NCBI RefSeq assembly: GCF_000002425.4
Contig: NC_037254.1
Location: 14,853,850 to 14,917,849, forward strand
Length of the DNA stretch: 64,000 nt
DNA from: Physcomitrium patens
Taxonomy: Eukaryota > Streptophyta > Bryopsida > Funariales > Funariaceae
Reading direction: 5' to 3'
A model generated the notes under the pieces. It made no database searches. It saw only the letters and a list, made by a program, of their open reading frames with translations, and was not told the DNA's origin. Every line of letters starts with the position of its first letter. Within the stretch, counting starts at the first letter, position 1. The translations under genes were made by a program, and so were the position numbers. Of the stretch, positions 1 through 64,000 are shown piece after piece.

Positions 1-2736
1 CTCTGTTTGTCCATCAGTTTGAGGATGGAAAGCTGAAGATAGCTTTATGTCCACTTTTAAAATCTTGAAAAGAGTCCTCCAAAATCTCAACACAAATTGA
101 GTTCCCCTATCCGATATGACATCTTTAGGTAATCCATGATAGCGATAGATATTATCAATGAAAAGCTTAGCTGTTTCTTCACCTGTGATAGATTTTGTAC
201 ATGGCATAAAATGTGCCATCTTGGTGAAACGATCTACTATCACAAATATAGAATCATAAGATCTTGAGTTTGAAAGATCTGTGATGAAATCCATAGAAAC
301 AGAAGACCATGGTTGTTCTGGTATAGGTAATGGCTGAAGAAGTCCGTAAGGTCGATGTCGAGGAATTTTTGATCTTGAACAAATATCACATGATTGTACA
401 AAGTCTTTGACTGACTTCCACATTTGTGGCCACCAAAAATCTCTTGATATGAGTTCCAGAGTCTTATTATATCCAAAGTGCCCTACTGCTGGAAAGTCAT
501 GACGTGCTTGAAGAACACGCAAACGTGCTTTTCCTTCTGGAACATATAGGCGTCCTTCAAAATATAATAGATTATTCTTGAACTCGAACTTAGAAGAATC
601 ATGAGACTTGGAAGAATTATTCTCGATATCATGAACAAGAGGATCTGAGGACATACTGGACTGGATTTGCTTGAGAAAAGTTGAATCAACAGTCAATGTT
701 GATTTCACTGCTCGGAGATGAAATTGCTCCGGTTTCAAGAGGACCGTTCTTTGTTGCTCAAAAGCTGCATCTCCTTCTTTTGGTGCAAAATAAGAACGTC
801 TAGACAGGGCATCGGACAAACCTTGTTGTTTTCCTGGTCGATAAGTGATAATGAACTCGAATCTTGACAAAGACATACTCCAACGAGCTTGACGACGATT
901 CAACACGCGTGCTGACATGAAATACTCGAGGTTCTTGTGATCTGTATATATAGTGACTGGACTAGAAGCACCTTCTAGATAATGACGCCATTCTTGAAAG
1001 GAATCCACGATTGCAAGAAGTTCTTTATCGTGGATCTCATAATTGATCTCGGCTGCTGAGAATTTTCTTGAATGAAAAGCTATCGGATGAAGTTTGTCAT
1101 CTGTTCCCATTTGTGATAAAACTGCACCCAAGGCAAAATCCGATGCGTCTGTTTCCATAAAAAATACCTTGGAAAAGTCAACACGATATAAGACTGGTGC
1201 AGAGACAAACGATGTCTTCAAGGCTTCAAATGCTGCTTCCGCTTCTTGATTCCATTGGAATTTATCTTTACTAGTCAAGCGTGTAAGTGGAGCTGCAACT
1301 CGTGAGAAGTCTTTGATGAAGATCCGATAGTAATTGGCAAATCCCAAGAAACATTGGACATCTCTTACAGTCTTTGGAATCTTCCAATCCATGATTGTTT
1401 GGACTTTCTTAGAATCCATCATAAGACCATCATTTGAAATGATGTATCCTAAAAAGTCAACTTGAGTAGTGTGAAATACACACTTTTCCATCTTGGCGTA
1501 CAATCCTGCATCTCTAAGTTTTTGTAATACTTGACGAACATGTATTTCATGTTCTTCAACATTCTTAGAATAAATCAGGATATCGTCTAGGTAGCAGACG
1601 ACAAAATTGTCTAAGAATTCACGAAATACATCATTCATGAGATGTTGAAAAGCAGCTGGTGCATTCGTGAGTCCAAAAGGCATGACATTATATTCAAAAT
1701 GCCCGTACCTGGTTCGAAACGCAGTCTTCCATTCATCTCCTTCTTTGATCCGTACTAGATTATATGCTCCTCTTAGATCTATTTTTGTATAGATCTTAGC
1801 TTCATTTAACTGGTCAAGGAGTCCTGATATCAAAGGTAATGGATACCTGTTCTTGATTGTGATCTTATTGAGTCCTCGATAGTCAACACACATTCGTAAA
1901 GATCCATCTTTTTTCTTTACGAATAAAATTGGAGCTCCTGCTGGAGATTTTGAATGGCGTATGAAATTCTTCGCTAAATTCTCATCAATATATGTCTTGA
2001 GTTCAGCCAACTCATCTTGCGATAAACTGTAAATTGGTCCAAATGGTGGCTGAGTTCCTTCCTTGAGATCGATTGAACAATCGTATGGGCGATGCTTAGG
2101 AAGAATATCTGCATTCTTTTTCTCAAAAACGTCTTGATAATCCTGATATTGACTTGGAATGCCACTTGAAGTCTTTACGCTTTCAGAAATAGGTGCAGCA
2201 TAAATAGCAAAAGTTGATCCTTCTTTTGCTGCGTGTATAAATGCTTTTGCACCTATAGGTGTGAGTTTTACTATACTAGACTCATGGTTTTTTACTTGGT
2301 TAATAGAACTGTTACTAATCCTCTGAGGAAAATCAAGTTTACGAGAAATCCAATCTATTCGAGGATTATACTTTTCTAACCATGATAAGCCTAAAATTAC
2401 TGGATTAGAGGGAGATCTAATTATATTAAAAATTACGCAACTACTATGACCATCTATTACTACATCTACAGGAAGTGTTTCGTGAGTTACATCTCCAGAA
2501 GACAACGGACGACCATCTATGACTTCTACGTGTACAGGTTTAGTTTTTTGTATTAATGATATTCTATGACATCTAGCAAATTCTTCATCTAAAAAACAAG
2601 ATGAGGCTCCTGAATCTACCAAGGCAGAGGCTTTGTAATTATTAGGTCCTAAACGCACATCTATTATAAAACAAGGAGATGGTTTTGAGGAGAGGATAGG
2701 ACCTTTATTAGAAGTTGTACAAGATTCCAGCCGCAC
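1..2736 (-). CDS. pol: gypsy pol polyprotein of copy A, partial and open to the window edge
   Basis: Encodes the protease, reverse transcriptase, RNase H and integrase of a gypsy retrotransposon. I read every codon of this frame from 2736 to 1 and found no stop, giving 912 uninterrupted codons. Seen in order are a DSG-type aspartic protease motif (around 2600), the RT motifs VDYRGLN (around 1880) and YLDDIL (around 1590), the RNase H start ETDASDFALG (around 1145), the integrase HHCC region (around 400-500) and the start of the catalytic core with VDRFTKM (around 220). The frame is -1 relative to gag and has no ATG at its start, so it probably depends on frameshifting from gag. Copies B and C are interrupted in the same region, so this is the best-preserved pol here. 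Confidence 0.93.
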   Translation of the reverse strand, partial: MRLESCTTSNKGPILSSKPSPCFIIDVRLGPNNYKASALVDSGASSCFLDEEFARCHRISLIQKTKPVHVEVIDGRPLSSGDVTHETLPVDVVIDGHSSCVIFNIIRSPSNPVILGLSWLEKYNPRIDWISRKLDFPQRISNSSINQVKNHESSIVKLTPIGAKAFIHAAKEGSTFAIYAAPISESVKTSSGIPSQYQDYQDVFEKKNADILPKHRPYDCSIDLKEGTQPPFGPIYSLSQDELAELKTYIDENLAKNFIRHSKSPAGAPILFVKKKDGSLRMCVDYRGLNKITIKNRYPLPLISGLLDQLNEAKIYTKIDLRGAYNLVRIKEGDEWKTAFRTRYGHFEYNVMPFGLTNAPAAFQHLMNDVFREFLDNFVVCYLDDILIYSKNVEEHEIHVRQVLQKLRDAGLYAKMEKCVFHTTQVDFLGYIISNDGLMMDSKKVQTIMDWKIPKTVRDVQCFLGFANYYRIFIKDFSRVAAPLTRLTSKDKFQWNQEAEAAFEALKTSFVSAPVLYRVDFSKVFFMETDASDFALGAVLSQMGTDDKLHPIAFHSRKFSAAEINYEIHDKELLAIVDSFQEWRHYLEGASSPVTIYTDHKNLEYFMSARVLNRRQARWSMSLSRFEFIITYRPGKQQGLSDALSRRSYFAPKEGDAAFEQQRTVLLKPEQFHLRAVKSTLTVDSTFLKQIQSSMSSDPLVHDIENNSSKSHDSSKFEFKNNLLYFEGRLYVPEGKARLRVLQARHDFPAVGHFGYNKTLELISRDFWWPQMWKSVKDFVQSCDICSRSKIPRHRPYGLLQPLPIPEQPWSSVSMDFITDLSNSRSYDSIFVIVDRFTKMAHFMPCTKSITGEETAKLFIDNIYRYHGLPKDVISDRGTQFVLRFWRTLFKILKVDIKLSSAFHPQTDGQTE

Positions 2737-2741
2737 GGTCC

Positions 2742-3749
2742 CTATTGTAGCTGGACGTATTCGTTTTCCGACATACTGTCTTCTTTGACAGCCGTACTCC
2801 TCATTTTGTAGTTACGTCGCTTCTTTGGACAATGTTGAGCAGTGTGCTTAGGTTCTCCACAATATAAGCACAATCCTTCTTGTCGACGACGAGACTTTTC
2901 TTGCTCAGTAAGAGGTTTGAAACGTACCGCATCAATTTGCATATCTTCTACTTCCGAAGGTATGTGTTGAGGAGACGTCGGTGTTGCCATTGAATTGTAG
3001 TAACGTTGAGGCCCACTTGTGCGACTCTCGGATCAAAATTCAAAAAGTCGATTGTTGCACTTCACAGCAAAGTCAATTGCTTGACTCAATGTTTGAGGAT
3101 TAGGTAAATTAAGCATCAATTTCTTTACCTCATATTGTAATCCGTAGAGAAATTGACTCACAAGTGCGGCATCATCCCACTTGATATCAGTTGCAAGTTG
3201 TCGAAATTGCGAAGCATATAATGTTACTGATCGATTGCCTTGTCGTAAAATACGGATCTTGTTGGTTGCAACACGAATTGCATCATGTTCTCCAAACATG
3301 GATCGAAACTCCACCAAAAAAGCCTCCAGATTATCCAATATTGGATCTCGTCATTCAAGAAAAGATGAAAACCATGACAATGCTGAACCTGAAAGAAGTG
3401 TACCAATGAATCTTACTTGTGACCCTGGAGTTGGATAGCTCTGGGGTTGAAGTTCAATCACTAGTTGGACCTGATTGATGAATCCTCGAAACTTGGATCT
3501 GGTACCATCAAACTTCTCGGGCAAGGCAACTCTCGGTTCTCTAACACTCGAAGGGTGTTCCATTCTGGGAGAAGGGACATGGTTTGGTGCAGATGTTGAA
3601 GCAGCTCCAATCATCTCTATATCTTCACTTCCTACCATTCTTGTTGCTCCTTGTGGTGGTAAATTGAGTTGATGCATCGCAAGCATTAACTCCCTCAATT
3701 GTTCTTGCATCTGTGCCATTGCACTCTTCATTTCAACAAGCTCTGCCAT
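2742..3749 (-). pseudogene. gag: gypsy gag of copy A, broken by two stops
   Basis: Capsid/nucleocapsid protein of the retrotransposon. I start it at the ATG at 3749 (MAELVEMKS), conserved in copy B at 35596. It has a methionine/glutamine-rich N-terminal helix, a retrotransposon gag domain in the middle, and a CCHC zinc knuckle near the C-terminus (CLYCGEPKHTAQHC, CX2CX4HX4C). Two in-frame stops break it: one near 3351, where copy B has a glutamine codon, and a TGA near 3033, where copy B has CGA (arginine). It ends in CAA TAG at 2742, which overlaps the -1 pol frame. With gag broken and pol open, this copy could move only with gag from elsewhere. Confidence 0.88.
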
Positions 3750-3834
3750 AGTAGCACTTAGAAAAGAGAAGATGTCTAACAACGCTCAAAACAAATAGAA
3801 GAGAGGAATTGATAACAAAGAAAATACTAAGAAC

Positions 3835-3940
3835 AATATCAGTTTAAAAGAGGGTAATCCGCAACTTCTAATGCGCTTATGTCTTATCAAGAAAAAGGGG
3901 TAATCCACTCTTAATCAAGAAAAGACAAAGCTCTCATATT
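3835..3940 (-). ncRNA. Structured leader element, one unit (copy A)
   Basis: A unit of about 106 nt between the PBS and gag. The ends are AATATCAG and CTCATATT (plus strand), a closing stem with one mismatch. Inside are two copies of a GGTAATCC core, each in a weaker hairpin. It corresponds to 35682-35786 in copy B and to the three units 32831-33204 in copy C. Confidence 0.6.
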
Positions 3941-3948
3941 GTAAGTGT

Positions 3949-3959
3949 ACTCTTGTCAA
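3949..3959 (-). promoter_or_regulatory. Self-complementary primer-binding site (copy A)
   Basis: The plus-strand bases ACTCTTGTCAA lie two bases inside the 5' LTR. Their complement occurs at 4128-4138 in the LTR, and the 11-nt match is perfect. The first base of that LTR segment is 31 nt from a TATATATA box (4162-4169), the expected transcript start. No complete tRNA primer match is seen at the LTR edge. Confidence 0.75.
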
Positions 3960-3961
3960 TC

Positions 3962-4491
3962 TGTCAGGGACAAGAACTCGATGAAAGCTAAAGAGTAAGT
4001 GAGACTTTTCTCAAAAAGAAATAGGACAAAATAGAAATATGTATATTAAGAAAGAAACTGGAATGGCTATTGCCAAAATACAAGAAAACTAGAGACCCTT
4101 GAAACTAGACTAGAAGCAAGAAAGGAGTTGACAAGAGTGAAGAGGGCTTCACTCTTGCCTCTATATATACTATCTAACTAGAAGCCACGTGGCGATGTTC
4201 TATAAGACCTCCAATATATGTTGACTTTCTAGGCCACATGCCTTTGCTTGCAAGGCAAGTTTTCTATGGATGGACCACGTAGTTAGCTTGTTCTTTAAGC
4301 TTCCAATATGTGTGGCACATGGCTAACTTGTTGACCAAGTTTCTAACCTAAAAGTCAACTATAGACTCCTATAAAGTCAAAGCAGCGTCTATGAAGCTTC
4401 TAAGAAGCTTCTCTAAAAGATATTACACAATTAACCTACTTTTACATACTTTTATCTATTCATATAGGTAATTATATGTATGTCCGTGATA
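3962..4491 (-). repeat. 5' LTR of gypsy copy A, 530 bp
   Basis: Starts TGTCAGGG and ends CCGTGATA (plus strand), the second end having decayed from TGACA. It aligns with the 552-bp LTRs of copy B, with some small differences. It holds a TATATATA box (4162-4169) and a near-perfect inverted repeat at 4130-4159 that spans the inferred transcription start. Confidence 0.92.
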
Positions 4492-5520
4492 TAACCATAA
4501 TAATCATAATAACAATGTAATGCAACATTATTCCCTCTAAGACACAATTTGAAGTTTAAAGTGCCTTTTAAGTACCTCATGATCATTTTTATGGTTGCAC
4601 AATGGATTGATCCAACCTTTGATATGCTCTGATTCATAACATTCACCGCATATGTAAGATCCCTTTTTGTACCAATCATTGCATACTGAGTGAGCCTACT
4701 ACTATCTTGTATGGAACACCTTTCATTTCATCTTCAACCTCAGCAAATTCTTCATTTGTAAGCTTCATTAACTTTAAGTTTGCTTCCAAAGGTGTTTCAA
4801 TGGGCTTCCAATCCTTCATGTTGAATTATTTCAATATTTCTTCAATGTACTTGCTTTAGGTCATTGTAATGGTCTTGTTACCACAATATCTTATAAATTC
4901 CACTTCTAAACAATAGTAGAGTTCTAGTAAGTCACTCATCTCATATTCTCCCTCTAACTTTGTCTTCAATCAATCCATCTTCTTCATAGTCTTACTTAAT
5001 ATGATCAAATCATCAATATAAAAAATGACATGTAATATGAATTCATTTGATTACATCCTATACAAAGAATGATCAGCCTCACTTCTTACAAATTCTTCAT
5101 TCACAAAGAATGTGTCAATATGCTGGTACCATGTCCTTGATGATTGTTTTAATCCATACAAGGATTTCTTCAACTTACAAACAAGGTGTTGTTTGCCATC
5201 TTCAACAAATCCTTGAGGTCGATCCATGTAGATGTTTTCTTCCAACTATCTATTCAAGAAAGCCATCTTCACATCCATTTGATGCATCTCCAAGTCCATT
5301 GCTGTACCAATTGCCATAATGGTTCTAATGGTGGTGAATTTGGCCACGAGAGCAAATGTCTCATTGAAATGAACTCCAACAACTTGTGAGTATCCTTTGG
5401 CAATCAACCTAGCCTTGTATCTCACAATATTACCTATTACATCTCTTTTAATTCTAAACACCTACTTACAACCATTTAAAGATCGATTTGGTGGAAGTTG
5501 AATCAATTCCCATGTTCCAT
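4492..5520 (-). pseudogene. Decayed copia reverse transcriptase/RNase H
   Basis: Part of a minus-strand Ty1/copia pol. At 5051-5461 the translation has recognisable RT segments, including KARLIAKGY, MDVKMAFLN, GFVEDGKQHLVCKLKKSLYGLKQ and, near 5051, an incomplete catalytic region. At 4492-4679 the RNase H-like region has the RYLKGT motif and ends in DYYGY, where copy A inserted. Stops and frameshifts separate the pieces, and the C-terminal end and 3' LTR must lie beyond copy A, outside the window. Confidence 0.85.
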
Positions 5521-6760
5521 TGTCTATGAGTGATTTTTATTCAATTTCTATGGCCTTCTCCCATTTCATTGCATTTATGGACTTCATTGCATTAAATAAA
5601 TTCAATGGATCAATAAGAAATATAACATTGGTATGTTCTTTACTTACATGAGAAAAGATGTTGTACTTTCACCATTCATCAAATTATTTTCTATCTCTCA
5701 AAGAATATTTCCTTTCATTTGAAGAAGATTCATCTTTTTATACTCCATACTTGCTTCCAAGCTTCTTCTTTCTTAAACCTTGTCTTTTCTTACTCAAAAT
5801 TTGATACTCCTCATTATTATCATTATCATTATCTTCAACATCTTGAATATCTTCATTTCTCGTATTAGAAATTGTAAGAAACTCCTTCTTCATGTACTTT
5901 GCTTCTTCATCTTTATTCATACCATCTTCATTTTCAACATCATCTTATTCTTTCTTTGCTAAAATTGAAGATGTATCCACAAACACACTATTACTTCTAC
6001 TTGGACACATCTCCAAGTACTCACAAGCACTCTTATTTTCCAAAAATTCTACATCACGACTTTCGATGATCTACTTGGTATTCAAAACCATTAGCCTATA
6101 TGCCTTGATACCTTCACAATATCCAACAAATATACATTTTGTACCTTTTGCATCAAATTTGGACCTCATACAATTTTGTATCTTTGTGTAGGTAATTTAT
6201 GCAAAAGTCTTCATGTGTGAAATACAAGGTTTCTTCCTACTCCACGTTTCTTCGGGAGTTTTTGATACAAGTATATTTATAAGGTACATATTCCTTGTAT
6301 ATACTATTATTAGTACGACTTCTATCTAATATTTAAATCCAAGGTTTTATGCATGTAACATATTCCTTGCCATTTCTACAATAGTACAATTTACTCTTTT
6401 AATAACTCTATTTTGTTGTGGAGTGTATGAAGTAGAGGTTTGTTTTGTAATACCTTGAATCTTCAAAAACTCATCAAAATGCTTTGATATGAATTCACTT
6501 CCATTGTCTATGTATAATATCTTGATCTTGCAATCACATTGCTTCTCTACAAGTACCTTAAATTCTTTGAATCTAGAAAAGTACTTTCTCTTGTATTTAA
6601 TGATATAAATTCACATCTTCCTAAAAAAAATATCAATAAATATGAAAAAATACCATGCTCCTTGTATTGATGGCATCCTCATAGATCGACAAATATCCGA
6701 ATGTATAATCTCTAAAAACTTACTGGCATGTGTTGCTATTCCTTTTGGAAATAATGCCCT
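5521..6760 (-). pseudogene. Eroded copia integrase region
   Basis: Lies between the RT and the pre-integrase segment of the same element. Short stretches still look like integrase C-terminal region and core on the minus strand: for example around 6370-6500 an N-R-V-like stretch followed by a target-binding region, and around 5460-5640 the linker before RT. An acidic, asparagine-rich stretch lies at 5738-5920. No continuous frame survives. The call rests mainly on position. Confidence 0.6.
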
Positions 6761-7545
6761 TTATTGTTTGCATTGGATATAACCTTTACAAGTAAGTGTT
6801 TTGGTATTGTGGCTAAATTGACCAAGATCCATCTCACTTACCATCGATTGGAGTTCGTTTATGCTCTTAGCATTCAAATGACTAAGGCATTGATGCCAAA
6901 TGCCAAACTTATCTTGATGAAGTGGAAACTCAAGAAATATGGCCACTTCAACTCCATTCACTATCTTATATTTGATGAAGTAAAGATTGCTATTTCTAAA
7001 GCCTTTTGCAACATCATTTCCATCTAATGTCTTTATAAAGCATCCATTCTTATCAAATTGTACCTTACAACCATGTGAAATTAATTTACTCATCAAAAGG
7101 TGGTTTTTCTTGATCTTGAGTACATGCAAGACATCCTTCAATCTGATTCTCATTGTTTGTCCTTTCACAACAATCTCCACTGCAATGGAGCCTATTCTAA
7201 TAGCTTGTACTATGCCATTGTCTCCCTTAAAGACATTTGTTGCTGAAATTTCTTGATAAGTGTCAAATAAACACTTGTATGGTATCATAAGCTGAGTGAC
7301 ACTTGAGTCAACAATCTACTTAGATATGGTAGCCATTTAGGTGCCTTAATTTGCCATGAATGCAAATTAATCTCCTCCAAATTGCTTATGTACATTGTTG
7401 GTATTTTTTCTTTCTCTCTTTTTGGCCTTGTAGAAATTTTATACAAAATCACTTGATTTTCTACAAATGAAGGAAGTTTTGACATTATTTCATTAGTATG
7501 ATAGGTTGCCCTTGCTTTGACGTGAGCAGAGTGCTTAATCTTCAC
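6761..7545 (-). pseudogene. Copia protease remnant and GAG-pre-integrase domain
   Basis: The 6761-7288 translation has the copia pattern after the protease active site: a VLHV segment (around 7120), LLMSKLISHG (around 7080), then a LWH-like IWHQCLSHLN motif (around 6870) and a cysteine pair near the end (CKGYIQCKQ), as in the integrase zinc-binding region. 7285-7545 continues upstream in another frame toward the protease. Broken by frameshift and stops. Confidence 0.8.
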
Positions 7546-7621
7546 TTTGAGGTTCTTTTTCTTTCCTCTTGGTCACTTCATGGGCAATTCTTGCCATTAG
7601 GTAGTCCATTGTAAGTTCTTT

Positions 7622-8164
7622 CTACTTAATGGACTCCAATGCTACAATGAGGTAGTTATAGGACTCAGAAAGACTCATTAGTAAGGTCATGACAATATCA
7701 CTATCTTTTAAAGGTTTGTCAACAATTGTTAATTGATTTGCAAGAGCCTTTACATTATTAACATGAGCTATGAGATCTTCACCTTCTTTCATTTTAAAAG
7801 TGAAGAATTTCCTCCTTTTAAAGCTGATTTTGGACAAGTTCTTGCTCTCATATATGTTGCAAAGAGTCTTTCATGCTCCTGATAGTTCTTTGCAAGAGAT
7901 GATGTGAAAAAAATTGGCTTCATCCAAATTGGTGGAAATTATACCAAAAGCCTTCTTTTCACGTCTTTTGAAGTCCTTCATCTCCTTAGCACTTGCATAT
8001 ATGCTTGGAGCCTCTTTACTTTCATCTACAATGCCCCCAAAATCTAAAGATACCAACAAAAGCTCCATTTTGACCTTCAAGTGGTAGAAATTTTCTCCTC
8101 TAAACTTCTCAATGACTCTCAAAACTTTACTTTTATTAGAAGCCATATCTAAGAAGGATTCCAT
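7622..8164 (-). pseudogene. Copia gag (UBN2-type), two fragments
   Basis: Two frames, 7871-8164 and 7622-7837, form the N-terminal and middle parts of a copia gag. The first begins MESFLDMASNKSK, followed by a FRGENFYHLKVKMELLL stretch typical of the start of this domain. The second has the FTFKMKEGEDLIAHVNNVKALANQL segment and the LLMSLSESYNYL motif. A frameshift near 7840-7870 separates them. The expected zinc-knuckle region at 7545-7620 is not clear. Confidence 0.82.
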
Positions 8165-9920
8165 CTAAAAATATGAAGAAAAGGAGTCACTATGAACTTG
8201 AAATCACCAAAATAATTTTTCACTAGCAGAATCTCATAATGCCTTCTCGTAAACAAATGAGTGCTTTCTCACTCAAAATACATTCAACTCAAGCTCTGAA
8301 GCTTCTAACTAGTATGTATATTCGAATAAACCTCACTATCATGAATTATCACTCTTTGAAATCAACTATTTTATTATACATGTAAGATAAGTAAAAGAAC
8401 ATGAGTAAAACAAAAAGACACTATCAAGGTCTTTCTATAATATCTTAAACTCTCAATCTTAGGAGATAAGAACCCACAAAGCAATATTAGAGATCTATAA
8501 GGTCAAAGTTAGTACCTCTTCATGCCTAAAATTTAAATTTCAATCTTAAAAATCCTAACATAAGTAAACATCACAAGATCAATTCCACACAAGTATGACC
8601 ACAAGAGAATGACACTAACTTACTTGCATGGCACAACAAAGTATATGTGGGTGCATAACCTATTGAAGAAATATAACAAATAAGATATGAATATATAAAA
8701 ATTAATAAGGTTGTATATAAGAAAAGTGTGGAATGAAATATCTTCCACTTCCAACTTCTTTACTTATAGGTAGAGTTTATATTTATTATGGCTGAATTTT
8801 ATCTTCATCAACCTTTACTTTATCTAATAAAATCCTAACTGCCACTTAATCTAGCCGCCACTTAAAATCCTAGTCATTGTCATGTTATAATATGACTATA
8901 TGGTAAAAGATGATAATATGGATCTTATTATAGAAGAGCCAAGTTAAAAGATAAAGTAAAAAAATATAGATAAAAGATAGAAAGATAGTAAAACTTTTAG
9001 TAATAATACTATCTTTTTAGAAAAGTGACTTCTACTTATTTTGTAGGGCCATAAATAAGACAAATCAAAGTAGATTGGAAAAATAAATGATATATGCATC
9101 TTTAGAAGGAAGTTAAGAGTAAATTCTAGAAAAAATTACCTAAAAATACTAGATATTGATATCCAAAGAGGGCCAGTTATGAACCAAGGTTGAATTCAAA
9201 CCCCAAGGCACAAAACCAAGCCTCAACAACGATCATGGGATTCTTTTGAAGATCGGAGAGTAAGATCTAGGAGCAAACTTGATAAGATTTTGATAAGCAT
9301 TAATTTTGGGTGATTTAGATCTCTACTGACTTTATAAGAGCTTTGCAAAGTTAGGGTTTGTTTTGAATGATTTTAGATTTGTGAAATAAAATGACAAATA
9401 CTTTTTAAAAAATTCCATAAGTTTGGCAATAGATCTATAAGTAATTTTTTGAGGGTTTGTGGGTTCATATGTATCCAATGTATGTTGTCAGCTTGAGCTT
9501 GATCGAAGGATTGGATCGAGGTTTAAGTGGATAAGGATCTTAAAAAATAGAGTTTCAGATCCAGTGAGGATTTCTAAGGTTTCTTATTATATATTAGTTG
9601 GATTGGAGTGAAATTCATGTATAAAGATAGTAGACTTGTTTTACTATGTATATGAAAATTTTGAGATCAATCGAACTATGAAAAGGAGAGATAATGGCTC
9701 TAAGAGATTAACATCATAGTCGAAGAAGGAAGTCGGCCAATACTCAAGCACATTTTTGAGGTTATCGTCTATTTGATAATTTTGATTTTGATTTTGATTT
9801 TTTCTTTTCTTTTTGTACTTGTTATCAATTTAATTGTTAAGAAGTGTGCAAATTTTGACTTAAAATCAATGGTTCATTCATTAGTTATTGAAGTTCAAAT
9901 TTATTGTAGGAATTACATGG
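8165..9920. other. AT-rich spacer; copia leader and LTR probably at its left end
   Basis: Upstream (minus strand) of the copia gag this must include the leader and 5' LTR, but with one LTR in the window I cannot fix its ends. GCTCTGAAGCTTC near 8293 could be a worn tRNA primer site. I see no gene in the rest. Around 9776-9800 there is a short GATTTT tandem run. Confidence 0.5.
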
Positions 9921-9923
9921 TAT

Positions 9924-10107
9924 TGGTTAGGGATTTGGTTTAGGGTTTAGGATTTAGGATTTAGGGTTTAGGATTTGCTTATGATTTGGTATAAGGTTTA
10001 GAGTTTGATTAGGATTTAGTTTAAAATTTAAGATTTGATTATGGTTTACTTTAGGGTTTAGGATTTAAGGTTTGATTATAATTTGATTTAGGATTTAGGG
10101 TTTTTTG
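9924..10107 (+). repeat. Degenerate interstitial telomere-like repeats
   Basis: About 180 bp made largely of TTTAGGG and variants (GGTTTAGGGTTTAGG, GATTTAGGATTTAGGG), the plant telomere unit. The copies are irregular and spaced by AT-rich bases, so this is an old internal tract, not a chromosome end. Confidence 0.75.
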
Positions 10108-10432
10108 TTGTAATTTCTATTCTACCTTCCACAACAAGATACCTGGAGCATTCTCAAGTAAGACTTCATGTATTACAATACTACCACCTAAACCTTAGCT
10201 ACCATCTTAGTTACCTCCCTTTACCTTTTTGCTACGCTTTGACCATTAGTAACTTATCTAAGGTAATACTTACTTATTTTATCATATTGATGGTAATACT
10301 TATTTACTTTAATAATGTAAAATATAAAAATGATTTAAGCAGTAAAATTCAAAAGAAAAAATGATGACAAAACATATAGCTATACAACTCCATCTACACA
10401 CATATATATAATTGCTATTGATTGTTACTTTT

Positions 10433-10435
<3 letters not shown>

Positions 10436-10470
<35 letters not shown>

Positions 10471-10545
10471 CATATATATATATATATATATAATTCATAT
10501 ATATATATATATATATAATTCATATATATATATATATATATAATT
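10436..10545. repeat. AT microsatellite with a 25-bp higher-order unit
   Basis: A run of AT dinucleotides followed by three units in which AATTC interrupts (AT)n at 10467, 10492 and 10517, a spacing of exactly 25 bases. Confidence 0.85.
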
Positions 10546-12321
10546 TTTTCTAGGGATAATCATCAATTAAATTAAAATTTTGGTGAATTTATGATCTGTA
10601 TGAATGAAGGACAGTCATAACATAATACTTAACACACAGTGTTATTGAGACTCTTGTTTACAACCAGAACATATGAAACAATCAAAATCAAACAAATAGA
10701 AGAAATACAAAGTCAAGGTTCTATGAGAATACTATACTCTTTATAATACATGTTTAGATATTAGTTTATTCAATTTGTTCTATTTATTTTTCATCTATTT
10801 GAAATGAAGTACTCCAGATGACAGAGTTAATAGCACCTACTGCTGAAATAAAGACCACAGATATTGAAGTAGATTACGTTTATAAGAAAGAAACATTTCA
10901 CTAAACTGTGAAAATTTGTGTCTCCCTGGGAAATGTAAAGTTTAAATGTAGAAACAATATTGCACTTTATTCTGTGAGGGTGGGGGGGGGGGGTGAAGTA
11001 AAGAAATTGAGGTAACCAATAAAGATGTGCTTTTATTCATCTATGTGTGTGTGCAGGAGTGAGAGAGTGTGATAGAATGTGAGATGGAAGGAGACTCTTA
11101 TGCGCTTTAGCAGCAAATTTGGAGTAAACCAAACCATTCCTCTGTTCTCCTACATAGTCTTACTTTTTACCAAGGAATACACAGATGCACCTGGAAGAGC
11201 AGAGGATCGTAAACCTGGGATCCATCTCCTTTGTGGACAGAGCCATGGACACGGTGGCGCTGATCCAACTGGGCCCTGACCCCTGAGGCACGTGGCCGTC
11301 CCTCCGTCTTCGCGATCTCAATTATTGCCTCGTCAGCAGTGATGTGGACTTTGATCGTGCTCCGTTGGATCCACCTGGGTGGGTCGAGTGAAGAGCTGCT
11401 CTATTCACACACAGAGATCGGGACTCCAATAACATTGGGGGGGGGGGGGGGGGTTTTGGGTGATGGCTCTGAGCATCCGGGGTGCTTGGGATGAGCTGTC
11501 CAGCTTTTTGCAGGGCTGGGCTGGGTCGGGGCCACGAAGTTCATCCGTCCCGCACTCCACGGAATCTGAAAATAGAATATGCTGAGGAAATTATAATAAA
11601 AAGTATTTCAGCAATTGATTTCTACCATCATTTTGAATAGTTGTTGTTACAATGTTTTTGAAAAATCGGAGGATAAGAAACTAATAACAATGAAAATTAG
11701 TAACTGCAAATGTAAGGATAAGAATGATGAGCATGCAGAAGCAAGGCTCTAGCTGCCCATCACAGAAGTTCATCATCTTTGTTAATGTAGGATTGCATAC
11801 CATGAAATTTTATCAATAATTCCCATGGTAAATTGTCATGGTGCAATGGTGTGATGAAAAACAAAAACAAACGATAAAATAATCTTAAACCGTACACACA
11901 CACAAGATATATATAAATTTGTCATTCATTCACACCCAGATTTTATTTTATTTTATTTTATTATTATTTAGTACACTGCAAAGTCAAACCTTAAGCATAT
12001 ATTTTCATAGTTACAGCAGTATTTATAAAAATATGAATACATGTATAATGAAGGATTATTTTATCTAAAAAATTTATAAAAAATTGGTTAATCCCATTTA
12101 ATTACAAATGTTTAGCCAACCTTTAAGTTGCCCTTCAATAATCAAAATGGAAGCTAGCACGTGTGGGTTAAATCTCTGATTAAAACAATAGGTTTGACAT
12201 GAGTATTATACAAAAACTTGGGATTCTGGATGACTTTGAATTTAAATTACAATTTCATTCTTTGGTGTTGGGTATTAAAAAATATTTTGCATACCTTACA
12301 TATAAATAAATAAATACATAC

Positions 12322-12355
<34 letters not shown>

Positions 12356-12640
12356 CATACACTTATAGACATGTATACATTTACTAAAATAAAAAAATAT
12401 TTTTATTTACTTCAAACCATCTGGATTGTTTCTAAAACTTACTCCAGAGGTTTGGACTTCAAAGTTACAAACTTCGATTTTTTTTTTTTTTTTTTTTTAA
12501 ATAACCTAACGAACATTTTATTTTTTTATTTTTTAAATTTTTTATGGAAAGATGAGAGAACGTTTTCGGTTCAATATGAAGTTTGTAAATAGAGTTACAA
12601 ATACTTCATTTAATGAAATGTAGATTATTCCAGATTGAAT
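10546..12640. other. Intergenic; GC-richer island at about 11060-11575
   Basis: Mostly AT-rich with no gene. The island at 11060-11575 contrasts with its flanks. It carries short open stretches on both strands and a 17-G run at 11437-11453; another G run lies at about 10981-10993. I recognise no protein in it. An (AT)n tract is at 12326-12350 and a poly-T tract at about 12480-12498. Confidence 0.5.
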
Positions 12641-13559
12641 GAAAGCCAAATTCGATGAATGTGAAATCGTATCATCCGTTACCTTGATCTGCAGATGACC
12701 GAAGCTTCCCGAAAGCCTGATCTCTGTGTTTAACGTAATTTCCCGCTTAATTCAAATTATTGAACTTGAAAACGCCCTTAATCATGATCAGCATTGGAGT
12801 GAGGAGTTCCGAGGCGATGCTTGTGAAGGGCGCCGGTGCCGAGCTCATCGTATGCTCAATTCGCACACCAATTTGCGAGTAACTGAGGATTCAAGGCGAA
12901 GTCAGTGGAGGGGCTGCTATTGCGTTTCCCAATCGGCTGAGAGAAAGGTGCGAATCACCATCACATTCTTTCTTCTTTTGTGTTTCTCCAACTTTCGGTG
13001 TTTTAGGTGTTTGATTTTGCAAAGCAATGCTCAAGACTGTGATCAGAATCGCAGTTCCTATGGGTCGACTTGAACTTCGTTTTTGCGCCGCCATTTCTGT
13101 GCTGCCAACCCGGAGATCATTGAAGAGGGTTTCTTTTTTCACCATGCCCTACGTTCTCATATTTTCTGAGACAGTCATGACTTAGTCACCGAGAGTCATC
13201 GTGATCCAATTGGATCTTATTCCGTTTCACGAAGTGTGCAGACATTGATTTGGATCAATTCCGAACTGATCGGTTTGGTTGTTGAATGTTTTGGGAGTGC
13301 TTCTCTTTCCATCTTGCCTGAAACCCTAAACTCTTCCTCACCCTTCCTGCACCACCGTCTGGTACTTTGTTAGGTCTATTGTTGTCAGTCTCGTTACCAA
13401 AATTGCTGAATTGATAATTTCTGATTGTGTTCCATGGAGCACCTTGACCTATCAAGGTTGCCAAGTTCTGAAGTTTCGCGTATCAGGAGGCTTGTTACTC
13501 TTCTTGGACTTCTGTAATTTTGTGGGGTTGGAAACGAAGAAAGTGGAAGAGAGAGAGAC
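12641..13559 (+). other. Upstream region of the PSMG2 gene
   Basis: Of ordinary base composition, with several overlapping short ORFs on both strands (for example 12726-13073) that match nothing I know. It probably holds the promoter and 5' UTR of the PSMG2 gene, possibly with a 5' UTR intron. No TATA box or start site is clear. Confidence 0.4.
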
Positions 13560-15707
13560 ATGGATTTTGTTGAGCTTGAAGGAGGTGAAGGCCATCTACA
13601 GCATACGGGCTCGTTGATCGTGGTACGCACAATCTCAACTCATTGTTTTTATTTTTTGTTTACCTTTGCACTTTAATCCTTTTAATTTGATTTAATATAT
13701 AATAATACAATCATGATTATTTATAAAATTGAAGCTTTGTATTTGTCATGTGAACTGGAGATGTACAAGGTTTGAATGGATTGACAAATATTGTAATCTG
13801 ATGGTTGTGTGGGTGCAGCCTGCTCTCTCTATGGGCAATGCAGGACAACTGGCCGTTGATCTGTTAATTTCTCATGGTGCTTGCAAATCAGGTTATCTTG
13901 ATGAGCCTCATGTATTGCCTTGCGTTGGAAACGATCCATTCGGCCCTTCCGCAAATGGAGACCTCGCTGTGGCACTGGAGGGTATGTTTGTGAAACGCAA
14001 AAAATATATTATCCTCGAGTATGAGTATGTTTGCTGAAGAGCTATGGTTTGTAATGACGATACTGATAATCAACCTTGGGTGACCAGTTTACGAGGATGC
14101 AGAACTAAATGCCAGTATTATTCAGCAGCGATCTCCTGTCATTAAGGTGTTACTTCATCCATTTTGGTTTTAAATAAATTTAAAGAAAAATAGGGGTGTT
14201 ACTTCATCTATTTTTATTTAAATTTATTTAATTTTTGTTTAATAAGTTCGCATTCACCTTGTTCGGAACCCAGAATCAAGTTAATCGTCACGATGGAATC
14301 TCTTTAATAGTTGATTTACGTGCATTTTCTGTGATGAAGCAGGGCACCATGATGAAGTTTTCAAAAAATCTCGCCACGTGGGCAGCTCAAGAGGGTGTGA
14401 AAGAGGTCATAATCTTGTCTGGGTTAGATTCTGGAAAGGTTCAACGGAGTGAGACGAACGCGTATGTCATGCCTTCCTGTTGACTGCATTCTATCTTATT
14501 TTGAACATATACACTTCTTAAAGATTCTATGGTTGGCTCATGCTTGGATCGTTATCATGAGGATGTGGAGACAAACTGGATCAGCACACCAACACGTATT
14601 TGGAATTCATATTTGATTAACTCACGCAGATTATTTCTCCAAAGCAATTGGCTATGTGAGCATTAGAAAGCATTTGAGACTCAATCTTTTAGTTTTTCCA
14701 GTCTTACCGTCTTTTTGCTTTGACGAATGTTTGCTCCCATATTTTTGCGTAGTATTCTCGTATGATCTAATATGATCAGAGCTGATTTGCAGTTGCTCTT
14801 CAGGTTATGTTTTTTGCTCAGTTACTTGTTTCAATTCCTGTTCGCAGTATGCAATTACAGTATATCTCTACAGCAAATGAAGATGGATCTGACGATCGAT
14901 GTGAGCAGTTAGGGTGGAAACGACTGCATCACTATCTTCCTTCAAGTGAAGCTTGGCAGGTTCTGGATCATCAAGCTATGTCAGCCGAGGATTCGTTATA
15001 TTCAGAGATTCCACAATCAGATGATCTATACTTTCCGAGACAGCCCTTTGCTTCACTTTTGGCATGTTGCAAGGTATGGTTTTGATCACTTGGAGTTCCT
15101 TCATATTTAATACACATTTAACTGCTTCAAGTGTTCCTGATCATGTAGTTGTTTTGCTTCTGCCTCGTGTAGTTAAATTTTGCTTATCATCTACTTTCTT
15201 AAGCTTGTTTAATATTTGTCCTTCATGGGTCGCCTATTGACTTCTAAGCTTGTTGGAGTTATTTGCAGGCACAAGGTTTAAAGGTAGTTTGTATTCTCTG
15301 CTTTTGTGCGGAAGGAGATAATGTCCCAGATGCCTTTTTGATCGCCGATGGTTTACACCGCCTTTTATGTCATGAAAAGAAAGAACCTCAGGGTAGGGAA
15401 TATTTTATTGGATGCTATATTTCATCTTCAGTTTCGACAATTGTTGTTTTTTGCATCCTTTTGCTCAAAAATATCCTCAGAATTCTACTTAATGAATGCT
15501 AGTCTATGGATGAGTTTTATTCCCTTTCGACCTACTTTTTCAGGGGTTCTCCATGATACCTTTTCTGCCCATGCTCTCGCTTTTACTGACTTTGCTTGCT
15601 CTCTTGGGAATGTGCTGGATTGGCTAGGTTCTGGAGTCACTTGGAAAATTCCGTTGTCGTGGACTACTGTCTACGGGCCACCTCCTGATGATACTATGTT
15701 CTGCTGA
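13560..15707 (+). CDS. PSMG2: Proteasome assembly chaperone 2 (PSMG2/PAC2), 7 exons
   Basis: A chaperone that, with PAC1, helps build the 20S proteasome alpha ring (family knowledge). Exons from splice signals and frame: 13560-13622, 13819-13981, 14088-14146, 14343-14461, 14848-15073, 15269-15392 and 15544-15707. They sum to 918 nt (305 aa), near the size of the animal and plant proteins. Family features seen are PALSMGNAGQLAVDLLIS at the start, GYLDEPHVLPCVGNDPFGP, QQRSPVIK running into MMKFSKNLATWA across exons 3-4, VIILSGLDSGKVQR, and TWKIPLSW near the C-terminus. The start is the first ATG of exon 1, shortly before the conserved PALSMGN block. Exact splice bases are by eye. Confidence 0.9.
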
Positions 15708-16871
15708 TTTTGGTAGGTCTAGACTGAATGTTTCTGCAAACTCAAGCTTATATCCATTTGGTAGTGATTATGCAAGGTGTATGCTTCCACACCTGAGATG
15801 ACGGAAAAAAATTATGAGCTCGACATGAATTTAGGTCGAGTTTTTTTGGCATATGAAGTGATTATGTCTGCACACTCATTCCATTTTCTTGTCCCTTTGC
15901 TACTTTCGATATCCGTGGTTGGCGTGGTTCTACCGTGTTAGTGTACCGCAAGCATTGACTCCTATAAGTTGGATTGAACTTGGTTGAATTGTCTACTTCT
16001 TTACAAAACTTGACTCGGAATGCATGATAGGAATTTTAGTTGGATAATAGCACGTCTAGGCCGCCGAATGGGCTAGTGGCCTCGTGTGTCAACAACGTTC
16101 GTTCCAACTCTAAGTGTCAATGATCTTTAGAGAATGCCCAGAGGTTTTAATTCTCTTACCTGGAAATAATTCTTAATGTACCAATTGTTTTAGGGGTGTG
16201 TAGGCGTTTGTTTCACAAGAATTGTGTTATTTTTCTGTGGACCATTTGATATGAAAATATTTTTGGACGGCTTAACAATGTTGTATGTTTTACGGAGTTT
16301 TCCACAATTTGAGAAACGTATGGAAACGAGGCTCGTGAATGTTGACAAGGTGATATATTTTATGTACTCGGTAGCAAAGGATGCTCGTAAAGATTTCCAA
16401 AGAAGCTCCAGATAGATTTCTCGCATGAATAGCAATGACAGTAATAAGAGTTTGAACTTCGTAGTTGGCTGCTCGTTGCCAAGTGCACCAGTTCTGCATC
16501 ACCATCAGATCCTCTATTCATTCATGTGAGCATCCTCGGATGCTGCGGTAGTTGGATTACTTGGGTAATGAAGCTGTTACAGGAATTCCTGCATTTCCCG
16601 TGTAATCAAGTCTACGTTCCTCGTCAGTACACCCAAATCAACGTTAACTGGTTAGAACGGGGAACAGCGCCTATTTTTCGAGACCCGTAGAAGACAAGAT
16701 GCACTTCGAAGTGCAATGTCTCGAAATGAGGATATTACGAGGGCGATGCCCTAATCAACTGTGCCTCACGCTCTGTTCGCTTGACAAATTAGTGTCGATG
16801 ATGGAGCAGTGCAGGCTGTGAGTAAGGAAAACCTAGGGCAGTTAGTTGGAGGGAAGCAGAGGGGTAGAGCA
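15708..16871. other. Spacer between PSMG2 and the folate carrier gene
   Basis: Holds the PSMG2 3' UTR and the promoter and 5' UTR of the next gene. ORFs of 60-80 codons on both strands have no recognisable content. A nested palindrome at 16676-16726 is listed separately. Confidence 0.5.
16676..16726. promoter_or_regulatory. Nested inverted repeat upstream of the folate carrier gene
   Basis: A perfect 14-bp palindrome, GCACTTCGAAGTGC (16701-16714), sits between perfect 9-bp arms TTTCGAGAC (16676-16684) and GTCTCGAAA (16718-16726). It lies about 150 bp before the start codon and could be a factor-binding site or a 5' UTR hairpin. Function unknown. Confidence 0.5.
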
Positions 16872-17813
16872 ATGCATAGTGTGCAGCCCAAGTGGACGGG
16901 GTGGAAGTGGGAGAACGCGGTTGCGGGCGGGGTCGCAGGGTTGGCCCCTGTGGTGGCGCTCTACCCGTTCGACATCGTACGCACTCGGTTTCAAGTTCAC
17001 GACGGACGGCATTCGGGCGTACCCTCGTACAGGAACACGCTTCATGCTTTGTACACTATCAGGCGCGTGGAGGGGTTGCGAGGGCTGTATGCAGGTCTTT
17101 TACCGGCGCTTCTTGGATCCAGCTTGTCGTGGAGCCTTTACTTCTTTCTCTATGGTAGCATAAAAGAACGAAACCAGCGGCTGTTTGAGCGGGATGAGCT
17201 CGGACCTTTGTTGCATTTGCTATCCGGCGCCGAAGCTGGTTCAACAGCGACTGTAATTACGAATCCAGTCTGGGTGGTGAAGACGCGCCTACAGCTCCAA
17301 GCTCCAGGCCATGGTGCTCGTAAGCCGTACGCGAGCTTCTCTGATGCTTTCCGCAGCATTCTGAGAGAGGAAGGGCTGCGTGGTCTGTACAAGGGGCTTG
17401 GTCCGGGTCTTATTCTCGTCTCTCATGGAGCCTTGCAATTCATGGCCTATGAGGAAGGACGGAAATTCTTGATTTCGCACCGTAGTAAGAGAGCGCCAGG
17501 GCAGCCTTTCGAAATTTCCACTAAAGAGCAGCTTGTGACTTCGCGAGATTTTGCGATTTTGGGAGGGTCATCGAAGCTTTTCGCAGTGATGGCGACTTAC
17601 CCCATCCAGGTAGTGCGTTCGCGACTTCAGCAACGGCCAAGTAAAGATGGGGTGTCCAGATATGTGAATACCTGGTATACTTTCAAGACCACAATGCGAT
17701 ATGAGGGCTTCCGAGGTCTGTATAAGGGAATTGTTCCACACCTGTTACGGGTCGTGCCCTCCTCGTCACTTCAATTTCTTGTCTACGAGTCTATATTGAA
17801 ATTCCTCAATTGA
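16872..17813 (+). CDS. FOLT1: Folate transporter of the mitochondrial carrier family (FOLT1/SLC25A32-like)
   Basis: A six-helix inner-membrane carrier for folates; the Arabidopsis relative is in the chloroplast envelope and the animal one is mitochondrial (family knowledge). The 313-aa product has three carrier repeats with signatures PFDIVRTR (residue 32), NPVWVVKTR (residues 131-139) and PIQVVRSR (residue 244). Tryptophan instead of the acidic residue in repeat 2 and glutamine in repeat 3 are typical of the folate/pyrimidine/NAD subgroup. GLRGLY/GFRGLY blocks follow each repeat. The frame is open upstream to a GTG at 16809, but 16872 is its first ATG and gives the usual family length. There are no introns, unlike the neighbouring genes, so an ancient retrocopy is possible though nothing else marks it as one. 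Confidence 0.93.
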   Translation: MHSVQPKWTGWKWENAVAGGVAGLAPVVALYPFDIVRTRFQVHDGRHSGVPSYRNTLHALYTIRRVEGLRGLYAGLLPALLGSSLSWSLYFFLYGSIKERNQRLFERDELGPLLHLLSGAEAGSTATVITNPVWVVKTRLQLQAPGHGARKPYASFSDAFRSILREEGLRGLYKGLGPGLILVSHGALQFMAYEEGRKFLISHRSKRAPGQPFEISTKEQLVTSRDFAILGGSSKLFAVMATYPIQVVRSRLQQRPSKDGVSRYVNTWYTFKTTMRYEGFRGLYKGIVPHLLRVVPSSSLQFLVYESILKFLN

Positions 17814-19537
17814 AAATCAAGAAATTGACGAGCCTGGATCGATTCAAGGCAAGCAGCATGAATGCATTGCGTCATGTTTGATCCTTCATGAATTATGTCC
17901 GAAGTGTAGCCAGGTGGCATGAAATTTCGATTCCACCCCCTGGTAATAGCTACTTCTCTTTCAGTCAGATTATCATGTTGCACAACAACCCCAATTTTAG
18001 CATAGAAAATGCGTAAGCAAAGAAATGCTCGTCAGGAGACGTGCAAAAGGACAGGTTGGGAGGTTCTTATATTTGATGAGGTTTTGAACGTTATATATCC
18101 GGTGCTACGTCACTAAATCTTGTGATTTTAATTGAGCACCATTAGAATACAGTCAGTCGAAGGAGGGAAATAGCTTGGTAGCCGCGGAAGATGTCTGAAA
18201 TTGCAGTTTTTGCGAGACGCTTCGTCGTGTTCATGATTTTATGTTCGAGAAGAGTTTCAGGTTTTTACTGAAGTCTCAGGGCTCTTGCTAACTGTGCCCA
18301 TATTGATCCTTCTTTGCTCATGTACCTCGCTGATTCGCACCGAGCTCATGTAGGTCCTGTCAACATGGTATTAATACTAGTGTTTTTAAAGGCATTTGTG
18401 GAATTCAGAGTCACATTTTTTGATAAAAAAAGAGCATGCAACGAAGCTATTGGAACGAAGTGGGAAAAGTTTAGCTGAAATATCCAATCATGATGAAAAC
18501 ATCCTGTGAGATTTGAACAAATGTTCAAGATTCATGTGTTGCTCCAAATATTCAATTGTATCGATGGCAAACCGAAATTTATGTGGAGTAGCAAGTGGTG
18601 TTGTGGGTGCGTAGTGCACAAGAGGTTTTAAACACGTCTTAGGATATTCCGAAACAAACTTGACATGAAGTGTGCAGGAACTTCATCACTCTTGTGGCCT
18701 GAACACCGCTTTTAGGTGTGACTTGGATCCAATGGATATCAGCTCTTATTCTCAATGTGTGAAGAAGCCAAGTCACAAGGTTCTTCCTTACCGCTTGGCA
18801 GCGAATTGGACGATGCTTTATGCTGTGTTGTGATGTTATTGTAGAAGGTTGTACACCGCACATCAAATATATTTGAAACTCATTGCCATGTGAGCATTGT
18901 GGTCCACTGGAATAGAAGATTGTTATATCTTTCTGAGAGAAATGCGGAATTCATCACGAGGAGAAGATTTGAAGTAGTCTGACTTGCTGAGCGAGCCCTC
19001 GGATCACAACTAGTCCATTGCAAGTGCACGTCTTGGGTGCTGTACCCAATTGTGAGGCGTGTGCTTGGTCCAAGTGAAATAAGATTTGCCACGTGACGTT
19101 CTTTTATCACCTTAAAAAATGGAGGTAACCGACGGATGCCTGGACAAGATGGAAGAGATCAACTGTTGTTGAAGACCCCAACCCCAGATTTCGCTCTCTT
19201 CCTTCCAAACCTGAACTGCACGGTGCAGCATCATTCAACCCTCATTCCCTCACAACCATGTGCTGTCAAATGCCTAAACCAAGTCTAACCACTCTCATTG
19301 AGCCATCTGTAGCGGCACGCGTCAATCTCACAGAAACTTGCTCCTCCATGTCCTGAGCTCACAATGGGTACATAGATTTGTCGGAATAATCTTGTGTCAT
19401 CAACCCTCTAGTGTGTGTTCAACTCTTGCGTGCGTTTGTACCTGTAGTGGTCGACTTAATTGTGGAGCTTCTGATCGATAGGGGTCTATACTGTGTCTAT
19501 TTCAACACTCGGCATCACATTTGGATTGAAGGGAGCA
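17814..19537. other. Intergenic, no gene recognised
   Basis: Contains the 3' UTR of the folate carrier gene. Several 60-76 codon ORFs on the minus strand (for example 18639-18866 and 18880-19110) show no recognisable domain and no splice pattern I could follow. Confidence 0.5.
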
Positions 19538-19645
19538 ATGGCAGGAATTGTGGATTCGGTGACGGCTCAAGCAGCGGGGGCATCTAACCCTTCCTGCTGC
19601 CCTTTTGTGCCGTTATGCTTCGACTGTAACACGCGACGCAATCCT
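19538..19645 (+). other. Possible first exon cut off by the copia insertion
   Basis: An ATG at 19538 opens a protein-like stretch (MAGIVDSVTAQAAGAS, then a cysteine-rich part) that runs to the copia LTR and stops just inside it. It could be the 5' end of a gene disrupted by the insertion. I found no matching continuation right of the copia at 38480, so support is weak. Confidence 0.25.
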
Positions 19646-19811
19646 TGTTGATCAATCTACTCTAGATGATCATGATATGGACGAACTGAGATCCGGACTT
19701 AGCGCCGAACTCTCAGGAACTAAACTCTTGTGCTTAAGACTGCGAACTTACAGTTGCAGAATGTAAGCAATGTTTGGTCATGCTGAAATCACTGTTTTGT
19801 TCTTTTTCTCA
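19646..19811 (+). repeat. 5' LTR of the copia element, about 166 bp
   Basis: From TGTTGATC to TTTTTCTCA. It matches 38311-38479 over nearly its whole length, from ATCTACTCTAGATGATCATG to TTCTTTTTCTCA, with scattered changes and a small insertion in the 3' copy. The left boundary is uncertain by a few bases. Confidence 0.75.
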
Positions 19812-19823
19812 TGGTATCAGACC
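19812..19823 (+). promoter_or_regulatory. tRNA-iMet type primer-binding site (copia)
   Basis: TGGTATCAGACC directly follows the LTR. It matches the plant initiator-Met PBS TGGTATCAGAGC at 11 of 12 bases. It contrasts with the gypsy copies here, which lack such a site. Confidence 0.85.
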
Positions 19824-20089
19824 AGAAGTTCTTCCCCTCTTCATTTCTTGTTTTTCTAACATTGCTTACTTCCCTTGGTTGTAATGCTAACCATTGACTC
19901 ATTACAGCTTCGTATTCGATACACATTCTCGATCAAGTATTATTTTTTCTCTTCTCCTGATGTCACATGATGTCATCTTGTCACAATGAGTGATATCATT
20001 TTGAGATCCAGCAGACTCTCGATTCTTTACAGGCTCTCATTCGTATTATTTTCAGAACTAGCCTTTTTTGCCTAGATCCATTGACCAAG

Positions 20090-20743
20090 ATGAGTAACTT
20101 GGAAACAATTTGCTCGAAAGAGCCGATGCTCACTGGTCCGAAAAATTACAAGCACTGGGCTATTACTCTCCAGAGCATATTTGAAAAAGAGGATTTGTGG
20201 GACTTTATCGAACCACAACCGATCACCACTGCATCGTCATCCACAGACCCGCCATCGAAAACAGAGTTCGAACAGCCTAACACAGACGTCACTCGATGGC
20301 GAAAGCGACGAGCTAAAGCCATGATTCAACTCTCACTCACTCCAGATCTGCGCTACAATATTATCGATATCCCAGATCAACGAGACGCTTGGCAAGCACT
20401 CAGCACTAAGTATCCCACCAATACTATTTCAGATATCATGGTGGTCCTGAATTGCTGGGAGAACTTCCGAATGGGAGAGTTACAGGATTTAGCCACCTTC
20501 ATACAGCAACTAAATGACATTATCCGCGACCTGATCCGCGACCTGAAATCAATCAAGCAATCTAACGAGGTTGTCATACATAAAATTTTGAATAGATTAC
20601 CTTGCAGTTTTGACAAGCTTGTTTCACAAATCCAGTTCGAGAAAGAGATTCCAAGCCTACAGGAACTCTGGAATCGGCTACACATGGAGGAGACTAACGC
20701 TATCTTACGCGATCACATGAGACACATGACAAAGCACTCATGA
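20090..20743 (+). CDS. gag: Copia gag (UBN2-type), frame still open
   Basis: A 217-aa gag N-terminal and middle region from the ATG at 20090. It shows the copia gag hallmarks: LTGPKNYKHWAITLQSIFE near the start, a central AKAMIQLSLTPDLRYNI, DAWQALSTKY, and ILNRLPCSFDKLVSQI toward the end. It stops at 20743 without a CCHC knuckle, so the C-terminal part is lost or lies in another frame downstream. That this frame is open while pol is ruined may be chance. Confidence 0.85.
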   Translation: MSNLETICSKEPMLTGPKNYKHWAITLQSIFEKEDLWDFIEPQPITTASSSTDPPSKTEFEQPNTDVTRWRKRRAKAMIQLSLTPDLRYNIIDIPDQRDAWQALSTKYPTNTISDIMVVLNCWENFRMGELQDLATFIQQLNDIIRDLIRDLKSIKQSNEVVIHKILNRLPCSFDKLVSQIQFEKEIPSLQELWNRLHMEETNAILRDHMRHMTKHS

Positions 20744-23446
20744 TGAGGATCCAAAACATTTACAACAGAAAATTTCATCGAAACAAACCTCAATGAAGTC
20801 CATAGCCCCTGCGAGGACAACCTCTTACCTACCATAGGTTTGGAAAAATCGAGCACACATCTCGCATTTGTAGGTCTCCTACACCACTGCCATATCCAAC
20901 TACCGGATCACCATTTTCTACAAACCAGTCGGGAGGAAACTACACCTCCCCACACAATCATACAACTAGCACAAGATCCAACCTTGGAATATCTCACAGA
21001 GGCTTACTCCAAACATCACTCACCTGAGGTTTACTGTCAACCTAGAAGAATTTGACTGGATACTAGATCTTGGAGTATCGAGGCATTTCTCAAGATTTTA
21101 CAGCTTTTCGCTAGGTTGATCATTCTCAGGGATCCACTATCACCTCTGCAGGTGGCCACTCTCATGTCATAGCATAGCAGGACATGGAACTGTTGATCTT
21201 TCATTGCCAAAGGATGATCGTTATGAACACAGAAATATTCTTTCTTTAGGACAGATTACTGACTTGAGAAACTTGTGCATTTTTTCACCAACAAAATGTA
21301 ACGTCATCTCTATCAACAAACCACTCCACATAATCACATATGGCTCCAGAGACAAAAACAATTTTCTATGACAAATCAAACTTGTATAATTTGCTATGAT
21401 GCAAAATAAACTTGACAAAAAATACGAAAGAATCTACTACATGCACAACATCTCCACTGGCTCTCATATATGTAGATATCTGAGTACCACTTTCCATCAA
21501 ATCTTTAGAATATAATCAATATTTTTTGCTCTTCACAAAAAATTATAGTTGATTCTTATGGATTTACTTCTTCACAGCAAAAAATCAAACACTTCAAATG
21601 TTTTACGATTTTTCTACTATGATAGAAAAATAGACTACATACCACTTGCTTTGTGTGCAATCTGACAAGGAGGGCGAATTTATTTCAACTAAGTTCACAT
21701 ACTACGTCCAACAACATGGAATTATCCGCCAACTCAGTATAGCTTGAACATCCTAATAAAACAGGATATCTAAATCATACCATATTAAATTGGATCCATG
21801 CCATACTTATTGATAGGCGCATATTCTTCTTCTTTTGGTCTGAGGCTGTTCACATCACAATTCAACTTACAAATAATAGTCCAACTAAATCTAACAAAGA
21901 CTAAACATCGTATAAATTCTTCATAGGCAAACAACTCCATCTTAATAGAATCAATGAAACAAGACCGATTTATCTCAAGTATCCAAGACTCTTTTCATCT
22001 ACAATAATATAAAACCTTATCACAAGATAGGAAAAACTGGACCAAAAAAAAACTAAACAAAACTAAATAGAATGGAACATACAAGACAAAACTAAGCAAA
22101 TAGACACATAACAAAACAAAATTGAATAGAAAGATGCAAAACCAAATTTTACTAAAAGAAAGGATTCAAAGCCAAACTTGACTAGATGCCCCAAAAGGCC
22201 CCAACTAGTGCTATTTATACTTTATTCTACTACCCTGGACTTTCTAAAATATTTCTAACTAGTGGACTCCATCTAGATAACCGCTCTAAGCTTTCTTTTA
22301 GAAGTTTCCATCATAGCCTACCTAGATAATCATCCTAAGCTTTCTTCTAGAAAGTTCCATGGTAGGTTCCACCTAAATAACTCCCGTTTAGCTCTTTTTA
22401 GAATGTTCCATTATAAATCCTATCCAGTCTACTAACCAAATCTCAATTCTAGAAACTTCCATGGTTCTAACTATCTATCCATATATATTAATAATATAGA
22501 TATCTTATCTATACCTTGTTACAATCAAAGTATTTGGATGCCTTTGTTTTGTTCACCACAATTCCACATAATGTGATTAACTTGAAGTCCACTCTACTTT
22601 GGACATTTATGTCAGCTTAGATGATATCTTCAAAGCATATAAAGTATATCTACTAGCATTCATAAAAATTTAAATAACACAAGATGTTTCATTTAATAAA
22701 AATTATTTTTTAATATTAAACATGACCTCGCATCTGCAATCAAAAATTTTGCTTTTGCTTTCTCTCAAACTACTAGACCGCCAAATATTGATTACATCAA
22801 GTGCCTTCCAAACATTTTGAATATACAACTATCCAATTTAAATTTCAAGTTGATAAAATAAGAAATTGAAGCATTAATTCCAAAAATCATACTACTTGAA
22901 CTCCACTTTGGTTGAGCAAAATTTATCAAAAATAATAGTCACAAATACTCAATGAAATTCAAAAAATCTAATAGAACCATCTTCAAGTGACACCATAGCA
23001 ACATCAACTAATTTATCTCCTCATCTTTTCAACCTCAATAATGTAGATGAATGGCCAACTTTTAATGTAGCTAATGATCTTTCTTCTTATTCTAAAATTG
23101 CTACTGATACATGTCAAGAATCAAGATAATTAAAATCAATTACTTAAGCTTATGATACTAGAAAATGTCCAACATATCTTCAAGACTACTTTTGTAATTA
23201 TTTAGACTTATCCATTGAATCAAAGTTATATAAAGAAACAGCTCAAGACAAAGGTTGGAGAAATTCAACAATTGATGAAATCAAATCAATTCCTAACAAT
23301 AAAACATGATTACTTACCATCTTCCTTCAAGCTACTAAGCTATAACAATAAAATGGGTATATAAAGTAAAAATAAAAATAAATGGCAATTTACATAAAAA
23401 AAAAATCATGACTAGTAGTTCAAGGTTTTGAACAACAAGGACTTGA
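20744..23446 (+). pseudogene. Decayed copia pol, 5' part (protease, integrase, start of RT)
   Basis: Position and scattered plus-strand peptides support this: protease-like WILDLGVSRHF near 21055-21090, integrase-like short pieces near 21640-21730 (SDKEGEFI.., then QHGI), a target-region peptide near 21800-21900, and the start of RT at about 23345-23446 where copy B cuts in. Stops and frameshifts are frequent. The stretch 21970-22900 is AT-rich with no recognisable coding. Confidence 0.65.
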
Positions 23447-23998
23447 TGTCAAGGACAAAGACTCGATGAGGGAAAATATACACAAAAAGGCTATCTCGAT
23501 ATAATAAGTCAAAATATAAACAAGTAGGTATATTAAAAGGAAACTGGAATGGCTATTGCCACAAGACAAGAAACTAAAGACTCTTGAATCTGGACTAGAA
23601 GCAAGAAAGGAGTTGACAAGAGTGAAGAAGCCTTCACTCTTGTCTCTATATATACTATCTAACTAGGGGCTACGTGGCGACGTTCTATAGGACCTCCAAT
23701 ATGTGTTGACTTTGTAGGACACATGCCTTGACTTACAAGGCAAGTTTTTCTACGTGTGGGCCACATAGTTAGCTTGATCTTCAAGCTAACAACATGTGTG
23801 GCACATGGCCAACTTGTTGACCACGTTTCTAATCTAAAAAGTCAATTAAAGACACCTATGAAGTCAAAGCAACGTCTAGGAAGTTTCTAGGAAGCTTTTA
23901 TATTAAATATTATAGAATTAACTTACTTTTATCTACTTTTACTTACTTCTACCTATTTCTATATGTAATTATTAGCTTACATGATTATGGCCGTGACA
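23447..23998 (-). repeat. 3' LTR of gypsy copy B, 552 bp
   Basis: TGTCAAGG to CCGTGACA on the plus strand. It contains a TATATATA box (23647-23654) and a perfect 13-bp inverted repeat with a 4-nt spacer (23615-23644). Confidence 0.95.
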
Positions 23999-24012
23999 TT
24001 ACCCCCCCTTCT
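23999..24012 (-). promoter_or_regulatory. Polypurine tract, copy B
   Basis: On the minus strand AGAAGGGGGGGTAA directly precedes the 3' LTR. This is the expected position and composition for the plus-strand primer. Confidence 0.85.
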
Positions 24013-24039
24013 AGAGACGAGTTCCACGAGGAGCAGTCA

Positions 24040-24462
24040 TCATATGTTGAGGAAATCTATGATGCGACGAATTGTATTCGCCACATACTCTGATCTATGT
24101 TCTCTTCGAAGATGATTGATAGGCCCTCTCAACCATCGGTAGTGTCCCATACCAGGGCGGGAAGACCACCCAATTATTTGATCATTGTTGAGGCCTTCGT
24201 AACTTCCTTCGAATAGAATATTTGGAACACCATCAGGAGTTGTTTCTACCTCTAGCAAAATCACCAAACATCGGGAGTCCCTTCCCAAATCGTGATACCA
24301 AACGCGTTGTATCTCACCATCTATTCGAGGAAGAACATGTCATTCTTGAAGATCTTCATCTCGATTGCGTCGTCTTGAAGGTTGTGACAATCGTAATGTC
24401 TCGTTCGGCAGGTCAACAAATGAAGGTTCTTGAGTTGAATCTACTAGTTGTTGGCTCTCCAT
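24040..24462 (-). pseudogene. Accessory ORF between pol and 3' LTR (copy B)
   Basis: A 141-codon frame from ATG 24462 to 24040 with one internal TGA (about codon 41); the 3' part from 24288 is open. The start is MESQQ, followed by a basic patch (SRRRNRDED) and a conserved core: LVILLEVE, then HYRWLRGPINHL and a C-terminal helix ending in RRIIDFL. The same order with conserved residues occurs in copy C (27688-28035) at the same place. I know no matching domain. Having the same orientation as gag-pol, it could be expressed from a spliced or internal message; function unknown. Confidence 0.7.
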
Positions 24463-24556
24463 CTAATTAGCGTCACAAATGCAAAGAAGTTACAAACAAG
24501 GATAGGAAATTGAATGTTATCTTGCCTCAATCTTGTCTCTTTTATAAGAGAGATTT

Positions 24557-26518
24557 TCATCTTGGTTTTGATGGATGTCGTTGATGAAAAACTTTGACTT
24601 TAGCTGATGCATTTGCTAGATTCCTGGATGGTTCCTATGTGCGTTCACTAATATCATATCCGCGCCAATGAACAAGATATTCCAGCTTATTTCGGCGCCG
24701 CCTTGAGTCTAATATCTCTTCCACCTCAAATTCTTCATTATTATCTATTTCTATAGGAGGCGGTGGCATTTGTCTTCTTCCTTGTATATCCACTGTCTTA
24801 TATGGTTCAAGAAGAGACACGTGGAATACAGGATGGATCTTCATTGACTCTGGTAGATGTAACCGATATGCAACTGGGTTGATCTGTTCAGAAACAAAAA
24901 AGGGGCCAAACCTACGATAGTCCAACTTGTCACAAGGTCGAGTAGTCTTGATATTGCGACGAAGTAGCCATACCTTATCATCCACGTTGAGTTGTGGTTG
25001 CTCCTTACGATATAGATCTGCGTTTATCTTTTGTCGTTCTTGAGCTTCTTTCAATTGCGTCTTCATTATTGCATGTAACTCTGACAACTGATTTGCCATA
25101 TCTTCTGCTGCAGGATTATCAACTTTTGAAAAATCAAAAGTATCAAGTCGTGGATGATAGCCATAATTGGCAAAGAAAGGTGTTTGTTGCGTGGAAGAAT
25201 GTACCGTATTATTATAAGCAAACTCTGCCAATGGCAGAAGGGTTGTCCAATCATCTTGTTGGTAGTTGATAGTACACCTTAAATATTGCTCCAAGACTTG
25301 GTTTACGAGCTCTGTTTGTCCATCAGTTTGAGGATGGAAAGCCGAAGATAGCTTTATGTCCATTTTTAAAATCTTGAAAAGGGTCCTCCAAAATCTTGAC
25401 ACAAATTGAGTTCCCCTATCCGATATGACATCTTTAGGTAATCCATGATAGCGATAGATATTATCAATGAAAAGCTTAGCTGTTTCTTCACCTGTGATAG
25501 ATTTTGTACATGGCACAAAATGTGCCATCTTGGTGAAACGATCTACTATCACAAATATAGAATCATAAGATCTTGAGCTTGGAACATCTGTGATGAAATC
25601 CATAGAAACAGAAGACCATGGTTGCTCTGGTATAGGTAATGGCTGAAGAAGTCCGTAAGGTCGATGACGAGGAATTTTTGATCTTGAACAAATATCACAT
25701 GATTGTACAAAGTCTTTGACTGACTTCCACATTTGTGGCCACCAAAAATCTCTTGATATGAATTCCAAAGTCTTATTATATCCAAAGTGCCCTGCTGCTG
25801 GAAAGTCATGATGTGCTTGAAGAACACGTAAACGTGCTTCTCCTTCTGGAACATATAGGCGTCCTTCAAAATATAATAGATTATTCTTGAACTCGAACTT
25901 AGAAGGATCATGAGACTTAAAAGAATTATTCTCGATATCATGAACAAGAGGGTTTGAGGACGTACTGGACTGGATTTGCTTGAGAAAAGTTGAATCAACC
26001 GTCAATGTTGATTTCATTGCTCGGAGATGAAATTGCTCCGGTTTCAAGAGGACCGTTCTTTGTTGTTCAAAAGCTGCATCTCTTTCTTTTGGTGCAAAAT
26101 AAGAACGTCTAGACAGGGCATCGGACAAACCTTGTTGTTTTCTTGGCCGATAAGTGATAATGAACTCGAATCTTGATAAAGACATACTCCAACGAGCTTG
26201 ACGACGATTCAATACGCGTGTTGACATGAAATACTCGAGGTTCTTGTGATCTGTATACACAGTGACTGGACTAGAAGCGCCTTCTAGATAATGACGCCAT
26301 TCTTGAAAGGAATCCACGATCGCAAGAAGTTCTTTATCGTGGATCTCATAATTGATCTCGGCTGCTGAGAATTTTCTTGAATGAAAAGCTATCGGATGAA
26401 GTTTGTCATCTAATCCCATTTGTGATAAAACTGCACCCAAGGCAAAATCTGATGCATCTGTTTCCATAAAAAACTGCCTTGGAAAAGTCAACACGATATA
26501 AGACTGGTGCAGAGACAA
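24557..26518 (-). pseudogene. pol: gypsy pol 3' part of copy B: RNase H, integrase, chromodomain
   Basis: Open from about 26518 to a TAG at 24635, then readable to the original stop at 24557. RNase H begins with METDASDFALGAVLSQ. The integrase has the HHCC zinc region (HHDF...CDICSR) and the catalytic core (SMDFITD, VDRFTKMAHF, SDRGTQF, a later glutamate). The C-terminus is a chromodomain (EVEEILDSR, LVHWRGYD). The stop replaces the tryptophan codon of the chromodomain ERTWEP motif. One extra base near 26467-26476, compared with copy A, puts this part out of frame with the RT. Confidence 0.92.
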
Positions 26519-27165
26519 ACGATGTCTTCAAGGCTTCAAATGCTGCTTCCGCTTCTTGATTCCATTGGAATTTATCTTTACTAGTCAAGCGTGTAAGTGG
26601 GGCTACAACTCGTGAGAAATCTTTGATGAAGATCCGATAGTAATTGGCAAATCCCAAGAAACATTGGACATCTCTTACTATCCTTGGAATCTTCCAATCC
26701 ATGATTGTTTGGACTTTCTTAGAATCCATCATGAGACCATCATTTGAAATGATATATCCTAAAAAGTCAACTTGAGTAGTGTAAAATACACACTTTTCCA
26801 TCTTGGCGTACAATCTTGCATCTCTAAGTTTTTGTAATACTTGACGAACATGTATTTCATGTTCTTCGACGTTCTTAGAATAGATCAGGATATCGTCTAG
26901 ATAGCAGACGACAAAATTGTCTAAGAATTCACGAAATAAATCATTCATGAGATGTTGAAAAGTAGCTGGTGCATTCGTGAGTCCAAAGGGCATGACATTA
27001 TATTCGAAATGTCCATACCTGGTTCGAAACGCAGTCTTCCATTCATCTCCTTCTTTGATCCGTACTAGATTATATGCTCCTCTTAGATCTATTTTTGTAT
27101 AGATCTTAGCTTGATTCAACTGGTCAACGAGTCCTGATATCAAAGGTAATGGATACCTGTTCTTG
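26406..27165 (-). pseudogene. pol: gypsy RT of copy B, 3' portion
   Basis: RT palm and fingers from just after the copy C insertion point. It includes YNVMPFGLTNAPA, the catalytic YLDDILIYSK and FLGFANYYRIF. The frame runs past the RNase H junction in the wrong register because of the one-base insertion near 26470. The N-terminal half is at 33706-34586, across copy C. Confidence 0.92.
27161..27165. repeat. Target-site duplication of copy C, left
   Basis: TCTTG here and TCTTA at 33701-33705 flank copy C. Copy A, uninterrupted at this place, has TCTTG, so the right copy has mutated. Confidence 0.9.
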
Positions 27166-27637
27166 TGTCATGGACACAAAATACAGACTTGTAATCTAAC
27201 AAGAAGTTCAAGAAGAAGTGGCAGAACTAGATTAAACAGATGAGTACAAGAACAACACCAGAAAGGTGAGCTAGAACTCCAAGAGATGTGTTGTCGAGAC
27301 TGAAGAACTCTTCAGCCTCGACTCCTATATATACTACTGGCTTATGGTTCTAAGGAAGCGCATCAAGAAGCTTCCTAAGAACTATGAAGCTTCTCAAGCA
27401 ACTACCTAAGAGCTAGGAAGCTTCTCAAGTAACTTCCTAGAATCTACTAGAATATTCTAAGAATCTTCTAGAGCCTTATAAGAGAATCTTTAGGGAATCT
27501 TCAAAGAATCTTTAGGGAATCTTTAAAGAATATTCTAAGAGAATATTCAAGGAATCTTCTGGAAGTTTCTAGAGACTTCTTTCTAGAAGGTTCTAGAAAC
27601 TTATCTCTAGAAAGGTCTAAGGACTATGTCCCTAACA
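27166..27637 (-). repeat. 3' LTR of copy C, 472 bp
   Basis: TGTCATGG to CCTAACA. TATATATA at 27326-27333; hairpin arms 27293-27305 and 27310-27322. The right half (27400-27600) is rich in repeated AGAATCTT/TTCTAGA-like short motifs. Confidence 0.96.
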
Positions 27638-27651
27638 TCACCTCCTCCTTT
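27638..27651 (-). promoter_or_regulatory. Polypurine tract, copy C
   Basis: AAAGGAGGAGGTGA on the minus strand, ending exactly at the 3' LTR. Confidence 0.88.
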
Positions 27652-27687
27652 AGCTTCGAGGTCTCGGAGAAGCAATGTTATCGTCAA

Positions 27688-28035
27688 TCAATACCAGCGC
27701 AAAAAAATGAAGATCTGTCGCATAACCTCTGCTATGAACTCCAATTGTTGTTCACGAGGCAAGTCATTCAATGGTCCTTGAAGCCAACGGTAGTGGCTTA
27801 CGCCTTCAACTTCTGACCAAGCATGAACCTCCGTGTCTTCATTGTGAAATTGTCGTGCAAACACTCCTTCTGGCTAACCATTGTAGGCAGGCTCGACCTC
27901 AAATACAATCACCAGCGATCTGTTGCTCGGAATCCTTCGACGTCGTCGTGGTGCAGGCGGTTCTTCATCTCGCGGTCGTCTTTGTGAGCTAGTTGCTTGA
28001 GATGACATGACAAGTGTAGTATCTTGGCTATCCAT
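27688..28035 (-). pseudogene. Accessory ORF between pol and 3' LTR (copy C)
   Basis: A 116-codon frame from ATG 28035 with one internal TAG (codon 54). It begins MDSQD, has an arginine-rich stretch (APRRRRRIPSNR), then LVIVFEVE, and after the stop HYRWLQGPLNDL and a hydrophobic C-terminal helix ending IFIFLRWY. The frame lies about 145 bases beyond the pol stop. The order and spacing of LVI-EVE, HYRWL-GP-N and the final helix match copy B (24040-24462), although the two elements belong to different families. I recognise no known domain. Confidence 0.72.
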
Positions 28036-28180
28036 ATTCAAAGGCTAAAACAATAAGAACAAACTTGGGCTACTAACAAAGTTCTATGCTATCTTGGAGA
28101 GAATGACTACATCAACTATGGATTTTGGTAGTGCTCTCTCCTCTTTTCTGTTTTTTGGATGAGCAAGCTTCAGTAAGAAG

Positions 28181-31100
28181 CTATCGTCGAACCGGCTTGG
28201 GTTTCTCAGGATATCGTCGATGAAACTCCTGTACCTTTTGCAACGCATTCGCAAGATTTTTGGCCGGCTCCCATGTTCGTTCATTAATATCGTAACCGCT
28301 CCAATGCACAAAGTATTTTAATTTATCCCGTCTTTGCCGTGAATCCAGGACCTTTTCTACCTCGTATTCTTCGTGGTTTTCTATTTCTATGCTAGGTGGT
28401 GGACATTGTACTCTTCCAGGAAAAGACGATTCTCGATAAGGCTCCAACAAAGAAACATGAAAGACAGGATGTACCTTCATAGTAGCTGGTAACTCCAAAC
28501 GATACGCTACAGGATTGATCTGCTTCTGGATAACAAATGGTCCCAATCTCCGATAGTCCAATTTGTCACATGGCCGCTTGGTCTTAATATTTCGTCGAAG
28601 CAGCCAAACATTGTCTCCAATCGTGAATTTAGATGCCTGATTCCGAAATTTATTCGCGGACGCCTTGTAAGATTCTTGGGCAGTTTGCAATTGAAGCTTC
28701 AATATAGTTTGAAGTTGCGAAAGCTCCTTCACCAATCCTTCAGCTGCCGGATTGTTAATCGTTGACGAACTCCATAAGTCAAGCTTCGGATGGTATCCAT
28801 AATTAGAAAAGAATGGCGTTTGTTGAGTTGACGCATGAAGGGTGTTGTTATATGCGAACTCGGCTAGCGGTAGATATGCGGCCCAATCATCTTGTTGATA
28901 GTTGATGGTGCAACGTAAATATTGCTCTAAAAGTTGATTCACCTGTTCTGTTTGGCCGTCCGTTTAAGGATGAAATGCTGAAGAAAGCTTGATATCCACC
29001 TTCAATATCTCAAAAAGAGATTTCCAAAACTTTGACACAAACTGGGTTCCTCGATCCGATACGATATCATCTGGTAGACCATGATATCGATACACATTAT
29101 CAAGAAAGAGTCTTGCTGTGTCTTCGCTTGACGATGTCTTCTTGCAAGGGACAAAATGTGCCATCTTTGTAAGCCGATCTACGACAACAAAAATGCTGTC
29201 AAATGAATTCGATGGTGGTAGATCCGTAATAAAGTCCATGGAAACCGAAGACCATGGTCGGCGCGGAATAGGCAATGGCTGTAGAAGTCCATAAGGCCGA
29301 TGTCGAGGATTTTTGGATCTTGAACAAATGTCACAAGATACAACAAAATCTTTCACATCCTTCCACATTTGAGGCCACCAGAAGTCGCGGGAAATAAGTT
29401 CCAAGGTCTTATTGAATCCAAAATGTCCCGCAGCTGGAAAGTCATGACGAGATTGAAGAACTCGGAGTCGTGTTGGCCCTTTTGGGATATACAACCGCTC
29501 TTCGAAATATACTAGATCTCCTTCCATCTTGAATTTATCATGACTAGCATGTTGCTTGATATCAAGGGCTAGAGAATCTTCAATGGTTGCGGCCCATACC
29601 TGGTCGAGGAAGTCAGCATCAATTGGTACAATAGCTGCGTTGAGTCTAAATTTCTCTGGCTTCAACAATATCGTGCACTGTTGATCAAATGCTGCATCTC
29701 CAGCCTTTGGCGCGAGATATGATCTCCTTGATAATGCATCGGACAACTCTTGTTGCTTCCCAGGCCGATAAGTAATAACAAAGTCGAACCTGGATAGCGA
29801 CATACTCCACCGAGCTTGACGCCGATTCAAAACCCGAGTCGACATAAAATACTCCAAATTCTTGTAATCCATATATACGGTCATTGGATGTGCAGTTCCT
29901 TCGAGAAAGTGGCGCCACTCTTGGAAAGAATCTACTATAGCAAGGAGTTCCTTATCGTGGATCTCATAGTTGATCTCAGCAGCAGAGAATTTTCGAGAAT
30001 AGAACGCAACTGGATGGAGCTTCTCATCTACGCCCATCTGTGAAAGTACAGCTCCCAAAGCAAAATCCGAAGCATCTGTCTCCAAATAAAAGGCCTTTGT
30101 AAAGTCCGGATGTACCAAGATTGGAGCTATAGTAAATACCATCTTCAAATCTTGGAATGCTTTTTCTGCAATAGGTCCCCATTCGAGCTTGTCCTTGCAC
30201 GTTAACCGAGTGAGGGGGGCAGCAACTTGAGAATAATTCTTGATGAAGATCCGATAGTAGTTAGCAAATCCAAGAAAACATTGTACGTCCCTAACCGTCT
30301 TCGGAACTTCCCAAGACATGATTGCTTCCACCTTCTTTGGATCCATCTTCAATCCTTCCGTAGTCGCGATGAATCCCAAAAACTCCATCTCAGTTTGGTG
30401 AAATAAGCACTTCTCCAATTTGGCATAGAGTCCTCGCTCCCGTAGTTTTTTGAGTACCAGACGAACGTGCTTCTCATATTCTTCCTCGTTCTTAGAAAAT
30501 ATCAAAATATCATCTAGATAGATGACAACAAAATCGTCTAGATGCTCTCGAAAGATGTCATTCATCATGTGTTGAAAGACCGCTGGAGCATTAATAAGAC
30601 CAAATGGCATGACATTGTATTCAAAATGGCCATACCTTGTTCGAAAAGCTGTCTTCCATTCATCTCCTTCCTTGATTCGCACAAGGTTGTAAGCTCTCCT
30701 TAGGTCAATCTTTGTAAAGATCCTTGCACGCCCAAGTTGTTCTAGAAGACCAGAGATCAAAGGCAGTGGGTAGCGATTCTTTTTTGTCACCTTGTTGAGA
30801 CCTCGATAGTCCACGCACATCCGTAGTGAGCCATCTTTCTCCTTCATAAATAAGATTGGTGCCCCAGTTGGCGACTTCGAATGACGGATGAAGTTCTTGG
30901 CTAGATTCTCGTCAATGTACTTCCGCAACTCAATCAACTCCGTCTGCGACAAATTGTAGATTGGTCCAAAAGGTGGTTGTGCTCCTTCTTGCAATTCAAT
31001 GGCACAGTCATAGGGTCGATGCTCTGGCAGCATATCAGCATTCTTTTTTTCAAAGACATCTTTGAATTTTTCATACTGCTTTGGAATAACCAAAGTCGGA

Positions 31101-31304
31101 GTTGCATCTTCTCAAGTCGGAGTTGCAAAGATGACAAGAGGTGTATTTTGCTTGGCTTCCTTCATGAATGCCCTTGCACCTATAAACAAGGATTTGTTTC
31201 TAGACTTTGTCTTGGCAGATTCTACCTTCAAGGAGTTTGTTGGAAATGTCACTTTCCGCAACTTCCAATCTATCAATGGATTATATCTATCAAGCTAAGA
31301 TAGT
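28181..31304 (-). pseudogene. pol: gypsy pol of copy C: RT, RNase H, integrase, chromodomain
   Basis: Main frame 31093-28964 continues in the same frame to 28181 after one TAA at 28964, where the expected codon is CAA in the DGQTE region. RT motifs are VDYRGLN, MPFGLINAPA and YLDDILIFSK; RNase H is ETDASDFALG; integrase has HDF..H and CDICSR, then VDRLTKMAHF and SDRGTQF. It ends in a complete chromodomain (VEKVLDSR, FVHWSGYDINERTWEP). Between 31304 and 31093 at least three more stops break the link to the protease, two of them in the segment after the protease. A 12-bp GTCGGAGTTGCA is repeated at about 31096 and 31116. Confidence 0.93.
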
Positions 31305-31741
31305 CACAAAATGATAGAACATGAAGGGATCTTAATAACATTAAACACAATATTGCTCTCATGGTTTTCAAGACGTACCTTCAATGGTTTAGTTTCATGG
31401 ATAACATTGCCCGAAGACAATGGTCGTCTATCTATGACTTCTACATAGACAGGCTTAAGTTTCTTTACAAGAGAAATATTGTGAAGCTTGGCAAACTCTT
31501 CATCTATAAAGCAAGCGGATGCACCCGAGTCTAATAAAGCATCGACTTGTAGTTCTTGAATACCCAGATGTAAAGGTACCATAAAACAATCTGAAGGTTG
31601 AGCTGAGAGAAAGGGACCTTGATTAATTTTGGATGTTGAGATGTCTAGCCGCACGGTCTCTATTGTGGCTGGGCGTCCTTGTTTTCCTGCATGCTTGTAC
31701 TCCTGAGTCTTGTTATTTGAGGCTTCTGTTTCTTCCGACAA
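31305..31741 (-). pseudogene. gypsy protease of copy C (start of pol)
   Basis: Aspartic protease region with the [13 protein letters not shown] active-site motif. The frame is open upstream into gag (to 31741), overlapping it by about 80 nt in the -1 register. It ends at stops after PSCSIIL at 31304. Confidence 0.88.
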
Positions 31742-32709
31742 TCTACAGCTTTATGGCCCGCTTCTCCGCAATATAAACACAAGTTTTGTTCAAACCGTCG
31801 CTTCCTTTCCTCAGCTGTGAGGGGTTTGAAATGTACCGCATCAATTTGCATGGGTTCAGGATCTGTGGAGTGATTCTCTGGACCTTTTGAAAATGTAACA
31901 AATGCTCCATCATTTCTCCAGCCTGATCGTCTTTCTTGTCGTAATTCAAAGAGGCGGTTGTCACAAATAATTGCCTGAGATATAAGTTCTTCTAAAGTAT
32001 CCGCCTTAGGCATGGTGATCAATAAGTTCTTGACATCATCTCTCAGTCCATATCAAAATCGTGTCATGAACGCCTTATCATTCCAATCAAGATCACATGT
32101 AAGCTGTTGAAATTCTGCAGCATAGATTGCAGCAGAACGTGATCCTTGTCGCAAATTTTGTATCTTTCTTTCAGCCACTCTTTCTCGATTGCTATCTCCA
32201 AACGCAGCAGTAAGTCTCTCTATGAAAGCCTCTAGGTCGTACAATATTGGAGAATCCTTCTCCAATAGTGGAGCAAACCAAGAGCGAGCATTTCCTGATA
32301 GAAGAGTACCTATGAAAGCAACCTGGGTAAATCCATTCGGATAACGAGAAGGGCATAGGCGTAGGTAAAGCCGTACTTGTTGCACAAAACCTCGAAAGTT
32401 GGCTCTTGTTCCGTCAAACTTGTCTGGCATACTCGCTTTTGGTTCTTTCGTACTAATCCTTGAAGTATCTATAAGGGTCGTATGTGACACATGTCTTGCT
32501 TCTCTCAGTTGAATAATCTCTTGTTGTAGGCTATGAATTTCGCGTCTAGCTTCTTCGGTCACTAGATCAATTTGAGGTTCTTTACTTGAATTGCGAAGAA
32601 ATGCAATCTCCTTTCGTACACTATTCATAAGAGCTTGAAGATCTGCAAGAGTTGCCACTCTATTGTCTACTTGTGGAGATGCACTGTCTATGACCTGGTC
32701 TACTTCCAT
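31660..32709 (-). pseudogene. gag: gypsy gag of copy C, one stop
   Basis: From ATG 32709 (MEVDQVIDS). An N-terminal helical part of about 110 residues, the capsid region (PDKFDGTRANFRGFVQQVRL, FIGTLLSGNA, LEAFIERLTAAFGD, IQNLRQGSRS), one TGA near 32053 where CGA is expected, then a zinc knuckle [14 protein letters not shown] and a CAA TAG end. The N-terminal part differs from the copy A/B family, whereas the capsid and knuckle regions are clearly related. Confidence 0.9.
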
Positions 32710-32830
32710 ATTTAGAGAATAGATGGATTAAAATTTTGAGAGAAGAAGAAATTACTATGTCTCTTGGAGAAAATTGTAGCACTACCTGTCACTAAAACCT
32801 ACTCGAAGAAAAAGAAAAAAAAACACTAAA
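32710..32830 (-). other. Leader of copy C between gag and the structured units
   Basis: AT-rich untranslated leader with no recognisable element. Confidence 0.5.
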
Positions 32831-33204
32831 CGATTTCAGTTTTAGAGGAGGGTAATCCGCAACCTCTAAAAATGCCTCAATGCTTTCGAGAAGAGGGGTA
32901 ATCCGCACTCTATCAAAAAGGCAAAGCTCTGAAATCGATGTTAACAGTCTTTTCTACTAGCTATGCTAAACAAAAAGAAGGAATTAATATCAGTCCAAGA
33001 GAGGGTAATCTGCAACCCTTAGAACGCTCAAGTATCTCCAAAGAAAGGGGTAGTCTACTCTCTGCCTCAAAGAACTAAGCTCTGATATTGTGATTGAGAA
33101 AATATCAGTTTAGAGGAAGGTAATCCGCAACCCCTAAAGCGCTAGAATACCTTCAAGAAGAGGGGTAATCCGCTCTCAAACAAGAAGGATTCAGCTCTGA
33201 TATT
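32831..33204 (-). ncRNA. Three structured leader units of copy C
   Basis: Units at 32831-32937, 32986-33089 and 33101-33204 (107, 104 and 104 nt). Each is closed by an inverted repeat: AATATCAG/CTGATATT in two, CGATTTCAG/CTGAAATCG in the third, so both arms changed together. Inside each are two GGTAATCCGC-type cores. In the first unit the first core lies in the loop of a perfect 9-bp stem, TTTTAGAGG/CCTCTAAAA. The second unit's internal stem is weak. Likely packaging, priming or dimerisation structures of the retrotransposon RNA, but this is inference. Confidence 0.7.
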
Positions 33205-33215
33205 AAGATAAAGGT

Positions 33216-33226
33216 AGTCTCGACAA
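33216..33226 (-). promoter_or_regulatory. Self-complementary primer-binding site (copy C)
   Basis: AGTCTCGACAA (plus strand) two bases inside the 5' LTR. It is perfectly complementary over 11 nt to 33354-33364 in that LTR, which starts 32 nt from a TATATATA box. Pairing does not extend at either side. Confidence 0.78.
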
Positions 33227-33228
33227 AC

Positions 33229-33700
33229 TGTCACGGACACAAAATACAGACTTGAAATCTAACAAGAAGTTCAAGAAGAAGTGGCAGAACTAGATTAAAC
33301 AGATGAGTACAAGAACAACACCAGAAAGGTGAGATAGAACTCCAAGAGATGTGTTGTCGAGACTGAAGAACTCTTCAGCCTCGACTCCTATATATACTAC
33401 TGGCCTATGGTTCTAAGGAAGCGCATCAAGAAGCTTCCTAAGAACTATGAAGCTTCTTGAGCAACTACCTAAGAGCTAGAAAGCTTCTCAAGTAACTTCC
33501 TAGAATCTACTAGAATATTCTAAGAATCTTCTAGAGCCTTATAATAGAATCTTTAGGGAATCTTCAAAGAATCTTTATAGAATCTTTAAAGAATATTCTA
33601 AGAGAATATTCAAGGAATCTTTTGGAAGTTTCTAGAGACTTCTTTCTAGAAGGTTCTAGAAACTTGTCTCTAGAAAGGTCTAAGGACTATGTCCCTAACA
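33229..33700 (-). repeat. 5' LTR of copy C, 472 bp
   Basis: TGTCACGG to CCTAACA. TATATATA at 33389-33396, hairpin 33356-33385, inferred transcript start at 33364. Confidence 0.96.
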
Positions 33701-33705
33701 TCTTA
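33701..33705. repeat. Target-site duplication of copy C, right
   Basis: TCTTA, one base different from TCTTG at 27161-27165. The copy B coding sequence continues directly after it. Confidence 0.9.
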
Positions 33706-34586
33706 ATTGTGATCTTGTTGAGTCCTCGATAATCAACACATATTCGTAAAGATGCATCTTTTTTCTTTACGAATAGAATTGGAGCTCCTGCTGGAGATTT
33801 TGAATGGCGTATGAAATTCTTCGCTAAATTCTCGTCAATATATGTCTTGAGTTCAGCCATCTCATCTTGCGATAAACTGTAAATTGGTCCAAATGGTGGC
33901 TGAGTTCCTTCCTTGAGGTCGATTGAACAATCATATGGGCGATGCTCAGGAAGAATATCTGCATTCTTTTTCTCAAAAATGTCTTGATACTCCTCATATT
34001 GACTTGGAATGCCACTTGAAGTCTTTATGTTTTCAGAAATAGGTGCAGCATAAATAGCAAAAGTTGATCCTTCTTTTGCTGCGTGTATAAATACTTTTGC
34101 ACCTATCAATACGGGTTTTACTATACTAGACTTATAATTTTTTACTTGGTTGGTAGAACTATTAATAACGCTCTGGAAAAAGTCAAGTTTACGCGAATTC
34201 CAATCTATTCGAGGGTTATATTTTTCTAGCCAGGATAAACCTAAAATAACTGGATTGGACGGGGATTTAATTATGTTAAAAGCTATGTAGCTATCATGAC
34301 CATCTATTGTTACTTTTATAGGATGAGTTTTATGAGTGACATCTCCAGAAGACAATGGACGACCATCTATGACTTCTACATGTACTGGTTTAGGTTTCTG
34401 TACAAAAGGTATTTTACGACTTTTAACAAATTGTTCATCTAAAAAACATGCTGAGGCTCCCGAATCTAATAAAACAGAGGCTTTGTAATTCTTAGGTCCT
34501 AAATATAAGTCTATTATAAAACAAGAAGAGGGTTGTGAGGAGAGGATAGGACCTTCATTAGGAATTGTACAAGGTTCCAGCTGCAT
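33706..34586 (-). pseudogene. pol: gypsy pol 5' part of copy B: protease and RT N-terminus
   Basis: Open frame from ATG 34586. Protease motif [15 protein letters not shown] near residue 40, the linker, then RT with [12 protein letters not shown] cut by copy C. This copy has an ATG at the start of pol that copies A and C lack (GTG there), so that ATG is probably accidental. The frame is -1 relative to gag, whose stop is at 34592. Confidence 0.9.
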
Positions 34587-34591
34587 GGTCC

Positions 34592-35596
34592 CTATTGTAG
34601 CTGGACGAATCCGTTTTCCGACATGTTGTTTTCTTTGACCGTCGTACCCCTCATTTTATAGTTGCGTCGTTTCTTTGGACAATGTTGAGCAGTGTGCTTA
34701 GGTTCTCTGCAATATAAACATAATCCTTCTTGACGACGACGAATCTTTTCTTGCTCAGTTAGGGGTTTAAAACGTACCGCGTCAATTTGCATGTCTTCTA
34801 CTTCCGAATGTACGTTTGGCAAAGATGTTGATGTTGCCATTGAGTAATAACGTTGAGGTTTCCGTGAATGATTTTCGGATCGAAATTTGAAAAGTCGATT
34901 ATCACATTTTACCGCAAAATCGATTGCTTGACTCAAAGTTTGAGGATCAGGTAAGTTGAGCATCAATTTCTTTACTTTGTATTGCAATCCATAAAGAAAT
35001 TGACTGATGAGTGCAGCCTCATCCCACTTGATGTCAATTGCAAGTTGTCAAAATTGTGAAGCATATACTGTTACTGAGCGATTTCCTTGTCGCAGAATTC
35101 GGATCTTATTTGTTGCAATACGAGTTGCATCGTGTTCACCATACATAGATCGAAACTCCGCCAAAAAAGCTTCCAAATTGTCCAATATTGGATTTCGTTG
35201 TTCAAGAAAAGACAAAAACCACGATAATGCAAAACCAGAAAGTAGAGTGCCAATAAATCTGACTTGTGATCCTAAAGTTGGATAGCTTTGCGGTTGAAGT
35301 TCAATTGCCAATTGTACTTGATTGATGAACCCTCGAAACTTTGATCTCGTACCATCAAATTTCTCGGGTAAGGCAATTCTTGGTTCTCTAGTGCTTATAG
35401 GGTGTTGTACAATTGGGGAAGGAACGTGATTTGTTGTAGATATTGAAGCAGCTCCGATCATCTCTATATCCCCACTTTTTGCTATTCTTGTTCTTTCCTG
35501 TGTTGGTGAATTGAGTTGATGCATCGCAAGCATTAACTCCCTCATTTGCTCTTGCATTTGTGCCATTGCACTCTTCATTTCAACAAGCTCTGCCAT
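34592..35596 (-). pseudogene. gag: gypsy gag of copy B, one stop
   Basis: From ATG 35596 (MAELVEMKSAMAQMQEQ), with the capsid region (PEKFDGTRSKFRGFINQVQL, FIGTLLSG) and a zinc knuckle CLYCREPKHTAQHC. One TGA near 35048 replaces the CGA seen in copy A. It ends in CAA TAG at 34592. Confidence 0.9.
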
Positions 35597-35681
35597 AATG
35601 ACACTAAGAAGAAAAATTTGTTTGATACTGCTCAAGACAAAAGAAAAGAAAGACTTGATAACAAAGAAGATACTAAGAACA

Positions 35682-35786
35682 ATATCAGTTTAGAAGTGGG
35701 TAATCTGCACACTTCTAATACGCTTATGTCTTGTTAAGAGAAATGGGTAATCCATTCTTACTCAAGAAAAACAAAACTCTGATATT
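35682..35786 (-). ncRNA. Structured leader element, one unit (copy B)
   Basis: Closing stem AATATCAG (35682-35689) and CTGATATT (35779-35786), perfect and extendable by one pair. Inner stem TTAGAAGTG/CACTTCTAA (35691-35699, 35710-35718), a perfect 9 bp with a GGTAATCTG core in the loop. A second inner stem AATGG/CCATT encloses GTAAT. Same architecture as in copy C with different stem sequences. Confidence 0.7.
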
Positions 35787-35794
35787 GTAAGTGT

Positions 35795-35805
35795 ACTCTT
35801 ATCAA
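35795..35805 (-). promoter_or_regulatory. Self-complementary primer-binding site (copy B)
   Basis: ACTCTTATCAA (plus), two bases inside the LTR. It pairs with 35974-35984 over 11 nt; the one difference from copy A becomes a G-U wobble in RNA. Confidence 0.72.
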
Positions 35806-35807
35806 TC

Positions 35808-36359
35808 TATCAAGGACAAAGACTCGATGAGGGAAATTATACACAAAAAGGCTATCTCGATATAATAAGTCAAAATATAAACAAGTAGGTATATTAAAAG
35901 GAAACTGGAATGGCTATTGCCACAAGACAAGAAACTAAAGACTCTTGAACCTGGACTAGAAGCAAGAAAGGAGTTGACAAGAGTGAAGAAGCCTTCACTC
36001 TTGTCTCTATATATACTATCTAACTAGGGGCTACGTGGCGACGTTCTATAGGACCTCCAATATGTGTTGACTTTGTAGGACACATGCCTTGACTTACAAG
36101 GCAAGTTTTTCTACGTGTGGGCCACATAGTTAGCTTGATCTTCAAGCTAACAACATGTGTGGCACATGGCCAATTTGTTGACCACGTTTCTAATCCAAAA
36201 AGTCAATTAAAGACACCTATGAAGTCAAAGCAACGTCTAGGAAGTTTCTAGGAAGCTTTTATATTAAATATTATAGAATTAACTTACTTTTATTTATTTT
36301 TACTTACTTCTACCTATTTCTATATGTAATTATTAGCTTACATGATTATGGCCGTGACA
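35808..36359 (-). repeat. 5' LTR of gypsy copy B, 552 bp
   Basis: TATCAAGG to CCGTGACA; the first G has mutated to A. TATATATA 36008-36015, perfect hairpin 35976-36005, inferred transcript start 35984. Confidence 0.95.
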
Positions 36360-37690
36360 CTTAATTATAAAGAAACTTTTGTTCTTGTAGTGAAATGGAG
36401 CACTATACAAATATTTTTAGATATTTTTGTATAAAACAAATCGCAAGTATATCATATGGATGTAAAAACTGTATTTCTTCTTAGAGAACTCAAAGAAAAA
36501 GTCTATATTATACAACCTCAAGGCTTTATAGTAGAAGAACAAGAATACTTAGTATTTTGATTAGACAAAGCTCTTTATAGGCTAAAACAAGCACCAAAAA
36601 AATGGTACAACAAAATTGACTCCTTTCTTAAAAATCAAGACTTTACACAAAAAAAAAAAAAAAAAAAAAAAAAAAAGATTATATCCTTATATCATTCACC
36701 ATTATGAAAAAAATTCTACTTCTAGTCTTCTATGTAGATAATCTTTTATTCATAGGAAATTATATTAATTGGATTACTTGGTATACATTACAACTTGAAT
36801 CAAAATTTGAGATGTTAGTACTAAAAAAATGATATGATAATCTATTTCAAGGCTGAAATAATCAAAGTACGACAAGGACTGTTCATGATACAACAAAATT
36901 ATGCATTACAAGTAATTTGCTACTTCAACCTTGAAGGATGTCAATTTGTTTCTACTCCTATGGTTGAAAGACTTAAACTTACAATTGGTATGAATGAAGA
37001 CACTGTTGATTCAATCTACTACCATTCTATAGTAGATAAACTTATATAATTAGGTCACTTTTGACCTAATGTTTCATATTCTATTGGAATTATTAATTGT
37101 TTTATGATGAAACCACAAGTTTCACATCAAATAACAACAAAAAGAATTCAAAGATATATTATAAGAACATTGAATTATAAAATACTCTACTACACAAATT
37201 CACCAATAAGACTATCAACTATATAGACACGGATTTGGCAGAAGATTGAACTGATGGTTAATCAATAATAGGTTTTGTTTTCAAATTAGGAGCTTGTCCA
37301 ATCACTTGGCTTTCAAAGAAACAAATTATAGTTGCTTTGTCTTCATCAGAAGCAAAATACATGGACTTGTCTATAGCATCCAAAGAATAAGCATGGGTGA
37401 ATAAACTCTCATGTGATTTTGTACTAAAAATTTTAAAACCAATTCCAATATTTTGTAACAATGAAGGGAGTATCAAAATAGCAATAAATATAGATATCAA
37501 TCCATCTACAAAACATATAGGTACACATCATCTTTTTATAAGAGAAAAATATAAAATAATGAAATAAAATTAAATCATGTGCCTTCTTTAGAACAAGTAG
37601 CTAACATCTTCACTAAACCATTAGGATATGGCCTATTCAAAAAATTCAAATCAAGATTGAACATTATCCCTATTGAAGAAGCATAATCTT
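36360..37690 (+). pseudogene. Decayed copia RT and RNase H, 3' part
   Basis: Continues the copia pol after copy B. Readable in pieces: MDVKTVFL (near 36455), PQGFIVEEQEYL, LYRLKQAPKKWY, FYVDNLLF (decayed catalytic region near 36730), and RNase H parts GACPITWLSKKQ and VALSSSEAKYM (37285-37365), ending near ANIFTKPLGYG (37595-37640). A poly-A run at 36650-36676 and many stops break it. Confidence 0.85.
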
Positions 37691-37766
37691 AACTACATTA
37701 TTAACATCTCTTTTAAATTCAGCTATCCACTTCTTTCAAGCTTGAGACACAATTCTTTGGAATTGG

Positions 37767-37853
37767 AGAAGACATAATACTTGGTCACCAATTGTAGAAG
37801 ACATAATACTCGGTCACCAATTGTAGAAGACATAATACTTGGTCACCAATTGT
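37767..37853 (+). repeat. Three tandem 29-bp repeats
   Basis: Units begin at 37767, 37796 and 37825 (AGAAGACATAATACTTGGTC and nine more bases) and differ at a single T/C. They lie in the non-coding 3' part of the copia, before its 3' LTR. Confidence 0.9.
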
Positions 37854-38310
37854 AGAACTACAAATTAATTTTGGGACTATCACTTTATGTAGAAGAGTCT
37901 CTAAAATTCAGTACAAACATGGGACAAAACTTGGAAGTGCCGATAATTGCACCAAATTGTTATCCAAAGTGCACCTTCTTTGTGATGAATATACCAAGAT
38001 TCTGCAATTATCAAGACCATCTTTGCTAAGCTCCTGAAAACAAATTGATGCAGATTGCTCAAGCCCAGTAACCTCTCAAAACTCAAGAAATTCATCATCA
38101 TTAATCCTCACAAAACAAACACTATGGAAAAAGAAACTCATGAGTAATAAAATATATGTGCATATAAATTGTCAAAGATGAATCACTATTATTATCTGCA
38201 AGAAGCTACCAGTTTTTAGAACTAAGGCTCTTAGAGTAATTGTAGTTCTTTTTGCAAAATCTTTTCGTAGATGATCTGGTAGTGAGGGAGGGTGTGGGAA
38301 CATCCATCCC

Positions 38311-38479
38311 TACTTATCATCTACTCTAGATGATCATGATATGGACGAATTGAGATCCGGACTTAGTGCCGAACTCTCAGGAACTAAACTCGTACTTAAG
38401 ACTGCGAGCTTACAATTGCAGAATGTAAGTAAGTTCAATATTTGGTCATGCTGAAATCTCTGTTTTATTCTTTTTCTCA
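38311..38479 (+). repeat. 3' LTR of the copia element, about 169 bp
   Basis: Matches 19646-19811. A purine-rich GAGGGAGGG just upstream (38284-38292) may be the polypurine tract. The copy has lost its TG start. Confidence 0.75.
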
Positions 38480-40538
38480 AAACAATGCCACACGTGGTGG
38501 TTGGCGAATTTGTAAACGAGTATAGCAACAGTGACTTTGCATATTGGTGGAAAACGATCGATGTTTCGGTGTTTGTAGCGGTGATAAACTCTCTGGAGAA
38601 AACTATGTTGAAAGCCATTTGCATATTTAGGTTCTTTTTATTGTACATAAAGGAAGTGCGATATTCCACTCACTTTGTAAAATTTCCATGGTCGTCTTTT
38701 TTGAGGTTATCCTCACTTTGTATTTTGATCTGCTTGTTATTTCCCCCTTCCTCGTCTTCATTCTTCAAAGGGAACGCCTTAAACCTGTTTTGTTTTCCTC
38801 GCACTAACACTCCATTTGCTGTCAGTCTCATGCAAATGATGCTTGCTACTTGCACGAAGATGTATAGCTAAGAGCAGTGCATGGGTGTACAAGACGGCAT
38901 CACATTGTAGGTTCATACAGTTAGGAGGATAATTTTTTTTAAAAGAAAAGAAAAGAGAAAATCTTTTTAGAAAAACACTTAGCAATTTGTAGAGAAGTAC
39001 ATGAAATTTCCACAGTTGAAAGCAATAATCAATTTTTCGAAATAGACAACTAGTGAAGTGAAGTGTAGATGCTCCCTAACTACTGGCCCATCCATTATTG
39101 TTCATTACAAAAATGTTAGCATTTTAGTTTGCCTTTCCAACCAACAATTCTCTCCAACAAGATCCAATCTTATGGACTAGATAAAAATTTACACCAGCAA
39201 AAACCTGGTCACATCTTATTCAAATGTTCACTCCCTGTTTTTGTTTTTGTTTTTTTTGTTTTTTTGTTTTTTTTTGTTTTTTCCCCTCTTAGGTCTGACG
39301 TGAGAATCATATATTTGTGAATGAATATGCACATAGTGTTACATACAGTGTCAACACTCTCAGTGCCAGACAGGATGTTGTGAATTTCTCCATTGTGCTT
39401 GAATACATCAGTCATTAGGCCGCTTCTGCGAATTCATAATCCAACGTCGCCAACACAGAGCAAGGGCTCTCAATAAAACTCCCTGCAACTACCGCTTCCT
39501 TCGAATTCGGGACCACATCACTCTGAATCTGTTTCCATTGTAACGTTGCCATTTTTCCATTCAGTCCGTCGCGCCAATGTATGGAGTAGAGAATGAAACA
39601 CTGGATTGCGCGATGAATATTGTGTGCATATACTACATGTGTGGGAAGAGTGAGGTGAGAGGAGTGGCAAATGCTGCGTTGTTAGTCCTGATGAAACCTG
39701 AGTCTGGTTCTCATGCAAGTTCCCAGTTCCCACCCCAAATTTCCGCTTCTAATTTGTCGTGCTTCCGAGTTATTTTCCGCATTCGGACAGATTTGTTTGT
39801 GTTAAGGAATTTGTACCAGTAATTAATGACAGAATCGATAAATATTCCACTATGCCGTCGAAATGTTGTAATGTTGCACTATCCGGCAAGTACGTTCTAT
39901 TCCAAGGCGTCGATCTTCTCCGCCTCGTAGAATGATTGTGCCGTAGATTACGGTAGGTGCTCGGAATCGCAGTGGTGCACCGCAGACGATCACATTTGTG
40001 CGAGGATCTCTGAGGTGTCCGTCGTTCAAGGGACGTGCACAAGTAGCTGGAAACCTAGGTTGATGTCTCGAGTTTACGTGAGTACAATTTCTTAGGGTTT
40101 TGATTGTTTCGTGCACCGTGGTTGGGAATTGTTGAATCGCATCTCCTTAGACATTTTTCGTGCTAGTAAGGCGTCGTGGGGCCACGCAATAGAGATTTGG
40201 CATGAACATGAGTGGGTGCCGTCCACTGACGCGCATAGTCCATGCAGTTTCCACGAGATGACAATCTTCCAGTGGGAGGGCAGGAATTGTGCAAAACAGG
40301 TATTCACTTTGTTGTACCAGTATATTGTTCTCAGAATTGTCAAGTTTCATTACCTTTTGCTGTAGAGTTGAGAACGATTAGGAGATTGGGTAAGAGGGGA
40401 GATGGAGTTGCACAAGTGAGCGATCGTTGGTGAGTATGTAGTGGAGTCCCTTTGAGGTGCACGATCTATTTAAACCTTGGTTTTTCTGAGCGAGGAGGTG
40501 GTGTTTCCTATCTCCCAGTCTAGTCACCTTCGCTGCGC

Positions 40539-40585
<47 letters not shown>

Positions 40586-41373
40586 CTTCTTAGACTATTG
40601 TTATTATTATTAAAGTATCTAAGATGGGCATAATCATCTTATTCGTGTGCGACTTTCAACCTTTCTTTGTAAACACCTATGTGCATTCCTTGAGCCCACG
40701 AGTTGATCATCGCAAGCAGACGTAGGGTCTCTGGCCATTTTATCATCCAAGTTTTAGAGTTTTCAAACTGCTGAGAGAGGTGCGGAATTTTACTATTGGT
40801 TTTTATCATACATGAATTTGCATACTTAGGCTTCAAAGCTCTCTTACGTTGAAATGTCTCCAACCATTCAGTTAGAATTTCAAGGAATCCTGGTTGTTGT
40901 TTCTACTGTCTAGGGTTGAGGATTTTTGGGGAACCAAGATCTTCAAGGTTCTGAAAAAGTAACTCACGATGGTTAGTTTGACGATAAACTGCAAAAGATT
41001 GTGTTGTGCTCCGGATCTGTCAGTGTGTAGATGTAGTTGGTGCGGGTTGAACATGAGGGAGGCCTTGAATTGGACGTTTGTGCCGGATTTGCATTTGTGG
41101 GTTTGTGTTCTACGCAATAGGGGGTGCTAATATTTTCTCAGAAGAGTGTGTGACTGATTGGCAATGTTGCCATGGTTGCAGCAGGTGAATTATGTGTTGG
41201 AATGTTGTTGAAGGGTAGATTAACGCCTGAAACTATCCCAAAAATTAAAATGAAAAGAAGAATTCGAAGAGAAATGTAGTCAAGAAACAACCTCTTGGAC
41301 ATCTGTTAATTGTCGTGCGCGTAATTTCAAAATTGGTGTTTGAAGTGGATCAGGAATTAGTGATGAAGGTTGC
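38480..41373. other. Intergenic; includes a (CT)20 tract
   Basis: ORFs of 60-128 codons on both strands show no recognisable domain and most overlap each other. (CT)n at 40543-40582 and a GTTTTT-rich tract at about 39234-39284. The 5' UTR and promoter of the next gene are probably in the last kilobase. Confidence 0.45.
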
Positions 41374-43090
41374 ATGAGATGTAATTTCCCGTTTAATGAA
41401 AAGCTTGAAGGGCTCGCGAAAAAAGATTATAAAATGCAGTATGTTCGGGGCAAGGCGGTCCACGGTTACAGGGCATTGCATGACACATTCTACTCCATTA
41501 AGGTGCCCCATCTTTACTTATTTCCTCATACCACTAGTTATTCATGTTTCTTAAACAGTTTTCCATGATAAAGTGTTGCTGAAGTTGATCAATCCCTCAT
41601 TTGCAAGTGTTTGTATCCATGTGTAGTGAAGGTCATGGTCTACAACTTAAAGGCATAAAGATTTTTTTGCGTGTTATTTAGACAGATGGTTTGAATTCGT
41701 GAATGTGATGGCATGATCTTCTCGACTATGATCGGCAATGTTACACTGATTCCACCTTCTGGGTTGTGTTACAAGTCCGCATTGTGTTTTCTTCTTCAGC
41801 TTTGATTCATTAAGGGTTGGTTAATTTGTGATTTGCTTCTATTTACAGATTGTTTGCCATACTCTTACGTGGCTTCAACCAAAAGCTCTTCTAGCTCAGT
41901 CAGAAAGTAATCGTGCTCCTGCTTGGTGTGCAGGCTGTATTTGAAAAGCACAACGTGGTTTTCACCATTGGAGCATCTCTGGCATCAGCGGGAGCTGCAT
42001 GGGCAGGTGATCTTCCACTTCACTATTTAGCATCTCCTTAATGATATTTTAAAAAATACCTTTGTTTTAGTACTGAGAATTGAATGTACATGATAAAATT
42101 GCACGTAACTTGTGAGCTAGAAATCCTGAAGACAGTCATTTAACCAATTTGGTATGCGGAACTCACTTAACCAAGGAATTATTGAGCTTTTTAGGCAATG
42201 TGGAAAGCTCCATGTTCAGATCAAGCCGAACTCAAGTATTCCGGATCAGTTTGATTCGTGTATTTTGTGTTGGATAGGATACACGGCACGTCAATTGCAT
42301 CAAAGGAAAGTGGAGGAGCGACTTAACTCTATTGAGCAAGCGGTAAGGATTTGACATTTTTGGGATGTTATAGAACATTGTCAGGCGTGGTTTCTTACCA
42401 AAGGTTGTGTCAAGCCGCTTCTCTCATTTGCCTAAATTGTTAGGGCAGGTGTGTTGTCATTTGCTTGTGAAATGTCTTGGTTAAGCATTTGTCCGTGAAC
42501 CTGAATTTCATCAACCGGTGTCGCTGTAAGCTACCCTTCATATTTCCTTGAGCTTTCAACAACTTTTGCTGGGAGTCAGATGACTACAGTGCACAACTTG
42601 GAGGTGGAGCAAGTGCAGGCGATAACGAAAGGGATTGGTGTTAGCTATCCTGCTTGTGCAGCTACTGCTACTACTACTTTAGTTGTCGGGTAACAGTTTT
42701 CATTCGCATAATGCCCTTGAACCTCGAAATTAATTGACAGTGCACTCGGCTGGTAGATAGATTCTGTCATCTGATTTTGGATTAGTAAGAGCTGAGTACT
42801 AACAGGGTCTTGAACGTTGCAGGTATGCACTTGGATTTCGCGGTGGGCGTAGATATACTCTAAACAGAATACGCAAGCAACAACAGAAGCCGCTTGCCCT
42901 ATCGAAGCTCAACGTGACAAAGCTGTCGAGGTTTTCTCAAGTTTTTCAAAGAGCGATTGTCCGTCCTTCCCGAGCAACTGACCCACTGCAGGCTAATTGT
43001 GATACGAAGCAGGATACCAAGCAGGAGCTCACATTGAATGCACTTGAAGCAGTGGGAGTAGTTGAAGCACCTAAACCAGTCATTAAATGA
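41374..43090 (+). CDS. Unknown small protein with two hydrophobic segments, 5 exons
   Basis: Exons 41374-41502, 41934-42006, 42278-42342, 42580-42689 and 42823-43090 join in phase to 645 nt (214 aa). The start could also be the in-frame ATG at 41434. Two likely membrane segments are seen, one around TIGASLASAGAAWAGY and one around CAATATTTLVVGYALGF, with a charged helix (HQRKVEERLNSIEQA) between them and a basic C-terminal part after GFRGGRRY. The C-terminus ends VEAPKPVIK. The pattern looks like a conserved plant membrane protein, but I cannot name it. Exons 2-5 fit splice signals and phase well; exon 1 is less certain. Confidence 0.7.
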
Positions 43091-44923
43091 TGGACCACTC
43101 CTCTTTTTGCTTTGCGACTAGCGTTTTATGTTTTAGCACCATTCTAGTTGTTAGCCTGAAAAGGCTGGTGTCCGGACGTAGTGTTTAAGAATCTTGAGTT
43201 CTCAGGTTTACTCAGGACTCGAAATATTTTTGTACAACTGAATCGTACCCATTGGTTTCTGACAGTAACGTTTGAATTATAGTTTATAGCTGTGTTTATT
43301 CCGCAGAACTGAGTGTACTTATTATAGTTTTGTAGCGATGGTAATTTATTGTTAACCGTCTAGATTTCTTAGGACGGTAGTTCAGCACTTATTTGTGAGC
43401 TGAAAACGTGAGACGGCCACTTGGAAGACATTCCTTTGATCATGTTGGCTTATACTTCAACAGATTAATATTGATTTTCTCCCCAGTATGGCAACCATGT
43501 GGATCTAGGCCTTGCACCCATCCGTCAAACGGATTATATTTTATGGCTGCCTCGTTGTTGTTGACTGTGTAATTCCACTAAATTTTGAGAGATGCAGAAG
43601 GTCATCATATGATCAATCTTCAACACCATGGAAGCAGGAAAATATTGATGTTCACGGGGTAAATGGATCCCATTAATTCTTGAGTTGCGGAGTTGATAGC
43701 ATTGAGGTCATTTTGACGTTTGTAGTTTCTAATATTGTCCGAGGCAGCACGGCCCTCACGAACTGGAAATTACTAGATGAAGTAAAATTAGTCAGAAGCT
43801 GAAGCACTAGTTTCGAGAGTAACAATTGACAAATCAAAAGTCCTCCACTGTAAAAATAAGCTGACTCCCGAATCAAACCAAATGGTCAAGTGCAGATATT
43901 GTCATGATGTACAGTGCCCTGCATAATATATGAAGGGGAAGAGGACAATGAAAATGAAAATGAATGAGCAAGGGGACCTGGCTCGGTTGTGCTCCTTGCC
44001 TGGCCTTGCCGTCCAACATGTGCGAGAGAGAGAGTGCTTGTCTAGAGGGCAAGACCTCCCACTGTTCTCAAGCTCTTAGTAAGAGAGAGAGGGAGAGAGA
44101 GATATAGTGGCTCTGCTGTTTCGCAGATCCCTGATTCCTCTTGATCGTCGCTTTCCTCTTTCAGTCCTGCCCATCCTGAGCTTGTCATATCTTCTTTGAA
44201 GTCCCTTCGAGCCCCTTTTCTGTTTCCGTCCGCCTCTCCGCTCTCCTTGCTTCATCGTATTTCCTATTTCTCTGTCTGTTTTCTTCTACGTTCCCTACTG
44301 AAGGAAGTTGCTGTGGCTCTCTCGCCACTCCCAATTCGGTGATTGAATCGGATGCTTATCTCTTTTTCCGCTCCTCCATCTAGCATCTAATTTGTGGGCG
44401 TAGTTTTAGGTCATACTGCGTTTCATTGATCTGGCTTCCCCGCCCTGGTCGTCAGAAGCAGCATTTATTGGAATGCTATTCATGGCCTTTGGATGCCAGC
44501 GTTGTAGCAATACTTTGGCTTAAACGAGATTGGTGAAGTTGTCGTCACGATTTTTTTATTGCCTGGTTCAGTTCTGATGATTCTGGCTCTAACCAGGTTG
44601 AGGTGCCTTCAGAACTTTCAGCCTTTGGCAACGGAATCAATCGTAAGTCTGCTCATGTAGGCCTTTGAGCAATTAGAGAAACAGATTGAGCAATTATGCT
44701 GGAGAAGAGACGTGGTCTTTGATTGCGGATTCTTGCAGGTTTTAGCACTTCTGGTCACAACAAGGTGAAGGAAGTTCGACTGGGGAGCAGCTGTTGAAGT
44801 TTTTCATATTCAATCTTTCTTGTATCATTGGATCGTATAATTATGAGTGGTGGAGACTGGGCGGTGGAGGGAATTTGAAGTGACTGGTATATATATATAT
44901 ATATATATTCAAGTCGATCCGCT
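43091..44923. other. Spacer and 5' UTR of the importin-11 gene
   Basis: GA-rich tracts at 44023-44034 and 44083-44103 and an (AT)n run at 44889-44909, just before the start codon. It probably holds a long 5' UTR, perhaps with an intron. No other gene seen. Confidence 0.5.
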
Positions 44924-47373
44924 ATGGCGCTTACATCAGCCGAGGACCTTTCAAGGGTCTATACTCTTCTACGTGATGCCCTGAGACAGGATGAGGCTAC
45001 GCGCAAGCCAGCAGAAGCAACATTGGCTGCTTGTGAGGGTCGGCCTGGTTTTTGTTCATGTCTTCTGGTGAGAATAATTTCCGCTGAAGATCTTGATACA
45101 TTTTTCTTCTAATTGCTTCTTTAATGCTTTGAAAGAAAGTTCAGCAGATGATCCCGTATTTTTCTTGCCTCCTTTTTTAGGGCTGATCTTAATCGCGTAT
45201 AGCATTATCTAAACACGAATTTTCTTCTTCGAAAAGGTTGCTTGGTTGGTGATTTCATGCCGAATTGTCTGTCATGTTAATATTCGCAGTGCGTTTGCGG
45301 ACTGTCTGGACTTCACTTGATGTGACTAATCAAATATCAGATATGGTTCTTGTATTTGTGGAGATTTGTATCCTTGAGTAATGTGGCAAATCAAATTGTG
45401 GTGTGGGGTTTATCACATGTACTTCCACTTTATTGCGTCAGAAACCCACACTTTAGGGTTTTGTGGTAAGTTGTGGGAAGAATGAAGTCATAGTTCGAAA
45501 TGCTCATGCATTTGAGAGGATGTTGACCGAGTGATTCGAGGTGTCTCAGTCTGTGGTAACGTCTGCAAATACCTTGTAGCGTCTTCGTGGTCGATTCCAA
45601 TTGGTTCTTTTTCAGATGTTTACTTTCACGTATCCAAATTCAGTCCTCGTGCCGGTGGGCAATGGGCAATACTCAAGGTTTTTGTTAAGTTCATTAAAAA
45701 GACATTTTAAATTCAAAATTTTCATATTTTAATATATTCTATGTTCAACTTAGATCATAACTTGAAAGCGAAAGAGAGATTTATGGTTCCGGGAAATATT
45801 TTTTGCTCTCTCCTATAAATTGTGTGTATCTTAAAGATGTAGAACCCTTGGCCTATTTTTTCGTTTGGAGTACTTCATTTATGATTCGAGGTGAATGTGA
45901 GTTTTATTTTTGGATTTCTGCCTGTCATCTTGCTGCTTCACTTTTTCAGATTTTGTAGCATCGTTAGCCGAGATTTTTCCTTTGCATGTTGGTGAATGCC
46001 TGCTCTAACTCTGTTATGATACGGCCACACTCTAATGGCAACTGTAGGAGATTATTGGTGCTAAGGATCTGGAACACCAAAGTGATGCTCGATGGCTGGC
46101 GTCAGTTTATTTCAAAAACAGTATCAACCGATATTGGAGGACTCGTCGTGATTCTCCGTGAGTGCTCACTGCTTGAACAGAATTCTATTTTCCGGAGTTC
46201 ACGAATGGTATCTGAGTCGTTTACGAGATACTTTCTGCATGTTCAACTTTTCTTTAGGAATACGTATTACCTTTTGTATCTAGTAATGCCGCATATCCAA
46301 GAATCAGTGCTTATCTATTTTAGGCTTTCATGGTGTTTTTAAGTGCTGTCCCGGTGTCAGCCAGAGTCTTTGGACTAAATCTGGGCATAGTCCCGTTTCA
46401 TGTCATAGGCTGCAATGCTGTCCATATGGAAAATGGCTTGACACTTTTTGGGGCTCACAGGGGCATAAGTGATGCAGAAAAACCTCATTTACGGAGCAGG
46501 CTGCTTGATTTGCTTAGAGAGGAGAATAACCAGGTCTGCTTTTTGTGAATGATTCTACATGAGTTCATCGTCCCCCCCTCCCCCCTCCTGCCCTAAGCGG
46601 GCTTCTTCTTTCTTGTGTGATGCAGTTTCTGAAGTGTACATGTTTATGTCGAACCATATCTAACCTACTGTTTGATGTGGCAGGTTGCTGTCCAATTAGC
46701 ACTTCTTATTTCAAAAATTGCTCGATTTGATTACCCACGAGAATGGTACGTTGTCGTCAAGATGTTTTAATTTTTCAATTGCGGTTTGTGTTATGGTTGG
46801 CAACTATTTTTTCCCTTTTATCTTACTAAGTTATTGGATGAAACGTCTTTATTCTGCCATGCTGTAAATGCTCGTTGGTGTTTTTTCGTGTATTGTTGAC
46901 TGGTATGTAGCGAAATGGGTCGCAGGCCAGAGCTATTCCCAACTTTACTGCAGAAATTGCAAATTCCCGATGTACTTGCAACTCAACGCATATATTTGGT
47001 GCTTAATCAAACTCTGAAGGAGCTTTCTACTAAACGTTTAGCAGCTGATCAACGTAATTTTGCGGAGGTATGTTACTTGAATCAGGCTTGTCACTTCCTT
47101 ACATTGATTAAACTGAATACGAGTCGTATTTCTCTTGGTTGTCAGTTGCCAATTGCCAGTGAGATGCCAATGAGGAGTCCCAGTTGCATTGTTCCATTTA
47201 ATTGGTCATGGTTTATGCTTATATTTTAAAAGATTTTAGATGTTCTGCTCAGCGAGGGTGCTGTAATCTTCCAGGTTTTTGATTATGCTTGGATGTTATT
47301 TTATTCCCTTGAGTGTCTTGGATTAGATTTTTGTATCTTCTTCCTCGAGCAATCTTTGTTTTGTTCATGCTTT

Positions 47374-47418
<45 letters not shown>

Positions 47419-50400
47419 TTCTTCTTCTTCTTCTTTCTTTTTATTTATTTTTATAAAAGAAATATTAGTTTCTTATTATTGTCAATCAGTCATTCTCAGC
47501 ATGTATCTTTTTCGTAAGTGACACACCAGCACACTGAACAGGAACATAGTTCAATGAAAGAGCATTACTTGTAGTAGTTGGAGCGACTTTCTGACTTTGG
47601 CAATTGCATCTGTCCATCGTGTTAAGTAAATGGCCATGCAAGTATATGTAAAGCATCGATTCTAGCTTGCTGTGCATTGCCTGCTTTGTATTTATGGTTT
47701 CCGTGTCGCAGGTGACAGCCCAATATTTTGAGTACACATGGCACCACTGGTGTACGGACACTCAAGTTATTCTTCAAGGTCTTCAGTCACTTGTCTCAGA
47801 TCCTCAGAGTTTAATTATTGTTTCAGACCAAGATCAGGTATTCCAGCTGACATGCGAACGCTGGATGTTATGCCTGAAAGTACTTCGTCGAATGTTAATA
47901 CATGGCTTTCAAAACGATGCAAAGTCTGTTCAGGTGCGCTTCACTGAAAAGTTTTGAGATTGTCAAAATGAATTTTTGATTTTGTAGAGAGATACCACCT
48001 TAGCTGTTCCAACGAAAAGGTGTTGTAGCTTTCGAACAAAACTTCTCTTATGGCATGTGATGTTTTTTCTTAAGAAAAGGAAAATGACTGTCATTTAGGG
48101 TAAGCGAGTACCTACTCATGGATGTCTTCGAATAGTTTTCACTCTTGTATTTAGATTTGTTATGTACTCATTTCCGCTCTACATGACTTGTGCAGGAAGT
48201 AGGTCCAGTGAAAGATGTTTGTCCTCCATTTTTACAAGCAGTTCAGGAACTGCTGAAGTACCGTAAGTTACACTCCTATCCCGTTGCTAGCTTAGACTAT
48301 GTTTGACACGTCGATCATACCAGCTACTCGGGCAATTTACATACTATCTTGTATTTCATCGTGACCCATTCTTCGAGAGCCAGGCATGAATAAGTTTGCA
48401 TTTGTTGCAGGTACTGCGTTGAAACATGGGCAGGTTTTGCATGCTTTTGTGGATAAGGCATGCTTGAAATTAATGAAGATATTTGTAGAAGTTCAATCTA
48501 CTCATCCTTACTCATTCAGCAACAGGGTCGTGCTTCCGTCAGTGTTGGAGTTCTGCTACATACAGATAACAGAAGTGAAGGAGGATAATGTACCTTTTGA
48601 GCCTTTCTTGATCAAGTGTATGATCTTTGTTCAGAGTGTTATCCAATGCGGTGCTTACAGACCCAACAAGACTGGTAGGGTAGTTGGGCAGAGCACTACT
48701 ACCATGGAAGAAACTAAAGCAAATTTGGCAAGACAGGCCGAAGAAATAGTAATGTCTCTATTGAACAAGCAACGCTTGGTGGTACTATGTGAAATTTTGG
48801 TTCGAAGGTACAAACATGCTTTGACCTTCCCTGGGTTGGCTTTTGTGAGCGGAAACTGCTCGAATCAAAGCCTACAGCTTCTTGTCTTTTGTTCTGATTC
48901 TCCAGTGCTTAGTGCATGTGCTTAAGGTAGTTTCATTTTTTGTAGATACTTTGTACTCACACCTGCGGACCTGGAGGAATGGGCACAAGATCCTGAATTA
49001 TTCCACCATGAGCAAGATCTTGTTCAATACAAGGAGAAGATACGGCCTTGCGCTGAATCTCTATATCTATCTCTATTTGAATGTCATCGAGAGGTATATT
49101 CTGATTTTATTTCCTCCTGACATCAGATCTTACAGATTTTTTGTTTGTGTGTTGTTCCCTGGGTTGTCTTTGCCACGCAAGAAGTCTTAAAATATGCTAC
49201 TCAGTCCTCTAATATGACAGTAATTTTGATGACGTTTCTGGTATTTGTCAAGTGGTAGGTGTTATATAATATGTTTTCTCGAAGTCGAGTTACGTTTTAG
49301 GCTTGACAATAATGTGTGTGTTCTCTGACGTTATCTTGCATTTATTTAGATTCATGTGCCTGGATTGATTGCAAGTACGTGTATGCTTTTTTATGTTCCC
49401 ATTCCTGTTTGATTCCAATCGAAGAACACGTCTTTACTGCAGCTTTTAGCTCCGGTGGTGGTCGGGATACTCAAACAGGCCTCAGAAGCATGTCCGGCTG
49501 TTGCTGGAGCAGATGTACAAATTACACCTGCCTTGCTACTGAAAGAAACTGCATACAATGCAGTTGGGGCAGCGTACTATGATCTTCATGATTATATTGA
49601 TTTCAAATCTTGGTGCGTTGATCTTCCAGAAGTGATAACCTTCCCACGTTAGAAACTGGATGTCTTTAGGACAGAATCGTATTCGTAATTTTATTTATTT
49701 ATTGATTTAAAGTGTTTTTTTGATTGCGCGATTCTTTTCTTTCAATATGGATGGTCTCGCTTTTGTATTGAGGAGGGTGTCTAAGAAATGGCTCTCGGAT
49801 GCTCAGGTCAGTGACTAGTCATTTCGTCCATGGTTTTTAAGAACATTTAGATTTTATGTCCTCTATTAGGGTTTTAGAAGTTGGCTTTGTCGAAGAGTAT
49901 TTTCTTTTCCACATTAATTTTCAAAAGTTAGTATTGTTGAATTCTGTCCCTGCTTCAGGTGGGAAGGTGCTCTTGTTCATGAAATGAGTAATCTCCATCC
50001 AAATGGTCGAATCCTCTCGCGAAGAATTGCTTGGCTCTTGGGAAAGTGGGTGAACAAGGTTTGCATTTCATGAGCTCGTGTTTTTATGAAATTTTCTATC
50101 GCGTAATTGTTCTGATTTTGCTTTATGTTTTTCAGTTGCTTTTACTGGACTTTTTTACAACTTGAGTGTAAAGACAATACGGTAGTTTATTCTTTATTGG
50201 CGCGGGGCTGACGTGACCACTCTTCTGAGCTAGTAGTGATAAGATCAGCTGATTCTGGGTACCGGGATTATGTTTGTAATAGATCAAAGGCGAGCTAAGA
50301 AAGCCTGTTTACAGTGCTTTGATAATACTACTGGGTCATGGTGATCTAGCAGTACAGGTACGGGTTCATTTTTCCTGTCCACACTACTGTCTCATTTAAA

Positions 50401-53400
50401 TTGGATATAAGTCGGTGGATCTTAATTTTTCTCATGCAATATTTTATGGGCACAGTTTACTTGAATGCTGATTTCCACAAGGTTTGGCATTTCAAACTGA
50501 AACGGCTATTTTATGTTGGTGTAGTTGGCAGCGTGCCACTCATTGCAAAACTTAATAGACGACGTTCATTTCTATGAAGAAGAGTTCTTGGAATATGTGC
50601 CCACGTGTTTGGGGCTTTTGATCCAGTTCATGCAAAACGCACAAGAGTTTGACTCCAAGGTCTGGCATTTTAAGTCTTGCACCATCATTTGGTCCTGTTC
50701 AACCTACCTTCCAATTCCTGCGGTGCACGGAAAAAGCATCAATATTGATGCTTAGATTTGCCACATGTACAAAATTGGATGTATATAACAACCAGCTCTT
50801 GTTCTCAACATTTGTTTTTCATTTGTTGCAGCTCCAGATTTTCAACCTTGTGTCTCTTATAATTGATCGCCTTGGTGGGAAGATTGTACCATGTGTTGAT
50901 AAGATTCTAGCATTTCTGCCTCAGGTAAGATGGGGTGTTTTACATGCAGTGAAAAAATTAGCTCCTTATCGACCACTTTGCGGATTGCGGATTCTGGGAC
51001 TAAATGGTTAAATTGGTCCAATCATTAACTTATTTGTCCTACAACTCTACCCCTTACCTACGCCCGGTACTGTCATTTGTTGACCCGGGCATCATGTTTC
51101 TGAAAGGATCCTCACTTAGGTTAAGTAAATTTGAATTATTGTGCATCACTAGTATCACTCTAATTATAAAGCCGTGTTCTTTTGCTTGAAAATGGCTAAT
51201 CGCGAACTGATGCCGAAGCATTATCATCTATATGCTTTTTGTATGCTGTGTCGATTTGTCCGATTTCCGATGATCTTTCCCTTCCTCACCTGTATCATTC
51301 AAATGATGATTGGATTCATGCATTCCAACATAAGAGGAAAAAATACTACAATGATGTCTCTTATAATGAGTTGTGCACAGGTTTGGCAAGATTCAGAGGG
51401 ACAGAGCTTGCTGCAAATTCAAGTGATGCTTGCACTTTCGCGTCTGTTGGTTGCACTTGGACCACGCTCTTCAATCTGCTACGACATCCTTTTTCCAATT
51501 TTGCAGTGTAGTACAGATGTGAATCAACCTGATGAACTTAACATGTTGGAGGATGGTATGCAGGTACACACACTGAGTTCATTTACTAGTTTTTACTATC
51601 GCGGTCTTCGTTAGCCAAAACATGCGTTGTTCTAAATTCGTTGTTCTAAATGTCTGATAAAATGTGAAGTTTATTATTGTTGTAAAATAGCCTCGGGATA
51701 ACCTTATCTATAGATATCTAGGGACTGCATTCTGGGATTTGAGATACTATTTGGCAAGGCATGGAGATGTGGGATTTAGTAAATTCCAAGTGTTTTGCAC
51801 AACTATGTAAAGGACATTGTGCCATCAGTCTTTCACATTCTACGATAACATGTGCTGTTCGTGAACTTCGGAAAGAGTGATTATTCCTACATACATCAAT
51901 TTGTCTGTATTGAATTTCTGCGATGTTTACAGAGAAATTGACTTGCTACGTTTTCACATTACATTTCTTAATCCTGTTGCATGGAGCTGCAGTTGTGGGA
52001 AACGACATTGAGAAATGCCGCCGTCATGGTTCCTCCACTTATGAATCTATTTCCTCATCTTGTTGCTGTTATGGAGCGCAATTTTGATCATCTTCAGGTG
52101 AGCTGGTGTTCTGATCAGAGTGTTGAAGCTTTAGTCTGAATTTCTACGAAGTGATGGCTTAGTACCAGAAACCTATTTTGCTGAAATTCGTTTGGTATAC
52201 TAGTCAACCGCTAGAGTGTCTTGGTTGGCTCTAGTAGTTACTTCAAATTGATTTTTTTCATATTCAAATAGTAAGTTGACCTTAAATTTGTTCAACATGC
52301 ATTGTATTAATGTCTTCGTGTGGTGTTTGGTCTAAATATGTGGCTGTTGTACATGCAGGCTGCCATGAATATCATTCAGAGTTATATTCTCCTTGGAGGA
52401 GCTAACTTTGTAAGGTCGAATGCTAGTGGTGTGGTGAAAATCTTTGATGTTGTTGTTGGAAATGTGAAAGAGAAGGGAATGTTGTATACCCTCCCTGTTA
52501 TCGACTCTCTTATTCAGGTGTCTTACTTATCTTCTGTTGGTATGGGTTCTGTTCAATCTGATTAAGCCAGATGCACAGCTCTTGTTCTTTGGTTTTTTAT
52601 TGATTTATATTTCAGGTTTACTATTATGGATATTATTGACACTGAATTTCCTCTTGTTTTGTTGTTTGAATATGAAATATTGTGTCGATTGTGTCTGTCC
52701 ATATCGTATCTGTACTGAACATAGTATAAGTGATGGTTTTGCAGTGCTTTCCTGTGGACGCACCGCCTCTTTTGGAGGGAATCCTGCAGGTATAATTTTT
52801 GATGTCTTTTTTGTGGTTGTAACGAATTAAAGCATAGAGTATAGAGTTTGTTGTTTTTCGCCATATATTTCTAAATATTCAAAAGTAACCCCTTAAACAC
52901 TTGCAGCCAAGGTGTGCACTAAAATAAGGCAACCCAAGTGTATAATGGTTAAGAGTCGGGGGTTTGTTATGTTGTGGCTTGTTTTCTAGTTAGATTTTCT
53001 TATTTCTTTTTATTTCTTTTGTTTCTTATTTCATTTATTTATTTTCCCTTTTCCATGAGGAGCTGTAGAAAGACTTGAGGTTTCACTTCAAGTGCAGTCT
53101 TGCTTGCAATTTTTTGGTTATGTTTCGCGGGAATATTATTTATAGTACATTATTGATGTGCAGTTTGTAGATAAGATATTACACAAATTCCTTCTAATGT
53201 TTCCACTAGGAGAGGGTTGAGAGCTTGCTTTGTTTGAATTATCTGCATCTTACAAGTCTCGTTGGAACGCAGAAACTCTTCGTGATGGTAGCAAGTGGGC
53301 GTGATGACGCTGATCTTGTGAAGGCATCCGCAGGAGCTGTGTTAGCAAGAGTTTTTGTCCAAAACAATGCGTTCTTTGCACAATTTACATCGCAACCATC

Positions 53401-54942
53401 TCTTTTCCTTGCTCTACAGCAATCAGGGATGGTTGTGTCGGACCAGATTCCACTTTTTCTCTTCTTTGATGCCTGGCTTGACAAGGTAACAATAGTTTTG
53501 TGGTTTTACTCAAAATTCTTTTTGTTTCTGTTCCCAGAAACTCGATAAGTAATTATTATCTTGTGGGGTTTTCATGATCCCACATTTGCTTTCTTTTGTA
53601 TGATCCATGTTCTTTCACATGATTTACAGCATACAGTGTATGATTAATAGAGCAACTCTGTTTTTCAGGTGGATTCCTTGACGAGCATGCTAAAACGGAA
53701 GTTGTGTGCTCTTGCTCTTTGCATACTGCTTACAGTTAGCCAGCCACAAGTCCTGGACAGACTTGAACAGATTCTCAGGTATGCTTTAGTACTACATAAT
53801 TTGAGGATTTTCTCTGTTGGACGTGCAATAGGAACAAATCTATTACGTCCTATTTGGTTGATTGCACATTGAATCAGAATCTATAAGATAGAATCTCATC
53901 TCACAAGTTTGCTATTCTGTTACTTGTCCTATTATTTGTCATTGGGAAGGTGTCGCAGTCCCCACAATAGATAGATCTAGGTCAGTTCAAGTATGCTTCC
54001 GCATTTGGCTTACTAAGAAACAGTGGATGAGATTGGATACTGAAAGAGACCTTAAACTGGAATTTAAAAACTGACTTTTAAGTGCTTGGTTGAAAATGTA
54101 CTGTGGAAGTAAGATCTATTTTAACTACTGTGAAATTCCTCATCATGTCCTTCATGAACCACACACTGTTTTATACAAAATCAAGTTCGAAGAGATTGAC
54201 TCTGTATGAAGCTCTGTGAAGCTTGCGTCCAGCAAGGCTATTTATTTCCGAACTACCTAGCATTTGGTGGTGTGCTCGTCTTGATTAATGTGTGTCTGTT
54301 CAAAATATATTTTGGCAATGTCTAACTCAGATTGGCATGTTTTGACTTGCAGTGTTTGCACCAGCGTCCTTCATGAGACTGCGGAAGAAAATAACGCCAG
54401 TGCATCAAGGTGTGGTTCGAGGATTTTGTTCTTTTATTTTTGTAAAATTCTAGTGCTTGTGTTAAAAGATGGTTTATATATTACTGTAAAATTTATCTAA
54501 TACGAAATTTACTATTCAAGTGAAGATTCTCATGATCCAATTTTGGTGTGGCAGTTATGACTATAGCAGTGTAGAAGACGGATCGATGGGATCCGTGGAA
54601 AGTGAAGAATCCAGGAAAAGACAGGTAACATTTTTGAGCTTTTGACATCCCGGAGCAAATCAAGGGTGTTTTATTTGCTATCGTTGATTGGTACTTATTG
54701 ATTTCCTTTATTGCTGCTCTTAATTAATCTGAAGTATTGCGGTTATATCTTGACAACTAATTGTGGATTGCAATATACAGGTCATCAGTGCAGATCCAAT
54801 CGTTAAAGTTCCACTTGCTCCTTTTCTGAAAGAGAAGCTACAAACTTGTGCCCAAGTTCACGGTAACGCTGCTTTCAATATGACAATGGCTAAGCTCCAT
54901 CCAACCCTTCTTGATCAGCTCCAAAAGCTTATGCAATCATGA
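44924..54942 (+). CDS. IPO11: Importin-11 (IPO11), importin-beta family, 23 exons
   Basis: A nuclear transport receptor that binds Ran-GTP and imports cargoes, including ubiquitin-conjugating enzymes in animals (family knowledge). Exons: 44924-45067, 46048-46157, 46461-46533, 46684-46745, 46926-47067, 47712-47933, 48196-48262, 48411-48807, 48946-49093, 49443-49612, 49959-50058, 50283-50357, 50525-50659, 50832-50924, 51381-51563, 51993-52097, 52359-52517, 52745-52789, 53273-53485, 53669-53778, 54353-54409, 54555-54624, 54781-54942. They total 3042 nt (1013 aa; the human protein is about 975). The N-terminal importin-beta domain shows KPAEATLAACE, RWLASVYFKNSINRYWR and REENNQVAVQLALLISKIAR; ELFPTLLQ, KRLAADQR and, near the end, SADPIVKVPLAPFLKEKLQ follow the importin-11 order rather than exportin-4. 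All junctions are GT..AG and phases agree. The exon 19 acceptor is the least certain. Confidence 0.92.
47371..47434 (+). repeat. TTTC and TTC microsatellite in an importin-11 intron
   Basis: About eleven TTTC units followed by several TTC units inside intron 5, far from either splice site. Confidence 0.9.
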
Positions 54943-56573
54943 CGGCCCCAAAAATAGTCAGTAGAGTTATACGTGCCATGCTGTGCCTTGCTTAGCTGGT
55001 GTATTCATCCTCATTCAGGAGAGGAAAGACAAGGGATCTCCCTCATTTATATAGAAAATTACTACGGTGCATTTTTCAACTTGTTTGAGAGGAGACTTCT
55101 GCTATCAAGACCTAAATTTTTAAAAATCTGCAGGATTCACCTTGACCAGTAAGTTTTCGTTACCGATGCCATTTTATTGAGTCACTCTGTTCTACCAATC
55201 TTTGGGAGGACCTATGTTTTTGCTATGTAATAAAAACCGACAGAAAATTCGTTGGCTTGACGAGGAACAATTTCTTCCTCTTTACTCTTGAAGATGTATG
55301 TCTGTTCCTGATGCGATTTCTCGCGTGTTGCAGGTGCATGTGCTTCTTGAGTATTGGGTAGCATTACTTCAAATTTTGTGTTTGATTCTCAAGGATCGTT
55401 TGTAGCCTTTCAGCTCCGTTTTCACTGTGGCTGAGAATATAATAGGGTTGACTGTAGTGAGCGTCAACCCATCTTGGTGAGGAGCCAATTGGGGTGTCCC
55501 TCAAGTTCTCGTCTTGAAAGTCATTTAAGAGTTTACTTGCCGAGTTTTGTCCCGTTTATTCTGAGTGCAACACAATTGTGATTGGCTTGTAGGATTAGGT
55601 TCATTTGATGGGTAGAGTCTATATGGCTGTCCATCAGATTATATTAGTGAGTTAAAATTTTGCTCGCAGCCCTTTATTAATGAAAATCATTCATCGTGAC
55701 CCATAATCATTTTCTCAGAACTGGTTTCTCAAACGAAAAGCAGCCCCTATCTACATAAGCGCAGGATATATGCCGTGTACACTTGTGATACCTAGAAGAG
55801 TAGCATCCTTAATTGATTGCGTCAAAAGGATGCTATCCTTGCCTGTAAGTGGCCAGACTTGGCAAGTTGCACGGAGCATGTCCTGCGGGCACCATACTGA
55901 TTATTGGTTCCGAATTGGCTATTAATTAACTTCTAATTTATACATACCACCCACCAGTATAACCTCAATGGCGTTGCCCATCGTTCTGTTCACCCAGTTC
56001 CGAATCTTGAAACTTGCACGACAAGAGTGATGCCAGCATCCAGAGTCACTGGCCAATTGGGCGTGGCGAACAAGCGACGTGGAGCCACGACGTCTTTTTG
56101 AATATAAAAATAGAACTTGAGTAAGAGCAGACAAAGGGAAACCAGTGGGATTAGCGATGGAATATTGTTCAGGGGCATGTAAGTTAAATGGACAGAAGAA
56201 TAGGAAGATACTTGTGATGTGATGCACAGAGAGGGGCAGGGCGCCATAGGATGGTATATCTGAATCCGGATCTGTTGGCCGGGTGACGAGAGCATAAGGC
56301 GGGTCTGATGCGGCGGGCCCCGCTAGCTGTCTAGGCATCAGGTGCTTCATTGCTTTAGAATTCTGCTTTAGCATGGAGGTACTATTGCAGCGTGGCTCCT
56401 GTTCAGCAACTCTTGTTCGCAGCGTCGACTTCGACTTCCAGGTCTGTCTGTCCGTGTCGCCTTCACTGTGGGAATCACCCGTTGCCCCTCTTGCGGTCGA
56501 TTTCCTCCCTTTCCTGCTTCTCTTTCTCAGAATTTGGTACGGAGGGAGGGAGAGAGGGCGGGATCGAGACACC
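54943..56573. other. 3' UTR of importin-11 and upstream region of the next ORF
   Basis: AATAAA at about 55219 is a plausible poly-A signal. A 231-codon frame on the minus strand (55922-56617) overlaps the start of the next gene but has no recognisable domain. A purine-rich tract lies at 56539-56560. Confidence 0.45.
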
Positions 56574-57161
56574 ATGGTGCAGACGTTAATTGATGGGGCC
56601 CTAGGGCTTGTTACCACTTTGGAGTTTTACATGCCGGCTGCATGTGAGGGGTCGAGCCCTCGTTGGTCTGGTGTGCAATCCGTGAGGGTTGTGGCAGCCG
56701 TGTCGAGTGGGGCACCAGTACAAGATGCTACGGCTGCTCCGCCGGTTCGGCGGAACTGCTATCAGCTGGCACCGAGCACGCTGACGCTGAAGGCGAGGAA
56801 GTCGCGGAAGCGGGGGGGTGGAGGCCGGAGCAATGGCGAAGGCGGCGATGGACACGATGGCGGAAATGGGAACTACGGTGGAGATGGAAGCTGGGGCGGG
56901 AGTGGCAATGGCAAGGGAGGTTGGGATTCTTGGGGGGAGAGTTGGGACGATGACATTCGGCCTTGGAAACAGGGTACGAGCGCGTTGGCTCTACTTTACC
57001 AGGCAGCATGTTGGCTTTCATTGTCAAACTGCTTGCACTATGTGTTGACACTAGCATTTCGTTGTCCAAACATGTACTCCATGTGGTTGTCGGTACTAGG
57101 TGTGTACATAACTATTTCTTTGTCCAAGTGCGTACACAATGTTCTTTCATTATTACCCTAG
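56574..57161 (+). CDS. Glycine-rich protein with a possible C-terminal membrane segment
   Basis: From ATG 56574 to 57161 (195 aa); the frame is open farther upstream to 56373, but this ATG has a good context and follows a GA-rich leader. The first 80 residues are hydroxy/alanine-rich with few acids, compatible with an organelle targeting peptide. They are followed by a basic patch (ARKSRKRGGGG), about 50 glycine/aspartate-rich residues with tryptophans, an acidic ESWDDD, and a hydrophobic ACWLSLSNCLHYVLTLAF. Plants have chloroplast proteins of this layout, but I cannot name the family. A possible donor follows WKQ at about 56973, so the 3' end may be spliced and the last 40 residues wrong. 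Confidence 0.5.
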   Translation: MVQTLIDGALGLVTTLEFYMPAACEGSSPRWSGVQSVRVVAAVSSGAPVQDATAAPPVRRNCYQLAPSTLTLKARKSRKRGGGGRSNGEGGDGHDGGNGNYGGDGSWGGSGNGKGGWDSWGESWDDDIRPWKQGTSALALLYQAACWLSLSNCLHYVLTLAFRCPNMYSMWLSVLGVYITISLSKCVHNVLSLLP

Positions 57162-59250
57162 GATCGGGTTCGGATCTGCTGCGTTGTGTCAGGGAGACGA
57201 GGTTCTGGTTGACAAGGTCGTGTATTGTGGGAGCAGTGGTGCTCTCATGTTGGTATAATGAAACTGGTTGATTAGGTTCGTAGATGTGGATTCTCATGGT
57301 TCGTGGCTTACAGATCCTGGAAAGAGGGATCTTTTGTTCACACCGACGAGACTTCCGTCTATCAATTGTACATATTCTATGCAGGCACAGTCATGAGTTC
57401 ACTTATGACTGCCTTCGACAATCCGATCGATATTGCATTCCAATGGATAGAATGAGAGGATTCCCCGATTCGTTGACATCTATTATCGGCCTTGGCCGAT
57501 TTCTGTGGGTTACTAGTCGGCTGACTGTGCGTCTGAGTTTTGGAGGAGCGAAGCAATCAACATCGTTTCGGCACCGCTTTGACGGAGATTTGCGCCTTCC
57601 GAAATTACATAGCGCTTCGGGAGACTATTAATCCTTAAACGGCTACTGTTTTCGCTGATACTTTTTTGCTTTAGGATTTTTTTTTTACTGAGAACACTCT
57701 CAGTATTTTATGTGCATACTTTGTGCATTAATTAGGGTGGATTGTTCGATTGATTAGGTTGTGATCAACGACTGAAAAGTTAGGTTGTGATCAACGACTG
57801 AAAAGTACTGTCTTTTTAGACCATGTAATTATGAAAGTTGTACTGAGGCAGTTAAATGTCATATGTAATATTTTCATCGTCTCTGTATATTTGCATATCA
57901 TTGTTTTCGTCACACTTTCCAAGCATTGAAATTCAGTATTTTTTTAATGAGAAGGTGTTTTAAGTTTTGTACAATTCCAGCATAGGAACTCCTGAAAACC
58001 AGGTTAGTGCATCGTTATGTTCCTATATACAGATTCACACATCTGACCTGCACATTTGTGGCGAGGTAACGCTTTGCCGCAGAGGTCACAGAACGTTTAG
58101 AGGGCACCGTTCATTTACATGTGTCTACGAATTAGTCTTTTAATTTGAGGGAATCAATTGCTCTTGTACCTTTTTAACTTCATAGTGCTAATTGTTTTTG
58201 TACATGGAGAATTTTTTTGTCTCAATGTATGTCCCTGACTGTTGTAGAATCCAATCCAGAGTTTTGATTTATCCTCAGGTCTGATTTTGAACGTATCTCA
58301 CGAAGAGGTCTGTTTTTTGCTTACATTTTCACGTCAGCAGTTTCGATGCTGATACAGTAGTCTATTTTCATTTTCAGCTGAGCTTGGTTGATCATGAAGC
58401 AGCAACTAAATACCCTAGAGCTAATGTTGGCCATTCGTGGTGTCCTGTGTGTGTGATTGATGGTAAAGAATGTCGTAATTTAGGGTAAGAAGTGTGGTAA
58501 GCACTTGATAACTCACCTAATTTTAGAACCTCTCCAGTATGGCTTTTGTACATATTAGTCTTGTGCAGTTACTCGACTCTGAAGAAGAAGGTTTAGTGTG
58601 AATCATGGATATACTGGTATGGGAATATACGTAGTTTGAGAGTGTTCATCTTACAATTATTCCATGTTTGAAAGGATTGTTCTTGATTTTAATATATAAA
58701 TCTCTTAATTTCTGCTTTGCTTGGTAGGGTTCCTCGATTTTGATAGCAGCTGTCAGGTATTGTTGGTGTAATCAATATCTTCTGGTACTATAGGGTATGT
58801 ACGTCTACAGCGCCACATGAAAGTGATGAGTAGTTAATTGAGATACTTTAGAAGATTTATTTTTTTCCAAGATCTTACTCCAAAATCAAAATTTACGAAT
58901 TATGGTTAGGAAGAATGTTCATAGATGTGTTAAAAATTTATTATGAAATCTTGCAGCGTCTGGTTTTTTGTCTTCTCTTTAAACTTAGCAAATTGAGTTT
59001 CTGTTTTTGCACTACTCATTGAGTCGTGAAGGGCTATTGACGAGATGATCAAAACATTCTCTTGCATCCCTGAGAAAATTGTAACCACATTGTACGGCAT
59101 TTTGGATTGGTGCAGTAATGGGAGAAAGTGATTTGACCCAAAATAAGTTAACTTTCCTCAAGCTGAAATTACATTTAGAGTGGAGGTCAATGTAGTGCTA
59201 TAGAGGTATGAGCTAATCATATGAATGTGTCTACATATTACACAGTATTT
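57162..59250. other. No clear gene
   Basis: Contains a 115-codon ORF at 57284-57631 without recognisable domains. Probably 3' UTR and spacer of the glycine-rich gene, or unrecognised exons. Confidence 0.4.
57754..57805 (+). repeat. 26-bp tandem duplication
   Basis: TTAGGTTGTGATCAACGACT and six more bases, repeated twice without a difference (57754-57779, 57780-57805). Confidence 0.92.
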
Positions 59251-59980
59251 TAGTAATTTATTTTGATGTTTTATTTGGTGATAATGTTAGTAGCTTAGAC
59301 AAAAATATATAAGCTTCAAAAAATTATAAAATATAGATGTTCAATGATAATTATCATGGATATAAAGTTGCACAAATTATTATACTTTTTAGGTTGTAAA
59401 AATCTTTGATATTAAAAAAAACTTATGTTTTAAAATCTTTATTGAAAATATAAAAAGTGAGGAATTTATTAGCATTTAAAAGTGTATGTGAATGACCATA
59501 AATATCTCATGTGTCTGATTTAGAATCACATAATAGAAATTTAACCCAAAAGAAGTTTTAGTGCTAATTAAGATAAACAAATAAAATAAAGTAAAATAAA
59601 AGCTTTATTTAGAATTATAAAAAATATATATATCAAATCTGATATAGAATATTATTACAAAAAATCACTTTTATTTATATAATCCAAGAAATTTGGTTGT
59701 ATCTTAAATGAAATCAAGGTTCTTTGTAATGCAATTCTAAACCTTCAAAGTTACAAGATAGAATGACTATATTCCATTGTGAAGGTAAAATTCACTCTTC
59801 AGCCTAAAATTAAAAATGGCATCAATTAAGATTTGCTTATAATTGGTGGTGTAAAGCAAATGATACAATTAATAAAAAAAATGAAGAACAAGCACATAAC
59901 AAATTAAGGATATGCAATCAAGTATTTACACCTTCTAAAAACTAGTCATAGTTTGTTCATAGGGTTTTTATCTAATAAAA

Positions 59981-60018
<38 letters not shown>

Positions 60019-61558
60019 CTAAATAAATATTTTATTATCTTTCTAATGGCATAAAAAATATATAAATCCAAATTAATATGAATAACTTATGAAGGTTTAT
60101 GAAAGAAATAAAAAAATAGAAAAATTAAGTGAACTTGTAATATCTCAAAGATAACTTGTTTAAGCAATTAAAAGCTCTAGCATCACTAAGGTTTACAAGT
60201 ATTATATATAGATGTCTTTGAGTGGCCACGAGGCTTTAGTCTTATCCTCTTACCTACATCTAAGGTGCTACAACCCACATGGGACATGTGCCACCTCTAT
60301 TCTTACAATTCCTATACTAGTTATTGGACTTCCTATTTTGTACTAGTAAAACCAATTCTTTTATATTTTTGACTTCACCATTGTATTCAAAAACGCCCAA
60401 TTAGTATTGTGACCCTAAAAAGGCCTTCAAATCTTGCTCAAATTTTTAATAATGACCCCCCAAAGTAAAAATATTTTTATAAATATTTTAGAAAAGATAC
60501 TCAAATTTTTTAAATAATTTTATATATGAATTCCAAAAATATTCATAATTTTTTTAATACTATTATTAATTTTATTATTCATAATTTTTTTAATACTATT
60601 ATTAATAAAAGATCCTCAAAAATATTATTTTATTAAAATAGTATTAAAAAAAATTAATAAAAGATCCTCAAAAATATTCATAATTTTTTTTAATACTATT
60701 ATTTTTTATATCTTATTGATCTATTGATAATAATAGAATAAATTTAAATTAATTAAAAAAATTATTTTTAATATTAATAACTAAAAAAATATTTGATTCT
60801 TTTTCATGCTTATTCTATCTATTAACTAATATTTATAAGTTTTTAATAAATATTACATGTAGATAAAAGACAAGTTTACATATTGGCCTCAATAACTACA
60901 TTCTAATTCATACAACTAAAAAATAAGATTAAACGAACTAAAATAATTATCTCCAAGACCTACTAAGACTTCATTTTTTATGATTTTTTGATTAATAAGA
61001 CTCTTATAGCTCATAAATATTTCTAAATTCTAATAAATAATCAAATAACTAAATAGTCTTATTAAACTTAATATTTTATTTCTAAAAAAACTTGAAATCT
61101 TAAACATAATAATTTTATTAATTAAGATACATTGATAAGACTTACATCTATTTATAAACTTAATAATTTTTTATTGCTCATAAAAGATCCTTAAAAAATC
61201 ACCTCTCTAACATTTTATTAGTCAAATTTGGAATAATTTAAAATCATTAGGTTAATATAAAAAGATATTTTATGGTTTTAAAGTTTATTTTTTATATAAT
61301 ATTATAATTAATTCAATATTTTTAAATATCTTGTATTTTAATTTATTATTGAATTAAAATTAAAATATATATCTAAGAGAATGTTAAATAGACGTAAGCT
61401 TTTACTAAAACTTTTCCATCCATCCTAACCATCATAAAAATAAAAATGACCTCTACATTCATTTTTTACTATTAGATATAGAACTAATGAAAATCAACCA
61501 TATTCAACATGATTATTATACTCTTTATTATGATTACCATCGTGACTAGAAGGGTCTA

Positions 61559-61595
<37 letters not shown>

Positions 61596-62842
61596 CACAA
61601 ATTTCTAATAAATTACAAGATTTTTATTTTTTTATTTTTAAGATCTATCAATTTTTTTAATATATTTAGAATTATTTGTTATAAATTTTTTCATTATTCA
61701 TTATCATGTTATAATTTTATAATTTTAAAAAATAAATTAAAATTTTAGTAATAATATAAGTAAAATGTAATAGCTTATTATACACATTATTATCAAAGAT
61801 ATAGATTTCTAAAAATAATTTAATTAATAACTAGATTATATAATTTAATATCTTATATCTGATTTTAAAGATATATTTGAATCTTTTGTTAAAAATCTCT
61901 ATATGTACGTTATTGATTAAATTTTTATATATTTATAATTTTTTATTTTAATATAAAGATTATTTTTAAAATATTTTTGAATTAGATTGGTTGAAAAAAT
62001 TCAATATTTGATTATCAAACGTTATTAAAAAGAAAAAAAATCATACCTTAACCATCTAATAAAATAATCAAAATTATATTTTAATTATCTATTCATAAGA
62101 ACTACATGCGATATATTTAACAAAAAATTCAGAAAATGATCAGTTAAGAAGAAAATTGTAAAATATTCATGAAATAGAATAATACAAAATGATATTAATT
62201 TTTTTTATTAAAATATAATTTAAGAATAAAATTTTACTGTGAGATTTTGCAAAATATTTGATTTATACAAAATAATTTTACTTGTGCAGTATTCAGGAAT
62301 ATATATATATATATACATATGTGTATTTTATAATCCTTTAAAATTTGTAAATACAGCTCAAATCTGTTTGTAGTAGACATTGATGTATTTAGTTTCCTAT
62401 GCTTTTATATTGTAAAACGTAAAGTCAAGTTGGTAATTTTATGAAAGTACATCATAACAGATCGAAAATACCTTTATTTTTACTTCAAATAATTTTATAA
62501 ATGGAAAATTTTATATATTGTTAATGACATATTCTATAATCTTCAATATAATTGAAATATTTATCAATAAAGAATTAAGTTATATTTATATTTATTTATT
62601 TCTATATTAGATTTTTTAATTTTTTATCGTAAATCTAATATTTTTACACCTAAAATTTTAAATAAAGTATTTATTCAATTCAATAATAAAAAATAGATAA
62701 AATATTAAAATAAATATATTTATTTTACTATAGCTATAATACTGAATGTAATAAAACAGCATAACAACAAAACTAAGAAAGGTTTTTCACATACATAAAG
62801 AATAATAATAATAATAATAATAATAATACTAAGTTTAAAATT

Positions 62843-62913
<71 letters not shown>

Positions 62914-64000
62914 ATGTATAAATTGCTAAAATAAATTATAGATAATATTTTCCTATTATATTTATTAGTTGGTTTTTTTAATTCAAGTGATCTTTTGTTA
63001 AATGGCATAATATCAGTTTTTTTTTATTATTTTTTTTGTGGAAATATAAATATTAGAATTCCTAGTATTAAAAATTAATCTACATAATTTTAATGGTGCA
63101 TAATTTTAAATCAAAAAGAACTTTAATATAATTAAAAATAAGATGATTAATAATAAAAGCCCCAAATCTAATGAAAAAATTGCACAGGTAGATTTTATAA
63201 GAATTATTTTAATGAAATTTCTAAAATTTTAAAGATAGAATTTTGATACATATTTTTCAAATTATATAAATATATTTTTCAAATCATATCTTTGAATATC
63301 ATTAAATAAAAGATTTGTACTTCAATACAACTTCGATTTTTTTGGATAAAGATGGTTTTTCCATTTTTTAAATTATAATATTTACTTATTAGTCATATAG
63401 ATTCTACCAAATTATTTCTAAGATTATTGTTAAGATAAATTGTAATTCTTTTAGAACATAAACAGCCTCTTATGCTTTAGAGAATAGAAAAAAATCAATG
63501 TAAAAATAAGAAAATATTAAATTCACACACCTTTGCTATTACTATCATGTACCATATACCATGTCATATAAAAGCAAACATAAGTTGATTTAAGATTTAC
63601 TTGGATTGATTTTTGATCCTCTCAAAGATAATTCTTAATTGCTCAATCAACACAATATTTAGATTTATTTTTAAAAATAAAATTATATTAAAAAGTTTTT
63701 TTTTACATAAATAATAGATATCTTTGTTTAACAATATAATTAAATTAAAAAACTAAAAAAATAATAATTCTTTATTTTTTGATAAATAAAATATTAATAA
63801 GAAGAATTAAAATGGATTGATAATATTTTTTATTTTTTAATTAAATTACCTTGAATTTTTTGTAGAATATTATTAGTTTTTATCAAGAAATCTTATAGAT
63901 TAGCAAATTTCTATGGTAGTATAAAAAATTCTTTGATAATTGCAATAATTGTAGAAAAAATAGTATTTTGGAGAAACTAAAAACTTACAATAGTTTAATT
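59251..64000. other. Very AT-rich gene-free DNA with microsatellites
   Basis: About 4.7 kb of AT-rich sequence with stops in all frames. Tracts: (AT)n at 59982-60016, 61564-61590 and 62299-62314; (AAT)n at 62801-62828; poly-T 62847-62877; (TCTA)n at 62880-62912. A motif AAAGATCCTCAAAAATATT recurs near 60607 and 60659 with TTTTTTAATACTATTATT between. I see no TE domain. Confidence 0.7.

Follow-up and report, generated by a model that had tools for sequence, protein, structure and literature searches.

Reverse transcription of the retrotransposon Tf1 is primed by 11 nt of its own RNA, which are cut off after nt 11. Beside the primer:PBS (primer-binding site) helix, Tf1 requires two further duplexes (PMC10085805). 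Among plants, Neumann et al. 2019 (PMC6317226) predicted self-priming for 12% of the elements in their survey, naming the TAR group of Ty1/copia and, in mosses and club-mosses, the majority of the Tcn1-clade chromoviruses. The rule applied in that survey was that sequence starting 0–5 bp past the 5' long terminal repeat (LTR) be complementary to this LTR over at least 10 bp; an aromatic cage was present in 95% of the Tcn1 chromodomains (PMC6317226). The PpatensLTR elements of Physcomitrium patens were grouped with Tcn1, and for a Selaginella element neither tRNA-priming nor self-priming evidence was found, according to the accessible part of the report (Novikova et al. 2010, PMC2864245). PpatensLTR2 is also named in a figure legend on Tf1/sushi relatives (PMC10085805). 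Among the gypsy families of the moss RLG1 is the most abundant; it carries a chromodomain and is expressed in protonema (PMC7466625).

We analysed a stretch of 64,000 nt of P. patens DNA (the window), which holds three elements, A, B and C, that resemble the Tcn1-clade moss chromoviruses (PMC6317226) in being chromodomain-type gypsy elements with a PBS unlike a tRNA 3' end and with complementarity to the LTR. With Tf1 and Tf2 of fission yeast (PMC10085805, PMC4600332) they share a self-primer at the RNA 5' end, which is predicted here, a PBS past a 5' LTR that ends in CA, and a chromodomain. Self-priming is very likely in A, B and C. It is of a type known before and predicted for their clade, and the suggestion of the initial annotation that it is new for plant LTR elements was wrong in view of the survey (PMC6317226). 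In the part of that paper available to us, the Tcn1 prediction rests on complementarity and is silent on TATA register, covariation and a hairpin in U3; A, B and C were analysed for all three.

Layout of the elements and geometry of primer and PBS

All three elements lie on the minus strand. Element C is a Ty3/gypsy chromovirus (27166..33700; 5' LTR 33229..33700, 3' LTR 27166..27637) located inside element B and flanked by the target-site duplication (TSD) TAAGA/CAAGA. Element B, interrupted by C, extends over 23447..36359 (5' LTR 35808-36359, 3' LTR 23447-23998; TSD TTAAG/TCAAG), and in B as in C the two TSD copies are one transition apart. Element A is truncated by the left edge of the window (1-4491; 5' LTR 3962..4491). 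Pfam matches over the reading frames gave the gypsy order of pol (PR-RT-RNaseH-INT) in A, B and C, and in A and C the frames were seen to have rve downstream of RT and RNase H. Chromo and SH3_Tf2-1 domains were found in B and C, the chromodomain following the integrase, and A ends before the chromodomain region. By eye, the aromatic cage reads Y, W, Y in C and F, W, Y in B, where there is also a stop within the domain, at cage positions that we presume to be those of HP1. Ty1/copia elements have the integrase before the reverse transcriptase. The TAR-group Ty1/copia elements (Houba, Osr-1; PMC6317226) are like A, B and C in that self-priming in plants is predicted for them, but differ in having the copia rather than the gypsy domain order.

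The PBS of C (TTGTCGAGACT, 33216..33226) starts after a spacer of 2 nt (33227..33228) and is the exact complement of AGTCTCGACAA at 33354..33364 within the 5' LTR, the predicted nt 1–11 of the RNA; the copy of this primer sequence in the 3' LTR is at 27291..27301. An exact match was likewise found in A, between TTGACAAGAGT (3949..3959) and ACTCTTGTCAA (4128..4138). The PBS of B (TTGATAAGAGT, 35795..35805) forms ten Watson-Crick pairs and one G-U pair, due to a single C-to-T change, with the same ACTCTTGTCAA primer at 35974..35984. The PBS starts 2 nt past the 5' LTR in each of the three elements, so that the rule of the survey, applied here, returned 11 bp at offset 2 for A and C and 10 bp plus one G-U for B. 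The primer begins with an A, which lies 32 nt (C) or 31 nt (A, B) from the first base of a TATATATA box (33389..33396 in C, 4162..4169 in A and 36008..36015 in B). Between the 11-mers of A and C there are three differences, each of them compensated in the PBS. The complementarity reported by the initial annotation was thus right to the base at every coordinate; the 2-nt offset and the TATA spacing of 31–32 were reproduced, and the primer sequences of the two families indeed differ.

The significance of the matches was estimated from 20,000 dinucleotide shuffles per LTR, allowing the PBS to start 0–5 nt from the LTR and taking no account of TATA register or of the concordance among families. 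A match of at least 11 nt was obtained with P values of 0.0004 for C and 0.0023 for A; by this measure there was no exact match in B.

Other parts of the window hold a copia-type gag frame (19994-20743, in the stretch 19651-20743) next to a sequence that occurs again at 38316-38479 with 90% identity, a cluster of short repeats that match themselves on both strands (10433-10545), and a tandem repeat with a 29-base period (37761-37857). There is also a folate-transporter gene, whose nearest named proteins are from mosses (Ceratodon 80%, Sphagnum 72%).

Primer and PBS in genomic copies and in relatives

Copies of each family were collected from the same genome. An exact 11/11 match was present in 18 of 20 members of the C family and a match with one G-U in the other two, through a change in the PBS (L050) or in the primer (L043); of the 20 regions fetched, 19 were counted together with C, L045 being without a match, and L001, which is C, was set aside, as were L002-L005, which are too short or are LTRs that lack the PBS. 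All ten rows of the A family, A included, were exact, in a search whose script required an exact primer. A first look gave 1,333 candidate A-type copies, and the 40 matches listed were all 100% identical (rounded) over 321 bases; these 40 A-type copies, near-identical across LTR, PBS and leader, are a very recent burst. The A-type copies are numerous, as is RLG1 (PMC7466625), and we infer from abundance, rather than from sequence comparison, that A is RLG1. In the B family, represented by B and 23 further copies, the primer was constant in 24/24, and the PBS was exact in 18, carried a G-U pair in four (B included, each by the identical C-to-T change) and was broken in two (L129, L149). The six PBS variants are all changed at one and the same C, one of them with a second change. 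Since among the 24 copies variation is confined to the PBS, the G-U of copy B looks like a recurrent change that is best read as decay; a reading of it as a functional variant is unsupported, as 18 of 24 copies are exact. The PBS variation of this family may reflect a decay hot spot, or mistakes in the copying of the RNA primer into DNA. A search of the genome for other families, with a fungal relative as query, listed 46 matches of 54–55% identity, two of which gave the loci L064 and L065.

Named relatives among the best 120 of 7,860 protein matches came from frogs, a Tremellales fungus and Planoprotostelium, and with L070 as query the chytrid Batrachochytrium was also named among the best 120 of 8,000. 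No seed plant was present in either set of 120, and no fern was named in the latter; the tree of the group was made without a seed-plant, Tf1 or other outside reference. A search of viral contigs for pol relatives found none. A scan of prokaryote assemblies yielded 41 contigs with related, eukaryote-type gypsy pol genes (L066-L106) in bacterial or archaeal genome records, which are contamination of the bins. The CAKZGI (Trichormus) bin accounts for eight of the 41; the fern Azolla is the host of Trichormus azollae. Should these contigs be of fern origin, which is a guess, the range of the group would take in ferns; a PCR survey had detected no member there, as far as the accessible text reports (PMC2864245).

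The whole layout was recognized in seven of the 41 contaminant contigs (L066, L069, L070, L071, L072, L078 and L095). These share an LTR end TGACA (TAACA in L095), a 2-nt spacer, a PBS starting with TTG and a TATA distance of 32–33. The whole layout was absent from the other 34, some of which lack the 5' end and many of which are distant; L068 has only the primer and U3 arm (see below) of an LTR at the 3' end of the contig. A TATA-anchored scan of the 41 loci gave 25 matches (24 of them printed) versus 13 in the reversed sequences. Without the TATA rule the numbers were 32 and 28, that is, noise save for the same elements.

Together, A, B, C and the seven relatives have an offset of 2 nt and a TATA distance of 31–33, and contain five primer sequences: AGTCTCGACAA (C, L066), ACTCTTGTCAA (A, B), ACTCTTGATCAA (L069, 12 nt), AAGGCGAACAA (L070, L071, L078, L095) and AAGGTGAACAA (L072). 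Each of the five was matched by its own PBS, as expected if primer and PBS covary across family members. The fit of a PBS to its own primer was full (with one G-U in B), versus 4 to 10 positions with other primers, the value of 10 being that of L070/L072. For the four 11-nt primers, 77 of 77 cells of the primer:PBS helix were paired in 7 distinct rows (A, B, C, L041, L043, L050, L066, L070, L071, L072, L078 and L095, typed and with identical rows merged; L069, with its 12-nt primer, omitted). Changes on both sides occurred in 7 of the 11 pairs, which was reached by 1 of 500 shuffles, and the covariation score was 0.710 versus 0.232 for shuffled (0/500) and at most 0.201 for slid alignments, where the shuffles take no account of the relatedness of the rows. 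The number of further pair types was not unusual (58/500 shuffles). When RNA that begins at the predicted start and ends 130 nt beyond the PBS start was folded without constraints, the primer:PBS helix was present in the minimum-energy fold of nine of the ten elements, with mean pair probabilities of 0.90–0.96; it was absent from that of L095 (mean pair probability 0.60).

We consider Tf1-like self-priming, as put forward by the initial annotation, very probably the best explanation for A, B and C, supported by the covariation of primer and PBS, the fixed 2-nt offset, the near-fixed TATA distance and the predicted helix. By analogy with Tf1, the transcript would begin at the A located 31–32 nt from the first base of the TATA box, and its first 11 nt would fold back to pair with the PBS, which starts 2 nt past the 5' LTR. 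RNase H would then cut between nt 11 and 12, and the freed 11-mer would prime minus-strand DNA synthesis over the spacer into U5. Plus-strand synthesis would copy the primer into a new PBS, a renewal again modelled on Tf1, so that primer and PBS stay matched. A prediction from complementarity alone hereby becomes one backed by covariation, for very abundant and partly near-identical moss retrotransposons, and given the many copies in the moss, mapping of transcript ends can directly test it.

Hairpin around the predicted transcript start

In 10 of 11 loci a segment of U3, from about −21 to −8 relative to the predicted start, pairs with about −5 to +9, whereby nt 1–9 of the primer are largely paired. 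This upstream arm resembles the PBS (a PBS mimic) and pairs with four of the five primer sequences; it is located at 33372..33385 in C (−21 to −8, partner −5 to +9; 27309-27322 in the 3' LTR), 35992..36005 in B and 4146..4159 in A. The hairpin score was reached by 0 or 1 of 300 shuffled stretches in each of the ten loci; in L069 the hairpin is absent. For the moss elements (10 chosen rows, 9 of them distinct) 96.8% of the cells were paired, with both-side changes in 12 cells and 3 of 14 pairs, and the covariation score was 0.335 versus 0.180 shuffled (0/500) and at most 0.151 slid. Neither the count of both-side-changed pairs (3 versus 2.7 shuffled) nor that of pair types (8 versus 8.3) was unusual, and the evidence from the moss alignment comes mainly from one contrast, that of A/B with C. 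In the second clade 98.3% of the cells were paired, with one compensated pair, which is not significant (100/500 shuffles). As a pairing in the elements seen, the start-site hairpin is well supported. Because reverse transcription apparently leaves the arm unrewritten from the primer, the joint change of arm and primer suggests selection on the pairing.

Folding energies were compared for nine elements, L070 being too near the contig end. Pairing of the 5' primer copy with the PBS yielded a gain of 9.2 to 17.1 kcal/mol. With the U3 arm attached to the same primer the gain was only 2.6 to 6.4 kcal/mol in eight of the nine, and 14.8 kcal/mol in L069. These calculated values suggest that the U3 arm hides the 3' copy of the primer. 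The hairpin could mark the copy that primes, because by energy the copies in the 3' LTR and in read-through transcripts would be hidden and the copy at the 5' end would be free. We tentatively propose, as possible rather than probable, that the hairpin gates self-priming by selecting which primer copy primes and which transcripts are copied. A correctly started RNA would have no mimic at its 5' end, leaving the 5' 11-mer free to prime; in the 3' LTR, and likewise in the 5' LTR when transcription reads through it, the mimic would be kept and the hairpin would hide the primer. If the hairpin acts in this way, it explains how an RNA with two primer copies uses only the 5' one. A literature search found no description of a start-site hairpin in U3 in titles and abstract openings, with hairpin text compared in PMC10085805 only and subscription papers mostly beyond reach; the matching hairpin around the start site is possibly new.

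Leader structure and explanations other than self-priming

Directly past the PBS, a leader stem was predicted in A, B and C. In C (33101..33204) it is formed by AATATCAG (33197-33204) and CTGATATT (33101-33108), and A differs by one base on the AATATCAG side. The stem bears on the question of whether a tRNA primes these elements, either initiator tRNA-Met, by pairing with TATCAGAGC at a distance of 13–14 nt from the PBS, or a fragment of a tRNA, by pairing with the PBS. The TATCAGAGC motif, which we take to resemble the plant tRNA-iMet site, is present at this distance in 16 of 18 C-family loci (TATCAAAGC in the other two), but it lacks the TGG needed to pair with CCA, and in C it constitutes one side of the predicted stem. 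It is better read as such than as a tRNA site, because in L066 both sides of the stem are changed (TATTGG/CCAATA), with the pairing kept and the likeness to the tRNA lost. The bases beside the LTR read GTTTG or GATTG, not TGG, and no TGG starts 0–5 nt from the LTR edge in any of 11 loci; an ordinary tRNA 3'-end site is therefore missing, as had been claimed from the sequence of the window. The PBS with its neighbours is complementary to tRNA genes over at most 7 nt, versus 11 nt to the LTR, in a sample of 20 genes fetched from 63 matches in the genome (7 isotypes, no tRNA-Met; L111 read on the wrong strand). Priming by a tRNA is, on these grounds, highly improbable.

The LTR 11-mer could also belong to a palindrome that acts at the DNA level, as a promoter or initiator element, its likeness to the PBS being incidental. 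This would account for the inverted repeat from about −21 to +9 that contains the 11-mer in 10 of 11 loci, and for the near constancy of the inner GAAG/CTTC across the 10 moss rows. A binding site should keep its letters, however, whereas here the letters vary between families and the pairing is kept, the PBS included; moreover, L069 has a 12-nt primer/PBS match without the palindrome. We regard this explanation as very unlikely. A chance match of primer and PBS is hardly credible. For a single 11-nt match in the 530-nt LTR of A the P value is about 0.002, and TATA-anchored matches alone are not rare, as the 25 versus 13 in the 41 loci indicate, but the seven relatives counted agree in LTR end, spacer, PBS start and TATA distance, and the covariation of primer and PBS sequences opposes chance. 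We therefore retain self-priming as the preferred explanation.

The duplexes that accompany the primer:PBS helix in Tf1 (the pretzel) were assessed as the number of 200 shuffles reaching the observed energy, in a model that does not include pseudoknots. The central duplex was predicted in A, B and C. For the duplex at the end of U5 the counts were 193 (C), 75 (A), 18 (B), 191 (L066), 3 (L069), 2 (L070), 6 (L071), 1 (L072), 11 (L078) and 98 (L095), so that it stands out in L069-L072 (1–6) and L078 and is marginal in B. The counts for the duplex downstream of the PBS were 20 (C), 174 (A), 185 (B), 57 (L066), 129 (L069), 2 (L070), 182 (L071), 8 (L072), 174 (L078) and 155 (L095); it stands out in L070 and L072, is marginal in C, and ranges from 57 to 185 in the other seven. 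Unlike Tf1 and Tf2, A thus shows no evident flanking duplexes, and those of B and C are marginal at best; the moss elements either differ from Tf1 in this respect or form the duplexes in a way that escapes this test.

Comparison of the leaders of B and C with Rfam gave nothing near the cut-off. The structured leader, at 33101-33204 in C, 3835-3940 in A and 35681-35786 in B, contains GGATTACC motifs, and the structure past the PBS possibly has a role in packaging or translation. Part of the leader of C is repeated downstream (32833-32921 versus 33102-33188, 81%).
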